A DNA stretch of 37,212 nucleotides, from the IMG/VR virus record IMGVR_UViG_3300001533_001615, positions 1 through 37,212 of that record. One strand, 5' to 3'. Source of the DNA: a virus. Positions 1 through 37,212 of the stretch are shown in pieces (position 1 is the stretch's first letter; each line of letters begins with the position of its first letter). Below the pieces are notes generated by a model. It made no database searches, had not been told where the DNA came from, and worked only from the letters and a program-made list of their open reading frames with translations. The position numbers and the translations under genes are program-made.

Positions 1-341
1 TGGGAAACAATCCCATTACTATAAAATATATTTCCATTTTCAACATCAAGAACATCATACATATTTGATTTTCCTGATTTTTTTTCAATTTTATCTATTT
101 TTTCTATTCCATCAATAGTTTGTATATAATCATCAATTTTAAGATCTTTACAAAATTTTTCTTCCCAATTATCAGTTATTAATATATGTTCATCAGCACA
201 TATTAGAGATTTTCCATTTTCAGTTATGATTTCCCATTCTTCATATTCTATGGTTTTTCCTACTCCAGAAAATGATTGCCATCCAGAAGGAGTTTCAATT
301 TCCCATTCATCAGTTTCTATTTGTTCAATGAATTTATCCAT
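1..341 (-). CDS. gp17: Large terminase, C-terminal split-gene part (C-intein; C-extein lies beyond the window)
   Basis: This opens with ATG at 341 and reads through 113 codons to the window edge, so it is partial. Translation gives a free-standing intein C-fragment. A block-B-like segment ends in ADEH (residues 49-52). The C-terminal blocks F and G read MYDVLDVENGNIFYSNG then IVS, and the edge cuts the next codon at CA-, which fits the usual penultimate His of ...VSHN. No terminase sequence is visible here; the motor and nuclease domains should follow outside the window. The ATG overlaps the end of the endonuclease gene by 8 nt, suggesting translational coupling. With the N-half at 1325-1696 this would splice in trans to restore TerL, the ATPase and nuclease that packages DNA. 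The fragment begins before block B, so the split point is near the intein N-terminus, as in the atypical AceL-TerL split intein. Confidence 0.88.
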   Translation of the reverse strand, partial: MDKFIEQIETDEWEIETPSGWQSFSGVGKTIEYEEWEIITENGKSLICADEHILITDNWEEKFCKDLKIDDYIQTIDGIEKIDKIEKKSGKSNMYDVLDVENGNIFYSNGIVS

Positions 342-1365
342 TTAAGAACTCCAAACATTTTTCAACAGCATCATTTTTGTCATTTCTATAATCTTCTTCT
401 TTAATATGAAGAACACTATATCCATTTCTAATTATAATTTCATCTCTCTGATGATCTCTCAATCTATTTGTATTTTTAATTATGTGTTTTCCGTGCCAAT
501 AAGTGCCATCAAATTCTATAATTTTTTTACTATCAATATTTATGAAGTCTGGAAAAATAAATCTATTATCAAGATTTAATCTGTATTCATTGTTTAATCC
601 ACTAGTATCTAGATTTTTATCTTCATTAAGTTCAGCAAAAAATATAAACTTTTTTACATCTATATCAATTCTTTCAAATAATTTCCAAAAGAGTTCTTGT
701 GATATTTTAGAGTATCCATTCTTTTTACTTTTCTTATAACTATTATGCCATTTTTCTTGCCTATCTTTCCACCTCAATATCCCATTTTCTTTTCCATATT
801 TTTCTATACATTTTTCTAATGTAAAAGTTGTTTGCCTTTCTTTTATTTTTTCTTTAGATTCTTTTTCTGTAAACCCCCCATTAATCCAATATATTAATGT
901 AGTATCATTATTCCCATTATTTTTATTGGAGTTTGATATTTTATCAATTATCGATTTTTTGTCTACACTATCGGCATATATAAAATTTTTTGATAGTGAT
1001 GAATATTTTCCATTATGATTATATGCAGGATTTTTTTCTCCAGCAATATTTTTTGATTGATTGGTTAAATACTTTTCACTTCTAATTTCGCCATATTCTT
1101 CTTTATATTTCTTTGGTGAAATTTTATGAGTTCTTAGTATGTGTGAAGTTAAGTCGTGAGAAAATAATCCACAAAGTTTACAAGAAATTGCACCTTCAGA
1201 TTTTAGATCGGATTCCGTCTTTATTAGATTGTGTTTAATTTTATATTCATCATAAGAAGAATATCCGTGACTAATTTTTACGTGCCTTGACATATGAGAT
1301 CCGCCTTTTATGACTTCACCACAATCAAGGCACGTCAGTATCACTTTTTTTCTTGAGTTTTTCAT
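334..1365 (-). CDS. Free-standing homing endonuclease, EDxHD/Vsr-like, with two zinc fingers
   Basis: A protein of 343 aa from ATG 1365, preceded by GGTGA; an in-frame GTG at 1374 and TTG at 1377 are less likely starts. Two Ros/MucR-like fingers lie at the N-terminus: C12, C15, H28, H33, and C62, C65, H75, H80. A middle segment has GEKNPAYNHNGK and a YGKENGILRWKDRQEKW stretch of the kind seen in phage homing endonucleases. The C-terminal nuclease core has D273 (FPDF), E284/D286 (IEFDGTYWHG), H291 and D308 (RDEIIIRNGY), fitting the Vsr-related EDxHD fold of I-Bth0305I-type enzymes. It probably cuts intein-less terL alleles and so spreads the split intein. The gene sits between the two halves of terL, overlapping the first by 41 nt and the second by 8 nt. 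Family assignment rests on motifs only. Confidence 0.85.
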   Translation of the reverse strand: MKNSRKKVILTCLDCGEVIKGGSHMSRHVKISHGYSSYDEYKIKHNLIKTESDLKSEGAISCKLCGLFSHDLTSHILRTHKISPKKYKEEYGEIRSEKYLTNQSKNIAGEKNPAYNHNGKYSSLSKNFIYADSVDKKSIIDKISNSNKNNGNNDTTLIYWINGGFTEKESKEKIKERQTTFTLEKCIEKYGKENGILRWKDRQEKWHNSYKKSKKNGYSKISQELFWKLFERIDIDVKKFIFFAELNEDKNLDTSGLNNEYRLNLDNRFIFPDFINIDSKKIIEFDGTYWHGKHIIKNTNRLRDHQRDEIIIRNGYSVLHIKEEDYRNDKNDAVEKCLEFLNG

Positions 1366-1696
1366 AAAATTCACCAATACTTAGTTCTAATATTTTACCA
1401 GTTTTTTTATTTTTTATTCTTATTTTTGTATTTATATTAAAACATTTTCCAGTTTGACGTGGCATCTTACAGATATTAAATCTGTGCTCATGAAATCGAT
1501 TAATGAGTTTTTCCTGAAACTCATAGGGGTGAAATTGTGTTAAACCTTTATCTAGTGATACGATTTTAATATAATTATTTGCAAAATAAACTGGGTCATT
1601 CTGACACTTAATGAACTCCTCAATTTGTTCTTGAGTGAATTCAATCGGAGTATTTGCTTTTTTCAGTAAAGGATTACCTAAATATACATCACTCAT
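1325..1696 (-). CDS. gp17: Large terminase, N-terminal split-gene part (N-extein plus N-intein)
   Basis: A protein of 123 aa. Residues 1-84 are the start of T4-like TerL (DPVYFANNYIKIVSLDKGL, FHPYEFQEKLI) and end in KMPRQTGK, the Walker A motif of the packaging ATPase. Residue 85 is Cys (codon 1442-1444) and begins an intein N-fragment of 39 residues (CFNINTKIRIK, then ILELSIGEFYEKL), followed by a stop at 1325. The intein therefore sits directly after the Walker A Lys, where the +1 residue would be Ser or Thr; an unspliced product cannot bind ATP properly. A normal TerL of this family is about 550-610 aa, so this is only a short N-terminal piece. An AGTAGG element lies about 8 nt before the ATG. 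The end of the reading frame overlaps the zinc-finger codons of the endonuclease gene. Confidence 0.9.
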   Translation of the reverse strand: MSDVYLGNPLLKKANTPIEFTQEQIEEFIKCQNDPVYFANNYIKIVSLDKGLTQFHPYEFQEKLINRFHEHRFNICKMPRQTGKCFNINTKIRIKNKKTGKILELSIGEFYEKLKKKSDTDVP

Positions 1697-1701
1697 AAGA
1701 A

Positions 1702-1848
1702 TTACCTACTAATTTCTTCCCAGTCTAATGAAGCAAAAACATCAGCACCAGCACTATTCGTAGCACATACAAGTGTCAATTTATAAGGAGTTCCAGTCAA
1801 TCAATTTCTTTCTAACTGAAACTTGAATAGTGCTTCTTTTATTATTAT
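1702..1848 (-). pseudogene. Remnant of a small gene upstream of terL, with an in-frame TGA
   Basis: The leader of terL carries a reading frame that looks like protein: KEALFKFQLERN, then TGA (1801-1803), then LTGTPYKLTLVCATNSAGAD and VFASLDWEEISR, ending at TAA 1702-1704, five bases before the terL ATG. There is no ATG in frame; an upstream TAA at 1849-1851 closes it. One substitution (TGA from GGA or similar) would join both parts into about 45 residues. I infer a decayed small gene, or one started at a non-standard codon such as TTG 1800. I do not recognise its function. Confidence 0.45.
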
Positions 1849-1853
1849 TTATG
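1846..1853 (-). promoter_or_regulatory. Late promoter box CATAAATA
   Basis: On the minus strand this reads CATAAATA, matching the NATAAATA late motif reported for T4-like cyanophages (T4: TATAAATA). It lies just after the stop of the upstream structural gene and about 150 nt before terL, ahead of the small-gene remnant. Confidence 0.5.
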
Positions 1854-1870
1854 TAATGAAAAGGTATGAA

Positions 1871-4480
1871 TTAGCATTTCCATCTTCTTCTTGCTTTGCA
1901 AATTGGTTTATCTGGAGTTTTAGAGCAATCAATATTGTGCATATCCCTTTGTCCAGCAGATCTGCTACAAAATGCACCTTGACGTTTTTTTCGAGCACCT
2001 TTTGGATTTTTTTCAGTTACTGCAGTCTGTAGTTTAGAACCCGGATTCTCACGACGATATGCATCAACTGCTTTTTGACTCAATCCATCTGTCTTATCTT
2101 TACGATTGACTTTTTGCCAATCTTCAGTTTGTAAAAACTGCTCACCTGGTTTAATATCTGAAATATTATATGCTAAAACTCTTGCTCCAGGATATACTTT
2201 ATCAATTTGATCCTGAACATCTCTTCTGGTTGGAGTAGAAACCTGTGGAAAGAACATCTTTATTGCATAATACTTTCCTCTCCAATTGAGAGTTACAAGA
2301 ATAATATTTCCAGTTTTTGATGGAATTCTTATAGTTTCATTGACTTCATTATATCCCATAAGTTGATCACAAATACAAGGATTTTGTCCACATCGTTCAC
2401 AAACAATTGGATCTGCTTTGATTACATCATCAACTACCGCAAATGTTTCTCCATATGCATCTTGAATTTCAATTTCTTCACTTATTGATTTCCATTTTCC
2501 ACCCGCCTTTTTATATTCTTTCGCAGCCCAACCATTAGCATAAGCAGAATTACCAGTAATTGTTATAAGTCCATTTTGTACCATTACCCAAGTATTATTT
2601 TCAGTTGTTGGGCACCAAACATCCTCTACACCATCATCCTCAATTATTAAATTTTGTGTAGAGTGATATTTTTTATTTCTTATGATAGTTGCTCCAGTAA
2701 TACAATCAGTTTTTTCATAAAAAGATACATAATATCCATTTAAATATGCTGAAAGTAGAGTTGCCCAAAAATGATCATCATTTTTTTGAGTAAATCCGAA
2801 AGTATGTCTATCTCTTATTTTTGTAGAACCCCCTTTATCGTAACCATCATATACGATTGATGAAGCTAAGTACACTTCTCTCTGCTCTTTATTCCAAGAT
2901 AAAACTTTTTCAACCCAATTATCTTTTTTTGACCACTTTTCTTCAAATAAATTAAAACTCTTATTTTCTTCTAAAGATGCACAAGTAACTACTCGCATTC
3001 TTTTATGAATATCTTTTGTTTCAACTAAAGAAATATTTTGATATTCATTACCAGATCTAACAACCCATTTATGATTTTCAGTTGCTCTTAGTGAAAAACC
3101 AGTTTTTTTGTAAATTCTTTTTAATGGAGCTTGTTCATAAAAATGAAGATGTGAAATTGGTTTCCACTCTAAAATATCCTTATTAATATTATAAGTTAAA
3201 ATATTTTCTCCAATTTTTAATTCATCGTAAGTTTTTAATCCATCTTTAGTAATTGCTTGAGAATCTAAAGGAACACAAGGATAAACATCAAATTTTGCTT
3301 TTGCTCTAGACTTCATTTTAGACCAGAGTGATGGATTTGTTGGAACATTCTTCTCATTAAGAACTTCCGATTCCATCTCAAGGATAATTTTATCCACAAG
3401 AGAAATTTCTTCCTTTTTCAATGATGGTAAAGAAACTCCTGCTTTACGAGCAGCTGCTGATCTTTCACCTTTAGTAGAACCTTGTTGTGCAAGAACACTA
3501 ATTTTTTTCTTCTTTTCTGCCCTCCTTACATCTGCAGGTGTATGCTTAATTTCAAAAGATGTTTCATTCACTGGAACACAATTTGGAACCATTTTATTTC
3601 CTTTCTTTTTCATCCCCTCTTGCTTGTATCCCTTCCAACAAGGATCTTTCTTTGCTTCATCCATAGATCCGTGAACATTATGCTCACCACTATCAATATA
3701 ATCAGCTGCTGAATCAATATAATCTGCTGCTTTTGTGATTTTAGATTGAACCCAAGCTTCTACATTTCCCTCTCCCTTCATTTTTGACTTGAGGCGATCT
3801 ACTGCTTTTCTAATAGTCTCAAGTTCGGAACGAATCATTGAATGTTCGTGATCTGGTTGTTTTCTTTCTTCCTCTATATCAGAACTCAAATCAAATTTAT
3901 CTACAGTCACTTTATCCCAAACTTTTGGACCATAAGAACATTCACTTCTTTTTTCCTTCTTTTCACATAATGGACAATATCTAACTTCTTCAACTTGCTC
4001 TCCACGAAGTTGTCGATAATGGTACTTTTTTTCACTAGAAGGAGCATTTCTTAACCAAGGATCATCATAAATTTTATTATCAACATCATTTCTAATTTGT
4101 TTACTTATTCTTTTTTGTTGATTTTGTGCTCTAATTTGATCCTGAGTCATTCCATCATAAGTCACATTGGTTTCAGATTTTTTACTTTTATTTTTTCTTA
4201 TTTTGTCTAAAAGTCCTTCGTCAATTTTATTGGACACCATTTTAGGTTTTCCTCCCTTTCCTTTGCGATCTGCTACTGGGTCTTTTTTTCTTTTTCTTTT
4301 TACAGCAGAAGCAATTTCACTTTTAGACATTTTTGCTGCTTTCTCATTTGATAGACACTTAGGTTTTGGTTCACCAGGTTCACGAGCACAAGGTCCAATC
4401 GCCTTACCTTTAGTATTATATCTCTTCCAATTTCCTTCTGGATGAGATTTTGAAAACCAATTTCTAAGATCTTCGTTCAT
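1871..4480 (-). CDS. Conserved cyanophage structural-type protein with an internal intein
   Basis: A protein of 869 aa. The N-terminus (GNWKRYNTKGKAIGPCARE) and the basic stretch MSKSEIASAVKRKRKKDP resemble modules in cyanophage proteins of the DUF5872 type. A zinc-binding-like segment RYCPLCEKKEKRSEC lies at 167-181, and a tandem heptad-like repeat AADYIDS occurs twice at 251-264. The C-terminus is rich in basic residues (AYRRENPGSKLQTAVTEK ... RRRWKC). Residues 402-644 are an intein (separate entry); removing it joins ...KFDVYP to SAYANGWAAKEYKKAGG and leaves a 626-aa host protein. A CxxC pair of motifs (CERCGQNPCIC) follows at 694-704. It sits between gp16 and gp17. Many cysteines and basic residues suggest nucleic-acid or metal binding, but the true role is unknown. 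A late-promoter box lies 16 nt upstream of its ATG. Confidence 0.82.
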   Translation of the reverse strand: MNEDLRNWFSKSHPEGNWKRYNTKGKAIGPCAREPGEPKPKCLSNEKAAKMSKSEIASAVKRKRKKDPVADRKGKGGKPKMVSNKIDEGLLDKIRKNKSKKSETNVTYDGMTQDQIRAQNQQKRISKQIRNDVDNKIYDDPWLRNAPSSEKKYHYRQLRGEQVEEVRYCPLCEKKEKRSECSYGPKVWDKVTVDKFDLSSDIEEERKQPDHEHSMIRSELETIRKAVDRLKSKMKGEGNVEAWVQSKITKAADYIDSAADYIDSGEHNVHGSMDEAKKDPCWKGYKQEGMKKKGNKMVPNCVPVNETSFEIKHTPADVRRAEKKKKISVLAQQGSTKGERSAAARKAGVSLPSLKKEEISLVDKIILEMESEVLNEKNVPTNPSLWSKMKSRAKAKFDVYPCVPLDSQAITKDGLKTYDELKIGENILTYNINKDILEWKPISHLHFYEQAPLKRIYKKTGFSLRATENHKWVVRSGNEYQNISLVETKDIHKRMRVVTCASLEENKSFNLFEEKWSKKDNWVEKVLSWNKEQREVYLASSIVYDGYDKGGSTKIRDRHTFGFTQKNDDHFWATLLSAYLNGYYVSFYEKTDCITGATIIRNKKYHSTQNLIIEDDGVEDVWCPTTENNTWVMVQNGLITITGNSAYANGWAAKEYKKAGGKWKSISEEIEIQDAYGETFAVVDDVIKADPIVCERCGQNPCICDQLMGYNEVNETIRIPSKTGNIILVTLNWRGKYYAIKMFFPQVSTPTRRDVQDQIDKVYPGARVLAYNISDIKPGEQFLQTEDWQKVNRKDKTDGLSQKAVDAYRRENPGSKLQTAVTEKNPKGARKKRQGAFCSRSAGQRDMHNIDCSKTPDKPICKARRRWKC
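2549..3277 (-). other. Contiguous intein (243 aa) with degenerate LAGLIDADG motif
   Basis: The intein runs from Cys402 (TGT, 3275-3277) to Asn644 (AAT, 2549-2551), with Ser645 as the +1 nucleophile. Block A is CVPLDSQAITKDGLKTYDEL, block B is SLRATENHKWVV (T-x-x-H form), block F is VEDVWCPTTENNTWVMVQNG, and block G is LITITGN followed by S. The penultimate residue is Gly, not the usual His. Between the splicing blocks, LASSIVYDG (538-546) aligns with LAGLIDADG at five of nine positions, and LLSAYLNGYYVSF (575-587) may be a second relic. At 243 residues it is too short for a full two-motif endonuclease, so homing is probably lost. Exteins on both sides join naturally in the conserved YP|SAYANG motif. 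Confidence 0.9.
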
Positions 4481-4495
4481 TTTAATAGTTTTCTT

Positions 4496-4503
4496 TATTT
4501 ATT
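4496..4503 (-). promoter_or_regulatory. Late promoter box AATAAATA
   Basis: AATAAATA on the minus strand, 16 nt before the ATG of the intein-bearing gene and overlapping the stop codon of gp16. It matches the NATAAATA motif of cyanophage late promoters. Confidence 0.45.
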
Positions 4504-4957
4504 AAACATCATCATTATCGTTATTTAAATTTTGTTTTAAAAGTTTTGATAGTTCTGCTGTTGATCCAACAAAAAGTGCATTTGTAACATTTGTTGGTCC
4601 TTTTTTATTACCAATATTATCAATATCTTTTAATTTTTTCTGAAGATCCATCAATTTTTCAGTTGCATCAGAAACACTTTTAATCAACTGACCAGCAACT
4701 TCGTATGCTCTTGGAGCTTCAGTTTCTTGAGCTAATTCTATAATTCCATTAATTGCTTCTTGACCCTTTTCAATAATTGAATATAAGTTTCCTCTTGTGT
4801 ATTCATAATCTTTTTTTACATCACTAACTATATCTTCACTACTACTAGGTTCATTTAACGAATTTTTATCTGAGCTTGGTAAAACCTCTACATCAACACT
4901 ATCTTCTTCAATATTAAAGGCTTTATTTAAACCATTATACTTTTTTGAATTTCCCAT
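4502..4957 (-). CDS. gp16: Small terminase subunit gp16
   Basis: A protein of 151 aa (T4 gp16 is 164 aa). The central segment DYEYTRGNLYSIIEKGQEAI followed by APRAYEVAGQLIKSVSDATE and LMDLQKKLKDI is the hallmark of T4-type small terminases and should form the coiled-coil oligomerisation region. The C-terminal GPTNVTNALFVGSTAELSKL is also conserved. The first 45 residues are acidic and Ser-rich and look disordered. TerS recognises concatemeric phage DNA and regulates TerL. It starts 3 nt after gp15 and is followed by the intein-bearing gene rather than directly by terL. Confidence 0.93.
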   Translation of the reverse strand: MGNSKKYNGLNKAFNIEEDSVDVEVLPSSDKNSLNEPSSSEDIVSDVKKDYEYTRGNLYSIIEKGQEAINGIIELAQETEAPRAYEVAGQLIKSVSDATEKLMDLQKKLKDIDNIGNKKGPTNVTNALFVGSTAELSKLLKQNLNNDNDDV

Positions 4958-4960
4958 AAC

Positions 4961-5968
4961 TTAAATAAAAGAATCACTAAATCCGAAATCATCACCGGGT
5001 TCTATAAGTAAATTATCTTGTGCTGTTATTGACTTTACTTCAGAACCTGATACGTGAAGTGAAATTGGTGTATTATATTGACCTCTTTCAACAGTTAATT
5101 TGTTACTTACTTTTGACTTAACATATAAAGTTTCATTATTAATGGTAATATATGATTTACTAGAAATACCAGAAGCACTATTTACCTCAATAGTAGTATC
5201 TGAAACTTCAACATCATTGCTTATATTTGTTAATACAGTTCCGGTATAATTTTTAGTTGCTTGTGGTTCTACAGTATAGGTAAGTTCTCTTGTTGGGGAT
5301 TTATTAGACTCTCCAGACACAAAACCAATAGAAACTTTTTTAATAATATCTGAAGTTGCATTATCAGTAGAAACAGGACCAAATAGATAAGTTTTTGCAG
5401 TAAATCTTAAAGTATATATTAATGCTCTTCTTGTTGAAAAATCACCTTCATAATCATCTTGCATAGTTATATTATTCAATATAATTGGAATATCTCTTTT
5501 TTCTCCAATAGATTCTATTAAATCAACAGTTAAATTATATGATGGTTGAAAATATGGTAATATTTGCTCAATGACTTGAAGCATATCATCATTTTGCTTC
5601 GTCATTATTGATAATTCAAAATCAATATCATATGGTACAGGCATATATGCCTTTCTAATATCAGATTTATCTGATATATTATGTGAAAGAAAAGTTTGTG
5701 TTACAGTTGTTTTTCTTCTTGAATCATAATTTATACCAGAAATCTCAAAAGACATTCTGGGCAAATTCATTTGAAATGGTTTGTTTAAATCTGGAGACTG
5801 CTCTAATCTTGCTAAAAACTTTTGAGTTGGACCATAAGCTAGTGGAACTTCAATAACAGATACAACATTTCCAGAATCATCTGTTTTTCTGATTTGTATC
5901 TTATTGAATAGAGTACCAAAAGCAATTACAGTTTTTCTTATAATTTCGTGATAAAAATACTCAAACAT
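4961..5968 (-). CDS. gp15: Tail completion / sheath stabiliser gp15, with an extra C-terminal module
   Basis: A protein of 335 aa (T4 gp15 is 272 aa). The N-terminus FEYFYHEIIRKTVIAFGTLF, then VPLAYGPTQKFLARLEQSPD and MPRMSFEISG-like text (here LPRMSFEISGINYD), is typical of T4-like gp15, which caps the tail tube and sheath and joins the tail to the neck. Residues about 248-313 are an added beta-rich module (DTTIEVNSASGI, INNETLYVKSK, VERGQYNT, LHVSGSEV) that also occurs in the giant baseplate proteins here. The conserved end GDDFGFSDSF follows. The ATG has a good ribosome site, GGGAG, 8 nt upstream, and a late-promoter box 22 nt upstream. Confidence 0.93.
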   Translation of the reverse strand: MFEYFYHEIIRKTVIAFGTLFNKIQIRKTDDSGNVVSVIEVPLAYGPTQKFLARLEQSPDLNKPFQMNLPRMSFEISGINYDSRRKTTVTQTFLSHNISDKSDIRKAYMPVPYDIDFELSIMTKQNDDMLQVIEQILPYFQPSYNLTVDLIESIGEKRDIPIILNNITMQDDYEGDFSTRRALIYTLRFTAKTYLFGPVSTDNATSDIIKKVSIGFVSGESNKSPTRELTYTVEPQATKNYTGTVLTNISNDVEVSDTTIEVNSASGISSKSYITINNETLYVKSKVSNKLTVERGQYNTPISLHVSGSEVKSITAQDNLLIEPGDDFGFSDSFI

Positions 5969-5989
5969 AGATAGTCTCCCACTATTAAT

Positions 5990-5997
5990 TATTTATT
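5990..5997 (-). promoter_or_regulatory. Late promoter box AATAAATA
   Basis: AATAAATA on the minus strand lies 22 nt before the gp15 ATG, in the 46-nt gap after gp14. Position and sequence fit the NATAAATA late-promoter motif. Confidence 0.55.
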
Positions 5998-6014
5998 AAC
6001 AAATTAAATCAGTA

Positions 6015-7391
6015 TCAAGGCATACCAAATGGATTTACTTCACTAAAATCTATAATTGTATCAGATTCTTCTTCTATTTCATCATTACTTGAATATGGAT
6101 CTGTAATATCAAATTCTTCAATGATCCTAATTTTATAGACTGCTTGAGATTCTTGACCAACAACAAGTTCATCATTTTCAAAATCACCAGATATATTCAT
6201 CAACTCTAAAATATTAGTATTTGCATTCCAAGAATTAACTTTAGCGGTTGTGCTTGAAGCAGAACCTATTACAGTTTCATTATATTGATATGTACCAAAA
6301 CCTACCATATATGGATTGCTGAATATAAGTGTAGGTGATTCAGTATATCCAGCACCACTATTTACAATGGTCACTGAAGTAACTATACCATTCGTAATTG
6401 ATGAATATACCTCGGCAGAAGTTGAAGAAGATCCAACAACAGAAACTTGAGGTGCTGTTATATATCCCGAACCACCATTTGTTACTGTAACAATACCTAT
6501 AGATCCATCAGAAATGTATGATACTGCTTCAGCACCTTCTCCTCCACCACCATAAAACGCAACTTTTGGTGCAATAGTATACCCATACCCAGGATTTGTA
6601 AGTTGAACTCCTTGAACTCTATATCCCGTTCCTGTAGGATCGCATAAATCTACAATACCAGTAATTAGAGTTGCAATTCCAGCAGCAGTTCCTCCAGGAG
6701 AAGGTGAACTTGAAATAGCAACAGTTGGTGTACTTGTATACCCTCTTCCCCTATTAGTAATTGAAATATAGGACACTGCTCCATTTACAACACTTGTAAC
6801 TGCAGTAGCAGTTGATCCAGATCCAACCATTGTAAATGTTTTTGTATATCCTTGATCAACTATATTATCATCAATATAATCAATATCAGTATCAAAATCT
6901 TCATCTTCATATCTGAAGAGTTCACATTTTAACTCATAAACATAATTTTTTTGCAATTGATAAAATGGTGATTCGTGCTCAACATATTTAATCTCAAATA
7001 TCCTATCACCTAAAGGGAAATAAATTAAATCACCTTCCTTTGGTCTTGTTGATAATTCAATATTTGATAAATTTTTAATTAATGGTGCTATATAAGTCTC
7101 AAATCTTTCCTTAGATACTACTAATATTAATTCATCAACATCTTGAATTCCAAATTTAGATAGAAGTGTTCCTTGTCCACCATATCCATCATATGAAGAA
7201 ACATATGCTTCAATCGGGAAAGCATTATTAAATTCAGATTGAATAACTTCTTCTATTACTGTTTTTTTAGTTACAAATCTTCTAGGTATATAATGAACAT
7301 CAATACCATACATTTTAATTTGTTCATTTATTAAATCCTGAACTAAATTTTGTTCACCTTTAGATCCTTGTAGAAAAAATGGATTTAACAT
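6015..7391 (-). CDS. gp14: Neck protein gp14 with inserted glycine-rich repeats
   Basis: A protein of 458 aa from ATG 7391; a TTG at 7403 would overlap gp13 and is less likely, since MLNPFFLQGSKGEQNLVQDL is the expected cyanophage start. T4 gp14 is 256 aa. The first 170 residues (YGIDVHYIPRRF, AYVSSYDGYGGQGTLLSKFG, RPKEGDLIYFPL, FEIKYVEHESPFYQLQKNYV) are classic gp14, which with gp13 closes the neck of the filled head. Residues about 194-366 are an insertion of four beta-type repeats centred on GxGY (separate entry). The acidic tail ends DFSEVNPFGMP. It starts 4 nt after the gp13 stop, so the two are probably co-translated. Confidence 0.94.
   Translation of the reverse strand: MLNPFFLQGSKGEQNLVQDLINEQIKMYGIDVHYIPRRFVTKKTVIEEVIQSEFNNAFPIEAYVSSYDGYGGQGTLLSKFGIQDVDELILVVSKERFETYIAPLIKNLSNIELSTRPKEGDLIYFPLGDRIFEIKYVEHESPFYQLQKNYVYELKCELFRYEDEDFDTDIDYIDDNIVDQGYTKTFTMVGSGSTATAVTSVVNGAVSYISITNRGRGYTSTPTVAISSSPSPGGTAAGIATLITGIVDLCDPTGTGYRVQGVQLTNPGYGYTIAPKVAFYGGGGEGAEAVSYISDGSIGIVTVTNGGSGYITAPQVSVVGSSSTSAEVYSSITNGIVTSVTIVNSGAGYTESPTLIFSNPYMVGFGTYQYNETVIGSASSTTAKVNSWNANTNILELMNISGDFENDELVVGQESQAVYKIRIIEEFDITDPYSSNDEIEEESDTIIDFSEVNPFGMP
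6294..6812 (-). repeat. Four GxGY glycine-rich protein repeats inside gp14
   Basis: The coding repeats read roughly G-x-V-x-x-I-x-I-x-N-x-G-x-GY-x-x-x-P-x-V. Examples are ITNRGRGYTSTPTVAIS, LTNPGYGYTIAPKVAFYG, VTNGGSGYITAPQVSVVG and IVNSGAGYTESPTLIFS. Period is 39-53 residues. Similar units occur in gp8, the 1497-aa protein, gp7 and gp10 in this window. Confidence 0.85.
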
Positions 7392-7395
7392 ATTC

Positions 7396-8238
7396 TTAAC
7401 CAATCATATCTAATGGAGGAAGTTCATATGTACTGGACATTTTTTCCATAATATCATCAAGTTCTTTTTGCCCATCTTCATATATTTGTCTTCCATTAAA
7501 TTCAACTCCTCCAGGAAGTTTAACTCCTTGAAATTTAATTAAATTTTGACCCCATTGTCTTTTTATAAGAGAAGTTAAATATTGCTTAAGAAATGAATCA
7601 TTCCATACTTGACTGTATGAAGATGGATCTAAAGCTCTATAACAGTCAATAATTAAATATTCCCCAACACTAACTGAAGACCAGTCAATGTCTAAATACA
7701 ATCTATCAGATCTTTTATTAAATCTTATTTGTTTTTGTGTTGTAAGTAAGAAATTAATATCTTCAAGATATGACTTAACCATTGAATATGTTAATAGTTC
7801 AGTAGACCCCCAATAATAAATATCATTTAAAAATAATTGATACTTAATGCTAAACATTCCACTGGATAAACTATTAGACCCTTCAAATTGGTATATTTTA
7901 TTGACCCCAATTATGTGATTTGGAACTTGTAAGTAATTACTTGTTTCATAATAATTGAATGTTGTATTAGTACCTTCAATATTTGTTGTTGCGCTAGTTG
8001 AAGCAATTCCAACTCCAGATGAACCAACTGCTCTTCCTCTATCAATATCATCTTGAGTAATTTGATATTTTAAGTAAGTTTGTGCAACTCCATCAAAATG
8101 CCTTTCTTGAAAAAATTGAACAGCATCATCTACCAAATCTTCAATTTGCTCATCTGCAACATTAATCTCAAGAACAGGTGCTCCTAGTTTTCTTTTACAA
8201 TAATCTATTAGTTCCTGTCTTGTTGATGGTTGAGCCAT
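7396..8238 (-). CDS. gp13: Neck protein gp13
   Basis: A protein of 280 aa (T4 gp13 is 309 aa). Family-typical segments are RQELIDYCKRKLGAPVLEIN at the start, IEDLVDDAVQFFQERHFDG, NYLQVPNHIIGVNKIY, YLIIDCYRALDPSSYSQVWN and YLTSLIKRQWGQNLIKFQGV. The end ELPPLDMIG is also conserved. gp13 joins gp14 at the portal to seal the head and receive the tail. The gene follows a 37-nt gap after the 73-aa gene, with GAAGG upstream of the ATG; no clear NATAAATA box is seen in that gap. Confidence 0.94.
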   Translation of the reverse strand: MAQPSTRQELIDYCKRKLGAPVLEINVADEQIEDLVDDAVQFFQERHFDGVAQTYLKYQITQDDIDRGRAVGSSGVGIASTSATTNIEGTNTTFNYYETSNYLQVPNHIIGVNKIYQFEGSNSLSSGMFSIKYQLFLNDIYYWGSTELLTYSMVKSYLEDINFLLTTQKQIRFNKRSDRLYLDIDWSSVSVGEYLIIDCYRALDPSSYSQVWNDSFLKQYLTSLIKRQWGQNLIKFQGVKLPGGVEFNGRQIYEDGQKELDDIMEKMSSTYELPPLDMIG

Positions 8239-8275
8239 TTTATGTATAAAATACCTTCTATATTATTATGTATGT

Positions 8276-8497
8276 TTATTTTTCAATAAAAGATTTTAAT
8301 AGTGATTTAATTTCAAAAAGATCATCTTTTATTTGATGCATTTCACTTTCAAGTTCTTCAATTTTTGTATTTTTTGTTTGTCTAGCATTTCTCTGTTTTA
8401 CATAATTTTCATACTCAACAGTATTATTGTTTACAATTGCATTTGATTTAGTGTCTCTATAAAGACCTGGTTGCCCTTCTACTGGTAATAAGCTCAT
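8276..8497 (-). CDS. Small conserved phage protein with C-terminal coiled coil
   Basis: A protein of 73 aa. The N-terminus MSLLPVEGQPGLYRDTKSNA looks like a conserved anchor peptide, and the C-terminal half (IEELESEMHQIKDDLFEIKS) has heptad spacing of hydrophobic residues expected of a coiled coil. The ATG comes one base after the stop of the gp10-like gene, so it is probably co-translated and part of the tail-fibre or neck module. It lies where T4 has genes 11, 12 and wac, but I see no similarity to those. Function unknown. Confidence 0.75.
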   Translation of the reverse strand: MSLLPVEGQPGLYRDTKSNAIVNNNTVEYENYVKQRNARQTKNTKIEELESEMHQIKDDLFEIKSLLKSFIEK

Positions 8498-8498
8498 T

Positions 8499-11400
8499 TT
8501 ATGCTAAAGCAATAACTCTAAGATTTCTTATAATTGGAACATATGCTTGATTTTTACTTGTACCAATTAATTTAACTCTAAATTGTTTGAAAGGTGATAA
8601 ATTATCTACTGTAAATGTATACTCTTTAAAATCATTTGGTAAAGGTTCATTTAAAAATCTATCTTGCTTCACAATTTTCAAATCTGGACTTCCATTATTA
8701 TTTCTTGTATCAATAATAGATCCGTTAGTATCTATATTTGAATAACCAGGAAATAAAACAAAATTATCATTATTTTCACCTACTGAATATAATGCTCTAA
8801 TATCAGAATCATTATGTAAATAAGCATCAAGTATAACTTTAATTGAAGAAGCAGAATTTTCTAATAAAATAATATTTGAAACATATGTGAATATGTTTGG
8901 ATCATTTTCCAAACTGTTCACTCTTGAATCATTAGCATAATTTGAAATTGGACTATTTACGCGATTGCTTGTTAAAACAACACTATTATTTGAAAGATCA
9001 ACAGTAGGACTAATCCTAGAGTCGGATGTGCTTAAAAATAGATTCACATTAAATGATTTATTTCCGGGTAGGTCATTTAGGTAATTTGTTTCATTTATTT
9101 TAGAAGCAATAATTCTAGGAGAGTCAAAATAATTTATAGAATTGTTTGTTATATCTTGGAATCCTTGATCTACAAAAGGAACTTCATTTCCACCTAGACT
9201 AGTTCCACTTACAGTCCTAACTGCAGACTTAATACTTGTTCCAGTTGGTGCAGTTTGTCTTATATTTGGAATAATCATTTCAAATGGAATATTATAAGTT
9301 GCTTTTCCTCCAGATCCTCCAGATTTTTTAGTCTCATTAATTTTTAGTTTACCAAATCCAGTATTCACACTTCTATCAACTCCATTTGAAGACATATCAA
9401 GTTTTATGTGATAGTAATTAACTCCGATTGGTTCATTGATGTTATTGCTAACATCAGACAAATTATGATTTGTATTAATTCTTCTTAAAGAAACTCCTCC
9501 TAATTCATATTTTTCAACAAAATCACCAACTGAATAATTAAATCCTTTAGTATCATCAATTTCTCTAGATACTCCTGTTAAAGTTGTTGCAGTTGTTCCA
9601 GTATAACTTAAAATTTCATCAAATATTTTTACATATCCTGGATTACTTGAAGAGACTTGTATTCCTTCAAAAGTAGAGAAATCTGTAGTATTAGAAACAA
9701 ATAAAGTTGTTTCTGATCCAGATGCACTTGGATATTGTGATGTTAATTGAACTAAATCAAGATCAGATTTAATATCTCTTATGGTTACGGTATTTGAAGA
9801 TGAGTGCATTCCGTGATTTCTGTGAAATACTTTTATATGCTCACCATCTGATGTAACATTTAAAGAACTTATTGATAGTTCAGATCCATCATTACTAAAG
9901 TCAGTTGTTAATCCAGAATTATTAATGAACTTAATAGGATCTGATGGTGAAGTACTAAATTCGCCTTGAATATTATCAATAATAAGTTCGTTTTTACCTA
10001 AAATACTGGAAACACTTAGTCTCATACCAATTCCAAGATTTTGATTACCAATTGATATTGGCTCTAGTACATCCCCAATTACATATCCACTTCCACCATT
10101 AACTATAGTAGCTCCTGAAGAAACTACCCCACCATTAGATATAGTGATATTTGCAGTTGCATTTATTCCATATCCTGTAATGCTAGTTAAAGCAACTCCA
10201 GTGTAAGTAAAACTTCCAGATGATGGAGTATAACCAACACCAGAGTTTACAACTCCAAGTGTGCTAAATGCACTTCCTGCATAACCAACAAGATTTCCTG
10301 TTACAGTTGCAAATCCAGTAGGACTTTGAGTTACTGTATTTCCTATTACTAAATCATTATTAGTAATAGTTGAGGATAAAGACACACGAACTCTATTTGA
10401 TATTATTTTTAGTGGATCTTTAGTCATTACTTCAAGAGTTTCTGGAAGATTTGAATTAAACAATTGAGTAAATCCAGAAGTTTCAAAGTTTGCTCTGTAT
10501 AGTTCAAATGTAAGGTCTTCATACTGACTTGGAGTCCAAGTTGATGCATTTTGAGACTTAAATAATGATCCTAATAGTCTTTGAGTTGTTACTAAGAACT
10601 GATTTTGTTCAGATCCTAAAGTTGCTACATCAGGTTCTCCAAGTCTAGAAATCCATACATTATACTCATTAGAATTTGATAATACTATAACCGCATATTC
10701 CCTCTGAGGTTCCAAATATACTGGAGACTCAAATGTAAATGTAGTTGGTACAGAAGCATCTTCAGACAAATTAACTTCATCTGGAGTGAGTTCAACTTCA
10801 GAGAATGGTAATATTTTTTGACTTGGTGTTCCAAGTTCAACTTCTCTTATTTGAATTGCAACTGGTAAAGTATCATCTTTTGTTCTGAAATAAATATCAA
10901 GTTTTGTTACAAAAACTCCTGTTGTATCATCAACTAAAAATGATTGCGCTAATGGGTCAACATATTCTCCAGTTAGTCTGGTATTATCTGATAAAGTTTG
11001 AGTACTTCTACTTACAGTAGTAGTTGAATCTAATAAAGTACTATCTGATAATGACCTTGTTTGTCTAAAACTATCATCAACCTCAACTCTAGCATTTCTT
11101 AGTGATAAAGTAACTTCTTGAGTATTATCAGTATCTCCTTGTGAATAAAAAGTTTCTTCTGCAACTGTTGTTACAACACCTGGAATTTGAGAATTTGATG
11201 AGCTACTCGTTAATCTAAATCTTGATCTACCAGTTTCAAATTGAGGATCTCCTTCAACTCCAGATGGAACATCATAAGATCCAATAAGTGTACCGACTCT
11301 ATCAGTGATAAGTCTAACATCAGAAACAGTAGATTCTGCTCCTGATGATAAACCTCTAAGACTCATTCCATTGCGAACAATACCATTAAATCCAGTACTA

Positions 11401-14400
11401 GATTCATCTGAAAGTGAATAAGTATCAACATTTAATATTGTACTTGTTGATGAATACGTTTCAGGAATTCTATTTTCCCTATCATAAGGATTTCTATCAA
11501 ATGTTGTAGTTGGATTGTTATATGGTCCATATTTATGATTTGATTGTGCAACTCTAAATCTTACTAAAGATTGCCCATTTATAGTACCAACAACAGTTTC
11601 TCCAACTTGAAATGTTCCAGTAGACATTTCAATTTCAATTAATTTACTAAAGCAAAAATCTGATACATTTACACCATCAAAAAATGGATATACTTGTGTA
11701 AATGGTTTCATTCGTCTAGATGTAAATTCAATATTTCTAGATCTCATAAATGTAATAATATCTCTACTTACAACCCTATCACCAAAAGATTCTGTATCAA
11801 TTTGTTCATTTACAGTATATTGTGTTCCAGATCTTTGCTGATCAAGTCTAAGGTCTAAGAATTCATTAGTTGTGGTTACAGTGGTTCTTGTTCTAGTGGT
11901 TCTTTCTCTTTCTTCACCGACAAGAAAAGTTGTAGGAACACCATTTGCCGCAGATAGCCCTGTAAATCTTGTAAATTCAGAAGCAGTTCCAGCTCTATTA
12001 CTAGTACTTCTAGAAGTATTAGTTCTTGTTGAAGATGAACTATTAACTTCTGTTCTTTTGTTTAAATCTATACCTGAAGTTTCCCAAGATTTCCAAATTA
12101 CAGGACTAACACCTAGTCTATCACCATCTTCATTTGTTGAAATTTCTGCTCTTAAAGATTCAGCAACTCCTAAGAAAGATCCCTCCATATCTACATTATT
12201 AATTTCCATTCTATTTGTATCAATCCAAACATCCACTGTTGGATATAATTCAATAGAACCTTCCCAAAGTTTAACAAAGAATGGAGTTACATTTTCAGTT
12301 CTTGTTGCAAAGGGTTGTTTTAACCAACTTGTATCACTATAATCAAGAGAAATAACATCACCACTTCTTTTTATGTTTGATCCAACAATATCTGAGAATT
12401 TTTTATCATTATTTTCTTGAACTGTTGATCCAATACCAGCAATTGTGTTATTACCAACTTCTAATTTTAAATTTGTAGTATAATGAGATGGTCTAAGCTC
12501 TCCTTTTTTAGTATCAATACTATTTTTAACACCTACTTTCAGGTTCTGAGTTAATAGACTAGAAAAATTATCTACATAGAAACCAGACTTGAATCTATTC
12601 AATCCTGTTCCGTCATCAACAAATAAATTTTGAGTGTTAGTTTCTAATAAAGATAATGTAGTATAATTTTCTAGAGATTTTAATCTTCTTTCAAGATTAA
12701 AAATATCTCTCATTTGGTATCTTTTATGTTGAACAAATTCAATTTGTGCATCAGATGAATTATATAAGTATGGTGGTAGATATATATTTGCAATATTCAT
12801 TGCACCAGAAACTTCTTCTGGTAAAGTAGGTATATCAGAAGGATTTCCATATTTTACGGAAAAACTCTTATCTTTATTCAAATATATTCTATCAATTCTT
12901 GGGAGATAGTAATTATATATAATAGAAATTGACTCATCTGATGATGCAACATTTTTTGCACTATGTTTAGTATGATTAAATGATCTACCATCAAACTCAA
13001 ATGGAGATCTTTTATTTTCAGATACAACATAATCAGCAACTCTTGGTCTAAAATCTACAATATCAGTATTTCTATATCCAGAAATTGAAGATATTTCTGT
13101 TTTATAGTCAAAAGTATTATATGAATTTACAGTTGTAATGTCTCCAGTGTCTGAATTATCATAATATCCTCTCATAAAAACTACTTTTAGTTTTCTCTTA
13201 GGTTCTTCTGAACTTGAATTTCTTACTAATCTTGAATAATCGTAATATGTTGATTTTTGACCTGTGCTTAAAGTATATGAGTCTGTTACATTTTTACTCC
13301 CTGGATTAATTGATCCTATAATTCCTCTAACATTTGATTGTGAAAATTCAACAATTTCTCCATTAATAAATCTAGAATTATTTTCATAGATATAACCTAT
13401 AGATGTATCTGTTTTTCTTTCTGCGTATAAAGCTTTAGCACCGCTTATATTTCCAGTTAAAGTTTCACCTATAATTAAATCATTAGTTGTTGAGGATGGT
13501 CCATCCATTGAACCAATAGTAGCATTTGGAATTTGTGGATCGGAAGTATTATTAGATTCAAAAACTCCGTAAAGAAGATTTACATCTGGATAATTTAAAC
13601 ATACTTCTCTATCTTGAACTCTTGTTCCATAGGGATAGTTACCATAAATTAATCCATCATTTAAAGTTGTACTACCAGCTCCAGAAGAAACACTAGAAGA
13701 TTTATTTACAATAATACTATCTACAATTTTTTTTCTTTTTGTTTTTGATTTTAAACTTCTTTTTCTTAATGTCGCAATCAAAACACAATTTGAATCATTT
13801 GATCCAAGATTATTAAATCTGATTTGAGTAAATCCTGATTGGAATTCAAATCTATCTGATGTTAAAGTCTCTAAAGTACCATCACTTCTAATTAGAATAT
13901 ATCTTTCTTCATCAAATGGTAAAAATACTTCATTATCTCCTGCTGAAATCCAATTTGTAGATCCAGAGTTAATGCTTACATCACCACTATCAAATTGTTT
14001 TCTTATAATTAATTCAGAATCTTCTAAATTTACAGTATTAATATTTCTCTTTGGGAAAACACTGAATAGTGAATCATTATCAGAAACATTCCCACTATCA
14101 CTACTTGTTTGAAGTTTAGTTGATAGTACAGTTAAGTTGTTAGAATTTATTTCTGAATTAGGTAAATTTCCATATACTAAACTTGATACACTCGGAACTG
14201 CTGAAATTTCAAATTCCCTAGATTCATATGAAACTGAAGAAACTCTTGCATATGATATTGTAGATATTCCAGGTTGTGTATATTTTACTAAATTTCCAGC
14301 AGTTACTATTCCAGAAATATTAAGTCCATTTACAGTAACTGTTGATATACCACCACTAGAAGCACTTATAGTAGCATTTCCTATGAAATTAGAATCGGAT

Positions 14401-16100
14401 TGAACAGTATTAGCAGAAAATGTGCCTACACCAGTATTTGAAAATACAGATTTTATATCTGATATTTTATAATTTTTAATATTTGTTATATATCTAGAAT
14501 TTTGATCGGGATCTGCATCACTAAATATTAAATTTTCTTTTTCTGAAAATTCTCCATTAATTTGATATATTGTAATTGTATTTGATGCTGAAACAGCAGT
14601 TTTTAAGTATCCAGTAGATCCTGTGCTTTCTCCAATAACATATGTGGGAATTGTTAATGTTACTGCCTCATTCAAAGTTACTGTTGAATAAGTTTGTACA
14701 TCAAATAGTGTTAGATCCCAAGAATTTGTATTTAAATCTGGAACATCATATCCACCCTGCTCCAATACAAAATCATAAACTCTTGCTATTCCAATTTCAT
14801 TTCCTGCTGCTGTAGCAGATCCAATACCAATTCTTTCATCTCTAAGACTTAATGTTGTAGAAGTACTAACACCAATTAAAGGAGATCCAAATACAGTATT
14901 AACCGATAAAGTTGGACCAAAACCAACATTGATTGCTTGGTTCTTTACGGTTTTTGTTGTTCTTGGTTTTGGCGCATCAATAAAAGTTGGTCCTTGAAAA
15001 TCGACTTCATATCCCTTTACATATGCTTTTCCAGGACTTACTTTATATACAATTAGATCATCGCTAGGAACTGATCCATCATAAGTAAGCTCTCCCCGAT
15101 TAAATATACCACCATTACCAATTCCGTCATTTAAACTTTCTTTACAATATGTTGTAAATGATTTTACATAATAATGCCCAGACTCATCAAAAGTTCTTCT
15201 TGCTAGTTCATCTCCAAGAATATTGTATTCTGTATTATTATTAATTTCTCTCAAAATACCATTTTGAACAGTAGCTAACTGAACAAAAGAAGTATTATCA
15301 AAGTCATTAATGTCTTTTTTAAATAATGTAGCAGTAATTTTTAATCTATCTGCTCCAGGTGCTGAATAATTGTTATAACCTTGAGCATTATCTGTTAGAT
15401 TTTCATCTGTATCTGAAGTTATTATTTCCTCACTTACTAACAAACCGACTTTGTAACTTGGTTTGTTGGTATATTGATCTAAAATTAATATTTGATCTGA
15501 AATTTCAACAAAAGTACCTCTAAGAAAATAAACACCATTTGATAGTGCAAAAGCTGATCCAGTAGAAGTTGAATTATTTGAAATAGTTGATGCAAATCCT
15601 TCTCCAGATGATATAAAAGTAGATCCAAATTGTATAGGTTCTTCTGTAACTAAAACTTCATTATCTGAAAACTCTCTTTTTGAAAAATCATTTGATGAAG
15701 ATTCTAAGTAATCTAGATATAATGTAATATTATTTCTTTCCGATTCACTTGAAGTTAATACTTTTACAATTTTAGATCTTACTCCAGAACTTCTTCCATA
15801 TATTTTAATTCCTACTAAATTATCAAGATATAATGATACTGGTATACCAGAAAAGTCATCATTTATTTCAACACAATAAAAATTACTATTATATTTTAAC
15901 TGCCCAGGAATAACTTTCGCACCTTCTTTAAAAAAATGAGACCCAAATTGTTCAATTTGATTTTGTAAAATTGATTGTAAAGTTGTTAATTCTCTTGCCT
16001 GTACTGGATATCCAGGTTTAAATAAAACCTTATAATAATTATTATTTTTTTCAAAATCATCAAAATATGGAGATACGTTGAAATTAGTTTCCTGTGGCAT
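8499..16100 (-). CDS. gp10: Giant baseplate wedge / tail-fibre attachment protein, gp10-like, DUF4815
   Basis: A protein of 2533 aa. The N-terminus (NVSPYFDDFEKNNNYYKVLF, PGYPVQARELTTLQSILQNQ, FGSHFFKEGAKVIPGQ) is the DUF4815 region typical of cyanophage baseplate proteins in the gp10 position. It ends with a jelly-roll-like tail (FKEYTFTVDNLSPFKQFRVK, YVPIIRNLRVIALA). Between are many beta segments, a Ser/Thr/Arg-rich stretch near residues 1350-1375, one or two GxGY units (about 1945-2015) and a VSNTTDFS...IFDEILSY module near 2127-2203. T4 gp10 is only 602 aa. It lies between gp8 and gp13, as gp10 does in T4. I infer a role as peripheral baseplate or fibre-anchoring protein; the gp10 symbol is by position and N-terminal domain. 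Confidence 0.82.
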   Translation of the reverse strand: MPQETNFNVSPYFDDFEKNNNYYKVLFKPGYPVQARELTTLQSILQNQIEQFGSHFFKEGAKVIPGQLKYNSNFYCVEINDDFSGIPVSLYLDNLVGIKIYGRSSGVRSKIVKVLTSSESERNNITLYLDYLESSSNDFSKREFSDNEVLVTEEPIQFGSTFISSGEGFASTISNNSTSTGSAFALSNGVYFLRGTFVEISDQILILDQYTNKPSYKVGLLVSEEIITSDTDENLTDNAQGYNNYSAPGADRLKITATLFKKDINDFDNTSFVQLATVQNGILREINNNTEYNILGDELARRTFDESGHYYVKSFTTYCKESLNDGIGNGGIFNRGELTYDGSVPSDDLIVYKVSPGKAYVKGYEVDFQGPTFIDAPKPRTTKTVKNQAINVGFGPTLSVNTVFGSPLIGVSTSTTLSLRDERIGIGSATAAGNEIGIARVYDFVLEQGGYDVPDLNTNSWDLTLFDVQTYSTVTLNEAVTLTIPTYVIGESTGSTGYLKTAVSASNTITIYQINGEFSEKENLIFSDADPDQNSRYITNIKNYKISDIKSVFSNTGVGTFSANTVQSDSNFIGNATISASSGGISTVTVNGLNISGIVTAGNLVKYTQPGISTISYARVSSVSYESREFEISAVPSVSSLVYGNLPNSEINSNNLTVLSTKLQTSSDSGNVSDNDSLFSVFPKRNINTVNLEDSELIIRKQFDSGDVSINSGSTNWISAGDNEVFLPFDEERYILIRSDGTLETLTSDRFEFQSGFTQIRFNNLGSNDSNCVLIATLRKRSLKSKTKRKKIVDSIIVNKSSSVSSGAGSTTLNDGLIYGNYPYGTRVQDREVCLNYPDVNLLYGVFESNNTSDPQIPNATIGSMDGPSSTTNDLIIGETLTGNISGAKALYAERKTDTSIGYIYENNSRFINGEIVEFSQSNVRGIIGSINPGSKNVTDSYTLSTGQKSTYYDYSRLVRNSSSEEPKRKLKVVFMRGYYDNSDTGDITTVNSYNTFDYKTEISSISGYRNTDIVDFRPRVADYVVSENKRSPFEFDGRSFNHTKHSAKNVASSDESISIIYNYYLPRIDRIYLNKDKSFSVKYGNPSDIPTLPEEVSGAMNIANIYLPPYLYNSSDAQIEFVQHKRYQMRDIFNLERRLKSLENYTTLSLLETNTQNLFVDDGTGLNRFKSGFYVDNFSSLLTQNLKVGVKNSIDTKKGELRPSHYTTNLKLEVGNNTIAGIGSTVQENNDKKFSDIVGSNIKRSGDVISLDYSDTSWLKQPFATRTENVTPFFVKLWEGSIELYPTVDVWIDTNRMEINNVDMEGSFLGVAESLRAEISTNEDGDRLGVSPVIWKSWETSGIDLNKRTEVNSSSSTRTNTSRSTSNRAGTASEFTRFTGLSAANGVPTTFLVGEERERTTRTRTTVTTTNEFLDLRLDQQRSGTQYTVNEQIDTESFGDRVVSRDIITFMRSRNIEFTSRRMKPFTQVYPFFDGVNVSDFCFSKLIEIEMSTGTFQVGETVVGTINGQSLVRFRVAQSNHKYGPYNNPTTTFDRNPYDRENRIPETYSSTSTILNVDTYSLSDESSTGFNGIVRNGMSLRGLSSGAESTVSDVRLITDRVGTLIGSYDVPSGVEGDPQFETGRSRFRLTSSSSNSQIPGVVTTVAEETFYSQGDTDNTQEVTLSLRNARVEVDDSFRQTRSLSDSTLLDSTTTVSRSTQTLSDNTRLTGEYVDPLAQSFLVDDTTGVFVTKLDIYFRTKDDTLPVAIQIREVELGTPSQKILPFSEVELTPDEVNLSEDASVPTTFTFESPVYLEPQREYAVIVLSNSNEYNVWISRLGEPDVATLGSEQNQFLVTTQRLLGSLFKSQNASTWTPSQYEDLTFELYRANFETSGFTQLFNSNLPETLEVMTKDPLKIISNRVRVSLSSTITNNDLVIGNTVTQSPTGFATVTGNLVGYAGSAFSTLGVVNSGVGYTPSSGSFTYTGVALTSITGYGINATANITISNGGVVSSGATIVNGGSGYVIGDVLEPISIGNQNLGIGMRLSVSSILGKNELIIDNIQGEFSTSPSDPIKFINNSGLTTDFSNDGSELSISSLNVTSDGEHIKVFHRNHGMHSSSNTVTIRDIKSDLDLVQLTSQYPSASGSETTLFVSNTTDFSTFEGIQVSSSNPGYVKIFDEILSYTGTTATTLTGVSREIDDTKGFNYSVGDFVEKYELGGVSLRRINTNHNLSDVSNNINEPIGVNYYHIKLDMSSNGVDRSVNTGFGKLKINETKKSGGSGGKATYNIPFEMIIPNIRQTAPTGTSIKSAVRTVSGTSLGGNEVPFVDQGFQDITNNSINYFDSPRIIASKINETNYLNDLPGNKSFNVNLFLSTSDSRISPTVDLSNNSVVLTSNRVNSPISNYANDSRVNSLENDPNIFTYVSNIILLENSASSIKVILDAYLHNDSDIRALYSVGENNDNFVLFPGYSNIDTNGSIIDTRNNNGSPDLKIVKQDRFLNEPLPNDFKEYTFTVDNLSPFKQFRVKLIGTSKNQAYVPIIRNLRVIALA

Positions 16101-16108
16101 AATTCTAA

Positions 16109-17644
16109 TTAGAATTGTAAAATTACTTTAATATCCTCTTTTTGATTAACAGATCTAGTAATAGAAGGTCTGTTATCAATATAAATCATATCACCAGAGT
16201 ATTTTTGAACTTCTGGATTTGAAAGACCATTTGTAAAATATTGACCCAAATTATATGTCATACTATTTATGGTAGTACTTATGCCGGTGAATCCAGTATC
16301 AATTGAAAGATTATTAGATGCGCCACTAATTTGACCACCAGAAGATGAGAATCTAATTAAATTATATCCATATTCTGGAACTAATGATTGCACACTAGAT
16401 CCTGTTGAAAATCCAACTGTTGTTCTATCCTGCCAATATTTTAGAACTCCAGTTCTATTGTCATAAGAAACTACTTTTCCAAAAGCAGTTCCAATTCCAG
16501 TAGTTTGAGTAATTATAGAATTTGGAGAAAATAATGCAGTTTCAATATTACCTGTAAGTTTTATTGCATAAGTGTTGCTAACTTTTTGATCAGTAAGTAT
16601 TGAGGTTGTTCCAAAAGATGTTGGATTTTTGATAACACCAACTCTAGCAATTTTATTTCCAGTAATAAAGTCTGGATTTAAATTATCATTCTCAATTCTT
16701 GAATATAATAAGACATTTTTAGCACCAAGTTCTTTATAAATATTGAACCCGTGACCACCATCAGGTGGGATTATAATCTCAAATACTGGTAACTGATCAC
16801 CTGCAATTCCTGCAGACTCTAAATCAACAGTGCCGTAAGTATATCCACTTCCTCCACTAGTAATATTAATTGATTCAACTGTTGAATCATTTCCAACAAC
16901 TATGGTTGCTTGTGCTCCAGTACCATCTCCTACAATTGGAACATTTGTATATGACCTAAAAACTCCTAGACCACTACCCCTATCACTTATTAATGCAACT
17001 TTTAGTTGTCCACTACTTTGAGAATTTGCATTATTACGAATATTTGCTACATTTGAATTTGAACTCCAATTAGAAGGAACTGGTATATATGAAATTGAGT
17101 CAAACTTAATTAAATCATTTGGGTTTATAGTATAAAGATATTTCCATAAATATCCGTCACCACTAGACCCAGCACTTCTTGGTTCTAAATCAATAAATGT
17201 TGGTTCATCAATAGATGGTCTACCTTCAGGATTCTCTGGATCAGTTCCATTATTTAAGCAAATATAAACCTGATAATTACTATTCATTACATAGTAATTA
17301 GATTCATATAAATTAGTTTTATTTGAAGGTTTTGATAAATTATTTCTACTTATATTGTGACGATACATATCATAAGTAACACCAGATTCCCAATCAATTC
17401 TTCTAATAACTTGTCTCACATCATCAGAATTAATTTTTTTCAATGCAATGATAGTATCCCAAACATCGTGAAAATTATCAAATGAATCTAGTGGAGTTGG
17501 TGGCGATTGTTCCCAAGTTTGACTATAATCAGTTGCATTTGTAAGACCAACAAATGAATAATATGAATTTGCAGTTGATCCTATTGATGATATAAAATTT
17601 TCAACACTCAATATTCTAAATTGATCTGTTATAATCGCAGACAT
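16109..17644 (-). CDS. gp8: Baseplate wedge protein gp8
   Basis: A protein of 511 aa (T4 gp8 is 334 aa). The first 200 residues follow the T4 gp8 plan: an opening ITDQFRILSVENFISSIGST, the proline run with TPLDSFDNFHDVWDTIIALK, VIRRIDWESGVTYDMY, YQVYICLNN, and DGYLWKYLYTINPNDLIKF (163-181). gp8 links the wedge proteins gp7 and gp10. The C-terminal part holds one glycine-rich unit (GDGTGAQATIVVG ... GGSGYTYGTVDL) and beta-rich sequence absent from T4. It begins 21 nt after a GATAAATA late-promoter box, and the next gene starts 8 nt after its stop. Confidence 0.88.
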   Translation of the reverse strand: MSAIITDQFRILSVENFISSIGSTANSYYSFVGLTNATDYSQTWEQSPPTPLDSFDNFHDVWDTIIALKKINSDDVRQVIRRIDWESGVTYDMYRHNISRNNLSKPSNKTNLYESNYYVMNSNYQVYICLNNGTDPENPEGRPSIDEPTFIDLEPRSAGSSGDGYLWKYLYTINPNDLIKFDSISYIPVPSNWSSNSNVANIRNNANSQSSGQLKVALISDRGSGLGVFRSYTNVPIVGDGTGAQATIVVGNDSTVESINITSGGSGYTYGTVDLESAGIAGDQLPVFEIIIPPDGGHGFNIYKELGAKNVLLYSRIENDNLNPDFITGNKIARVGVIKNPTSFGTTSILTDQKVSNTYAIKLTGNIETALFSPNSIITQTTGIGTAFGKVVSYDNRTGVLKYWQDRTTVGFSTGSSVQSLVPEYGYNLIRFSSSGGQISGASNNLSIDTGFTGISTTINSMTYNLGQYFTNGLSNPEVQKYSGDMIYIDNRPSITRSVNQKEDIKVILQF

Positions 17645-17664
17645 TGATTTATATACTTTCTATG

Positions 17665-17672
17665 TATTTATC
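17665..17672 (-). promoter_or_regulatory. Late promoter box GATAAATA
   Basis: GATAAATA on the minus strand, 21 nt before the gp8 ATG in a 32-nt intergenic gap. It matches NATAAATA, and its spacing equals that seen before gp15 and gp25. Confidence 0.55.
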
Positions 17673-17676
17673 TTAA

Positions 17677-20600
17677 TTATATAGGGTTATAATTTTGATA
17701 ACGAAGATAATTGTATCTTCTTACTAAAGGAGTTGTGTTTAATCCAACAACTCCATAATTTGAGTTTACAGTGTATGCATTTTGCGTTCTAGGAACTTCA
17801 ATAACACCCCAACTATAATCACCATAATAATTACTATAACCAAAACCCGTTAAACCATCATAACTAGAAATGCTCACCGTAACTTGTGCAGCAGTAGCAT
17901 TACCTTCTCCATAAACATCAGTAGAAGCAAAAGAAACAGAAATAACTTGATATATATTATCAATTCCTTTAGTCCCTATTCCAATAATTGATCCATCCTT
18001 TCTTAAAGAAGTAACTCCAGATCCAATTTTAGAATTAGAAACTTTAAAATAATAATTCTCTAAAAGTCCTGTTTGAGTAATTGTAGGAGTCACTATAGAT
18101 CCATTCCTTAAGTAGGAATTACTAGGGATAAACATATCAAATATTAATGCTGTAGATGCAAATCCAACACTAGTAGTTTTAATACCAGTAATTATTCCAA
18201 AATCTCCTTGATATGAAACACCTTCAATATACTCTGACTTTGTTTTTGGTGGTTCTATATAAACTAAGGGTGGATTTGTGTAAGTATATCCAAATCCCGC
18301 TGAAGTAATAGATATTTCAGTAACAATTCCAGAATTTATTTGAGAAGTTAATATTGCTCTTCCAGTACTTCCAATTCCAATTGGATTTTGAATTGCAACT
18401 ATTGGATTTGAATTATACCCATATCCGCCACTTATAATATCTACTGATTGTATGATCCCAGAAATAGAAACAATAGCAGTTCCAATTGACTGCACTAATT
18501 CACTATTATCTAAAATCTCAATTGAATTTCTTATATCTCCAGTCGTATTTTCATTTTCAGCGTCAAATATAGTTTTTACATTATCTACAAATATTTGAGT
18601 TGAACCAACACCAACGGAATTTATAATATTACCTAAAGGGAAAATTCTTGATTCATAACTTGGCCTATCTTTTCCTATCTCAATACCATCAACAATAGTA
18701 TCATTTCTTTGTTTACACCAAGTAACAGGTCTTTGCAAAGTTGTATTAGATGTTATACCAATAGAATTATATGGATTGGTTTCTAATGTATCTGGTAAAA
18801 TAATATCACGAACTAACCTCTTATTTTCTGTTAATTTATAATCATTACTTGTTATTCTTACAGTATCACCAGTTTTGATAGTTTCTTCAATATCAACATC
18901 AATTACATCTACACCTGGTGTTCCTTTATAGAATAAAATTCTACATTTTGATCCAGACTTTGGAGATTCTAAAAATTCTATTAAGCTTCCTCCATCAAAA
19001 ATATAAGAAATATTAGGTTCCTGTAAAACATCGTTTACAAATATTAAAAGAGTAGCACTTAAATCAATATTAGATCCTTCCTTTGCGACAATAGCAAATC
19101 TTTCACCATTATCAGAAATTGGAAAAGTTTTTCGGAATCCATCAAATAAATGATCAATATCATCTATTTTTTGTAACTCACCCATAGACCATCCACTAAA
19201 TTCATCTTTATATGTTCTATTAACTATAATAGAGAAAGGTTCAAATAAAATATTGGAATCTGTTGGTATTCCAGAAGTTCCTCCAGTTTGTACTGTTAGT
19301 ATATCTCCAACATTATAAGAGTACCCATAATTTTTAATCTTAAAGTCAATTACACTTGATCCTTGACCTACAACTATATCAATTTTTGCTTGGGATCCAA
19401 TACCAGTATTTGGAGATTGATAAATTAAGTTTAAGTTTGAATATGAAAGAGGATCATCAAAAACAACTTCTGGAGGATTTGTTGATGTATATCCAGATCC
19501 AGGATTTGTAATTGCTACACTTACAATATGTCCACCTAAAACTGTTGCTGTACCTATAAATTCAATATTTGGAGATGATCCACTTAGTGTTTGTACTCCA
19601 ACACGAACAATTGGTTGAACTCCGGTTCTATATCCAGAACCGGAGTTTCCAATACTAACACTTTGAATAGTTCCTGCAATAGAAACTATTGCCGTTCCTC
19701 CTGCAGATACTAATGGTTGATATCCAAAACCATTACTAGATCCTACAGATACAATTATTCCACCTCTTGGAACATTTGCATTATTGGGATCATATAAAGC
19801 AGATGTTGCAGTTCCAGTAAAATTCAACTGGGTTTGTGATAAGTTTTCGGATAGATTGTAATCATTTTCTGGACTTTGAAATATACTATTTACTAAAACA
19901 ATTGAATTTGAGGTTGAAAATCCCGATATTGCACTTCCCTCTGAAGTTATATTAAAATCTTTTCTTACCGCATTAAAACTAGAGCTAATATCATCAAAAA
20001 TATAATTATTTCTATATGTTTCTTTATTTGAATCTAGTACTCCAGATCTTATAAATGCTCTACCCTGAAAAGTTGATCTAATATTAATATCTCCCTTTTC
20101 TTCATCATATATTGGACCATAAGGAGCTTCTGAAAAATATAAAGTATTTCCAATAATATTATAGTTTCCTTGTATTTTAGTAATTAGAGTATTTGAAGAA
20201 TGTGTAGATAATCCTGTTCCCATAAGAGGTCTTTGGACTTCTACAAATGTTTCACTACCAACACCAACAGAAGAAATTTTCATAATTTCATTATCAACTT
20301 GAATTAAGTCTCCACTAAAAAATGAAGTTATTCCTGAAAATGGTAAAGTTGTATCAAGCAAAGCAATATCATCTACAAGAAGTGAAGTAACTGCTGTTGA
20401 AACTATTGGTGATTGAATTACATTATCAATTAAGATAATTACTTTACTGTTTTGTTTTTTTGATGTTATATAATGTCTATTTCCTATACCAACAGAAGTA
20501 AAATCTATGAGTTTTGGTGGAGATGATAAAGAATCAATAGGTGAAGTTGTTAGTCCAATGTAATTTTCATCAAATTTATATACATATAAATTTCCACTCA

Positions 20601-22170
20601 ATTTATCAGTGTTCCCAACTCCAGAGATATAAGTTTGTGCAATCCCTATTGCTCCAAAAGATGTTGGATTATCTGCAGATTCTAATGCTCTTGAAAAAGT
20701 AACAGCAATGCCAGAACTTATTTGTAAAGAAATAGTGCTTGCTAAAGATACATAATTACTTCCTAAATCATTTATTACAAGATAAGATTGACCTGGAGCA
20801 CTTAAATAATCTCCGCTCTCAAGTCCAAATAAATCATCTACATAAACAATATTAGTTCCAACTCCAGATATCTGTGTAGTATTTGCAACTAGAATGTCAT
20901 TAAATGTGTAGTTCTCCGATCTATATTGAATTTCTTCACCACTAACAAAATAATGATTTGGTAAATATATTAAATTATTAGTTAAATCTACACTAGCAGG
21001 ATTTGTTAATGTACTTGCTTGACTTCCATCAAATATTCTTTCAAAAATGGGAATATTATTGTGAGTTAATAAAAAATCCTTTTTAAAGCTTACATCACTA
21101 GACTGTTGGAATTTACTTATACCTGTTGACAACTCTGCGTTACCAAAATTTATTGATGTTGGAAATGATGAGAACTCAGCATATGAAATAGTATGTCTTA
21201 ATAAAGTGATATCCACATTAATATTTGGAATTGGTGTAAATACTAATTCTGTTAAAGATGTTGAATTTGAATCAAATTCTCCTAATGGTCCATTAGTATA
21301 TAAATTACCATATTCTATTAAGGTAGTCTGAGTATCATTATTCAGTACTACAATTTCTGATAATTGTAAGTCTCCATTTGTAGTATCTGTAATTTGAACT
21401 AAGAAATATGCTAGATGGTAATCTGAAGTATATGATGATATAACTTCTGGGTCTGGAGAAGTTGAGGATGCAATTCCTACATTTTGAGATTCAATTTCAG
21501 CATATTTCAATACACGAGATGAAGTGAATGTGTATTCAGTATTCGCAATAGATACTGAAACAAGATTGCATGTTAAGTCTTCAGAAACATTAGAGTAAAA
21601 TACTAAATTATTATCACCATCTATATCAAAAGTGCCTATACCAACTCTATTAATCGTATCACTATTTGATACTGTTATTTTAGAAAATTCTGAAAATGAA
21701 GTAGTGATTCCATTGCTAATTAGATTTATTTCTCCATACTCATAATAATTACCACTATTAGAACTAAAATCAATTAATATTTTTTCAGAAGTAAAATTTG
21801 TACTTATTGAAGATATTATAGCAGATGATCCAGATCCAACAATTAAATTATCTGTTTCAATTTTTGCAGTATTTCCAAAAGTATAAGAATCAGTTATATT
21901 AATATTTTGTTTAGTATCATAAGATATAAAACTATAACTATATTCGTTATTTCTACCATCTATCGGAGTAAATTCTAAAACAGCTTGATCTCCTGCTTTT
22001 ATAATATCAAAACTCCCAAGTTCATCTACAGTAAAAGTTTTTCCATACTGATTTAAGTATATTTCATTACCATCTGTAACTAAAGATATTATTGAGGACT
22101 GTCTTCTGTCCTCAAATCTATCATCTTTAACACCAAGAAAAAATTTTTTAGATCTTACTTTTGTTGCCAT
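17677..22170 (-). CDS. Large virion structural protein between gp7 and gp8
   Basis: A protein of 1497 aa. It starts MATKVRSKKFFLGVKDDRFE. A segment around YHLAYFLVQITDTTNGDLQL and repeated motifs rich in Ile, Ser, Gly and Thr mark it as one of the long beta-rich structural proteins that cyanophages carry here and T4 lacks. Near residues 593-667 is a module VDDIALLD...GDLIQVDNEIMKI...RPLMGTGLSTH shared with gp15 and gp7. GxGY units lie near 835-905 (IGNSGSGYRTG, ITNPGSGYTSTNPP) and 1243-1305 (ISGGYGYNSNP, ITSAGFGYTYTNPP). The C-terminus YNYLRYQNYNPI is aromatic. No enzymatic motif is visible. It is likely a baseplate periphery or fibre component; the stop and start codons around it are only a few bases from its neighbours. 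Confidence 0.8.
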   Translation of the reverse strand: MATKVRSKKFFLGVKDDRFEDRRQSSIISLVTDGNEIYLNQYGKTFTVDELGSFDIIKAGDQAVLEFTPIDGRNNEYSYSFISYDTKQNINITDSYTFGNTAKIETDNLIVGSGSSAIISSISTNFTSEKILIDFSSNSGNYYEYGEINLISNGITTSFSEFSKITVSNSDTINRVGIGTFDIDGDNNLVFYSNVSEDLTCNLVSVSIANTEYTFTSSRVLKYAEIESQNVGIASSTSPDPEVISSYTSDYHLAYFLVQITDTTNGDLQLSEIVVLNNDTQTTLIEYGNLYTNGPLGEFDSNSTSLTELVFTPIPNINVDITLLRHTISYAEFSSFPTSINFGNAELSTGISKFQQSSDVSFKKDFLLTHNNIPIFERIFDGSQASTLTNPASVDLTNNLIYLPNHYFVSGEEIQYRSENYTFNDILVANTTQISGVGTNIVYVDDLFGLESGDYLSAPGQSYLVINDLGSNYVSLASTISLQISSGIAVTFSRALESADNPTSFGAIGIAQTYISGVGNTDKLSGNLYVYKFDENYIGLTTSPIDSLSSPPKLIDFTSVGIGNRHYITSKKQNSKVIILIDNVIQSPIVSTAVTSLLVDDIALLDTTLPFSGITSFFSGDLIQVDNEIMKISSVGVGSETFVEVQRPLMGTGLSTHSSNTLITKIQGNYNIIGNTLYFSEAPYGPIYDEEKGDINIRSTFQGRAFIRSGVLDSNKETYRNNYIFDDISSSFNAVRKDFNITSEGSAISGFSTSNSIVLVNSIFQSPENDYNLSENLSQTQLNFTGTATSALYDPNNANVPRGGIIVSVGSSNGFGYQPLVSAGGTAIVSIAGTIQSVSIGNSGSGYRTGVQPIVRVGVQTLSGSSPNIEFIGTATVLGGHIVSVAITNPGSGYTSTNPPEVVFDDPLSYSNLNLIYQSPNTGIGSQAKIDIVVGQGSSVIDFKIKNYGYSYNVGDILTVQTGGTSGIPTDSNILFEPFSIIVNRTYKDEFSGWSMGELQKIDDIDHLFDGFRKTFPISDNGERFAIVAKEGSNIDLSATLLIFVNDVLQEPNISYIFDGGSLIEFLESPKSGSKCRILFYKGTPGVDVIDVDIEETIKTGDTVRITSNDYKLTENKRLVRDIILPDTLETNPYNSIGITSNTTLQRPVTWCKQRNDTIVDGIEIGKDRPSYESRIFPLGNIINSVGVGSTQIFVDNVKTIFDAENENTTGDIRNSIEILDNSELVQSIGTAIVSISGIIQSVDIISGGYGYNSNPIVAIQNPIGIGSTGRAILTSQINSGIVTEISITSAGFGYTYTNPPLVYIEPPKTKSEYIEGVSYQGDFGIITGIKTTSVGFASTALIFDMFIPSNSYLRNGSIVTPTITQTGLLENYYFKVSNSKIGSGVTSLRKDGSIIGIGTKGIDNIYQVISVSFASTDVYGEGNATAAQVTVSISSYDGLTGFGYSNYYGDYSWGVIEVPRTQNAYTVNSNYGVVGLNTTPLVRRYNYLRYQNYNPI

Positions 22171-22180
22171 TTTATTGTAA

Positions 22181-25100
22181 TTAAATAGTAAATGATGTTA
22201 CAAATGTTCTTGATAATGAAGTATTAAAGTCTTCACTTATATCATCTATAATTAAAACTCTATTTCCTACAGATTCTGAATAATCTTGAAGTACAACTGA
22301 ATTGAATATTATTTCATCACTAGTTAAAGTTTCATTAACATAAAAACTATTTTCCGAAACAAGATCAAAATCCTGTATACACTCAACATCAACTATACTA
22401 TTTAAGTCACATACAGAACTAAAGAATCCTTCATTTTGAGATGTTGAAATTCCAGATTCATTAGGATTTGAATTAAGTATTAAATTACTAAATTTTTTAA
22501 ATCCTAAAGTATGATTTAAATTACTTACAACAGTATCCCAATCTTCTATAGAAATTTCAGATTCAAGTGAATATGAAAAATATTGATAATAATCACTATC
22601 TTGAATTACTTGAGTAGAATCATTTAAAAATCCAGTTTTACGATTCCATCCACTTTCAACAATTGAAGATGATCTAACTTCATAAAAAGTTTCATATTCA
22701 AAAATTTCTCGTATAAATGCTTGAGATTTTGAGTTTTCACCAATAATCAATTCACCAACAATATAATCATCGGTAGTTTCCACCGTTAAATATTCATTCT
22801 TCTCATCCCACTTTAGTATTTTTCCAGTATTATTATTAATGCTAGTTGCATTTTCTCCTATAATAAATGAATTTTTTGTAAGTTTAACTTCAAAAACTGG
22901 TAAATCGTCTTCAGATATAATTCTACCAGAAGAATTTTCTTCATCAAAAATACCTGGAATTTCAGATCCAGTGATAAATTCACTTAAAGAATACTCTATA
23001 TAAGATCCACTTCCACCAATGCTTCCAGTATTAATTCCAACAATAGGAAATGGTTTATAATTATATTGATCCGAATTATATCCCTTATCATTTGGGTTTA
23101 ATATAGATATTCCCTCAATATACACATTATCTCCAACTGAAAATGGAAAATTACTTAAATCACTGAATTGTTTTGTGAAAAATACTGTTACATTTTTATT
23201 TGAATTATTATATGATACTGAACTAATTCCAAGTCCATTTGAATTATTGATACTGACTATTCTAGGAGTAGCATTATAAAGTCCTTTTGTATTTTGAATA
23301 ATATCTACAAAACTTTTTCCAAGATCAAAATTTAGTATTACATCTTCAATGACTGTATCAGTAAATCCATCAATAATAATAAGGTCTGGATCTGTGTTAT
23401 AGTTTTGTCCTGGTGAAATTACTTTAATACTTTCAAACGTAGATAATGGTTCAACTCTAATAATTGATGAGAATTTAATCAGTGGTCGTAATGTAGGATC
23501 TATTGGATAATTATAACCAATATCTTCAATTTTTATTGTCTGAATTTTACCAATTGTACTACTTTGAGGAAGTATGATTGCATCACTACCTGTGGAACTA
23601 GTCACAGTAGATATAAAAGGTAATCTAGAGTATGACTTCCCTCCAGAAGTAATTTCAACTTCTTTAATAGTTCCTTTTTCATTTTCTGAATTAGTATAAT
23701 AACTAAAATCACCATCATTTTGTAAATACTGAAGACTTTCACTTATTTTTTCGGTTTGAAAACTAAAAGTATTTGAGGTTATTCCTGTAATTTTTTGCTC
23801 TTTATTTAGTGAACTCTCATTAAATTTAATTTTATTATATTCATTTACCTCAGTATCTACTATAATTTCATTTTTAACTAACAAATTAGTCTTTGGAGAC
23901 AACTTGTAATATATTTCTGAAGGAAATTCATCGTCAATTGTAAAATATATTTTTGCAGTTGAATCTATTCCAATATTACCAAATTTTACAATTTTAGAAG
24001 TTCCATCTTGATTTACAGGAAAATATGAGTTTGAAAAATTTTTATCAGTATAAAACTCAAGGTTGAATGATTCGGTTCTTCCAATTCCTGAAAATGTTTG
24101 AGAAAGAGAAGAATCTGATAAATCAAATACTATTTGGTTATTTCTAAGTACATCAATTTTTGGATTTACTTTTGATAATGTTCCAGAAGATGAAGATGTA
24201 ATATTTACAACTTGTCTTGGAGTTGCAGTTGCTCCATAGTATGAATCAGAGAGTTTTATTCTATTTTGATCATATACTATTGCATAATATATTTTTTGAT
24301 CTTCTAATCCACTTGCAGGTGATAATGATGTGTGTATTAATTTTTGCCCATTTTCATAATTGTGATTTTGTATATTAATTAAATTTTCATTTATATCAAT
24401 AGATGAAAATGATTTTGAACCTGCAATAAGAACTCTATGATAATCACTATATGAAATTTTTATAGATGTACTTATACCTGGATATGATTCAAGGAAAACA
24501 GAATCTCCAGACTGAAGATAATGTGTAGTTGATGTAGATACTGTTACAGTATTTTTTGATACATTTCCTTTTGATACATTATTAAATCTAGTCGTAAAAC
24601 TATGATATTCTCCACCTGTACCAATTCCTATAAAATATAAAGTAGAGGAAGTTTGAGAAATCCCAACAAAGTCTCCATTTGTACCTAATCCGACTTTATC
24701 TGTAGATATTCCAATTAAATCATTAGATATTTTAGCAGCATATACAATACTATTGTCTTGCAAATAGAATGATCCTATTCCAGTTGAAACTGATATTGGA
24801 TTTCCAGAATTTGATTTATATAATAATTCATTTCCTGTCTCAAGTCTATGATTTTTAATATAAATGCTCTTTTCTGGAATTATAATAGAAGTAAGTCCAA
24901 TACCTGGGTTAGAAAATATTAGAGTATGTCCAATTCCAACAATTGTACCAATTCCTAATGACTCTTTTGGATTGAAATATATCTCACGATTTAGATTATA
25001 ATCTTTATTTTTTAAATCAAGAGATAAATTTATAAAGAATTTTCTTGGATTTTCTTCAAGAACAGTATAAGTAGAATGTGCAGAAGAAACTGTTGAATTT

Positions 25101-28100
25101 TGCTCTCTTAAAACTCTAATTCTTGATGATTTAGAATCTACTTCTAGGATTTTAATATCCTCAGATCCAATAGTAAGTATATCATTTTCACGAATTCTCG
25201 GAAACTCAATCAATCCTGAAACATAAAAATAAGTAACTATACCAGTTACAGAAGTATTACCAACTCCCAAATCTAAAATAAAATTATCCGGTCTTACTTC
25301 AACATTAAAATTATCTTGTAAAGAAAGATCATAATCATTTAAAGAATCTACATTAATAAGTTCTGAATTTAGTAAATTATGTGGTATACTAGAAAATCCA
25401 ATTACTCTATTCGGAATTGATGATGGATAAAATTCTACATCATAAACGGTTGTTTCAGTTTTAGATATTCCAGTAATAGATCTTCCTTCTAGATATTTTA
25501 CTTTAGCTGCTGCCCCAATTCCACCTGAATTTGTGTTGTCAAAAATAACTCTATCACCAACTTTATAGTTCTCTCCACCTGATATTAAGTTAACAGAATC
25601 TATAGATCCTTTGGATGAACTTTTTATTCTTGAATTCTGAGATAATACATCTCTTCTATCAAGAACATATTCATATTCAGAATTATCACTTAAATTATTA
25701 TACTTATAAGTATTTCTTACAATACTTCCAGAATTGAAATTAAATTCTTCTTGGTTTGATTCAAGATTAAAATTGAATTGTATTGGTTTTGATTTATATG
25801 TATTTCCTATAATATAAGGATATTTTGGAATCTTATCACTTGCAAATACTCCACTATCTGAAATATTTGAAGATAGAGTCATAAAATAAGCATATGTACC
25901 ATTTGGAAATTCAGGAGTTATACAAAACCTTCCATTATGTTCATCTAAATCACCAGAATTATTATATTCATAATCTTCAATAAAATATCCAGCAGGAAAT
26001 ATCTTTTTATTTGGTCTATTTGGTTGATTATCAATTGGATCATCATATCCACTCAATATCTGCCTTACTGTCTTATTTTTTGGTGAATCATAACCATAAG
26101 GTCCATATATTGGATGTCCATCATAAGACCATCCTAAAATTGGAGAATGGTATTTTTCAGTATCAAAATCATTCTGATAATCATTTTTATAATTTGCAAC
26201 TCCTTCTTCAATTTTTTGTGAGTATATCTTCTTCCTTAAAGATCTTGGAGAGTATAAATGAGTGTATTGCAATCCATAATTTTTATTTTTTCCCTTATAT
26301 ACAACACCATCATCATCTGCAATTTTAGAACTTTCTAAAAGTCTTTTAAATTTATTAACTGTCCACACTTGAGGATATGACTTTAACTCATATCCAGATA
26401 AGGGAACGATTACTTCAATTACTGTATTTTTTTGTTGATAATTAATTCCACCATTTACAACTTTAACCTCAACTAATCTTCCATTAGAAATTATTGGAGT
26501 TAATACTGCACCTACTCCAAATCCTCTAACAATTAAATTTGGAGGAGAGTTGTAATTTCTTCCACTTTCATTTACTATAACACTTACAATTTTTCCAGAA
26601 GACACTACTGGAGTTACTCTTGCACCAGTTCCTGCATTTAAGTTGAAATTTGGTTGTCTATTGTAATTAATAATCTCAGAAGATCCATATCCAACACCAC
26701 CATCATAAAGAAATACTGAAGATAATTTTCCTCTAAAGACTGGTTGTATTTTTGCGGATACATCTACATTTGAAATGGTGGATATTCCAACTTTTCCAAC
26801 AACAGAAACTTGTATAGGTTCATATCCAAAAATATGAGGACCATTACCTTTATCTTTGAAATTTACAAATTGATTTGTATTATAATAAAAATTCTTTGAT
26901 GTAGTACCTAATCCAACATTTGAAAGTTTAAATGATGTTGAATCAATTCTTGTAACAATATAACTTCCAGTATCTAATCCTGATATATTTTGAGTTCCTC
27001 CATAATAATAGATAGTTTCTCCACTAGTAAATGGATGTTCATAAACTTTAATTGTATTTGATGCTGTGTTGATTCCAGAAACAGATACTGATATTTTTTT
27101 ATTTTTATATCCAGATCCAGAATTTTCAACAATTATAGAGTTAATTTTACTTTTTCTTTCTGTAGATTCAAATCTATGATTTCCAACACCATAAGAAGTT
27201 ATGCTTATGGTGTTAATTCCAGATAATGCATCATTTAAATTTTTATGTAAATTAATTCTATAATCATCTATTACATTAGCATAATATTTTGCGCTTGTAC
27301 TTAACCCACCAATAGGAGTATTACCATTAGTATTGTATATTATAGACTCACCATCTCTAAATTTATGATATGTAGAAAATCCAACAATATCTGAAGCAAT
27401 ATTAATTCTACCATTAGTATTTGTTGAATTTATATCTACAAAATGATCATAATCAATCATTTTAACAACTGCTGTTGCTCCAGATCCGCCACCACCAGTG
27501 ATATTAACAACTGGCGTATCAATATAATCAAATCCACTATCAATAATATCAATTCTACTTAATCCACCTTCAACTCCACAATATCCTTGTGCGGTAGAAG
27601 TAATACCACTATCACTAATTTCTAATATTGGTGGATTAATAATATCTAGATCTCTTCCTGGAGATATAACTTCAATTGATTTTAGTGGTCCATAGTAAAT
27701 ATAGTCTTCAGACTTATAATTTAGTATTTCAACACCATTAATAAGTATTCCAGTTGTTCCTTCATAAGTATCATATACTTTTCCATCATTTATTGGATCC
27801 TCTAAAGATCTCACTAATCTTTGTGAATCTATAGTAGATGGTAGATTATCTTCTTTTGAAAAGCGAAGTAAACTTATAGTATTATTTGATACTGTTGTGC
27901 TCGCAATAGAAATATATTTCTTTGAATTAATATCAGATCTGCTTCTGGATAATCTTATTTCAGTTTCACTTTCTTTTTTAACAAAATATACACCTGGTTG
28001 GATACTAAATTTATTTCCAGTTGAATTTAAATCTTCTGGATTATATACTATAGCATCTCCAGTTATAAATCCGTGGTTTTGCCCATCATTAACTATTTTG

Positions 28101-29848
28101 AGTACTTCACCGGAAAAAGTTCCATTTAAAGTTATCTTATAATCTTCAACTACAATATTTTTATTAGTACCATAATATGGAAGGGAAGATGAAGTTACAT
28201 ATCTAGTTTCATTATTAATATCTTTATATACATTCAATACATCTGATATGAAATTTTTATATTTGGATAAAAATTTTCTTACACTGAAAATTTCAGATAT
28301 TTCATATCCAGAAGTTTTAATTTGAAAAATTTTTCCAGGAACACTTCCATTTGGAATTCTTACATTTTGTGATGGTATTATAGATGTTTTTCTTTGTCCT
28401 GTGGATTTGTTAATGTATTCAACTTGAACACTATCTCCTTCATATATTCCATTATTATCATATGTTTCTATTGTATACTTAAATGAACCATCATCTGTAA
28501 ATCTAGAAACATCACATTTTACAGATTTATTAAATACCCAATTATTATCCTTTATTTCCTTACCATTATATCCAAGATATAATATTCTTCCAATATCTCC
28601 ATTTTCATAGTATTTGCTTCCAGATGGAAGATCAATATCTGAAAGAACTCCAGTAATTCTAAATTTAATATTACTTTCATCTGGATTTTCAGATCCACCA
28701 TAAGCAAATGTATTAACTGAAATAGATGTTCCTGCAGAAATTGAACCTGTTACTCCAGAACAATTTAAAAATTGATCTACAGTTTTTCCATTATAAGATA
28801 TAATTTGGGCATTTAAATCATTATTTAATATTAGTGTTCCTTCTGTAGGAAATCCAATTGTAGAATCTACAGCAATAGTTGTAGAATTACTTGAAATATT
28901 TTCAACAACTATTGTTTTTGGATGTATTTTTAAATCACCAAAAATTGATCCAGTAACAATAATATCCTTATCAAAATCATAATCTAACATTAATGTGTAA
29001 TATTCTTTACCATTCTTGACTAGTTTTTGAACATCAGTAACAGTACCAAAAGATTTTGGAATATCTCCGAACTGATCTTGAAAAACAGTTTTGTTTATTA
29101 AATCCTCTGGATTTCCTTCAATTGCTTCAACTACAAAATTACGAGTTACACGATATTGAGCATCTGATGGGCGAATTAAATAATCACGAGGTAATATAAC
29201 TTTTACATCTTTACCATATAATACTCTGAATAATATTTCAAAAGACCTATCACTACCTTTTGAACTATAAAAATCTTTTGATTGTTTAATGAAAATATTT
29301 TCATTTAATCCATCAAATAATTCCCTATTATCAAATCCATAAGCAAATTGCTTCTTAACTTTTACAAAAAATTCTTTTAAAAATAAAGAACTTAAATTAG
29401 TAATAATATCTCCAGAAGAATGTTCTGATATTTCACTTGTTGAAAAATTTAAATCTTCTGTGTTTCCTACAGAGTATTCTGTAATTCCACTAAATCCGCG
29501 AACACAACCATTAAATGTATTAGATGTTTTTGATTTGTAAAGAATAATTTCACTATTGACTAAAAGAAGTCCATATGATTTTGGAAATCCATCAGTATTA
29601 TCAACACTTATAGTAGTATCTGAAAAAGATACATTAGAAGTTAATTCACAACTTTCAACTAAATTGGAAAGATTATTTACCTTGATATAACTATCAATAT
29701 TTTGAACTATATCATAAGAAGATCCTTTAGATTCTAATGATTTATAATATTCAGTAAGAAGTTCAGTAACTAAAGGATAATCTTCTCTTACGAAAAGAGG
29801 GAGTTGACTCTCTACAATTGAACTGATTTTAACTCTAGTGTTTTCCAT
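22181..29848 (-). CDS. gp7: Giant baseplate wedge protein in the gp7 position, with YHYH-like domain
   Basis: A protein of 2555 aa (T4 gp7 is 1032 aa). The N-terminus is helical (ISSIVESQLPLFVREDYPLV), followed by FFVKVKKQFAYGF and FYSSKGSDRSFEILFRVLYG, then RDYLIRPSDAQYRVTRNF, a pattern of cyanophage gp7/VrlC-type proteins. Two modules of the VNSxxGF...E type lie near 67-140 and 320-375. A YHYH-like domain lies at about 1235-1345, with GWSYDGHPIYGPYGY, GDLDEHNGRFCITPEFPNG and TYAYFMTL. Many GxGY units are scattered (for example VENSGSGYKNKKI, SPGQNYNTDPDLIII). It follows gp6 directly. gp7 assignment is by position and N-terminus; in T4 gp7 is the core of the wedge and contacts gp8, gp10 and gp53. 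Confidence 0.82.
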   Translation of the reverse strand: MENTRVKISSIVESQLPLFVREDYPLVTELLTEYYKSLESKGSSYDIVQNIDSYIKVNNLSNLVESCELTSNVSFSDTTISVDNTDGFPKSYGLLLVNSEIILYKSKTSNTFNGCVRGFSGITEYSVGNTEDLNFSTSEISEHSSGDIITNLSSLFLKEFFVKVKKQFAYGFDNRELFDGLNENIFIKQSKDFYSSKGSDRSFEILFRVLYGKDVKVILPRDYLIRPSDAQYRVTRNFVVEAIEGNPEDLINKTVFQDQFGDIPKSFGTVTDVQKLVKNGKEYYTLMLDYDFDKDIIVTGSIFGDLKIHPKTIVVENISSNSTTIAVDSTIGFPTEGTLILNNDLNAQIISYNGKTVDQFLNCSGVTGSISAGTSISVNTFAYGGSENPDESNIKFRITGVLSDIDLPSGSKYYENGDIGRILYLGYNGKEIKDNNWVFNKSVKCDVSRFTDDGSFKYTIETYDNNGIYEGDSVQVEYINKSTGQRKTSIIPSQNVRIPNGSVPGKIFQIKTSGYEISEIFSVRKFLSKYKNFISDVLNVYKDINNETRYVTSSSLPYYGTNKNIVVEDYKITLNGTFSGEVLKIVNDGQNHGFITGDAIVYNPEDLNSTGNKFSIQPGVYFVKKESETEIRLSRSRSDINSKKYISIASTTVSNNTISLLRFSKEDNLPSTIDSQRLVRSLEDPINDGKVYDTYEGTTGILINGVEILNYKSEDYIYYGPLKSIEVISPGRDLDIINPPILEISDSGITSTAQGYCGVEGGLSRIDIIDSGFDYIDTPVVNITGGGGSGATAVVKMIDYDHFVDINSTNTNGRINIASDIVGFSTYHKFRDGESIIYNTNGNTPIGGLSTSAKYYANVIDDYRINLHKNLNDALSGINTISITSYGVGNHRFESTERKSKINSIIVENSGSGYKNKKISVSVSGINTASNTIKVYEHPFTSGETIYYYGGTQNISGLDTGSYIVTRIDSTSFKLSNVGLGTTSKNFYYNTNQFVNFKDKGNGPHIFGYEPIQVSVVGKVGISTISNVDVSAKIQPVFRGKLSSVFLYDGGVGYGSSEIINYNRQPNFNLNAGTGARVTPVVSSGKIVSVIVNESGRNYNSPPNLIVRGFGVGAVLTPIISNGRLVEVKVVNGGINYQQKNTVIEVIVPLSGYELKSYPQVWTVNKFKRLLESSKIADDDGVVYKGKNKNYGLQYTHLYSPRSLRKKIYSQKIEEGVANYKNDYQNDFDTEKYHSPILGWSYDGHPIYGPYGYDSPKNKTVRQILSGYDDPIDNQPNRPNKKIFPAGYFIEDYEYNNSGDLDEHNGRFCITPEFPNGTYAYFMTLSSNISDSGVFASDKIPKYPYIIGNTYKSKPIQFNFNLESNQEEFNFNSGSIVRNTYKYNNLSDNSEYEYVLDRRDVLSQNSRIKSSSKGSIDSVNLISGGENYKVGDRVIFDNTNSGGIGAAAKVKYLEGRSITGISKTETTVYDVEFYPSSIPNRVIGFSSIPHNLLNSELINVDSLNDYDLSLQDNFNVEVRPDNFILDLGVGNTSVTGIVTYFYVSGLIEFPRIRENDILTIGSEDIKILEVDSKSSRIRVLREQNSTVSSAHSTYTVLEENPRKFFINLSLDLKNKDYNLNREIYFNPKESLGIGTIVGIGHTLIFSNPGIGLTSIIIPEKSIYIKNHRLETGNELLYKSNSGNPISVSTGIGSFYLQDNSIVYAAKISNDLIGISTDKVGLGTNGDFVGISQTSSTLYFIGIGTGGEYHSFTTRFNNVSKGNVSKNTVTVSTSTTHYLQSGDSVFLESYPGISTSIKISYSDYHRVLIAGSKSFSSIDINENLINIQNHNYENGQKLIHTSLSPASGLEDQKIYYAIVYDQNRIKLSDSYYGATATPRQVVNITSSSSGTLSKVNPKIDVLRNNQIVFDLSDSSLSQTFSGIGRTESFNLEFYTDKNFSNSYFPVNQDGTSKIVKFGNIGIDSTAKIYFTIDDEFPSEIYYKLSPKTNLLVKNEIIVDTEVNEYNKIKFNESSLNKEQKITGITSNTFSFQTEKISESLQYLQNDGDFSYYTNSENEKGTIKEVEITSGGKSYSRLPFISTVTSSTGSDAIILPQSSTIGKIQTIKIEDIGYNYPIDPTLRPLIKFSSIIRVEPLSTFESIKVISPGQNYNTDPDLIIIDGFTDTVIEDVILNFDLGKSFVDIIQNTKGLYNATPRIVSINNSNGLGISSVSYNNSNKNVTVFFTKQFSDLSNFPFSVGDNVYIEGISILNPNDKGYNSDQYNYKPFPIVGINTGSIGGSGSYIEYSLSEFITGSEIPGIFDEENSSGRIISEDDLPVFEVKLTKNSFIIGENATSINNNTGKILKWDEKNEYLTVETTDDYIVGELIIGENSKSQAFIREIFEYETFYEVRSSSIVESGWNRKTGFLNDSTQVIQDSDYYQYFSYSLESEISIEDWDTVVSNLNHTLGFKKFSNLILNSNPNESGISTSQNEGFFSSVCDLNSIVDVECIQDFDLVSENSFYVNETLTSDEIIFNSVVLQDYSESVGNRVLIIDDISEDFNTSLSRTFVTSFTI

Positions 29849-29851
29849 TTA

Positions 29852-31753
29852 TTACTTTCTTACTAAAGATCCATTTGTATAGCTAGAAGTTACAATATAA
29901 TTTGATCCAGAAGTATCTGATCCAGATTCAATATTATCCTGTATAGTATTTACCACAATTTTACTAGTATCTATTTGTAAATATAAATCTTGTATACCTA
30001 GAACATCATTAGATTCTGGAGAAACTGAAATTTCAATAATTGGTGTTCCTCCATCACTTTTTTCTGTTTGAATGATGTTTAATGGATTTGTTGTAATTTC
30101 CCCATTCACATAATCTACAATACCAATGGAACGCTTTATAACCACTGGTCCAACATCAGAATTTAAATAAAATAGAAAAAGATCTCCAGTTGTTTTATTT
30201 GAATTTGGAGTATCTCCAAAATAAACGGTTTTTGAAATACCACTAACTTTAAATCCAGAAGACTTAATATTATATCCAGAACTATTTTTGATATGAAATT
30301 TATTTCTAAAACAAATCTCATATTCTGCAAATTGATTCAAAGAAGCTTGTAAATCTCTACGAATTTGTATTTTTGAAATATTAGAAGTAATTGCAGAATC
30401 AGTATTATCAATTAATTTTTGATATTTACTAAACTTAAATCTTGCACCATACTTGTTTAATTCTTCAGAATCAGCAAATTTGTTAATATTATTTGTTACT
30501 TTTGATTGAATTAAATCAGAACTTACTGCAGAGTTGGAGTCATAATATACATTTGATTCAAGTTCAATATAAAGATATTTAATATCTAATATTTCGGGAA
30601 CAATACCTGCAACTGAATATTTTCTAAGTTCTGCTTTAATATTATCTTTTATACCATTAGAAAGAAATGAACCAAAAAATGGCTTAATGGTAATAAAAAC
30701 TTTCCCATACTGTGGTGGAGTTAGTTCTTCTCCTCCAAAAGCACTTACAGATTCTGCTTCAGAATAAATTTTAGGAATTAATACTTCATAATCTGATGCA
30801 GTGACTGCTCTATTTTGTGTGGAGTATATTCTTGGAGCAAAATTACGAATAGAGTTAATAGATTCTATTTCAGATCCACCAGTAGAAGATATATTTGTAG
30901 TAATTAATGATGGAGTACCAGATAAAGATCTGTTTTGATTATCAATTAAAGTTCCAGAAAAGTTAAATTCTGAAATTCCATTTGCACTATTACCATTAGA
31001 GATTAAATATGATACTTCAATATAATTATTATTTTCTAATTTTTTTCCAAATACTCCATCACCAAATATAACCTCATATCTCTCATCTTCTATTTCTTGA
31101 ATAAAGAATACTTTGGATATTGATGTAACGTCAAGTATACTTGATGCATTAACATATCTTTGTGTACTTGTACTAGATTCTGTTTCTCTTACAGTTATTT
31201 TAATTGTAGATGTATCAACTCCCCTATTATCAATGATAAATCTTTGATTTTGTGTACTTGTATTTACGGTAAAATTTGAATTTACATAAGACCCTTCATA
31301 AACATCTATAGCATCAAATGATGCAATTCCATTAACTACAGGTACTGTAATATCATCTAATAGAGAAAATACATATCTTGACTGACTGAAACTTGTAGAA
31401 TTACATATAACTCCACTCTTTAAAGTAACAGTTTTTATAGTACTATCATCAACTTCAACAAAAAAACTAATATTTGCTTTTGATGCTTTTCTTGATCTTG
31501 GAATATATCCTATATTTCTTGCTAAAGAAACAACATTTTCTCTTAATGTTGCACTATCAATAAAAACTTCATTACTCACCATATTTGCATTATATGATGC
31601 AATATACGTATTATATGCTAATACGTCAATTAGAACTGATAAATTAGATCCTTCAAAATCATAGTCAGTAAAATTTGAGTTAGATCTCAAATAATCCTGA
31701 ATGGATGTTTTGATCTGGTCAAAATCTAAATTTGTAAAATTGACTAGAGACAT
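29852..31753 (-). CDS. gp6: Baseplate wedge protein gp6
   Basis: A protein of 633 aa (T4 gp6 is 660 aa). Recognisable segments are FTNLDFDQIKTSIQDYLRSN, DYDFEGSNLSVLIDVLAYNT, NANMVSNEVFIDSATLRENV and SLARNIGYIPRSRKASKA at the N-terminus, then YEVIFGDGVFGKKLENNNYI and NRAVTASDYEVLIPKIYSEA, all typical of the gp6/J-like baseplate family. gp6 forms the ring that ties the wedges together around the hub. The ATG follows the gp25 stop with no gap (TAAATG), as in T4-like operons where 25 and 6 are adjacent. The C-terminal 60 residues are Ser-rich and variable. Confidence 0.95.
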   Translation of the reverse strand: MSLVNFTNLDFDQIKTSIQDYLRSNSNFTDYDFEGSNLSVLIDVLAYNTYIASYNANMVSNEVFIDSATLRENVVSLARNIGYIPRSRKASKANISFFVEVDDSTIKTVTLKSGVICNSTSFSQSRYVFSLLDDITVPVVNGIASFDAIDVYEGSYVNSNFTVNTSTQNQRFIIDNRGVDTSTIKITVRETESSTSTQRYVNASSILDVTSISKVFFIQEIEDERYEVIFGDGVFGKKLENNNYIEVSYLISNGNSANGISEFNFSGTLIDNQNRSLSGTPSLITTNISSTGGSEIESINSIRNFAPRIYSTQNRAVTASDYEVLIPKIYSEAESVSAFGGEELTPPQYGKVFITIKPFFGSFLSNGIKDNIKAELRKYSVAGIVPEILDIKYLYIELESNVYYDSNSAVSSDLIQSKVTNNINKFADSEELNKYGARFKFSKYQKLIDNTDSAITSNISKIQIRRDLQASLNQFAEYEICFRNKFHIKNSSGYNIKSSGFKVSGISKTVYFGDTPNSNKTTGDLFLFYLNSDVGPVVIKRSIGIVDYVNGEITTNPLNIIQTEKSDGGTPIIEISVSPESNDVLGIQDLYLQIDTSKIVVNTIQDNIESGSDTSGSNYIVTSSYTNGSLVRK

Positions 31754-32155
31754 TTATCTTACTGACTGTAGTGCGAAAGATAATTCTTGAGGTAATGCAT
31801 CAATACCCACAATATAATATCTAATTGTTACATTAAATTCATTTGTATCATAATTTGGGGAAACATCAACAGAAATTAAATTAACTCTTGGTTCATAATT
31901 TCTGATTGTATTTGAAATCTCATCTTGTATTGCAGCAGCAGATACGTCATCAAGAGATTCAAAAAGACTTTGTGATATATTTGATCCTAAAGTTTGATTA
32001 AAAAATTTTTCTCCAGGTAATGTAAATACTAAATTGCGAATAGAACGAGCAATAGCAGTTTCATTTTTAATTACAATCAAATCATAATTTAAAGGATTTA
32101 CCTGTAGAGACAAACTAATATCTTTGAATTCTTTACTTACTCTCTCTACAGGCAT
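31754..32155 (-). CDS. gp25: Baseplate wedge subunit gp25 (GPW/gp25 family)
   Basis: A protein of 133 aa (T4 gp25 is 132 aa). The core LVIKNETAIARSIRNLVFTL-type text (here VIKNETAIARSIRNLVFTLP), followed by GEKFFNQTLGSNISQSLFES, is the GPW/gp25 signature, including the EKFFNP-like motif of this lysozyme-like baseplate fold. gp25 sits at the sheath-baseplate junction and starts sheath assembly. The ATG has a late-promoter box 22 nt upstream. Confidence 0.96.
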   Translation of the reverse strand: MPVERVSKEFKDISLSLQVNPLNYDLIVIKNETAIARSIRNLVFTLPGEKFFNQTLGSNISQSLFESLDDVSAAAIQDEISNTIRNYEPRVNLISVDVSPNYDTNEFNVTIRYYIVGIDALPQELSFALQSVR

Positions 32156-32176
32156 AAAATGCGTTGAATTCTATCT

Positions 32177-32184
32177 TATTTATT
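32177..32184 (-). promoter_or_regulatory. Late promoter box AATAAATA
   Basis: AATAAATA on the minus strand, 22 nt before the gp25 ATG and overlapping the stop of the 62-aa gene. It fits NATAAATA and would drive the 25-6-7 transcript. Confidence 0.55.
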
Positions 32185-32368
32185 CAGATAAAAAAGATGG
32201 AGCATAAGATTTACATCTACAATCTTTTTCTGTTATGACTTTTGAATCATCATAATTAACTTCTTGAAGGAGTTTTTTATCAAGTCCATTATAATAGTCT
32301 GTAATTAATTCAGTTGTTCCCCACATTTCTTTCATATATTGATTATTTCTATCACTTGGTTTTCCCAT
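32180..32368 (-). CDS. Small hypothetical protein upstream of gp25
   Basis: A protein of 62 aa beginning MGKPSDRNNQYMKEMWGTTE, with a CRC motif near residues 52-54 (KDCRCKSYAPSF). A GGAG ribosome site stands 8 nt before the ATG. It lies 14 nt after the 220-aa gene and ends at the gp25 promoter, so it is probably expressed with its upstream neighbour. Its place beside gp25 suggests a conserved late gene. No function can be assigned. Confidence 0.7.
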   Translation of the reverse strand: MGKPSDRNNQYMKEMWGTTELITDYYNGLDKKLLQEVNYDDSKVITEKDCRCKSYAPSFLSE

Positions 32369-32382
32369 TTTAAATCTCCGAT

Positions 32383-33045
32383 TTAACTATTACTATTTAA
32401 CCTTTCTTTTGCAGTTTTCCAAAAATAATCTTCCTCATTTCCCATACCAAGTCTTTCATATCCATTTTCAACTTGGTAATATTGAGTAGAAACTTTAAAA
32501 TCTGGTTTCTTTGGTTCTTTTGGTGTTAAACTATTATCATAAATTCTCATTCTATTATTTGGATAAAGTGCAAATTGACCATTATTAAGTTCAATTAAAT
32601 TATGTGATTTATGTTCTGATGGATTTTCACTTGTTGCATAATCAATTGCATCAGGATCCTGATGATAATTATCTAAAGTACAAATATATGTTCCTTTAAT
32701 ATTTCCATAATCACGAGTGTAAATCTCAAAATCCATTGATCCAATAAATTTCTTATCTACTGCTACTATTCCATAGTCCATACAATTCCAGAATTGTAAA
32801 TTTGGAAGATTCATATCTGGATCTGGAATTTCAGGACGCGACACAAATGCACTGATTGGAAGTTTATCATACATTGCAGCATACTCAGGAAGATATGTTT
32901 CAATATAAAATGTTCTTCCAGGAATAGACTTTGCACTTACCCATATTCCTTTTTCAAATTCTCCAAAACCACTTTGATGGTCAGTTAAATATTCTTTTCT
33001 TACCCATACTTCTTGAGAAGGTAAGTTGCAGATTAAGCAAGACAT
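32383..33045 (-). CDS. Conserved phage protein of unknown function near the baseplate cluster
   Basis: A protein of 220 aa. The N-terminus has a CxxC pair (MSCLICNLPSQEVWVRKEYL). The rest is rich in aromatic residues and prolines (FVSRPEIPDPDMNLPNLQFW, MDYGIVAVDKKFIGSMDFEI, NNGQFALYPNNRMRIYDNSL), which suggests a compact beta fold. The end EEDYFWKTAKERL is helical. It is the first gene after a strong terminator and an AT-rich repeat, so it may start a new transcript. It resembles a conserved protein that cyanophages carry next to gp25, but I cannot name a domain or function. Confidence 0.75.
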   Translation of the reverse strand: MSCLICNLPSQEVWVRKEYLTDHQSGFGEFEKGIWVSAKSIPGRTFYIETYLPEYAAMYDKLPISAFVSRPEIPDPDMNLPNLQFWNCMDYGIVAVDKKFIGSMDFEIYTRDYGNIKGTYICTLDNYHQDPDAIDYATSENPSEHKSHNLIELNNGQFALYPNNRMRIYDNSLTPKEPKKPDFKVSTQYYQVENGYERLGMGNEEDYFWKTAKERLNSNS

Positions 33046-33078
33046 TTAGAGTTTATTTTTCTGAGTTTTTTTCTAGAG

Positions 33079-33099
33079 AAACGAGCGAGCTCGTTTTTT
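33079..33099 (+). terminator. Plus-strand terminator-like hairpin
   Basis: AAACGAG, loop CGAG, CTCGTTT, then a run of T (33094-33099). On the plus strand this is a small Rho-independent terminator; on the minus strand no U-run follows. It lies in the leader of the 220-aa gene and may stop antisense read-through. Confidence 0.4.
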
Positions 33100-33178
33100 A
33101 TAAGATCTCATAATAATTATAAATCACATAAGATCTCATAATAATTATAAATCACATAAGATCTCATAATAATTATAG
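33100..33178 (-). repeat. AT-rich 28-bp tandem repeat (2.8 copies) carrying -10-like boxes
   Basis: The unit ATAAGATCTCATAATAATTA plus TAAATCAC occurs at 33100-33127 and 33128-33155, with a partial third copy to about 33178. On the minus strand each copy contains TATAATTATTATGAG, that is a perfect TATAAT hexamer, followed by the palindrome AGATCT. It lies between a terminator and the first gene of the baseplate run, 55 nt from its ATG. It may be a multi-start promoter or a protein-binding array; no good -35 boxes are seen. Confidence 0.8.
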
Positions 33179-33201
33179 ATCTCATAATTATCTATAATTA
33201 T

Positions 33202-33230
33202 AAAAAAACACTCAGAATATCTGAGTGTTT
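33202..33230 (-). terminator. Rho-independent terminator
   Basis: On the minus strand: AAACACTCAG, loop ATATT, CTGAGTGTTT, then further T (33202-33208 are all A on plus). The 10-bp stem is perfect. It lies 26 nt after the stop of the 47-aa gene and ends the glycosyltransferase transcript. Confidence 0.88.
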
Positions 33231-33255
33231 ATAAACGCAGAGTTGTTTTGAGAAA

Positions 33256-33399
33256 TTATTTTCCCTGACCCCTATATTTTTTTCTTACACCATTTCTACT
33301 GGTTGCAGCATATTTGGTATGTTTCCCAGTTCCCTGTCGGGATTTTTTGGGTGTGGATTCCACAAATACTGTACCAATTAGTGATTTTTTGATTGCCAT
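33256..33399 (-). CDS. Small basic conserved cyanophage protein (47 aa)
   Basis: Minus-strand translation gives MAIKKSLIGTVFVESTPKKS, then GTGKHTKYAATSRNGVRKKY and RGQGK: 47 residues, very basic. A strong ribosome site GGAGG stands just before the ATG. It overlaps the end of the 52-aa gene upstream by 22 nt in another frame. I recognise this as a small protein conserved in T4-like cyanophages; the charge suggests nucleic-acid or ribosome binding, but that is inference only. The terminator at 33202-33230 follows. Confidence 0.8.
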   Translation of the reverse strand: MAIKKSLIGTVFVESTPKKSRQGTGKHTKYAATSRNGVRKKYRGQGK

Positions 33400-33536
33400 G
33401 TTTCCTCCAATTCAATTTCATATGGATCATAATTACCAGAATTATAATATTGTTCTGATAATTCTTGAAGAACTTCTAAACATTCTTCATATGATAAATC
33501 TTGATAAATTTTTCGTCCTTTGTAACGAATATTCAT
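33378..33536 (-). CDS. Small conserved cyanophage protein (52 aa)
   Basis: ATG 33536 gives MNIRYKGRKIYQDLSYEECL, EVLQELSEQYYNSGNYDPYE and IELEETWQSKNH. It is acidic and probably helical. It starts 6 nt after the glycosyltransferase stop and its last codons overlap the ribosome site and start of the next gene, so the three are probably one operon. The LSYEE segment also occurs in the 63-aa gene at 34366-34557 (LSYEELIMNKG). Function unknown. Confidence 0.75.
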   Translation of the reverse strand: MNIRYKGRKIYQDLSYEECLEVLQELSEQYYNSGNYDPYEIELEETWQSKNH

Positions 33537-33542
33537 AAAGAC

Positions 33543-34316
33543 TTAAATAACTCTTGTTTTCTCGTGTCCTACACGAATACGAGGATCGCACCAAATTTCA
33601 AAACCTGCTTCTTTTGCATCAAGACAAAATGATACATCTTCACCACACATATCTTGTACTGCACCAGATTCAAAGACTTGCATCTTTGGTGCAAACCAAG
33701 GATATTCAAGATTTTCAAAAACTCCATTCTTAATTAATACCCAACCAAATCCTGTATAATCAACAGTAAATGGCTTACGACGTTTACTAATACTATCAAT
33801 GGTTTCGTGATTCATTACACCACCATTCGCACGGAAATCATCTTCCTCTAACCAATGCGCTACTGAAGTTGTACGTCCATCTTCTGTACAATACCAGCCA
33901 GCAACAATTTCTTTTTCTTCTCCTTCATCATTAAGTGCAAGATCGCATAATTGCCAAAACTTCTCTGTAGTAAATACAATATCACTATCAATCCATAATT
34001 GGTAATCATATTGTAGTTTACCATCCCAAGGTACTTGTTTTGGTCCTCGTAGTACATTTGCACCAAGACACTTGCATCGTGCAAAATTTACCATTGATGA
34101 ATAATCTTGAGAAATTTGAATGCTCATTCCATTTTGTACAAGATCAAAACACATCTGTACAAAATTTTTCAAAAATGTAAATGAACATCCACGCCCTGGA
34201 AGACAAAATACAATACTCTTCCCACGCATCCTCTCTTTAATTTTTTCATAATCCCAGTCTTCTTTAGTTTCTTTCTTCACTGGTGTTTTCGCTTTTACTG
34301 TAAATCCTTTTGCCAT
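33543..34316 (-). CDS. Glycosyltransferase family 2-like protein
   Basis: A protein of 257 aa. After a Lys-rich start the GT-A-like core begins with SIVFCLPGRGCSFTFLKNFV. A DxD motif (LWIDSDIVF, D110 and D112) should bind the nucleotide-sugar and metal. GFGWVLIKNGVFE (189-201), the base/acceptor motif GEDVSFCLDAKEAGFEIW (225-242) and RVGH (H251) complete the family pattern. It would transfer a sugar to an unknown acceptor, perhaps a virion protein, phage DNA base or host surface molecule. It has its own sigma70-type promoter at 34341-34369, unlike the late genes beside it, so it may be made early. Two small genes follow in the same transcript. Confidence 0.82.
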   Translation of the reverse strand: MAKGFTVKAKTPVKKETKEDWDYEKIKERMRGKSIVFCLPGRGCSFTFLKNFVQMCFDLVQNGMSIQISQDYSSMVNFARCKCLGANVLRGPKQVPWDGKLQYDYQLWIDSDIVFTTEKFWQLCDLALNDEGEEKEIVAGWYCTEDGRTTSVAHWLEEDDFRANGGVMNHETIDSISKRRKPFTVDYTGFGWVLIKNGVFENLEYPWFAPKMQVFESGAVQDMCGEDVSFCLDAKEAGFEIWCDPRIRVGHEKTRVI

Positions 34317-34340
34317 AAGAGAATAAATAACCTCAATTCA

Positions 34341-34369
34341 ATTTTATCATATTATCTAGTCAAAGTCAA
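34341..34369 (-). promoter_or_regulatory. Sigma70-type promoter for the glycosyltransferase operon
   Basis: Minus strand: TTGACT (34364-34369), 17-nt spacer, TAAAAT (34341-34346), with TGA just before the -10 (extended -10). The start site would be near 34334, giving a leader of about 18 nt. It overlaps the stop of the 63-aa gene. Confidence 0.7.
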
Positions 34370-34557
34370 TGAGAAGATTCTAAACTCATACCCTTATTCA
34401 TTATTAACTCCTCATAACTTAAATCTTCCTCATTATAATCTGTCTTCATAATACCTACCATCTTATTCAAATCATTCCATATACTCTTAAAATCTTCCTC
34501 ATTTAATGAATGATATAAACATCTGTCTTTCGCATATATGTGATATATCTTATTCAT
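34366..34557 (-). CDS. Small conserved cyanophage protein (63 aa)
   Basis: MNKIYHIYAKDRCLYHSLNE starts a 63-aa acidic protein continuing EEDFKSIWNDLNKMVGIM and DLSYEELIMNKG. This start is typical of a small protein found in many T4-like cyanophages. A strong AGGAGG ribosome site stands before the ATG. No domain is known to me. Its stop overlaps the promoter of the glycosyltransferase gene. Confidence 0.82.
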   Translation of the reverse strand: MNKIYHIYAKDRCLYHSLNEEDFKSIWNDLNKMVGIMKTDYNEEDLSYEELIMNKGMSLESSH

Positions 34558-34607
34558 ATAAACCTCCTATACGTAAAAAATTTTTGCGGAATTTTTTGAC
34601 CCTTTTT

Positions 34608-34763
34608 TTAATTCATTACTGAATTATATATCAAAACTATCATAATACCAAAAGGTACTCCAATAATCTTAAAAAATGTACCTGGATATCTAATTATCCA
34701 TCCCGCAAATATAACTCGCCAAAAATTCCAATATGGCGCATTCTTTCTTCTTGCTCTTATCAT
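34608..34763 (-). CDS. Small membrane protein (51 aa)
   Basis: ATG 34763 gives MIRARRKNAPYWNFWRVIFA, GWIIRYPGTFFKIIGVPFGI and MIVLIYNSVMN. A basic N-terminus (RARRK) is followed by aromatic and aliphatic residues, with one or two membrane segments (about 14-25 and 31-47). Positive-inside charge suggests the N-terminus faces the cytoplasm. No clear ribosome site is seen. It lies 50 nt upstream of the 63-aa gene. Similar small NAPYWNFWR-type proteins occur in cyanophages; function unknown. Confidence 0.72.
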   Translation of the reverse strand: MIRARRKNAPYWNFWRVIFAGWIIRYPGTFFKIIGVPFGIMIVLIYNSVMN

Positions 34764-34865
34764 AATATAAAAAAAGATAAAAAGGGGGGTTTACTTCAAA
34801 AAATTTACCAAAAATTTTTTTTATATTCTCTATATCACTCTCTCGTTTTGTCACCTCTGTAGGTT

Positions 34866-34883
34866 AGGGTAGTTACCCTTTTT
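34866..34883 (+). terminator. Plus-strand terminator-like hairpin
   Basis: AGGG, loop TAGTTA, CCCT, then TTTTT. The stem is short (extendable to AGGGTA/TACCCT with a very tight loop). It would end a plus-strand transcript; none is otherwise evident. The interval 34764-34963 holds no convincing gene. Confidence 0.3.
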
Positions 34884-34963
34884 ATATACGGGCACCGAAC
34901 GCCTTAAGAACCCTTATGGGGGGGCATCGCTACGCTTATAAGAATCACCCACAAATCAAAACG

Positions 34964-34997
34964 CTGTCTAACACGAATAACTGTCTAACACGAATAA
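34964..34997. repeat. 17-bp perfect tandem repeat
   Basis: CTGTCTAACACGAATAA occurs twice head to tail (34964-34980 and 34981-34997). The second copy forms the left arm of a hairpin with TTATTCGTG at 35005-35013. Related TAACGAA words follow at 35061 and 35087. Confidence 0.9.
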
Positions 34998-35109
34998 CTA
35001 TTACTTATTCGTGATGTATTATAAACACACAGAGAGAGAAGAGTTTCTACTGTGTGTTTATAACGAACAAGACAGTGTGAGTGTAATAACGAACATCCCA
35101 CACTGTCTT
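34989..35109. other. Cluster of three consecutive hairpins
   Basis: Hairpin 1: CACGAATAA / TTATTCGTG (34989-35013, 9 bp, 7-nt loop). Hairpin 2: TATAAACACACAG / CTGTGTGTTTATA (35020-35062, 13 bp, 17-nt loop). Hairpin 3: AAGACAGTGTG / CACACTGTCTT (35069-35109, 11 bp, 19-nt loop). All stems are perfect. None has a U-run typical of a terminator on either strand. They lie 11-130 nt after the stop of the frameshifted gene, so they could be a structured 3' end, a small RNA, or a protein-binding or replication site. Confidence 0.7.
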
Positions 35110-35120
35110 ATACGAATTAG

Positions 35121-35437
35121 TTAGAAGGCAATAGGATCAAGTGTTGGTTGATTCTTTGTAGATTGTTGTTCTTGATATTCTTTGACGATAAGATCCAGAA
35201 TCTCAAGAATAGAATTGCCGTCATTACCACGACGCATCATACCAAGAACGATTTGTGCGATTATACCAGAATCATCTTTGCACTAATTTCATCCTCATTC
35301 TCGGGGCAATTAGCAATACCTTCTGCTTCACAGATAGAATCCCGAATATCATCTACAACGACATTCAAGATTTCAAGAACTTGAGAACCAATCTGTCCTT
35401 GACGAAGCATACCAACAGCAACCTTACGGTTCATCAT
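35121..35437 (-). pseudogene. Two-repeat small cyanophage protein, split by a -1 frameshift
   Basis: ATG 35437 gives MMNRKVAVGMLRQGQIGSQV then LEILNVVVDDIRDSI and runs into a stop after EDEISAKMILV. In the next frame the protein continues as KDDSGIIAQIVLGMMRRGND, GNSILEILDLIVKEYQEQ and NQPTLDPIAF, ending at TAA 35121-35123. The two halves are paralogous (VGMLRQGQIGSQVLEILNVV against LGMMRRGNDGNSILEILDLI). Restoring one A in the run at about 35271-35273 (AAA to AAAA) gives one protein of about 104 aa with two repeats. Either a real frameshift, a sequencing or assembly slip in a homopolymer, or programmed frameshifting. Family of small cyanophage proteins with this LRxGxxGxxILEILD motif; function unknown. 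Confidence 0.65.
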
Positions 35438-35443
35438 AATCAA

Positions 35444-35917
35444 CGGAAAGTGTAGTGGACGATGTAATCAGAACAATACGAATTCACGCACTGCCCTCAT
35501 CACCCTTACAGTATAACGCATTTTAAGGGTCTGTGGGGTGATGACTGTGCCAGTTGTACAAGTGTCCTGAGACTGTTGAGATCTCACTGATCTTATGAGT
35601 CTTAAGAACATCCAGACATTATAAATTGACTCCTGCGTAGAAGAAACTTAAAAAAAGCACATAAGTTTCTATCTAGGAATCGTCCTATCTTTTTTTATTC
35701 TGTTCGGTGAGTCTTTAATTATTCGCTTTTTGGATTTCTAAGTGTGTTAAACTTAACGATTTTATTGCGCCGGAGACCGCGTTCTAACTCCCTCTTTTTA
35801 TCATATAAGAAAAGGTGTACTTGTCTCTTTCTTTGTCAGATTGTTACCTCTTTATCCCGTAGGAGAGTTCAATTGCTGCTCTATAAGAAATTAACTTATA
35901 CTCTTTTATTTATACAA
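35444..35917. other. Gene-poor tract with hairpins, no convincing gene
   Basis: About 470 nt without a supported gene. It is less AT-rich than the structural genes in its left part. It holds an imperfect palindrome CAGTTGTACAAGTG (near 35551), a hairpin AGAAACTTA / TAAGTTTCT (35642-35670), the word CTTAAGAAC also present near 34902, and GGAG/CTCC complementarity around 35773-35791. I looked for a tRNA there and found no acceptor stem. A weak minus-strand frame of 49 codons from about 35611 is not supported. Confidence 0.5.
35674..35697 (+). terminator. Plus-strand terminator-like hairpin
   Basis: TAGGA, loop ATCG, TCCTA, then TCTTTTTTT on the plus strand. The stem is only 5 bp but the T-run is long. 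It would end a plus-strand transcript through the gene-poor tract. Confidence 0.4.
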
Positions 35918-36094
35918 TTAAATTCTTGTAAAAGGTAGACTTAAATCCTCTACATAACTCTTAATCCTCTCATTTCCTGATAGATCAAATACCTTGCGCC
36001 AGTTGAGATTATAAGGATTAAAGTCCTCATTTACTTCCATTTCTAATGTAATCCTGTACTTGTTCTTCTGTCCTTTTGTAAGAGACTTAAGCAT
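35918..36094 (-). CDS. Small conserved cyanophage protein (58 aa)
   Basis: ATG 36094 gives MLKSLTKGQKNKYRITLEME, VNEDFNPYNLNWRKVFDLSG and NERIKSYVEDLSLPFTRI. The pattern (LKSLTKGQKNK.RIT.E.EV..DFNP, then a Trp and YVEDLS) matches a small protein family in T4-like cyanophages whose role is unknown. It has its own near-consensus promoter at 36121-36149, with a start site near 36114 and a leader of about 20 nt; no clear ribosome site. This suggests early expression. Confidence 0.82.
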   Translation of the reverse strand: MLKSLTKGQKNKYRITLEMEVNEDFNPYNLNWRKVFDLSGNERIKSYVEDLSLPFTRI

Positions 36095-36120
36095 AATTTG
36101 TTAGGAATTCAACACTTATA

Positions 36121-36149
36121 ATTATAGCAGATGATGTGAAAAAAGTCAA
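36121..36149 (-). promoter_or_regulatory. Near-consensus sigma70 promoter (minus)
   Basis: Minus strand: TTGACT (36144-36149), 17-nt spacer, TATAAT (36121-36126), with TGC before the -10. It drives the 58-aa gene at 36094 and probably the frameshifted gene behind it. It is divergent from the promoter at 36194-36222. Confidence 0.88.
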
Positions 36150-36193
36150 CTGTATAAATAATTGAGTATTCTAACATTTTTATTTTTGGGGGG

Positions 36194-36222
36194 TTGACTT
36201 TTCGGCGGTCTTATGGTATTAT
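36194..36222 (+). promoter_or_regulatory. Near-consensus sigma70 promoter (plus)
   Basis: Plus strand: TTGACT (36194-36199), 17-nt spacer, TATTAT (36217-36222), with TGG before the -10. The start would be near 36229. It is the only clear plus-strand promoter in the window and faces the repeat-bearing RNA unit. Confidence 0.85.
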
Positions 36223-36266
36223 GCTCGCCAAGACCACAAGAACCAGAAGGGTTTAGAGAAATAATA

Positions 36267-36368
36267 ACACATAAAGAAAGTCAGTTACACAAGAACTCAA
36301 GACACATAAAGAAAGTCAGTTACACAAGAACTCAACACATAAGAAGAGTTAGTTACATAACAAGAACA
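36267..36368 (+). repeat. 35-nt-period direct repeats in the small RNA
   Basis: The 34-nt unit (ACACATAAAGAAAGTCAGTT followed by ACACAAGAACTCAA) is identical at 36267-36300 and 36302-36335. A diverged third copy (ACACATAAGAAGAGTTAGTT, then ACATAACAAGAACA) runs from 36335 to about 36368. Confidence 0.93.
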
Positions 36369-36370
36369 AG

Positions 36371-36405
36371 AGAGAGAAAGTGTCCCAAATACCTTCTCTC
36401 TTTTT
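36371..36405 (+). terminator. Rho-independent terminator of the small RNA
   Basis: AGAGAGAA (36371-36378) pairs with TTCTCTCT (36394-36401), with further A-U/G-U pairs outside, loop of 15 nt, then T-run to 36405. On the minus strand no U-run follows, so it acts on plus-strand transcripts. Confidence 0.8.
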
Positions 36406-36435
36406 AATGCTTTCTTATGTTTAATAAAACATTAA

Positions 36436-36460
36436 AATAAAAACATAACAAAACTGTTAT
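36436..36460 (-). terminator. Minus-strand terminator
   Basis: Minus strand: ATAACA, loop GTTT, TGTTAT, then GTTTTTATTTT. It begins 13 nt after the stop of the 52-aa gene and closes the run of small genes from the right edge; it faces the terminator of the plus-strand RNA. Confidence 0.6.
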
Positions 36461-36472
36461 ATCGTATACATA

Positions 36473-36631
36473 TTACACAAATTCGTGTAGATAATAGTCT
36501 ACTGTAACCTTATAATGATCTGCTAATTCTTGAATTGATGGTTCAGAAGTATCTCTATGAGAGATGAATAGATCTAGACTCGATTCAGAGCAGAACTCTT
36601 GATACGAGTCTTTTTGATTGATTTGATCCAT
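36473..36631 (-). CDS. Small hypothetical protein (52 aa)
   Basis: ATG 36631 gives MDQINQKDSYQEFCSESSLD, LFISHRDTSEPSIQELADHY and KVTVDYYLHEFV. It is acidic; the end (IQELADHYKVTVDYYLHEF) looks like a small helix-turn-helix-sized segment also known from small cyanophage proteins. It overlaps the end of the 58-aa frame upstream by 58 nt in another frame. A terminator follows. Function unknown. Confidence 0.62.
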   Translation of the reverse strand: MDQINQKDSYQEFCSESSLDLFISHRDTSEPSIQELADHYKVTVDYYLHEFV

Positions 36632-36750
36632 TGAGATTTAGAATTAGAATTAACTTGAGAAGGGAGAGTTGTTACATCTGATTGAACTTCATTTACAAGA
36701 GTAATGAGATTCAAAAAGAAATGACGTTCAAGTTTTTGTGCGGTAGTCAT
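36574..36750 (-). CDS. Small basic hypothetical protein (58 aa), overlapping the next gene
   Basis: ATG 36750 gives MTTAQKLERHFFLNLITLVN, EVQSDVTTLPSQVNSNSKSQ and WIKSIKKTRIKSSALNRV. The basic C-terminus is encoded by the same DNA as the start of the 52-aa gene in another frame. No good ribosome site is visible. KLERHFFLNLITL and WIKS recall other short cyanophage proteins, but I cannot assign a family. Real gene is likely but not certain. Confidence 0.5.
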   Translation of the reverse strand: MTTAQKLERHFFLNLITLVNEVQSDVTTLPSQVNSNSKSQWIKSIKKTRIKSSALNRV

Positions 36751-36770
36751 CAGGAGAAGAAAAAAGGAAC

Positions 36771-36956
36771 TTAATTAACTAATGCAACTCTTACATCTTC
36801 TGTAATACCATTCTTATCATTGGTCACCTTAATATAAACAATACCAGCATCAATCAGTGGTTGAATTGCTCGCATACGTTGAGTATAATTCAGAACTTCA
36901 TCACCATTCTCAAGAGTGAGAAGAATTTCTTTTTGTGCTTTAGTGAGTTTGTTCAT
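36771..36956 (-). CDS. Small hypothetical protein (61 aa)
   Basis: MNKLTKAQKEILLTLENGDE starts a 61-aa protein with RMRAIQPLIDAGIVYIKVTN in the middle, a layout like a winged-helix fragment (helix, helix, beta hairpin). It starts 6 nt after the 73-aa gene upstream and probably shares its transcript. It could be a small DNA-binding regulator, but only the predicted shape supports this. No family recognised. Confidence 0.62.
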   Translation of the reverse strand: MNKLTKAQKEILLTLENGDEVLNYTQRMRAIQPLIDAGIVYIKVTNDKNGITEDVRVALVN

Positions 36957-36962
36957 TGTGAT

Positions 36963-37184
36963 TCAAGCAAAGATAGAAGTCAGAGGTTTGAAATCATAAC
37001 CATAAGGACCATCTACTGCTTCATAAACAATCACATTCTCACCATTTAGATCAATGGACCAATCCATTGCATCATCTTTTGCATCTTGAAGATCTTCAAA
37101 CCATTCAGCATCTTGTAGATCGTATGTAACAGGACAAGAGAGATACATAGTGCTCTGGTGAACTACAGGTGTATTGTAGGGCAT
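36963..37184 (-). CDS. Small hypothetical protein (73 aa)
   Basis: MPYNTPVVHQSTMYLSCPVT begins a 73-aa acidic protein; the middle (DLQDAEWFEDLQDAKDDAMD) is acidic and helical, and the end is GPYGYDFKPLTSIFA. Its promoter would lie near or beyond the window edge. No family recognised. The 28 nt upstream to the edge are GC-rich and contain a copy of a 16-nt word found also at 35534. Confidence 0.62.
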   Translation of the reverse strand: MPYNTPVVHQSTMYLSCPVTYDLQDAEWFEDLQDAKDDAMDWSIDLNGENVIVYEAVDGPYGYDFKPLTSIFA

Positions 37185-37212
37185 TTGAGGAGGGTTTGGG
37201 GTGATGATTGTG

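What the first reader, a model, noticed from the sequence alone, without database searches (positions are those of the whole stretch)
1..1696. Terminase large subunit fractured by a split intein at the Walker A motif, with an endonuclease gene between the halves
The sequence shows TerL residues up to PRQTGK, then a Cys-started N-intein of 39 residues and a stop. An endonuclease gene follows, then a new ATG and an intein C-fragment whose end (FYSNGIVS plus CA-) is the standard intein C-terminus. This is the 'fractured gene' arrangement reported from marine metagenomes (Dassa et al. 2009). The early split resembles AceL-TerL, whose N-part is about 25 residues; here it is 39. Trans-splicing would be required to make an active packaging motor, and the +1 residue would be the Walker A Ser/Thr. 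This looks like a new member with its own split point.
Basis: partly seen in the sequence, partly recalled or inferred. Interest (0 to 1): 0.92.

Follow-up and report, generated by a model that had tools for sequence, protein, structure and literature searches.

The report
Terminase gene split by mobile intein
A marine T4-like (cyanophage-type) virus encodes its DNA-packaging motor as separate proteins that a self-removing 'split intein' should stitch together; the split intein and the DNA-cutting gene inside it move between phages as one unit, and relatives show the same element unbroken, re-fused, overprinted or scattered across a genome, which makes the origin of split inteins testable.

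Summary
Confirmed. On the minus strand, window 1-1696 holds TerL up to PRQTGK, a 39-residue N-intein and stop, an intact Vsr/EDxHD-type homing endonuclease (HEN), then a C-intein. Contigs with a 100% identical C-intein continue HN|STTVVSYLLHY plus full TerL; cyanophage S-SKS1 has the uninterrupted TerL. So it is a 'fractured gene' with an atypically split intein at the Walker A Lys|Ser. It differs from AceL/GOS-TerL in site; their relative occupies a second site in sister phages. New here: (1) the module is 96-98% identical in DNA between phages whose exteins are 77-79% identical, so halves and HEN moved together. (2) The three genes overlap: an IntN motif (IGEFYE) also encodes the HEN's likely ribosome site and ATG. 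(3) Relatives include a re-fused contiguous intein with HEN relics (L006), contiguous inteins with the HEN overprinted in +1 (0 stops, 15-31 expected), and isolate SCTP-2 with TerL in three distant genes, where trans-splicing seems unavoidable. Splicing and cleavage are inferred, not shown.

The parts
1445..1696 (-). TerL N-extein, 84 aa, MSDVYLGN...PRQTGK, ending at the Walker A Lys
   Evidence: continuous homologue in S-SKS1
1325..1444 (-). N-intein (IntN), 39 aa, Cys1 ... DVP, then stop
   Evidence: NCBIfam intein_Nterm weak in this ORF, E 0.043; same IntN in about 90 loci
1363..1375 (-). Dual-coded stretch GGTGAATTTTATG: codes (I)GEFY of IntN and is the likely ribosome site and ATG of the HEN in the +1 frame
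   Evidence: ATG at this place in 29/39 overlapping vs 1/16 non-overlapping loci
334..1365 (-). Homing endonuclease, 343 aa, zinc-finger-like N-part and Vsr/EDxHD-type C-domain (IIEFDGTYWH)
   Evidence: Pfam DUF559 above cut-off, Vsr below; I-Bth0305I 3r3p by profile and by model; invariant D, E, H, E
334..341 (-). 8-nt overlap of HEN stop (336-334) and IntC start (341-339)
1..341 (-). C-intein (IntC), 113 aa in the window plus the first two bases of the His codon; HN|Ser+1 and TerL-C lie beyond the contig edge
   Evidence: profile hits VidaL, CatC, gp41-1; model of the natural fused relative

Best explanation
A mobile fractured-gene module in the TerL (gp17) gene of a T4-like phage of the cyanophage type. 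Two TerL precursors are made: TerL(1-84)-IntN(39) and IntC(115)-TerL(rest). The halves should associate into a Hint domain and splice through Cys1, His-Asn and Ser+1, rebuilding the Walker A motif PRQTGK-S and so an active packaging ATPase. Between the halves a Vsr/EDxHD homing endonuclease, translated from a start buried in the IntN coding sequence, should cut intein-free terL at Walker A so that repair copies in the whole IntN-HEN-IntC unit. Shown: anatomy, site, intact reading frames, conserved splicing motifs, continuation into TerL in relatives, empty allele, recent transfer of the module as a unit. Inferred: splicing, DNA cleavage, translational coupling.
For: Junctions and continuation PRQTGK|C...SHN|STTVVSYLL; unbroken TerL in S-SKS1; IntC profile to VidaL, CatC and gp41-1; confident Hint-like model of the naturally fused relative L006, best PDB match VidaL; HEN to I-Bth0305I and Vsr; module 96-98% vs extein 77-79% DNA identity; isolate SCTP-2 with TerL pieces about 173 and 38 kb apart on different strands, leaving trans-splicing as the plain way to join them.
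Against: No splicing or cleavage data. The window's own C-extein is not seen. NCBIfam intein models match the window halves only weakly or not at all, although the fused relative L006 reaches the C-terminal cut-off.
Confidence: 0.9

Rival explanations
1. TerL is joined at RNA level (group I/II intron) or by programmed frameshifting through the HEN, not by trans-splicing of protein.
For: The three genes overlap and lie in three frames, so frameshifting is formally possible; phage terL introns exist, for example in ICP1 (PMC10448857).
Against: No Rfam match up to E 1 in window 1-5000; 55 stops in the IntN frame and two separate shifts needed; clear intein sequence at both junctions; SCTP-2 has the pieces at distant loci.
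Confidence: 0.03
2. The locus is a decaying pseudogene: the phage no longer makes TerL from it, or has another copy.
For: The window is a fragment, so a second terL cannot be excluded; some relatives have HEN relics (L007, L009).
Against: All three frames are intact here and in many relatives; catalytic and splicing residues are kept; L002-L004 have full downstream TerL.
Confidence: 0.04
3. The HEN is an independent free-standing endonuclease that happens to sit in the gap and does not mobilise the intein.
For: Free-standing HENs commonly lie beside phage terminase genes (PMC10448857); no cleavage data.
Against: The high-identity block runs from Cys1 through the HEN to near the end of IntC and drops to about 77-80% at once outside it; HEN start and stop overlap IntN and IntC; HENs of this family sit between intein halves at Walker A of several other ATPases.
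Confidence: 0.08

Closest known systems
Fractured genes with split inteins and a Vsr-like HEN family (Dassa et al. 2009; paper not held, known from citations and memory)
   Same: Gene broken by a split intein with a free-standing Vsr-like HEN between the halves; phage metagenome origin
   Different: TerL Walker A site; IntN only 39 aa; overlapping genes with the HEN start inside IntN; contiguous, overprinted, re-fused and dispersed states of the same lineage described here
AceL-TerL and GOS-TerL atypically split inteins (consensus Cat-TerL)
   Same: Same host protein, short IntN split after helix alpha1 (S2), related IntC fold and sequence
   Different: They match the intein at the EFE|CEFLG site with Cys+1; this one is at Walker A with Ser+1, and both occur together in one TerL in L003, L004 and L007
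VidaL and gp41-1 split inteins
   Same: Nearest solved structures by profile and by model
   Different: VidaL is split earlier (S1, 16 aa), gp41-1 canonically late; different host genes
I-Bth0305I (3r3p), EDxHD homing endonuclease
   Same: Catalytic domain by profile and fold
   Different: I-Bth0305I belongs to an intron; here the HEN lies between intein halves and carries a zinc-finger-like N-part
ShiLan out-of-frame HNH element (PMC11855218)
   Same: Endonuclease hidden in another frame of an insertion that stays open in the host frame, as in L038, L044, L055, L121
   Different: ShiLan has no splicing domain and an HNH nuclease; here the open frame is a recognisable intein and the nuclease is Vsr-like
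Contiguous P-loop TerL inteins (mycobacteriophage TerL1-a, PMC5050341; Ackermannviridae TerL inteins)
   Same: Insertion between Walker A Lys and Ser/Thr of TerL
   Different: Single chain; Kuttervirus and Kuja copies are only about 33-35% identical in IntC and lack a HEN

Membership tests
Fractured gene (Dassa type) | Host gene split into two ORFs ending and starting with intein halves | tested here: met
Fractured gene (Dassa type) | Free-standing HEN of the Vsr-like/EDxHD family between the halves | tested here: met
Fractured gene (Dassa type) | Uninterrupted homologue exists | tested here: met
   S-SKS1 TerL
Class 1 intein (splicing domain) | Cys1, block B His, C-terminal His-Asn, Ser/Thr/Cys+1 | tested here: met
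   Cys1 and ADEH in the window; HN|S read in the identical relatives L002-L004
Class 1 intein (splicing domain) | Hint fold | tested here: met
   predicted for the fused relative L006, pLDDT 88.9, intein matches
Class 1 intein (splicing domain) | Splicing activity in trans | not testable with these tools
   indirect: SCTP-2 gene layout
Atypically split intein (S2) | Short IntN with split after helix alpha1 | tested here: met
   IntN 39 aa, split falls at the end of the first helix (residues 29-46) in the L006 model; published range 15-37 aa
AceL/GOS-TerL lineage | Insertion at the EFE|C site with Cys+1 | tested here: not met
   Walker A site, Ser+1; the AceL/GOS-like intein sits at another site in L003
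Mobile homing element | Element far more similar between hosts than the flanking host gene | tested here: met
   96-98% vs 77-79% DNA identity
Mobile homing element | HEN cuts the empty allele | not testable with these tools
   no assay possible
Group I/II intron in terL | Catalytic intron RNA between the exons | tested here: not met
   no Rfam match up to E 1 in window 1-5000

The most novel reading that the evidence does not exclude
Split and contiguous states of this intein interconvert through reading-frame overlap. The HEN starts inside IntN in the +1 frame. Where the intein frame stays open across it, a contiguous cis intein carries an overprinted HEN (L038, L044, L055, L121). Where stops accumulate and IntC gains its own start, the gene becomes fractured (as in the window). 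Deletion of the HEN re-fuses it (L006; perhaps L119, L147). Fractured pieces can then drift apart, as in SCTP-2. Split inteins of this family would thus arise by frame loss around an overprinted HEN, not only by gene rearrangement.
Probability: 0.35. Interest if true: 0.82.

Novelty: new variant of a known kind. Interest (0 to 1): 0.64.

Why it matters
How natural split inteins and fractured genes arise has had few intermediates. Here one intein lineage at one site (TerL Walker A) shows contiguous, overprinted, fractured, nuclease-less, re-fused and genome-dispersed states, with near-identical pairs for experiments (split L002 vs re-fused L006; empty S-SKS1; isolate SCTP-2). The short IntN and Cys1/Ser+1 chemistry are also of practical use for peptide ligation, and phages with two split inteins in one TerL should hold pairs that do not cross-react.

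Tried and rejected
Extending the window's own record: it is exactly the 37,212-base window, so extension came from relatives. Group I/II intron: rejected. Membership in the AceL/GOS-TerL lineage: rejected by site. Frameshift fusion: rejected (three frames, 55 stops). TnpB as the new homing nuclease of the L009 intein: considered; the TnpB element interrupts the HEN and leaves HEN relics on both sides, so by the usual guide rule (established knowledge) it would target HEN alleles, not empty terL; left as an unproven curiosity. Direction between split and overprinted states: the IntC tree (115 columns) is too poorly resolved to settle it. Dassa 2009, Gorbalenya 1998, Bachmann and Mootz 2015 and the Gosselin 2025 preprint are not held, so overlap with their findings could not be excluded.

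Full report
What is there. On the minus strand of window 1-1696, three overlapping genes follow each other. The first (ATG 1696, stop 1325-1327) is TerL up to PRQTGK (84 aa) plus 39 residues starting with Cys. The second (ATG 1365, stop 334-336, 343 aa) is a nuclease. The third (ATG 341) is a C-intein that runs off the contig at ...FYSNGIVS-CA. The window is the whole public record, so the right junction had to be read in relatives.

Continuation and empty site. A viral-contig search with the C-intein found 13 loci; L002, L003 and L004 are 100% identical to it in protein and continue HN|STTVVSYLLHY... through the TerL ATPase and nuclease domains (Pfam Terminase_6N and 6C). Synechococcus phage S-SKS1 has the same TerL unbroken...CKMPRQTGK|STTVVSYLLHY..., with 93% DNA identity to L002 over the C-extein. 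The intein therefore sits between the Walker A Lys and Ser. For one neighbouring window gene (gp6-like baseplate wedge) the closest isolates are Prochlorococcus and Synechococcus T4-like phages, at under 60% protein identity.

Intein identity. The IntC family (alignment A1) keeps ADxH and ends SHN; the Walker A junctions found are followed by Ser or Thr. Its profile finds solved split inteins: VidaL 3e-12, CatC 2e-11, gp41-1 5e-11. The two halves of the window were not folded together, but L006 carries the same intein (96% DNA identity in IntC) as one natural chain. Its model has mean pLDDT 88.9 and intein structures as matches, VidaL best; the window's split point falls at the end of the first helix. 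That is the S2 position of AceL-TerL and GOS-TerL. Published natural short IntNs run from 15 to 37 aa (PMC13014065); 39 is marginally longer.

Not AceL-TerL. In L003, L004 and L007 the same TerL carries a second split intein at EFE|CEFLG, with a GIY-YIG nuclease between the halves. That IntC matches CatC, the AceL/GOS consensus, at 3e-54. The two IntCs of L003 are 32% identical and the IntNs 20%. 26 fetched loci, not all distinct, carry both a Ser/Thr+1 and a Cys+1 IntC. Phages with both split must assemble TerL from three or more polypeptides, which predicts that the pairs do not cross-react.

The nuclease. The HEN has zinc-finger-like N-terminal motifs and a C-terminal Vsr-like domain (Pfam DUF559 above cut-off, Vsr below). 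Its profile and its model both find I-Bth0305I (3r3p); the model also finds Vsr (Foldseek E-values are weak, 0.02 and 0.05, but with probability 1.00). D273, E284, H291 and E323 are invariant.

It moves as one unit. Window, L002 and L005 have IntN-HEN-IntC 96-98% identical in DNA, while the TerL N-parts are 77-79% identical and the L002/L005 C-parts 77%, with the change at the intein borders. Both intein halves and the HEN were therefore transferred together recently, as homing predicts.

Overlapping genes. IntN contains the motif IGEFYE. In the window it is coded ATTGGTGAATTTTATGAA, which in the +1 frame gives GGTGA, five bases, ATG: the likely HEN start. Among loci with a +1 HEN that overlaps this motif, 29 of 39 have ATG there; where the HEN does not overlap, 1 of 16 (Fisher p 3e-6). 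Loci are related, so p is only a guide. The HEN stop and the IntC ATG overlap by 8 nt. Coupled translation of the three cistrons is likely, not shown.

States of the element. Across 107 representative IntCs: 52 are split with HEN, 17 split without a long HEN, 6 contiguous minis, 4 contiguous with an overprinted HEN (one truncated), one split with TnpB, 27 undetermined. Host sites are Walker A of TerL, DnaB/gp41-type helicase, gp46-type and other P-loop ATPases, named from motif only.

Re-fused: L006 and L011, from two metagenomes, have one ORF from TerL-N into IntC (in L006 on to TerL-C); the linker is the start of the HEN, with most of the HEN gone and the frame restored. With IntC about 96% identical to the split form, this is a direct case of split to contiguous.

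Overprinted: in L038, L044, L055 and L121 (L038 and L121 with copies in a second assembly) the intein frame is open for 924-993 nt while a complete HEN with IIEFDGTYWH lies in the +1 frame (the motif was read for L038, L044 and L055). Shuffling synonymous codons of the HEN gives 15-18 stops on average, or 22-31 with host-gene codon usage, and never fewer than 5 in 20,000 trials each; observed 0. Split relatives have 21-54, about as expected. L055 and L121 differ at about 35% of sites, yet both have 0 stops in the intein frame and 17-19 in the third frame. HEN protein identity is 62%, intein-frame identity 31%: the linker's sequence is free, but its openness is kept. The nearest published parallel found is the ShiLan out-of-frame HNH element, which has no splicing domain (PMC11855218). 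That paper cites a 2025 preprint on non-canonical actinobacteriophage inteins that I could not read, so priority is uncertain.

Dispersed: the isolate Salicola phage SCTP-2 (MF360958, complete genome) encodes TerL-N plus IntN in gp534 (429356-429748, minus), IntC plus the middle of TerL plus a second IntN in gp267 (256428-257321, plus), and a second IntC plus the rest, with a further in-frame intein-like insert, in gp224 (215993-218077, minus). All three are annotated simply as terminase large subunit. Unless SCTP-2 has another TerL not found in the searches, joining them needs protein trans-splicing, the best available evidence that this lineage does so. SCTP-2's IntC is a distant relative (37% identical).

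Limits. No splicing or cleavage was measured. The window's own C-extein is unseen. The tree has few columns and does not fix the direction between overprinted and split forms. The gene names gp41 and gp46 rest on motif and memory.

Noticed in passing
window 2549-3277 (minus), inside ORF 1871-4480: A second, contiguous intein of 243 aa (CVPLDSQAI...ITGN|SAYANG) in a DUF6321 protein; L006 has the empty site (FDIWPSAYSSGW). It matches DNA polymerase I inteins of Escherichia phages at about 32-33% identity.
   Followed up: partly
L038, L044, L055, L121 (about 0.9 kb between IntN and IntC): Contiguous TerL inteins whose frame stays open across a full HEN gene encoded in the +1 frame (overprinted); 0 stops where 15-31 are expected.
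   Followed up: yes
MF360958.1 (L096, L183-L188): Isolate Salicola phage SCTP-2 has TerL in three genes at distant loci and on both strands, with split inteins at Walker A and Walker B and a further in-frame intein-like insert.
   Followed up: partly
L009 4506-6000: A TnpB (OrfB_IS605) gene lies between the TerL intein halves, flanked by relics of both ends of the HEN: a transposon-type nuclease nested in a homing nuclease.
   Followed up: partly
L003, L004, L007, L012, L025, L033, L079, L085: TerL genes with two or more inteins: a second split intein of AceL/GOS type at EFE|CEFLG (GIY-YIG nuclease in L003, L004 and L007, Vsr-like in L012), and further insertions near Walker B and motif C in others.
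   Followed up: partly
L016 (Vibrio phage Va1, MK387337): Isolate with a split TerL intein at the NFE|CNFLG site; the HEN and the C-intein are one continuous reading frame.
   Followed up: partly
L010, L013, L042, L043, L105, L122, L145: The same split-intein family at Walker A of other P-loop ATPases (gp41-type helicase, gp46-type and further ATPases by motif), suggesting a P-loop-seeking lineage.
   Followed up: partly
window 8499-16100, 17677-22170, 22181-29848: Very long structural-looking proteins (2533, 1497 and 2555 aa), several stretches with repeated GSGYTxxPxV-like motifs.
   Followed up: no

Follow-up and report, generated by a model that had tools for sequence, protein, structure and literature searches.

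A Cys1-bearing intein with a complete Trp-Cys-Thr triad interrupts the conserved PSAYA motif of a T4-like cyanophage protein

Does the 243-residue segment that interrupts an 869-aa open reading frame of a marine T4-like phage represent a genuine intein and, if so, by which chemistry would it splice? The ORF lies on the minus strand at positions 1871-4480 of the window (the whole analysed stretch of 37,212 nucleotides from IMG/VR record IMGVR_UViG_3300001533_001615), between gp16 and gp17; its neighbours are the terminase small subunit gene (4502-4957, phrog_445) and gp17 (1325-1696, phrog_5989). The segment, CVPLDSQAIT...ITITGN, comprises ORF residues 402-644 (2549-3277, minus strand) and ends in GLITITGN, followed by Ser. 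Using an intein-free homologue from Synechococcus phage S-BM3 (gene annotated T4-GC_119), we delimited a 401-aa N-extein ending in ...AKAKFDVYP (3278-4480, minus strand) and a C-extein of 225 aa plus stop codon that begins with SAYANGWAAKEY (1871-2548, minus strand). In S-BM3 the motif is uninterrupted (KFDVYPSAYANGWAAKEY / NVPTNPALWSKMKSRAKAKFDVYPSAYANGWAAKEYKKAGGGWK), and since it reads NVPTNPALWSKMKSRAKAKFDVYPSAYANGWAAKEYKKAGGGWK without the intein, the YP|SAYANG junction (the bar marks the insertion point) is exact. Over 165 nt, the joined flanks of the window and S-BM3 DNA are 78% identical and align gap-free, and a further 49 intein-free copies of the motif are uninterrupted at precisely this junction.

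The segment contains intein blocks A, B, F and G, a nucleophile at position 1, His at B:10, a C-terminal Asn and a Ser at +1. An AlphaFold2 model built with 17 family members is a confident HINT fold (pLDDT 89.3). The first-pass annotation had proposed a 243-residue intein with these four blocks at YP|SAYANG, and the empty site, the fold and the motifs bear this out; its P|S junction agrees with the read-through in S-BM3, and its 626-aa spliced product follows from 869-243 = 626. We conclude that window positions 2549-3277 (minus strand) encode a genuine intein, confirmed at the level of sequence, which would excise itself and ligate its exteins.

The intein is easily overlooked by standard models: it scores 15.2 bits with TIGR01445 (cut-off 24.5) and 17.9 with Pfam Intein_splicing (cut-off 35.8), and PHROGs holds no model for it. 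As the family falls below these cut-offs and is missing from PHROGs, its members will often be called hypothetical, and the family is probably under-annotated. A PDB sequence search with the single intein sequence returned no intein among its matches, and a profile search returned NrdJ-1 (E 0.005), with weaker matches to AceL NrdHF, Hedgehog and BIL domains. We did not find the YP|SAYANG insertion site in published papers.

The inserted element splits a DUF5872 module into an N-terminal part (EKNVPTNPSLWSKMKSRAKAKFDVYP; 3278-3355, minus strand) and a C-terminal part (SAYANGWAAKEYKKAGGKWKS; 2486-2548, minus strand) that match PF19197 only when joined: with the intein removed, the 54-residue module scores 31.5 bits against a gathering cut-off of 27.5. 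In a Pfam search with the intein-containing 869-aa ORF, DUF5872 went unmatched and the sole match was DUF6321 at the C-terminus of the C-extein (1880-2101, minus strand; PF19846, E 4.6e-9). AlphaFold predicts the intein-free module as beta-alpha-alpha-beta (pLDDT 80.6), with helix 2 starting at PSAYA. Matches in a fold search with this model did not improve on E 5.6 or exceed Z 2.0, so we assign no function to the module; annotations of the domain extend to an algal virus (PMC12085832). PSAYA is the most conserved part of the domain and, as the earlier claim of a conserved insertion motif implied, is invariant in 30 intein-free copies, an invariance that partly reflects row selection because the copies were gathered with PSAYA as the handle. 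Since the intein interrupts this motif, the DUF5872 module is probably non-functional until splicing. To call the host a 'non-enzymatic structural protein', as had been done, was an over-statement: both DUF5872 and DUF6321 are of unknown function, and the annotation 'virion protein' is attached to one homologue.

The extein (within 1871-4480, minus strand) is assembled from small shuffled modules whose order differs among cyanophage homologues: an N-terminal RYNTKGK...PKMVSN type, a Cys-rich YCPLCEKKEKRSECSYG, DHEHSMIRSEL...YIDSAADYID, DPCWKGYKQEGMKKKG, DUF5872, CERCGQNPCICD, TLNWRGKYYAIKMFFP... and DUF6321. The DUF5872 motif is absent from some homologues (S-CREM2, Sf-CH8).

All catalytic positions were read on the minus strand. 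Cys1 (3275-3277) is the presumed first nucleophile. Block B, TENHKW (within ATENHKWVV; 3065-3082), supplies Thr66 (B:7), His69 (B:10) and Trp71 (B:12), the last being the first residue of a Trp-Cys-Thr (WCT) triad. Block F, VWCPTTENNTWVMVQ (2576-2620; VWCPTTENNTWVM), contributes the second, Cys222 (F:4, 2612-2614), and has Asn rather than His at F:13. Block G, LITITGN (2549-2569), provides the third, Thr241 (G:5), followed by the penultimate Gly242 and by Asn243; the acceptor nucleophile is Ser+1 (2546-2548). Cys1, Thr66, His69, Trp71, Cys222, Thr241, Gly242 and Asn243 are invariant in a 27-row alignment that reaches down to 24% identity to the window. Cys1, Trp B:12, Cys F:4, Thr G:5 and the Gly-Asn end are likewise present in all 44 complete distinct inteins from viral contigs (Ser+1 in 43 of the 44); the search patterns favoured Trp B:12 in many of these loci, but Trp is also present in the PolA, portal and tail relatives, whose retrieval used no pattern. 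Trp B:12 was read in none of 33 other inteins found by TIGR01445, in a check made by regular expression and biased to high-scoring models.

The residues that usually assist are absent, since G:6 is Gly and F:13 is Asn where both are normally His. Variation at these two assisting positions is on record (PMC4031507, PMC5050341), and a phage RDF intein with a penultimate Gly splices, its Gly-to-His substitution slowing the reaction (PMC5050341). The penultimate Gly noted in the first-pass annotation is thus real; as a defect it does not stand, being invariant in the family and known in phage inteins (PMC5050341).

Residues 117-203 (2669-2929, minus strand) form half of a LAGLIDADG endonuclease: they align with the second-motif half of two-motif relatives (loci L070, L157, L158, L156, L152 and L154), and the first half is missing. 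The single remaining motif, LASSIVYDG (2843-2869), keeps Asp144 (2846-2848) at the LAGLIDADG metal-binding position; this Asp is nearly invariant in the family alignment, as is Gln164-Lys165 (2783-2788) in FGFTQKN, a conserved LAGLIDADG-type strand motif. The motif had been described as degenerate. It does depart from the consensus, but its final Asp-Gly is kept, and is conserved in the family wherever the region is present; the motif belongs to the surviving half of a two-motif endonuclease. Among site-a inteins (those at the window's own site), median dN/dS is 0.28 in the N-terminal splicing part, 0.30 in the endonuclease half and 0.22 in the C-terminal splicing part, values that indicate purifying selection on all three, the half domain included. 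It is perhaps retained as a homodimer or as a scaffold, and any endonuclease activity is putative. Mini inteins of 168-201 aa that lack the half domain (L067, L031, L069) imply that it is not needed for intein persistence. The L070 intein keeps a complete two-motif endonuclease.

Two scans of viral contigs recovered related inteins in 61 contigs or loci, most of them at three insertion registers within five residues of the DUF5872 PSAYA motif: site a, P|SAYA(N)G, as in the window (27 loci); site b, PSAYA|SGAL, four residues downstream in a sister motif type, WPSAYASGALVKC (28 loci); and site c, PSAY|SNG, in one locus on a 296-kb contig (L065). The ORF is kept open in all relatives. In the intein tree, site b forms one clade (99/97), site a holds together only weakly (67/47), and DNA polymerase I inteins fall between or outside them; the idea that site a and site b inteins are unrelated was rejected, both being of the same family. 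Adjacent registers have a precedent in the mycobacteriophage inteins TerL1-a and TerL1-b, which lie one residue apart in the terminase P-loop (PMC5050341). The likeness is one of neighbouring insertions in a single conserved motif; there the site is a known ATPase site, whereas the motif in the window is of unknown function and carries three registers within five residues.

Two of the scanned loci instead have the intein in phage DNA polymerase I: L069 (4001-4585, site CTH|SNPNMAQVPS) and L070 (4001-4993, site KT|CNYASVYNAG). Moreover, tblastn found full-length relatives in the DNA polymerase I of 34 phage records, in one of which the gene is annotated as an intein precursor. The intein of Justusliebigvirus and Phapecoctavirus PolA (Escherichia phage PaulScherrer bas60_0044, phi92) is a full-length homologue of 245 aa at about 32% identity that shares Cys1, Trp B:12, Cys F:4, Thr G:5, the Gly-Asn end and the single-motif endonuclease half; it differs in its PolA host, in Cys+1 and in a motif nearer the consensus (LEGFLIADG). 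One profile scan of cellular genomes gave five distant matches and no close relatives, and the close family therefore looks phage-borne.

Intein and flank relatedness disagree. The closest intein (L010) is 94% identical to that of the window with flanks at 79/86%, while L012 has an 85% identical intein and flanks at 96/91%, the same flank values as intein-free S-BM3; the flank comparison covers about 50 residues of a recombining module. The fetched loci, a biased sample, comprise 50 intein-free and 53 occupied motif copies. This discordance fits horizontal movement, and hence an intein that spreads as a mobile element.

To which splicing class does such an intein belong? Trp B:12, Cys F:4 and Thr G:5 define class 3, with Ser+1 also listed as a class 3 feature (PMC5222942), whereas a Cys, Ser or Thr nucleophile at position 1 is missing from class 3 inteins; a 1701-member class 3 set was collected on the absence of Cys1 (PMC7891396). 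Conversely, Cys F:4 is known, polyphyletically, in class 1 inteins (PMC3196547, PMC4031507). The window intein has the whole WCT triad together with an invariant Cys1; in class 1 inteins a Cys, Ser or Thr at this position initiates splicing. In a tree of the splicing blocks (48 rows, 140 columns), the family groups with Cys1 inteins of a Gordonia phage portal, Pinkcreek gp135, a Pseudonocardia portal-like gene and NrdD (100/99). The class 3 DnaB, TerL, dCD and PhoH rows (gene names other than DnaB were read from flanking sequence) form a separate clade (98/85), and forcing the family to group with class 3 was rejected (p-AU 0.026). Given the invariance of Cys1 and the tree, we do not file the family under class 3, and membership as a plain class 3 intein was rejected.

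The same-clade inteins of actinophage portal and tail-region proteins (Gordonia phage Hail2Pitt gp8, Mycobacterium phage Pinkcreek gp135) and of cellular NrdD share with the window Cys1, a VWCPTT block F, Gly G:6 and, except for a Ser at one NrdD neighbour position, Thr G:5. They differ in their hosts and sites and, in most cases, in having a complete two-motif LAGLIDADG domain, and the NrdD inteins have Val, Ile or Leu at B:12, unlike the Trp of the window. The Pinkcreek gp135 locus (L158, 2533-4911) and a Gordonia phage portal locus (L157, 2086-4875) encode inteins that combine Cys1 with the WCT triad and contain two-motif endonucleases; both sit among structural genes and are unannotated as inteins in their records. 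The earlier suggestion that the host is an unusual protein type for a phage intein needs tempering, as portal-protein inteins are already known (PMC5050341) and L158 holds one in the tail region. Class 3 inteins (mycobacterial DnaB-1, AceL NrdHF) share Trp B:12, Cys F:4, Thr G:5 and Ser+1 with the window and include the nearest solved fold, but lack Cys1, end in PTHN in the DnaB type and occupy a separate clade. The family's mixture of residues falls between the published classes: it is ordinary in kind and unusual in detail.

Our preferred reading, to which we give a probability of roughly 0.7, is that a mobile intein lies in a T4-GC_119-like protein of modular build from a T4-like cyanophage and splices in cis by a class-1-type route from Cys1, with Cys222 assisting or relaying. 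That Cys1 never varies favours a class-1-type first step, and that Cys222 never varies argues that this residue also matters. His69 and Thr66 would activate the N-terminal scissile bond, Cys1 would form the thioester, and the acyl group would then move to Ser+1; Asn243 would cyclise unaided by a His at the penultimate or F:13 position, which hold Gly and Asn in this intein, and YP would finally be joined to SAYANG by an acyl shift. Cys222, in a class-3 arrangement with Trp71 and Thr241, would assist and may be an alternative acyl carrier, and the second-half LAGLIDADG domain, which is under selection, may act as a homodimer. What the analysis shows is the sequence, the empty site, the predicted fold, conservation, phylogeny and selection; splicing, the order of its steps and endonuclease activity are inferred from these. 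We count against this reading that both usual Asn-cyclisation histidines are absent, that the first half of the endonuclease has been lost and that some relatives lack the whole domain.

Because class 3 is defined by the full WCT triad, splicing might proceed without any need for Cys1: Cys222 would attack the N-terminal junction directly, the branched thioester at block F would pass to Ser+1, and Cys1 would be a relic. We consider this unlikely, though a serious competitor. Both the full triad and Ser+1 are class 3 features (PMC5222942), and the best match of the intein model in VIA is the class 3 AceL NrdHF intein (Z 18.3, 2.0 Å, 143 residues aligned), likewise without F:13 and G:6 histidines (PMC7891396). 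The model also matches SspDnaB (Z 17.3), NpuDnaB (Z 17.2) and NrdJ-1 (Z 17.0), reaches Z 14-18 with many inteins and matches the HEN-bearing TliVMA over 231 residues. Inteins combining Ser1 with WCT reportedly splice without Ser1, a finding ascribed to Tori and Perler in 2011, and this too counts for the class 3 route. Against it, a relic would not be expected to persist unchanged in all complete members across so deep a divergence, the family lies outside the class 3 clade, and the nearest relatives without Trp B:12 (NrdD) still keep both Cys1 and Cys F:4. Moreover, VIA Z differences of about 1 are ties and the class 1 and class 3 scores are near ties, so the predicted fold does not decide the class.

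More doubtful still is a class 1/class 3 hybrid with two successive N-junction nucleophiles (Cys1 to Cys222 to Ser+1), which would preserve a kind of intermediate from which class 3 inteins could have lost their first residue. That splicing has been lost, with the phage living on despite an interrupted DUF5872 module, is very improbable: the missing penultimate and F:13 His, the half endonuclease, the modular extein family and the S-CREM2 and Sf-CH8 homologues without the DUF5872 motif would suit an inactive intein, but all catalytic positions are invariant, dN/dS is 0.2-0.3 in both splicing segments, the frame is open in all relatives and a penultimate-Gly phage intein splices (PMC5050341). 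An ordinary domain retained in the mature protein, which the sub-threshold scores with curated intein models could suggest, is scarcely credible given the exact junctions, HINT fold, full set of block motifs, Cys1 and Asn-Ser junctions, empty sites and annotation of the same element in DNA polymerase I as an intein.

The neighbouring gp17 is itself interrupted at its P-loop within window 1-1696 (minus strand): its N-part reads PRQTGK|CFNINTKIRI... (1325-1696), a separate ORF at 334-1377 encodes a ROS/MUCR zinc finger and a DUF559/Vsr-like nuclease, and a C-intein-like ORF at 3-341, with first residues MDKFIEQIETDEWEIETPSGWQSF, runs off the window. In layout this is like a split intein whose halves flank an endonuclease gene, for which the term 'fractured gene' was reportedly used by Dassa in 2009. 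A dependence of the DUF5872 intein on the gp17 element was rejected, as L011 and L055 have such inteins near an uninterrupted gp17 P-loop. In phage S-SRM01 (L003), the genes for the neck protein and the tail-sheath stabiliser are separated by an HNH-domain ORF (1871-2398), and next after the DUF5872 protein comes an ORF for endonuclease VII (5531-5941). The stretch from gp13 to gp17 has the look of a nuclease hot spot.

The first-pass annotation had overlooked that Cys1 coexists with the WCT triad, that there are two further insertion registers, and the origin of the endonuclease half. By analogy with the terminase P-loop, the three related insertions, packed into five residues of DUF5872, mark PSAYA as a functional hot spot. 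Finally, a natural family with Cys1 and the whole triad makes the transition between intein classes directly testable by two point mutants.

Follow-up and report, generated by a model that had tools for sequence, protein, structure and literature searches.

A conserved promoter and AT-rich core in T4-like cyanophages, frequently flanked by host-type DnaA boxes, as a candidate replication origin

T4-like cyanophages belong to the best-studied viruses of the sea, but we found no replication origin described for them in the open literature. Titles and abstracts, to which this search was confined, described no cyanophage DnaA, oriC, or replication-origin element, and a comparative genomics paper on cyanobacterial myoviruses (PMC3037559) makes no mention of DnaA or origins. 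Here, we ask what function is served by a short intergenic locus of such a phage, which reads as a small transcription unit pointing against its surroundings. The window, meaning the whole 37,212-base stretch of DNA analyzed, is an IMG/VR virus record with cyanomyovirus-like gene content, including homologues in Synechococcus T4-like phages and a gene to which PHROGs gives the name ferredoxin. Overlapping mechanical ORFs aside, its long genes all lie on the minus strand. The locus, at 36194-36406 on the plus strand, is flanked by a minus-strand gene of 58 aa (35918-36094; phrog_12516, function unknown) and a convergent minus-strand ORF of 52 aa (36473-36631).

The unit begins with a promoter at 36194-36222, composed of a -35 hexamer TTGACT (36194-36199), a 17-nt spacer, and a -10 hexamer TATTAT (36217-36222) preceded by TG. 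It matches the consensus at 10 of 12 positions and predicts a start near 36229. Eight sites of the TTGACT-17-TATTAT class were found in the region against 5.7 expected, which is within chance by consensus alone; the promoter is credible because it is kept in relatives, not because of its score. A start block that is conserved among relatives, GCTCGCCAAGACCACAAGAACCAGAAGGGTTTA, occupies 36223-36256. Behind it lie two copies of a 34-nt repeat, ACACATAAAGAAAGTCAGTTACACAAGAACTCAA (36267-36300 and 36302-36335, identical at 34/34 nt), and a diverged third copy at about 36336-36367, an array that TRF describes as 2.7 copies with a period of 35. RNA folding places a strong hairpin terminator with a U tail at 36368-36405. 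Its stem is long (AGAGAGAGAA...UUCUCUCUU, then Us) and interrupted, so a simple terminator scan gave no match. The predicted transcript (36229-36406) contains no ATG, and the longest ORF initiating within it has 14 aa; a mechanical 64-aa ORF at 36213-36407 begins within the -10 box, 5' of the predicted start. The first-pass annotation had reported this promoter, two perfect repeats and one diverged copy, a Rho-independent terminator, the lack of a start codon, and an orientation opposite to the neighboring genes, and each of these observations was borne out. At the level of sequence, the window holds a complete plus-strand non-coding transcription unit.

The same annotation had proposed that the RNA acts as a sponge or decoy. 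Under this explanation, the A-rich repeat RNA would, in infected cells, bind a protein or RNA of the host or the phage, and a complete unit with promoter and terminator, no ORF, and an unstructured repeat region speaks in its favor. Folding of the 178-nt RNA gave a minimum free energy of -26 kcal/mol (z -2.4). Without the hairpin, z was just -1.6, and the repeat region is therefore essentially unstructured. An Rfam search of the element matched no family. We rejected a structured RNA on two grounds: the RNA shows no excess folding when its terminator is left off, and no Rfam family matches it. The same two grounds count against a regulatory small RNA or sponge.

The conservation of the locus is informative about which of its parts matter. 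Other copies of the 34-nt repeat were sought by DNA search and none were found, and a blastn comparison of the complete unit with phages returned chance matches only. Relatives were reached only via neighboring genes, the conserved start, and the core described below. A neighboring 61-aa gene has 18 relatives among viral contigs, and in three of these (L004, L014, and L018) the promoter and first transcribed bases of the window recur with 79-80% identity, in a gap between genes that lies close to the same neighbors. A pattern built from the promoter and start block matched 14 contigs, a looser version matched 33 (chance matches among them), and a scan for the core matched 54. Isolated phages were reached by blastn with one family member, through its core block, and a 62-nt query comprising the core and DnaA boxes reached many more. 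In total, the family comprises 57 non-identical versions collected from virus contigs and about 20 named cyanomyoviruses, including S-PM2, S-CAM1, Syn1, Bellamy, and S-SM2. Every version occupies a gap in the gene run, and many have the same neighbors. Several candidates were set aside along the way. L067, L068, L074, and others had the core pattern with no upstream promoter and are unrelated sequences; a blastn match in S-SKS1 is coding sequence; and ACG-2014c/S-MbCM6 (L108), which has three boxes but no recognizable promoter or core on that strand, was not counted as a full element.

Family members share a fixed order: TTGAC, about 17 nt, a TATAAT-like hexamer, the block GCGGGC-TAAGAC-ACAAGAAC-AGAGG-ATTTA, an A-rich stretch often bearing variable tandem repeats, and finally AACACTNAAC-TATGTTTTTTAATACATTT. 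In our alignment of 31 sequences, TTGAC is invariant, partly because it served as the anchor. The distance from TTGAC to TAAG-CACAAGAAC is constant in the window clade and was not produced by the anchoring, and the promoter is kept in relatives together with this start. In the S-PM2/S-CAM1 group, the -10 hexamer is poor and the interval from TTGAC to the TAAG block is shorter by about 12 bp. The first ~25 nt of the transcript are conserved across the alignment, a further point for a regulatory RNA.

The repeats behave differently. Their period is 10 in L007 and L055, 20 in L053, 21 in L034, 31 in L009, 33 in L022 and L056, 35 in the window and L006, and 42 in L004, and copy number differs in near-identical contigs (L009 vs L010; L026 vs L028). 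Autocorrelation over 25 non-redundant loci peaks at 10 nt (z 12.6), a signal dominated by the strongly repetitive members. The S-CAM1/S-PM2 group has no array, and its putative start is just about 15-25 nt from the core. Because the repeats vary and are sometimes absent, the repeat RNA is not the conserved part of the element. Conserved repeats in related phages, which the first-pass annotation had suggested looking for, were not what we saw: unit, length, and copy number all vary, and whole clades lack the array. In the sequences compared, the repeats are a variable accessory, roughly helix-phased in several lineages, and such phasing would suit iterons or an unwinding element acting at the DNA level better than it would an RNA sponge. 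Of the earlier proposal, then, the non-coding unit stands and the sponge or decoy function is not supported. The repeats are the least conserved part, the promoter-like start, the core, and, in most marine members, the DnaA-box clusters are kept instead, and the AT-rich core and boxes are conserved better than the RNA body. We consider a regulatory small RNA an unlikely account of the locus.

The AT-rich family core, TATGTTTTTTAATACATTT, occurs with at most two mismatches once each in 9 of 15 isolate genomes and nowhere else in them, with a control count of zero. It lies 51-248 bp from the -35 hexamer across the 57 versions. For T4 oriF and oriG, a promoter plus an A+T-rich unwinding element, all in about 100 bp, is sufficient (PMC3016281), and a promoter directing RNA into such an element at a distance of ~100-200 bp, as expected of transcript-primed origins of the T4 type, is what this family presents on sequence evidence. 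The window carries a diverged core copy, TATGTTTAATAAAACATTA, at 36416-36434 on the plus strand, which agrees with TATGTTTTTTAATACATTT at 15/19 positions (0.2% of shuffles reach 15/19) and forms the perfect inverted repeat ATGTTT-AATA-AAACAT. The terminator precedes this copy, and the predicted RNA ends before it. We count the window as a family member because of its promoter and start block and its place beside the 58-aa gene.

Most marine members have TTTTCCACA, which is the consensus DnaA box of cyanobacteria (PMC4674748; PMC2275245), in 2-4 copies flanking the core. Across 15 isolate genomes there are 2-12 copies per genome, and in 13 of the 15 the locus holds 2-3 exact copies no more than 60 bp from each other, a frequency among isolates that is biased upward because most of the 15 were fetched with a box-containing query. 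The two exceptions are S-BM3, with one exact box at the locus, and P-TIM40, with none. Clustering inside each genome is not subject to the query bias. When 600 permuted 9-mers were counted in four whole genomes, none attained three copies per 100 bp and no more than 5 of the 600 attained two, against 2-5 copies of TTTTCCACA per 100 bp at or near the locus. The 37-kb window contains no exact box, and none was found at the core in the window's freshwater relatives, Bellamy, or P-TIM40.

The boxes also resemble host origins in their arrangement. When bacterial genomes were scanned with the exact phage double box, TTTTCCACAGGTTTTTCCACA, many proved to contain it, several cyanobacteria among them, and at most of the cyanobacterial loci inspected it lies within a local box cluster. 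Five cyanobacterial loci were checked with Pfam; in four the double box is between dnaA and dnaN, and in the fifth it is beside dnaN. The phages therefore carry the DnaA-box arrangement of the host origin.

Two other box arrangements were seen. DSL-LC03 has a second cluster of five exact boxes at 80507-80579 (L105 2119-2191), about 330 bp from the core. In L026, L027, L028, L030, L032, and L033, two inverted boxes form a perfect hairpin, CCTGTGGAAAA-CTA-TTTTTCCACAGG, directly 5' of the promoter, a position that in other contigs is taken by another terminator-like hairpin.

Box clusters at a single locus with a promoter beside them could also be read as a site that titrates DnaA in the manner of datA and stops host replication, or as a DnaA-controlled switch of phage transcription, and the second group in DSL-LC03 would fit either role. 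However, 2-3 boxes would titrate little DnaA, several members have promoter and core but lack boxes, and both roles leave the AT-rich core and the phased repeats unexplained. We regard titration or a switch, in place of an origin, as improbable, the least probable of the alternatives weighed here.

The element also keeps its place in the genome. In isolates, it sits in a gap of a gene run encoded on the opposite strand. In S-PM2 and Syn1, it lies between T4-GC 805 and the 2OG-Fe(II) oxygenase gene GC 412, and an oxygenase gene is also near it in S-CAM1, S-RIM32, S-RIM44, Sf-CH3, and Sf-CH11. The locus maps to ~9,700 in S-PM2d, ~57,450 in S-CAM1, and ~58,730 in Syn1. As a test of position that is independent of the sequence of the element, we inspected the region 5' of the 58-aa gene (phrog_12516) in phages sharing that gene. 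The element was present there in six phages (Bellamy, SynMITS9220M01, S-SM2, S-SCSM1, S-SRM01, and AG-345-O18) and was not found there in P-TIM68, S-B05, or S-CAM9. The S-PM2 record (AJ630128) annotates tRNA-Asn and tRNA-Leu over the core and DnaA-box locus at 19177-19333 (L153); ARAGORN found no tRNA on the same stretch of the record of an S-PM2 deletion mutant.

Many relatives have hairpin terminators just 5' of the element, which has convergent genes on one side. Both features would agree with a bidirectional terminator or insulator between gene blocks, and we weighed this together with a leader of a lost gene and an RNA anti-CRISPR. An insulator does not account for the boxes or the core. 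As to a lost gene, a plus-strand protein gene behind the promoter, sought in relatives as a refutation of the non-coding unit, was not seen, nor was any plus-strand ORF there, and most of the repeat periods are not divisible by 3. A protein hidden within the element itself was rejected for the same periods and for the lack of a conserved ORF. An RNA anti-CRISPR (Racr) or CRISPR array, which would hold a CRISPR repeat with spacers or as a single unit, is made less likely by tandem head-to-tail repeats that have no spacers, and Rfam, the one resource searched for CRISPR direct repeats, gave no match. As a group, these explanations are also improbable, a shade less so than titration.

The conservation of a promoter-like start, a core, and DnaA-box clusters points to a function at the DNA level, most likely the initiation of replication. 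Promoter consensus, conserved start, core, box clusters, repeats, and a common genomic position all lend support, and we think it reasonably probable that this cis-acting element, conserved among T4-like cyanophages (Kyanoviridae), is a replication origin that is activated by transcription and makes use of host DnaA. In the mechanism we propose, host RNA polymerase would start at the promoter and transcribe the A-rich, iteron-like stretch toward the AT-rich unwinding core. In members that have TTTTCCACA boxes next to the core, host DnaA would bind these boxes and open the duplex with the aid of transcription or an R-loop, and the phage replisome would load on the opened duplex. The RNA would arise as a by-product or serve as a primer, and would not act as a sponge. 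That transcription, DnaA binding, melting, R-loop formation, priming, and replication initiation occur at the element is what we infer from its layout.

Each part of this putative origin has a counterpart in a known system. T4 oriF/ori(uvsY) and oriG/ori(34), R-loop origins from the same T4-like superfamily, likewise place a promoter before an A+T-rich unwinding element within ~100 bp; they differ in having MotA-dependent middle promoters, no DnaA boxes, and no shared motif, whereas the cyanophage element has a sigma-70-like promoter, a conserved core sequence, frequent DnaA boxes, and an R-loop that is putative. T4 oriE combines an early promoter with evenly spaced 12-nt repeats, or iterons (PMC3016281), and is similar in its early-type promoter and its short, evenly spaced direct repeats kept in place among relatives. 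Its repeats, however, are 12 nt long and lie by repEA/repEB, while the cyanophage unit and period vary and some members have no repeats. Cyanobacterial oriC, between dnaA and dnaN (PMC4674748), shares the TTTTCCACA clusters, including the identical 21-bp double box; the phage element has fewer boxes, no adjacent dnaA or dnaN, and a core and promoter that are not known from oriC. In the phage lambda origin (pR/pO), iterons and DnaA boxes occur together with transcriptional activation (PMC3985674), and this origin so resembles the element in repeats, transcription across the origin, and host DnaA sites. In lambda, the iterons are located within the O gene and are bound by the phage O protein, and no phage initiator is known for the cyanophage element.

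Some observations run against an origin. T4 oriE, oriF, and oriG tend to lie near a transcription-strand switch and a shift in compositional bias, and the cyanophage locus is at neither. It is inside a same-strand gene run, and no turning point of GC or AT skew was found at the locus in S-CAM1, S-PM2, S-SZBM1, or DSL-LC03, where skew tracks gene orientation. In the window, the lack of an exact box, the diverged core, and the terminator ahead of the core also count against an origin, as do the missing boxes at the core of its freshwater relatives, Bellamy, and P-TIM40 and the poor -10 hexamer of the S-PM2/S-CAM1 group. Its box-less copy would presumably work in the same way, but its status as an active origin is less certain than that of S-PM2 or S-CAM1.

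More tentatively, and with slightly more doubt than confidence, we suggest that cyanomyoviruses have a single conserved origin that copies the host oriC code, with tandem TTTTCCACA boxes next to an AT-rich core, and adds to it a promoter of its own and phased repeats that evolve fast. Unlike T4, these phages would then start replication via host DnaA, and in lineages like that of the window, from which the boxes would have been lost, the transcript and repeats would take over. With a candidate mapped in about 20 named isolates, both the site where replication starts and the use of host DnaA by phages that encode their own replisome become directly testable. An origin would also explain a locus that has been annotated as empty or, in S-PM2, as doubtful tRNAs.

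Two further features of the window were recorded. A 347-aa minus-strand ORF at 334-1377, overlapping the end of another ORF, has similarity to DUF559/MTES_1575/Vsr-type endonucleases and is possibly a homing endonuclease. At 34848-34891, an intergenic stretch consists of a 26-nt sequence, GTCACCTCTGTAGGTTAGGGTAGTTA, with TTTTTATATA after it. Bellamy and S-SM2 have the identical stretch and at least six relatives a nearly identical one, and it is possibly a conserved leader or promoter of the minus-strand gene.
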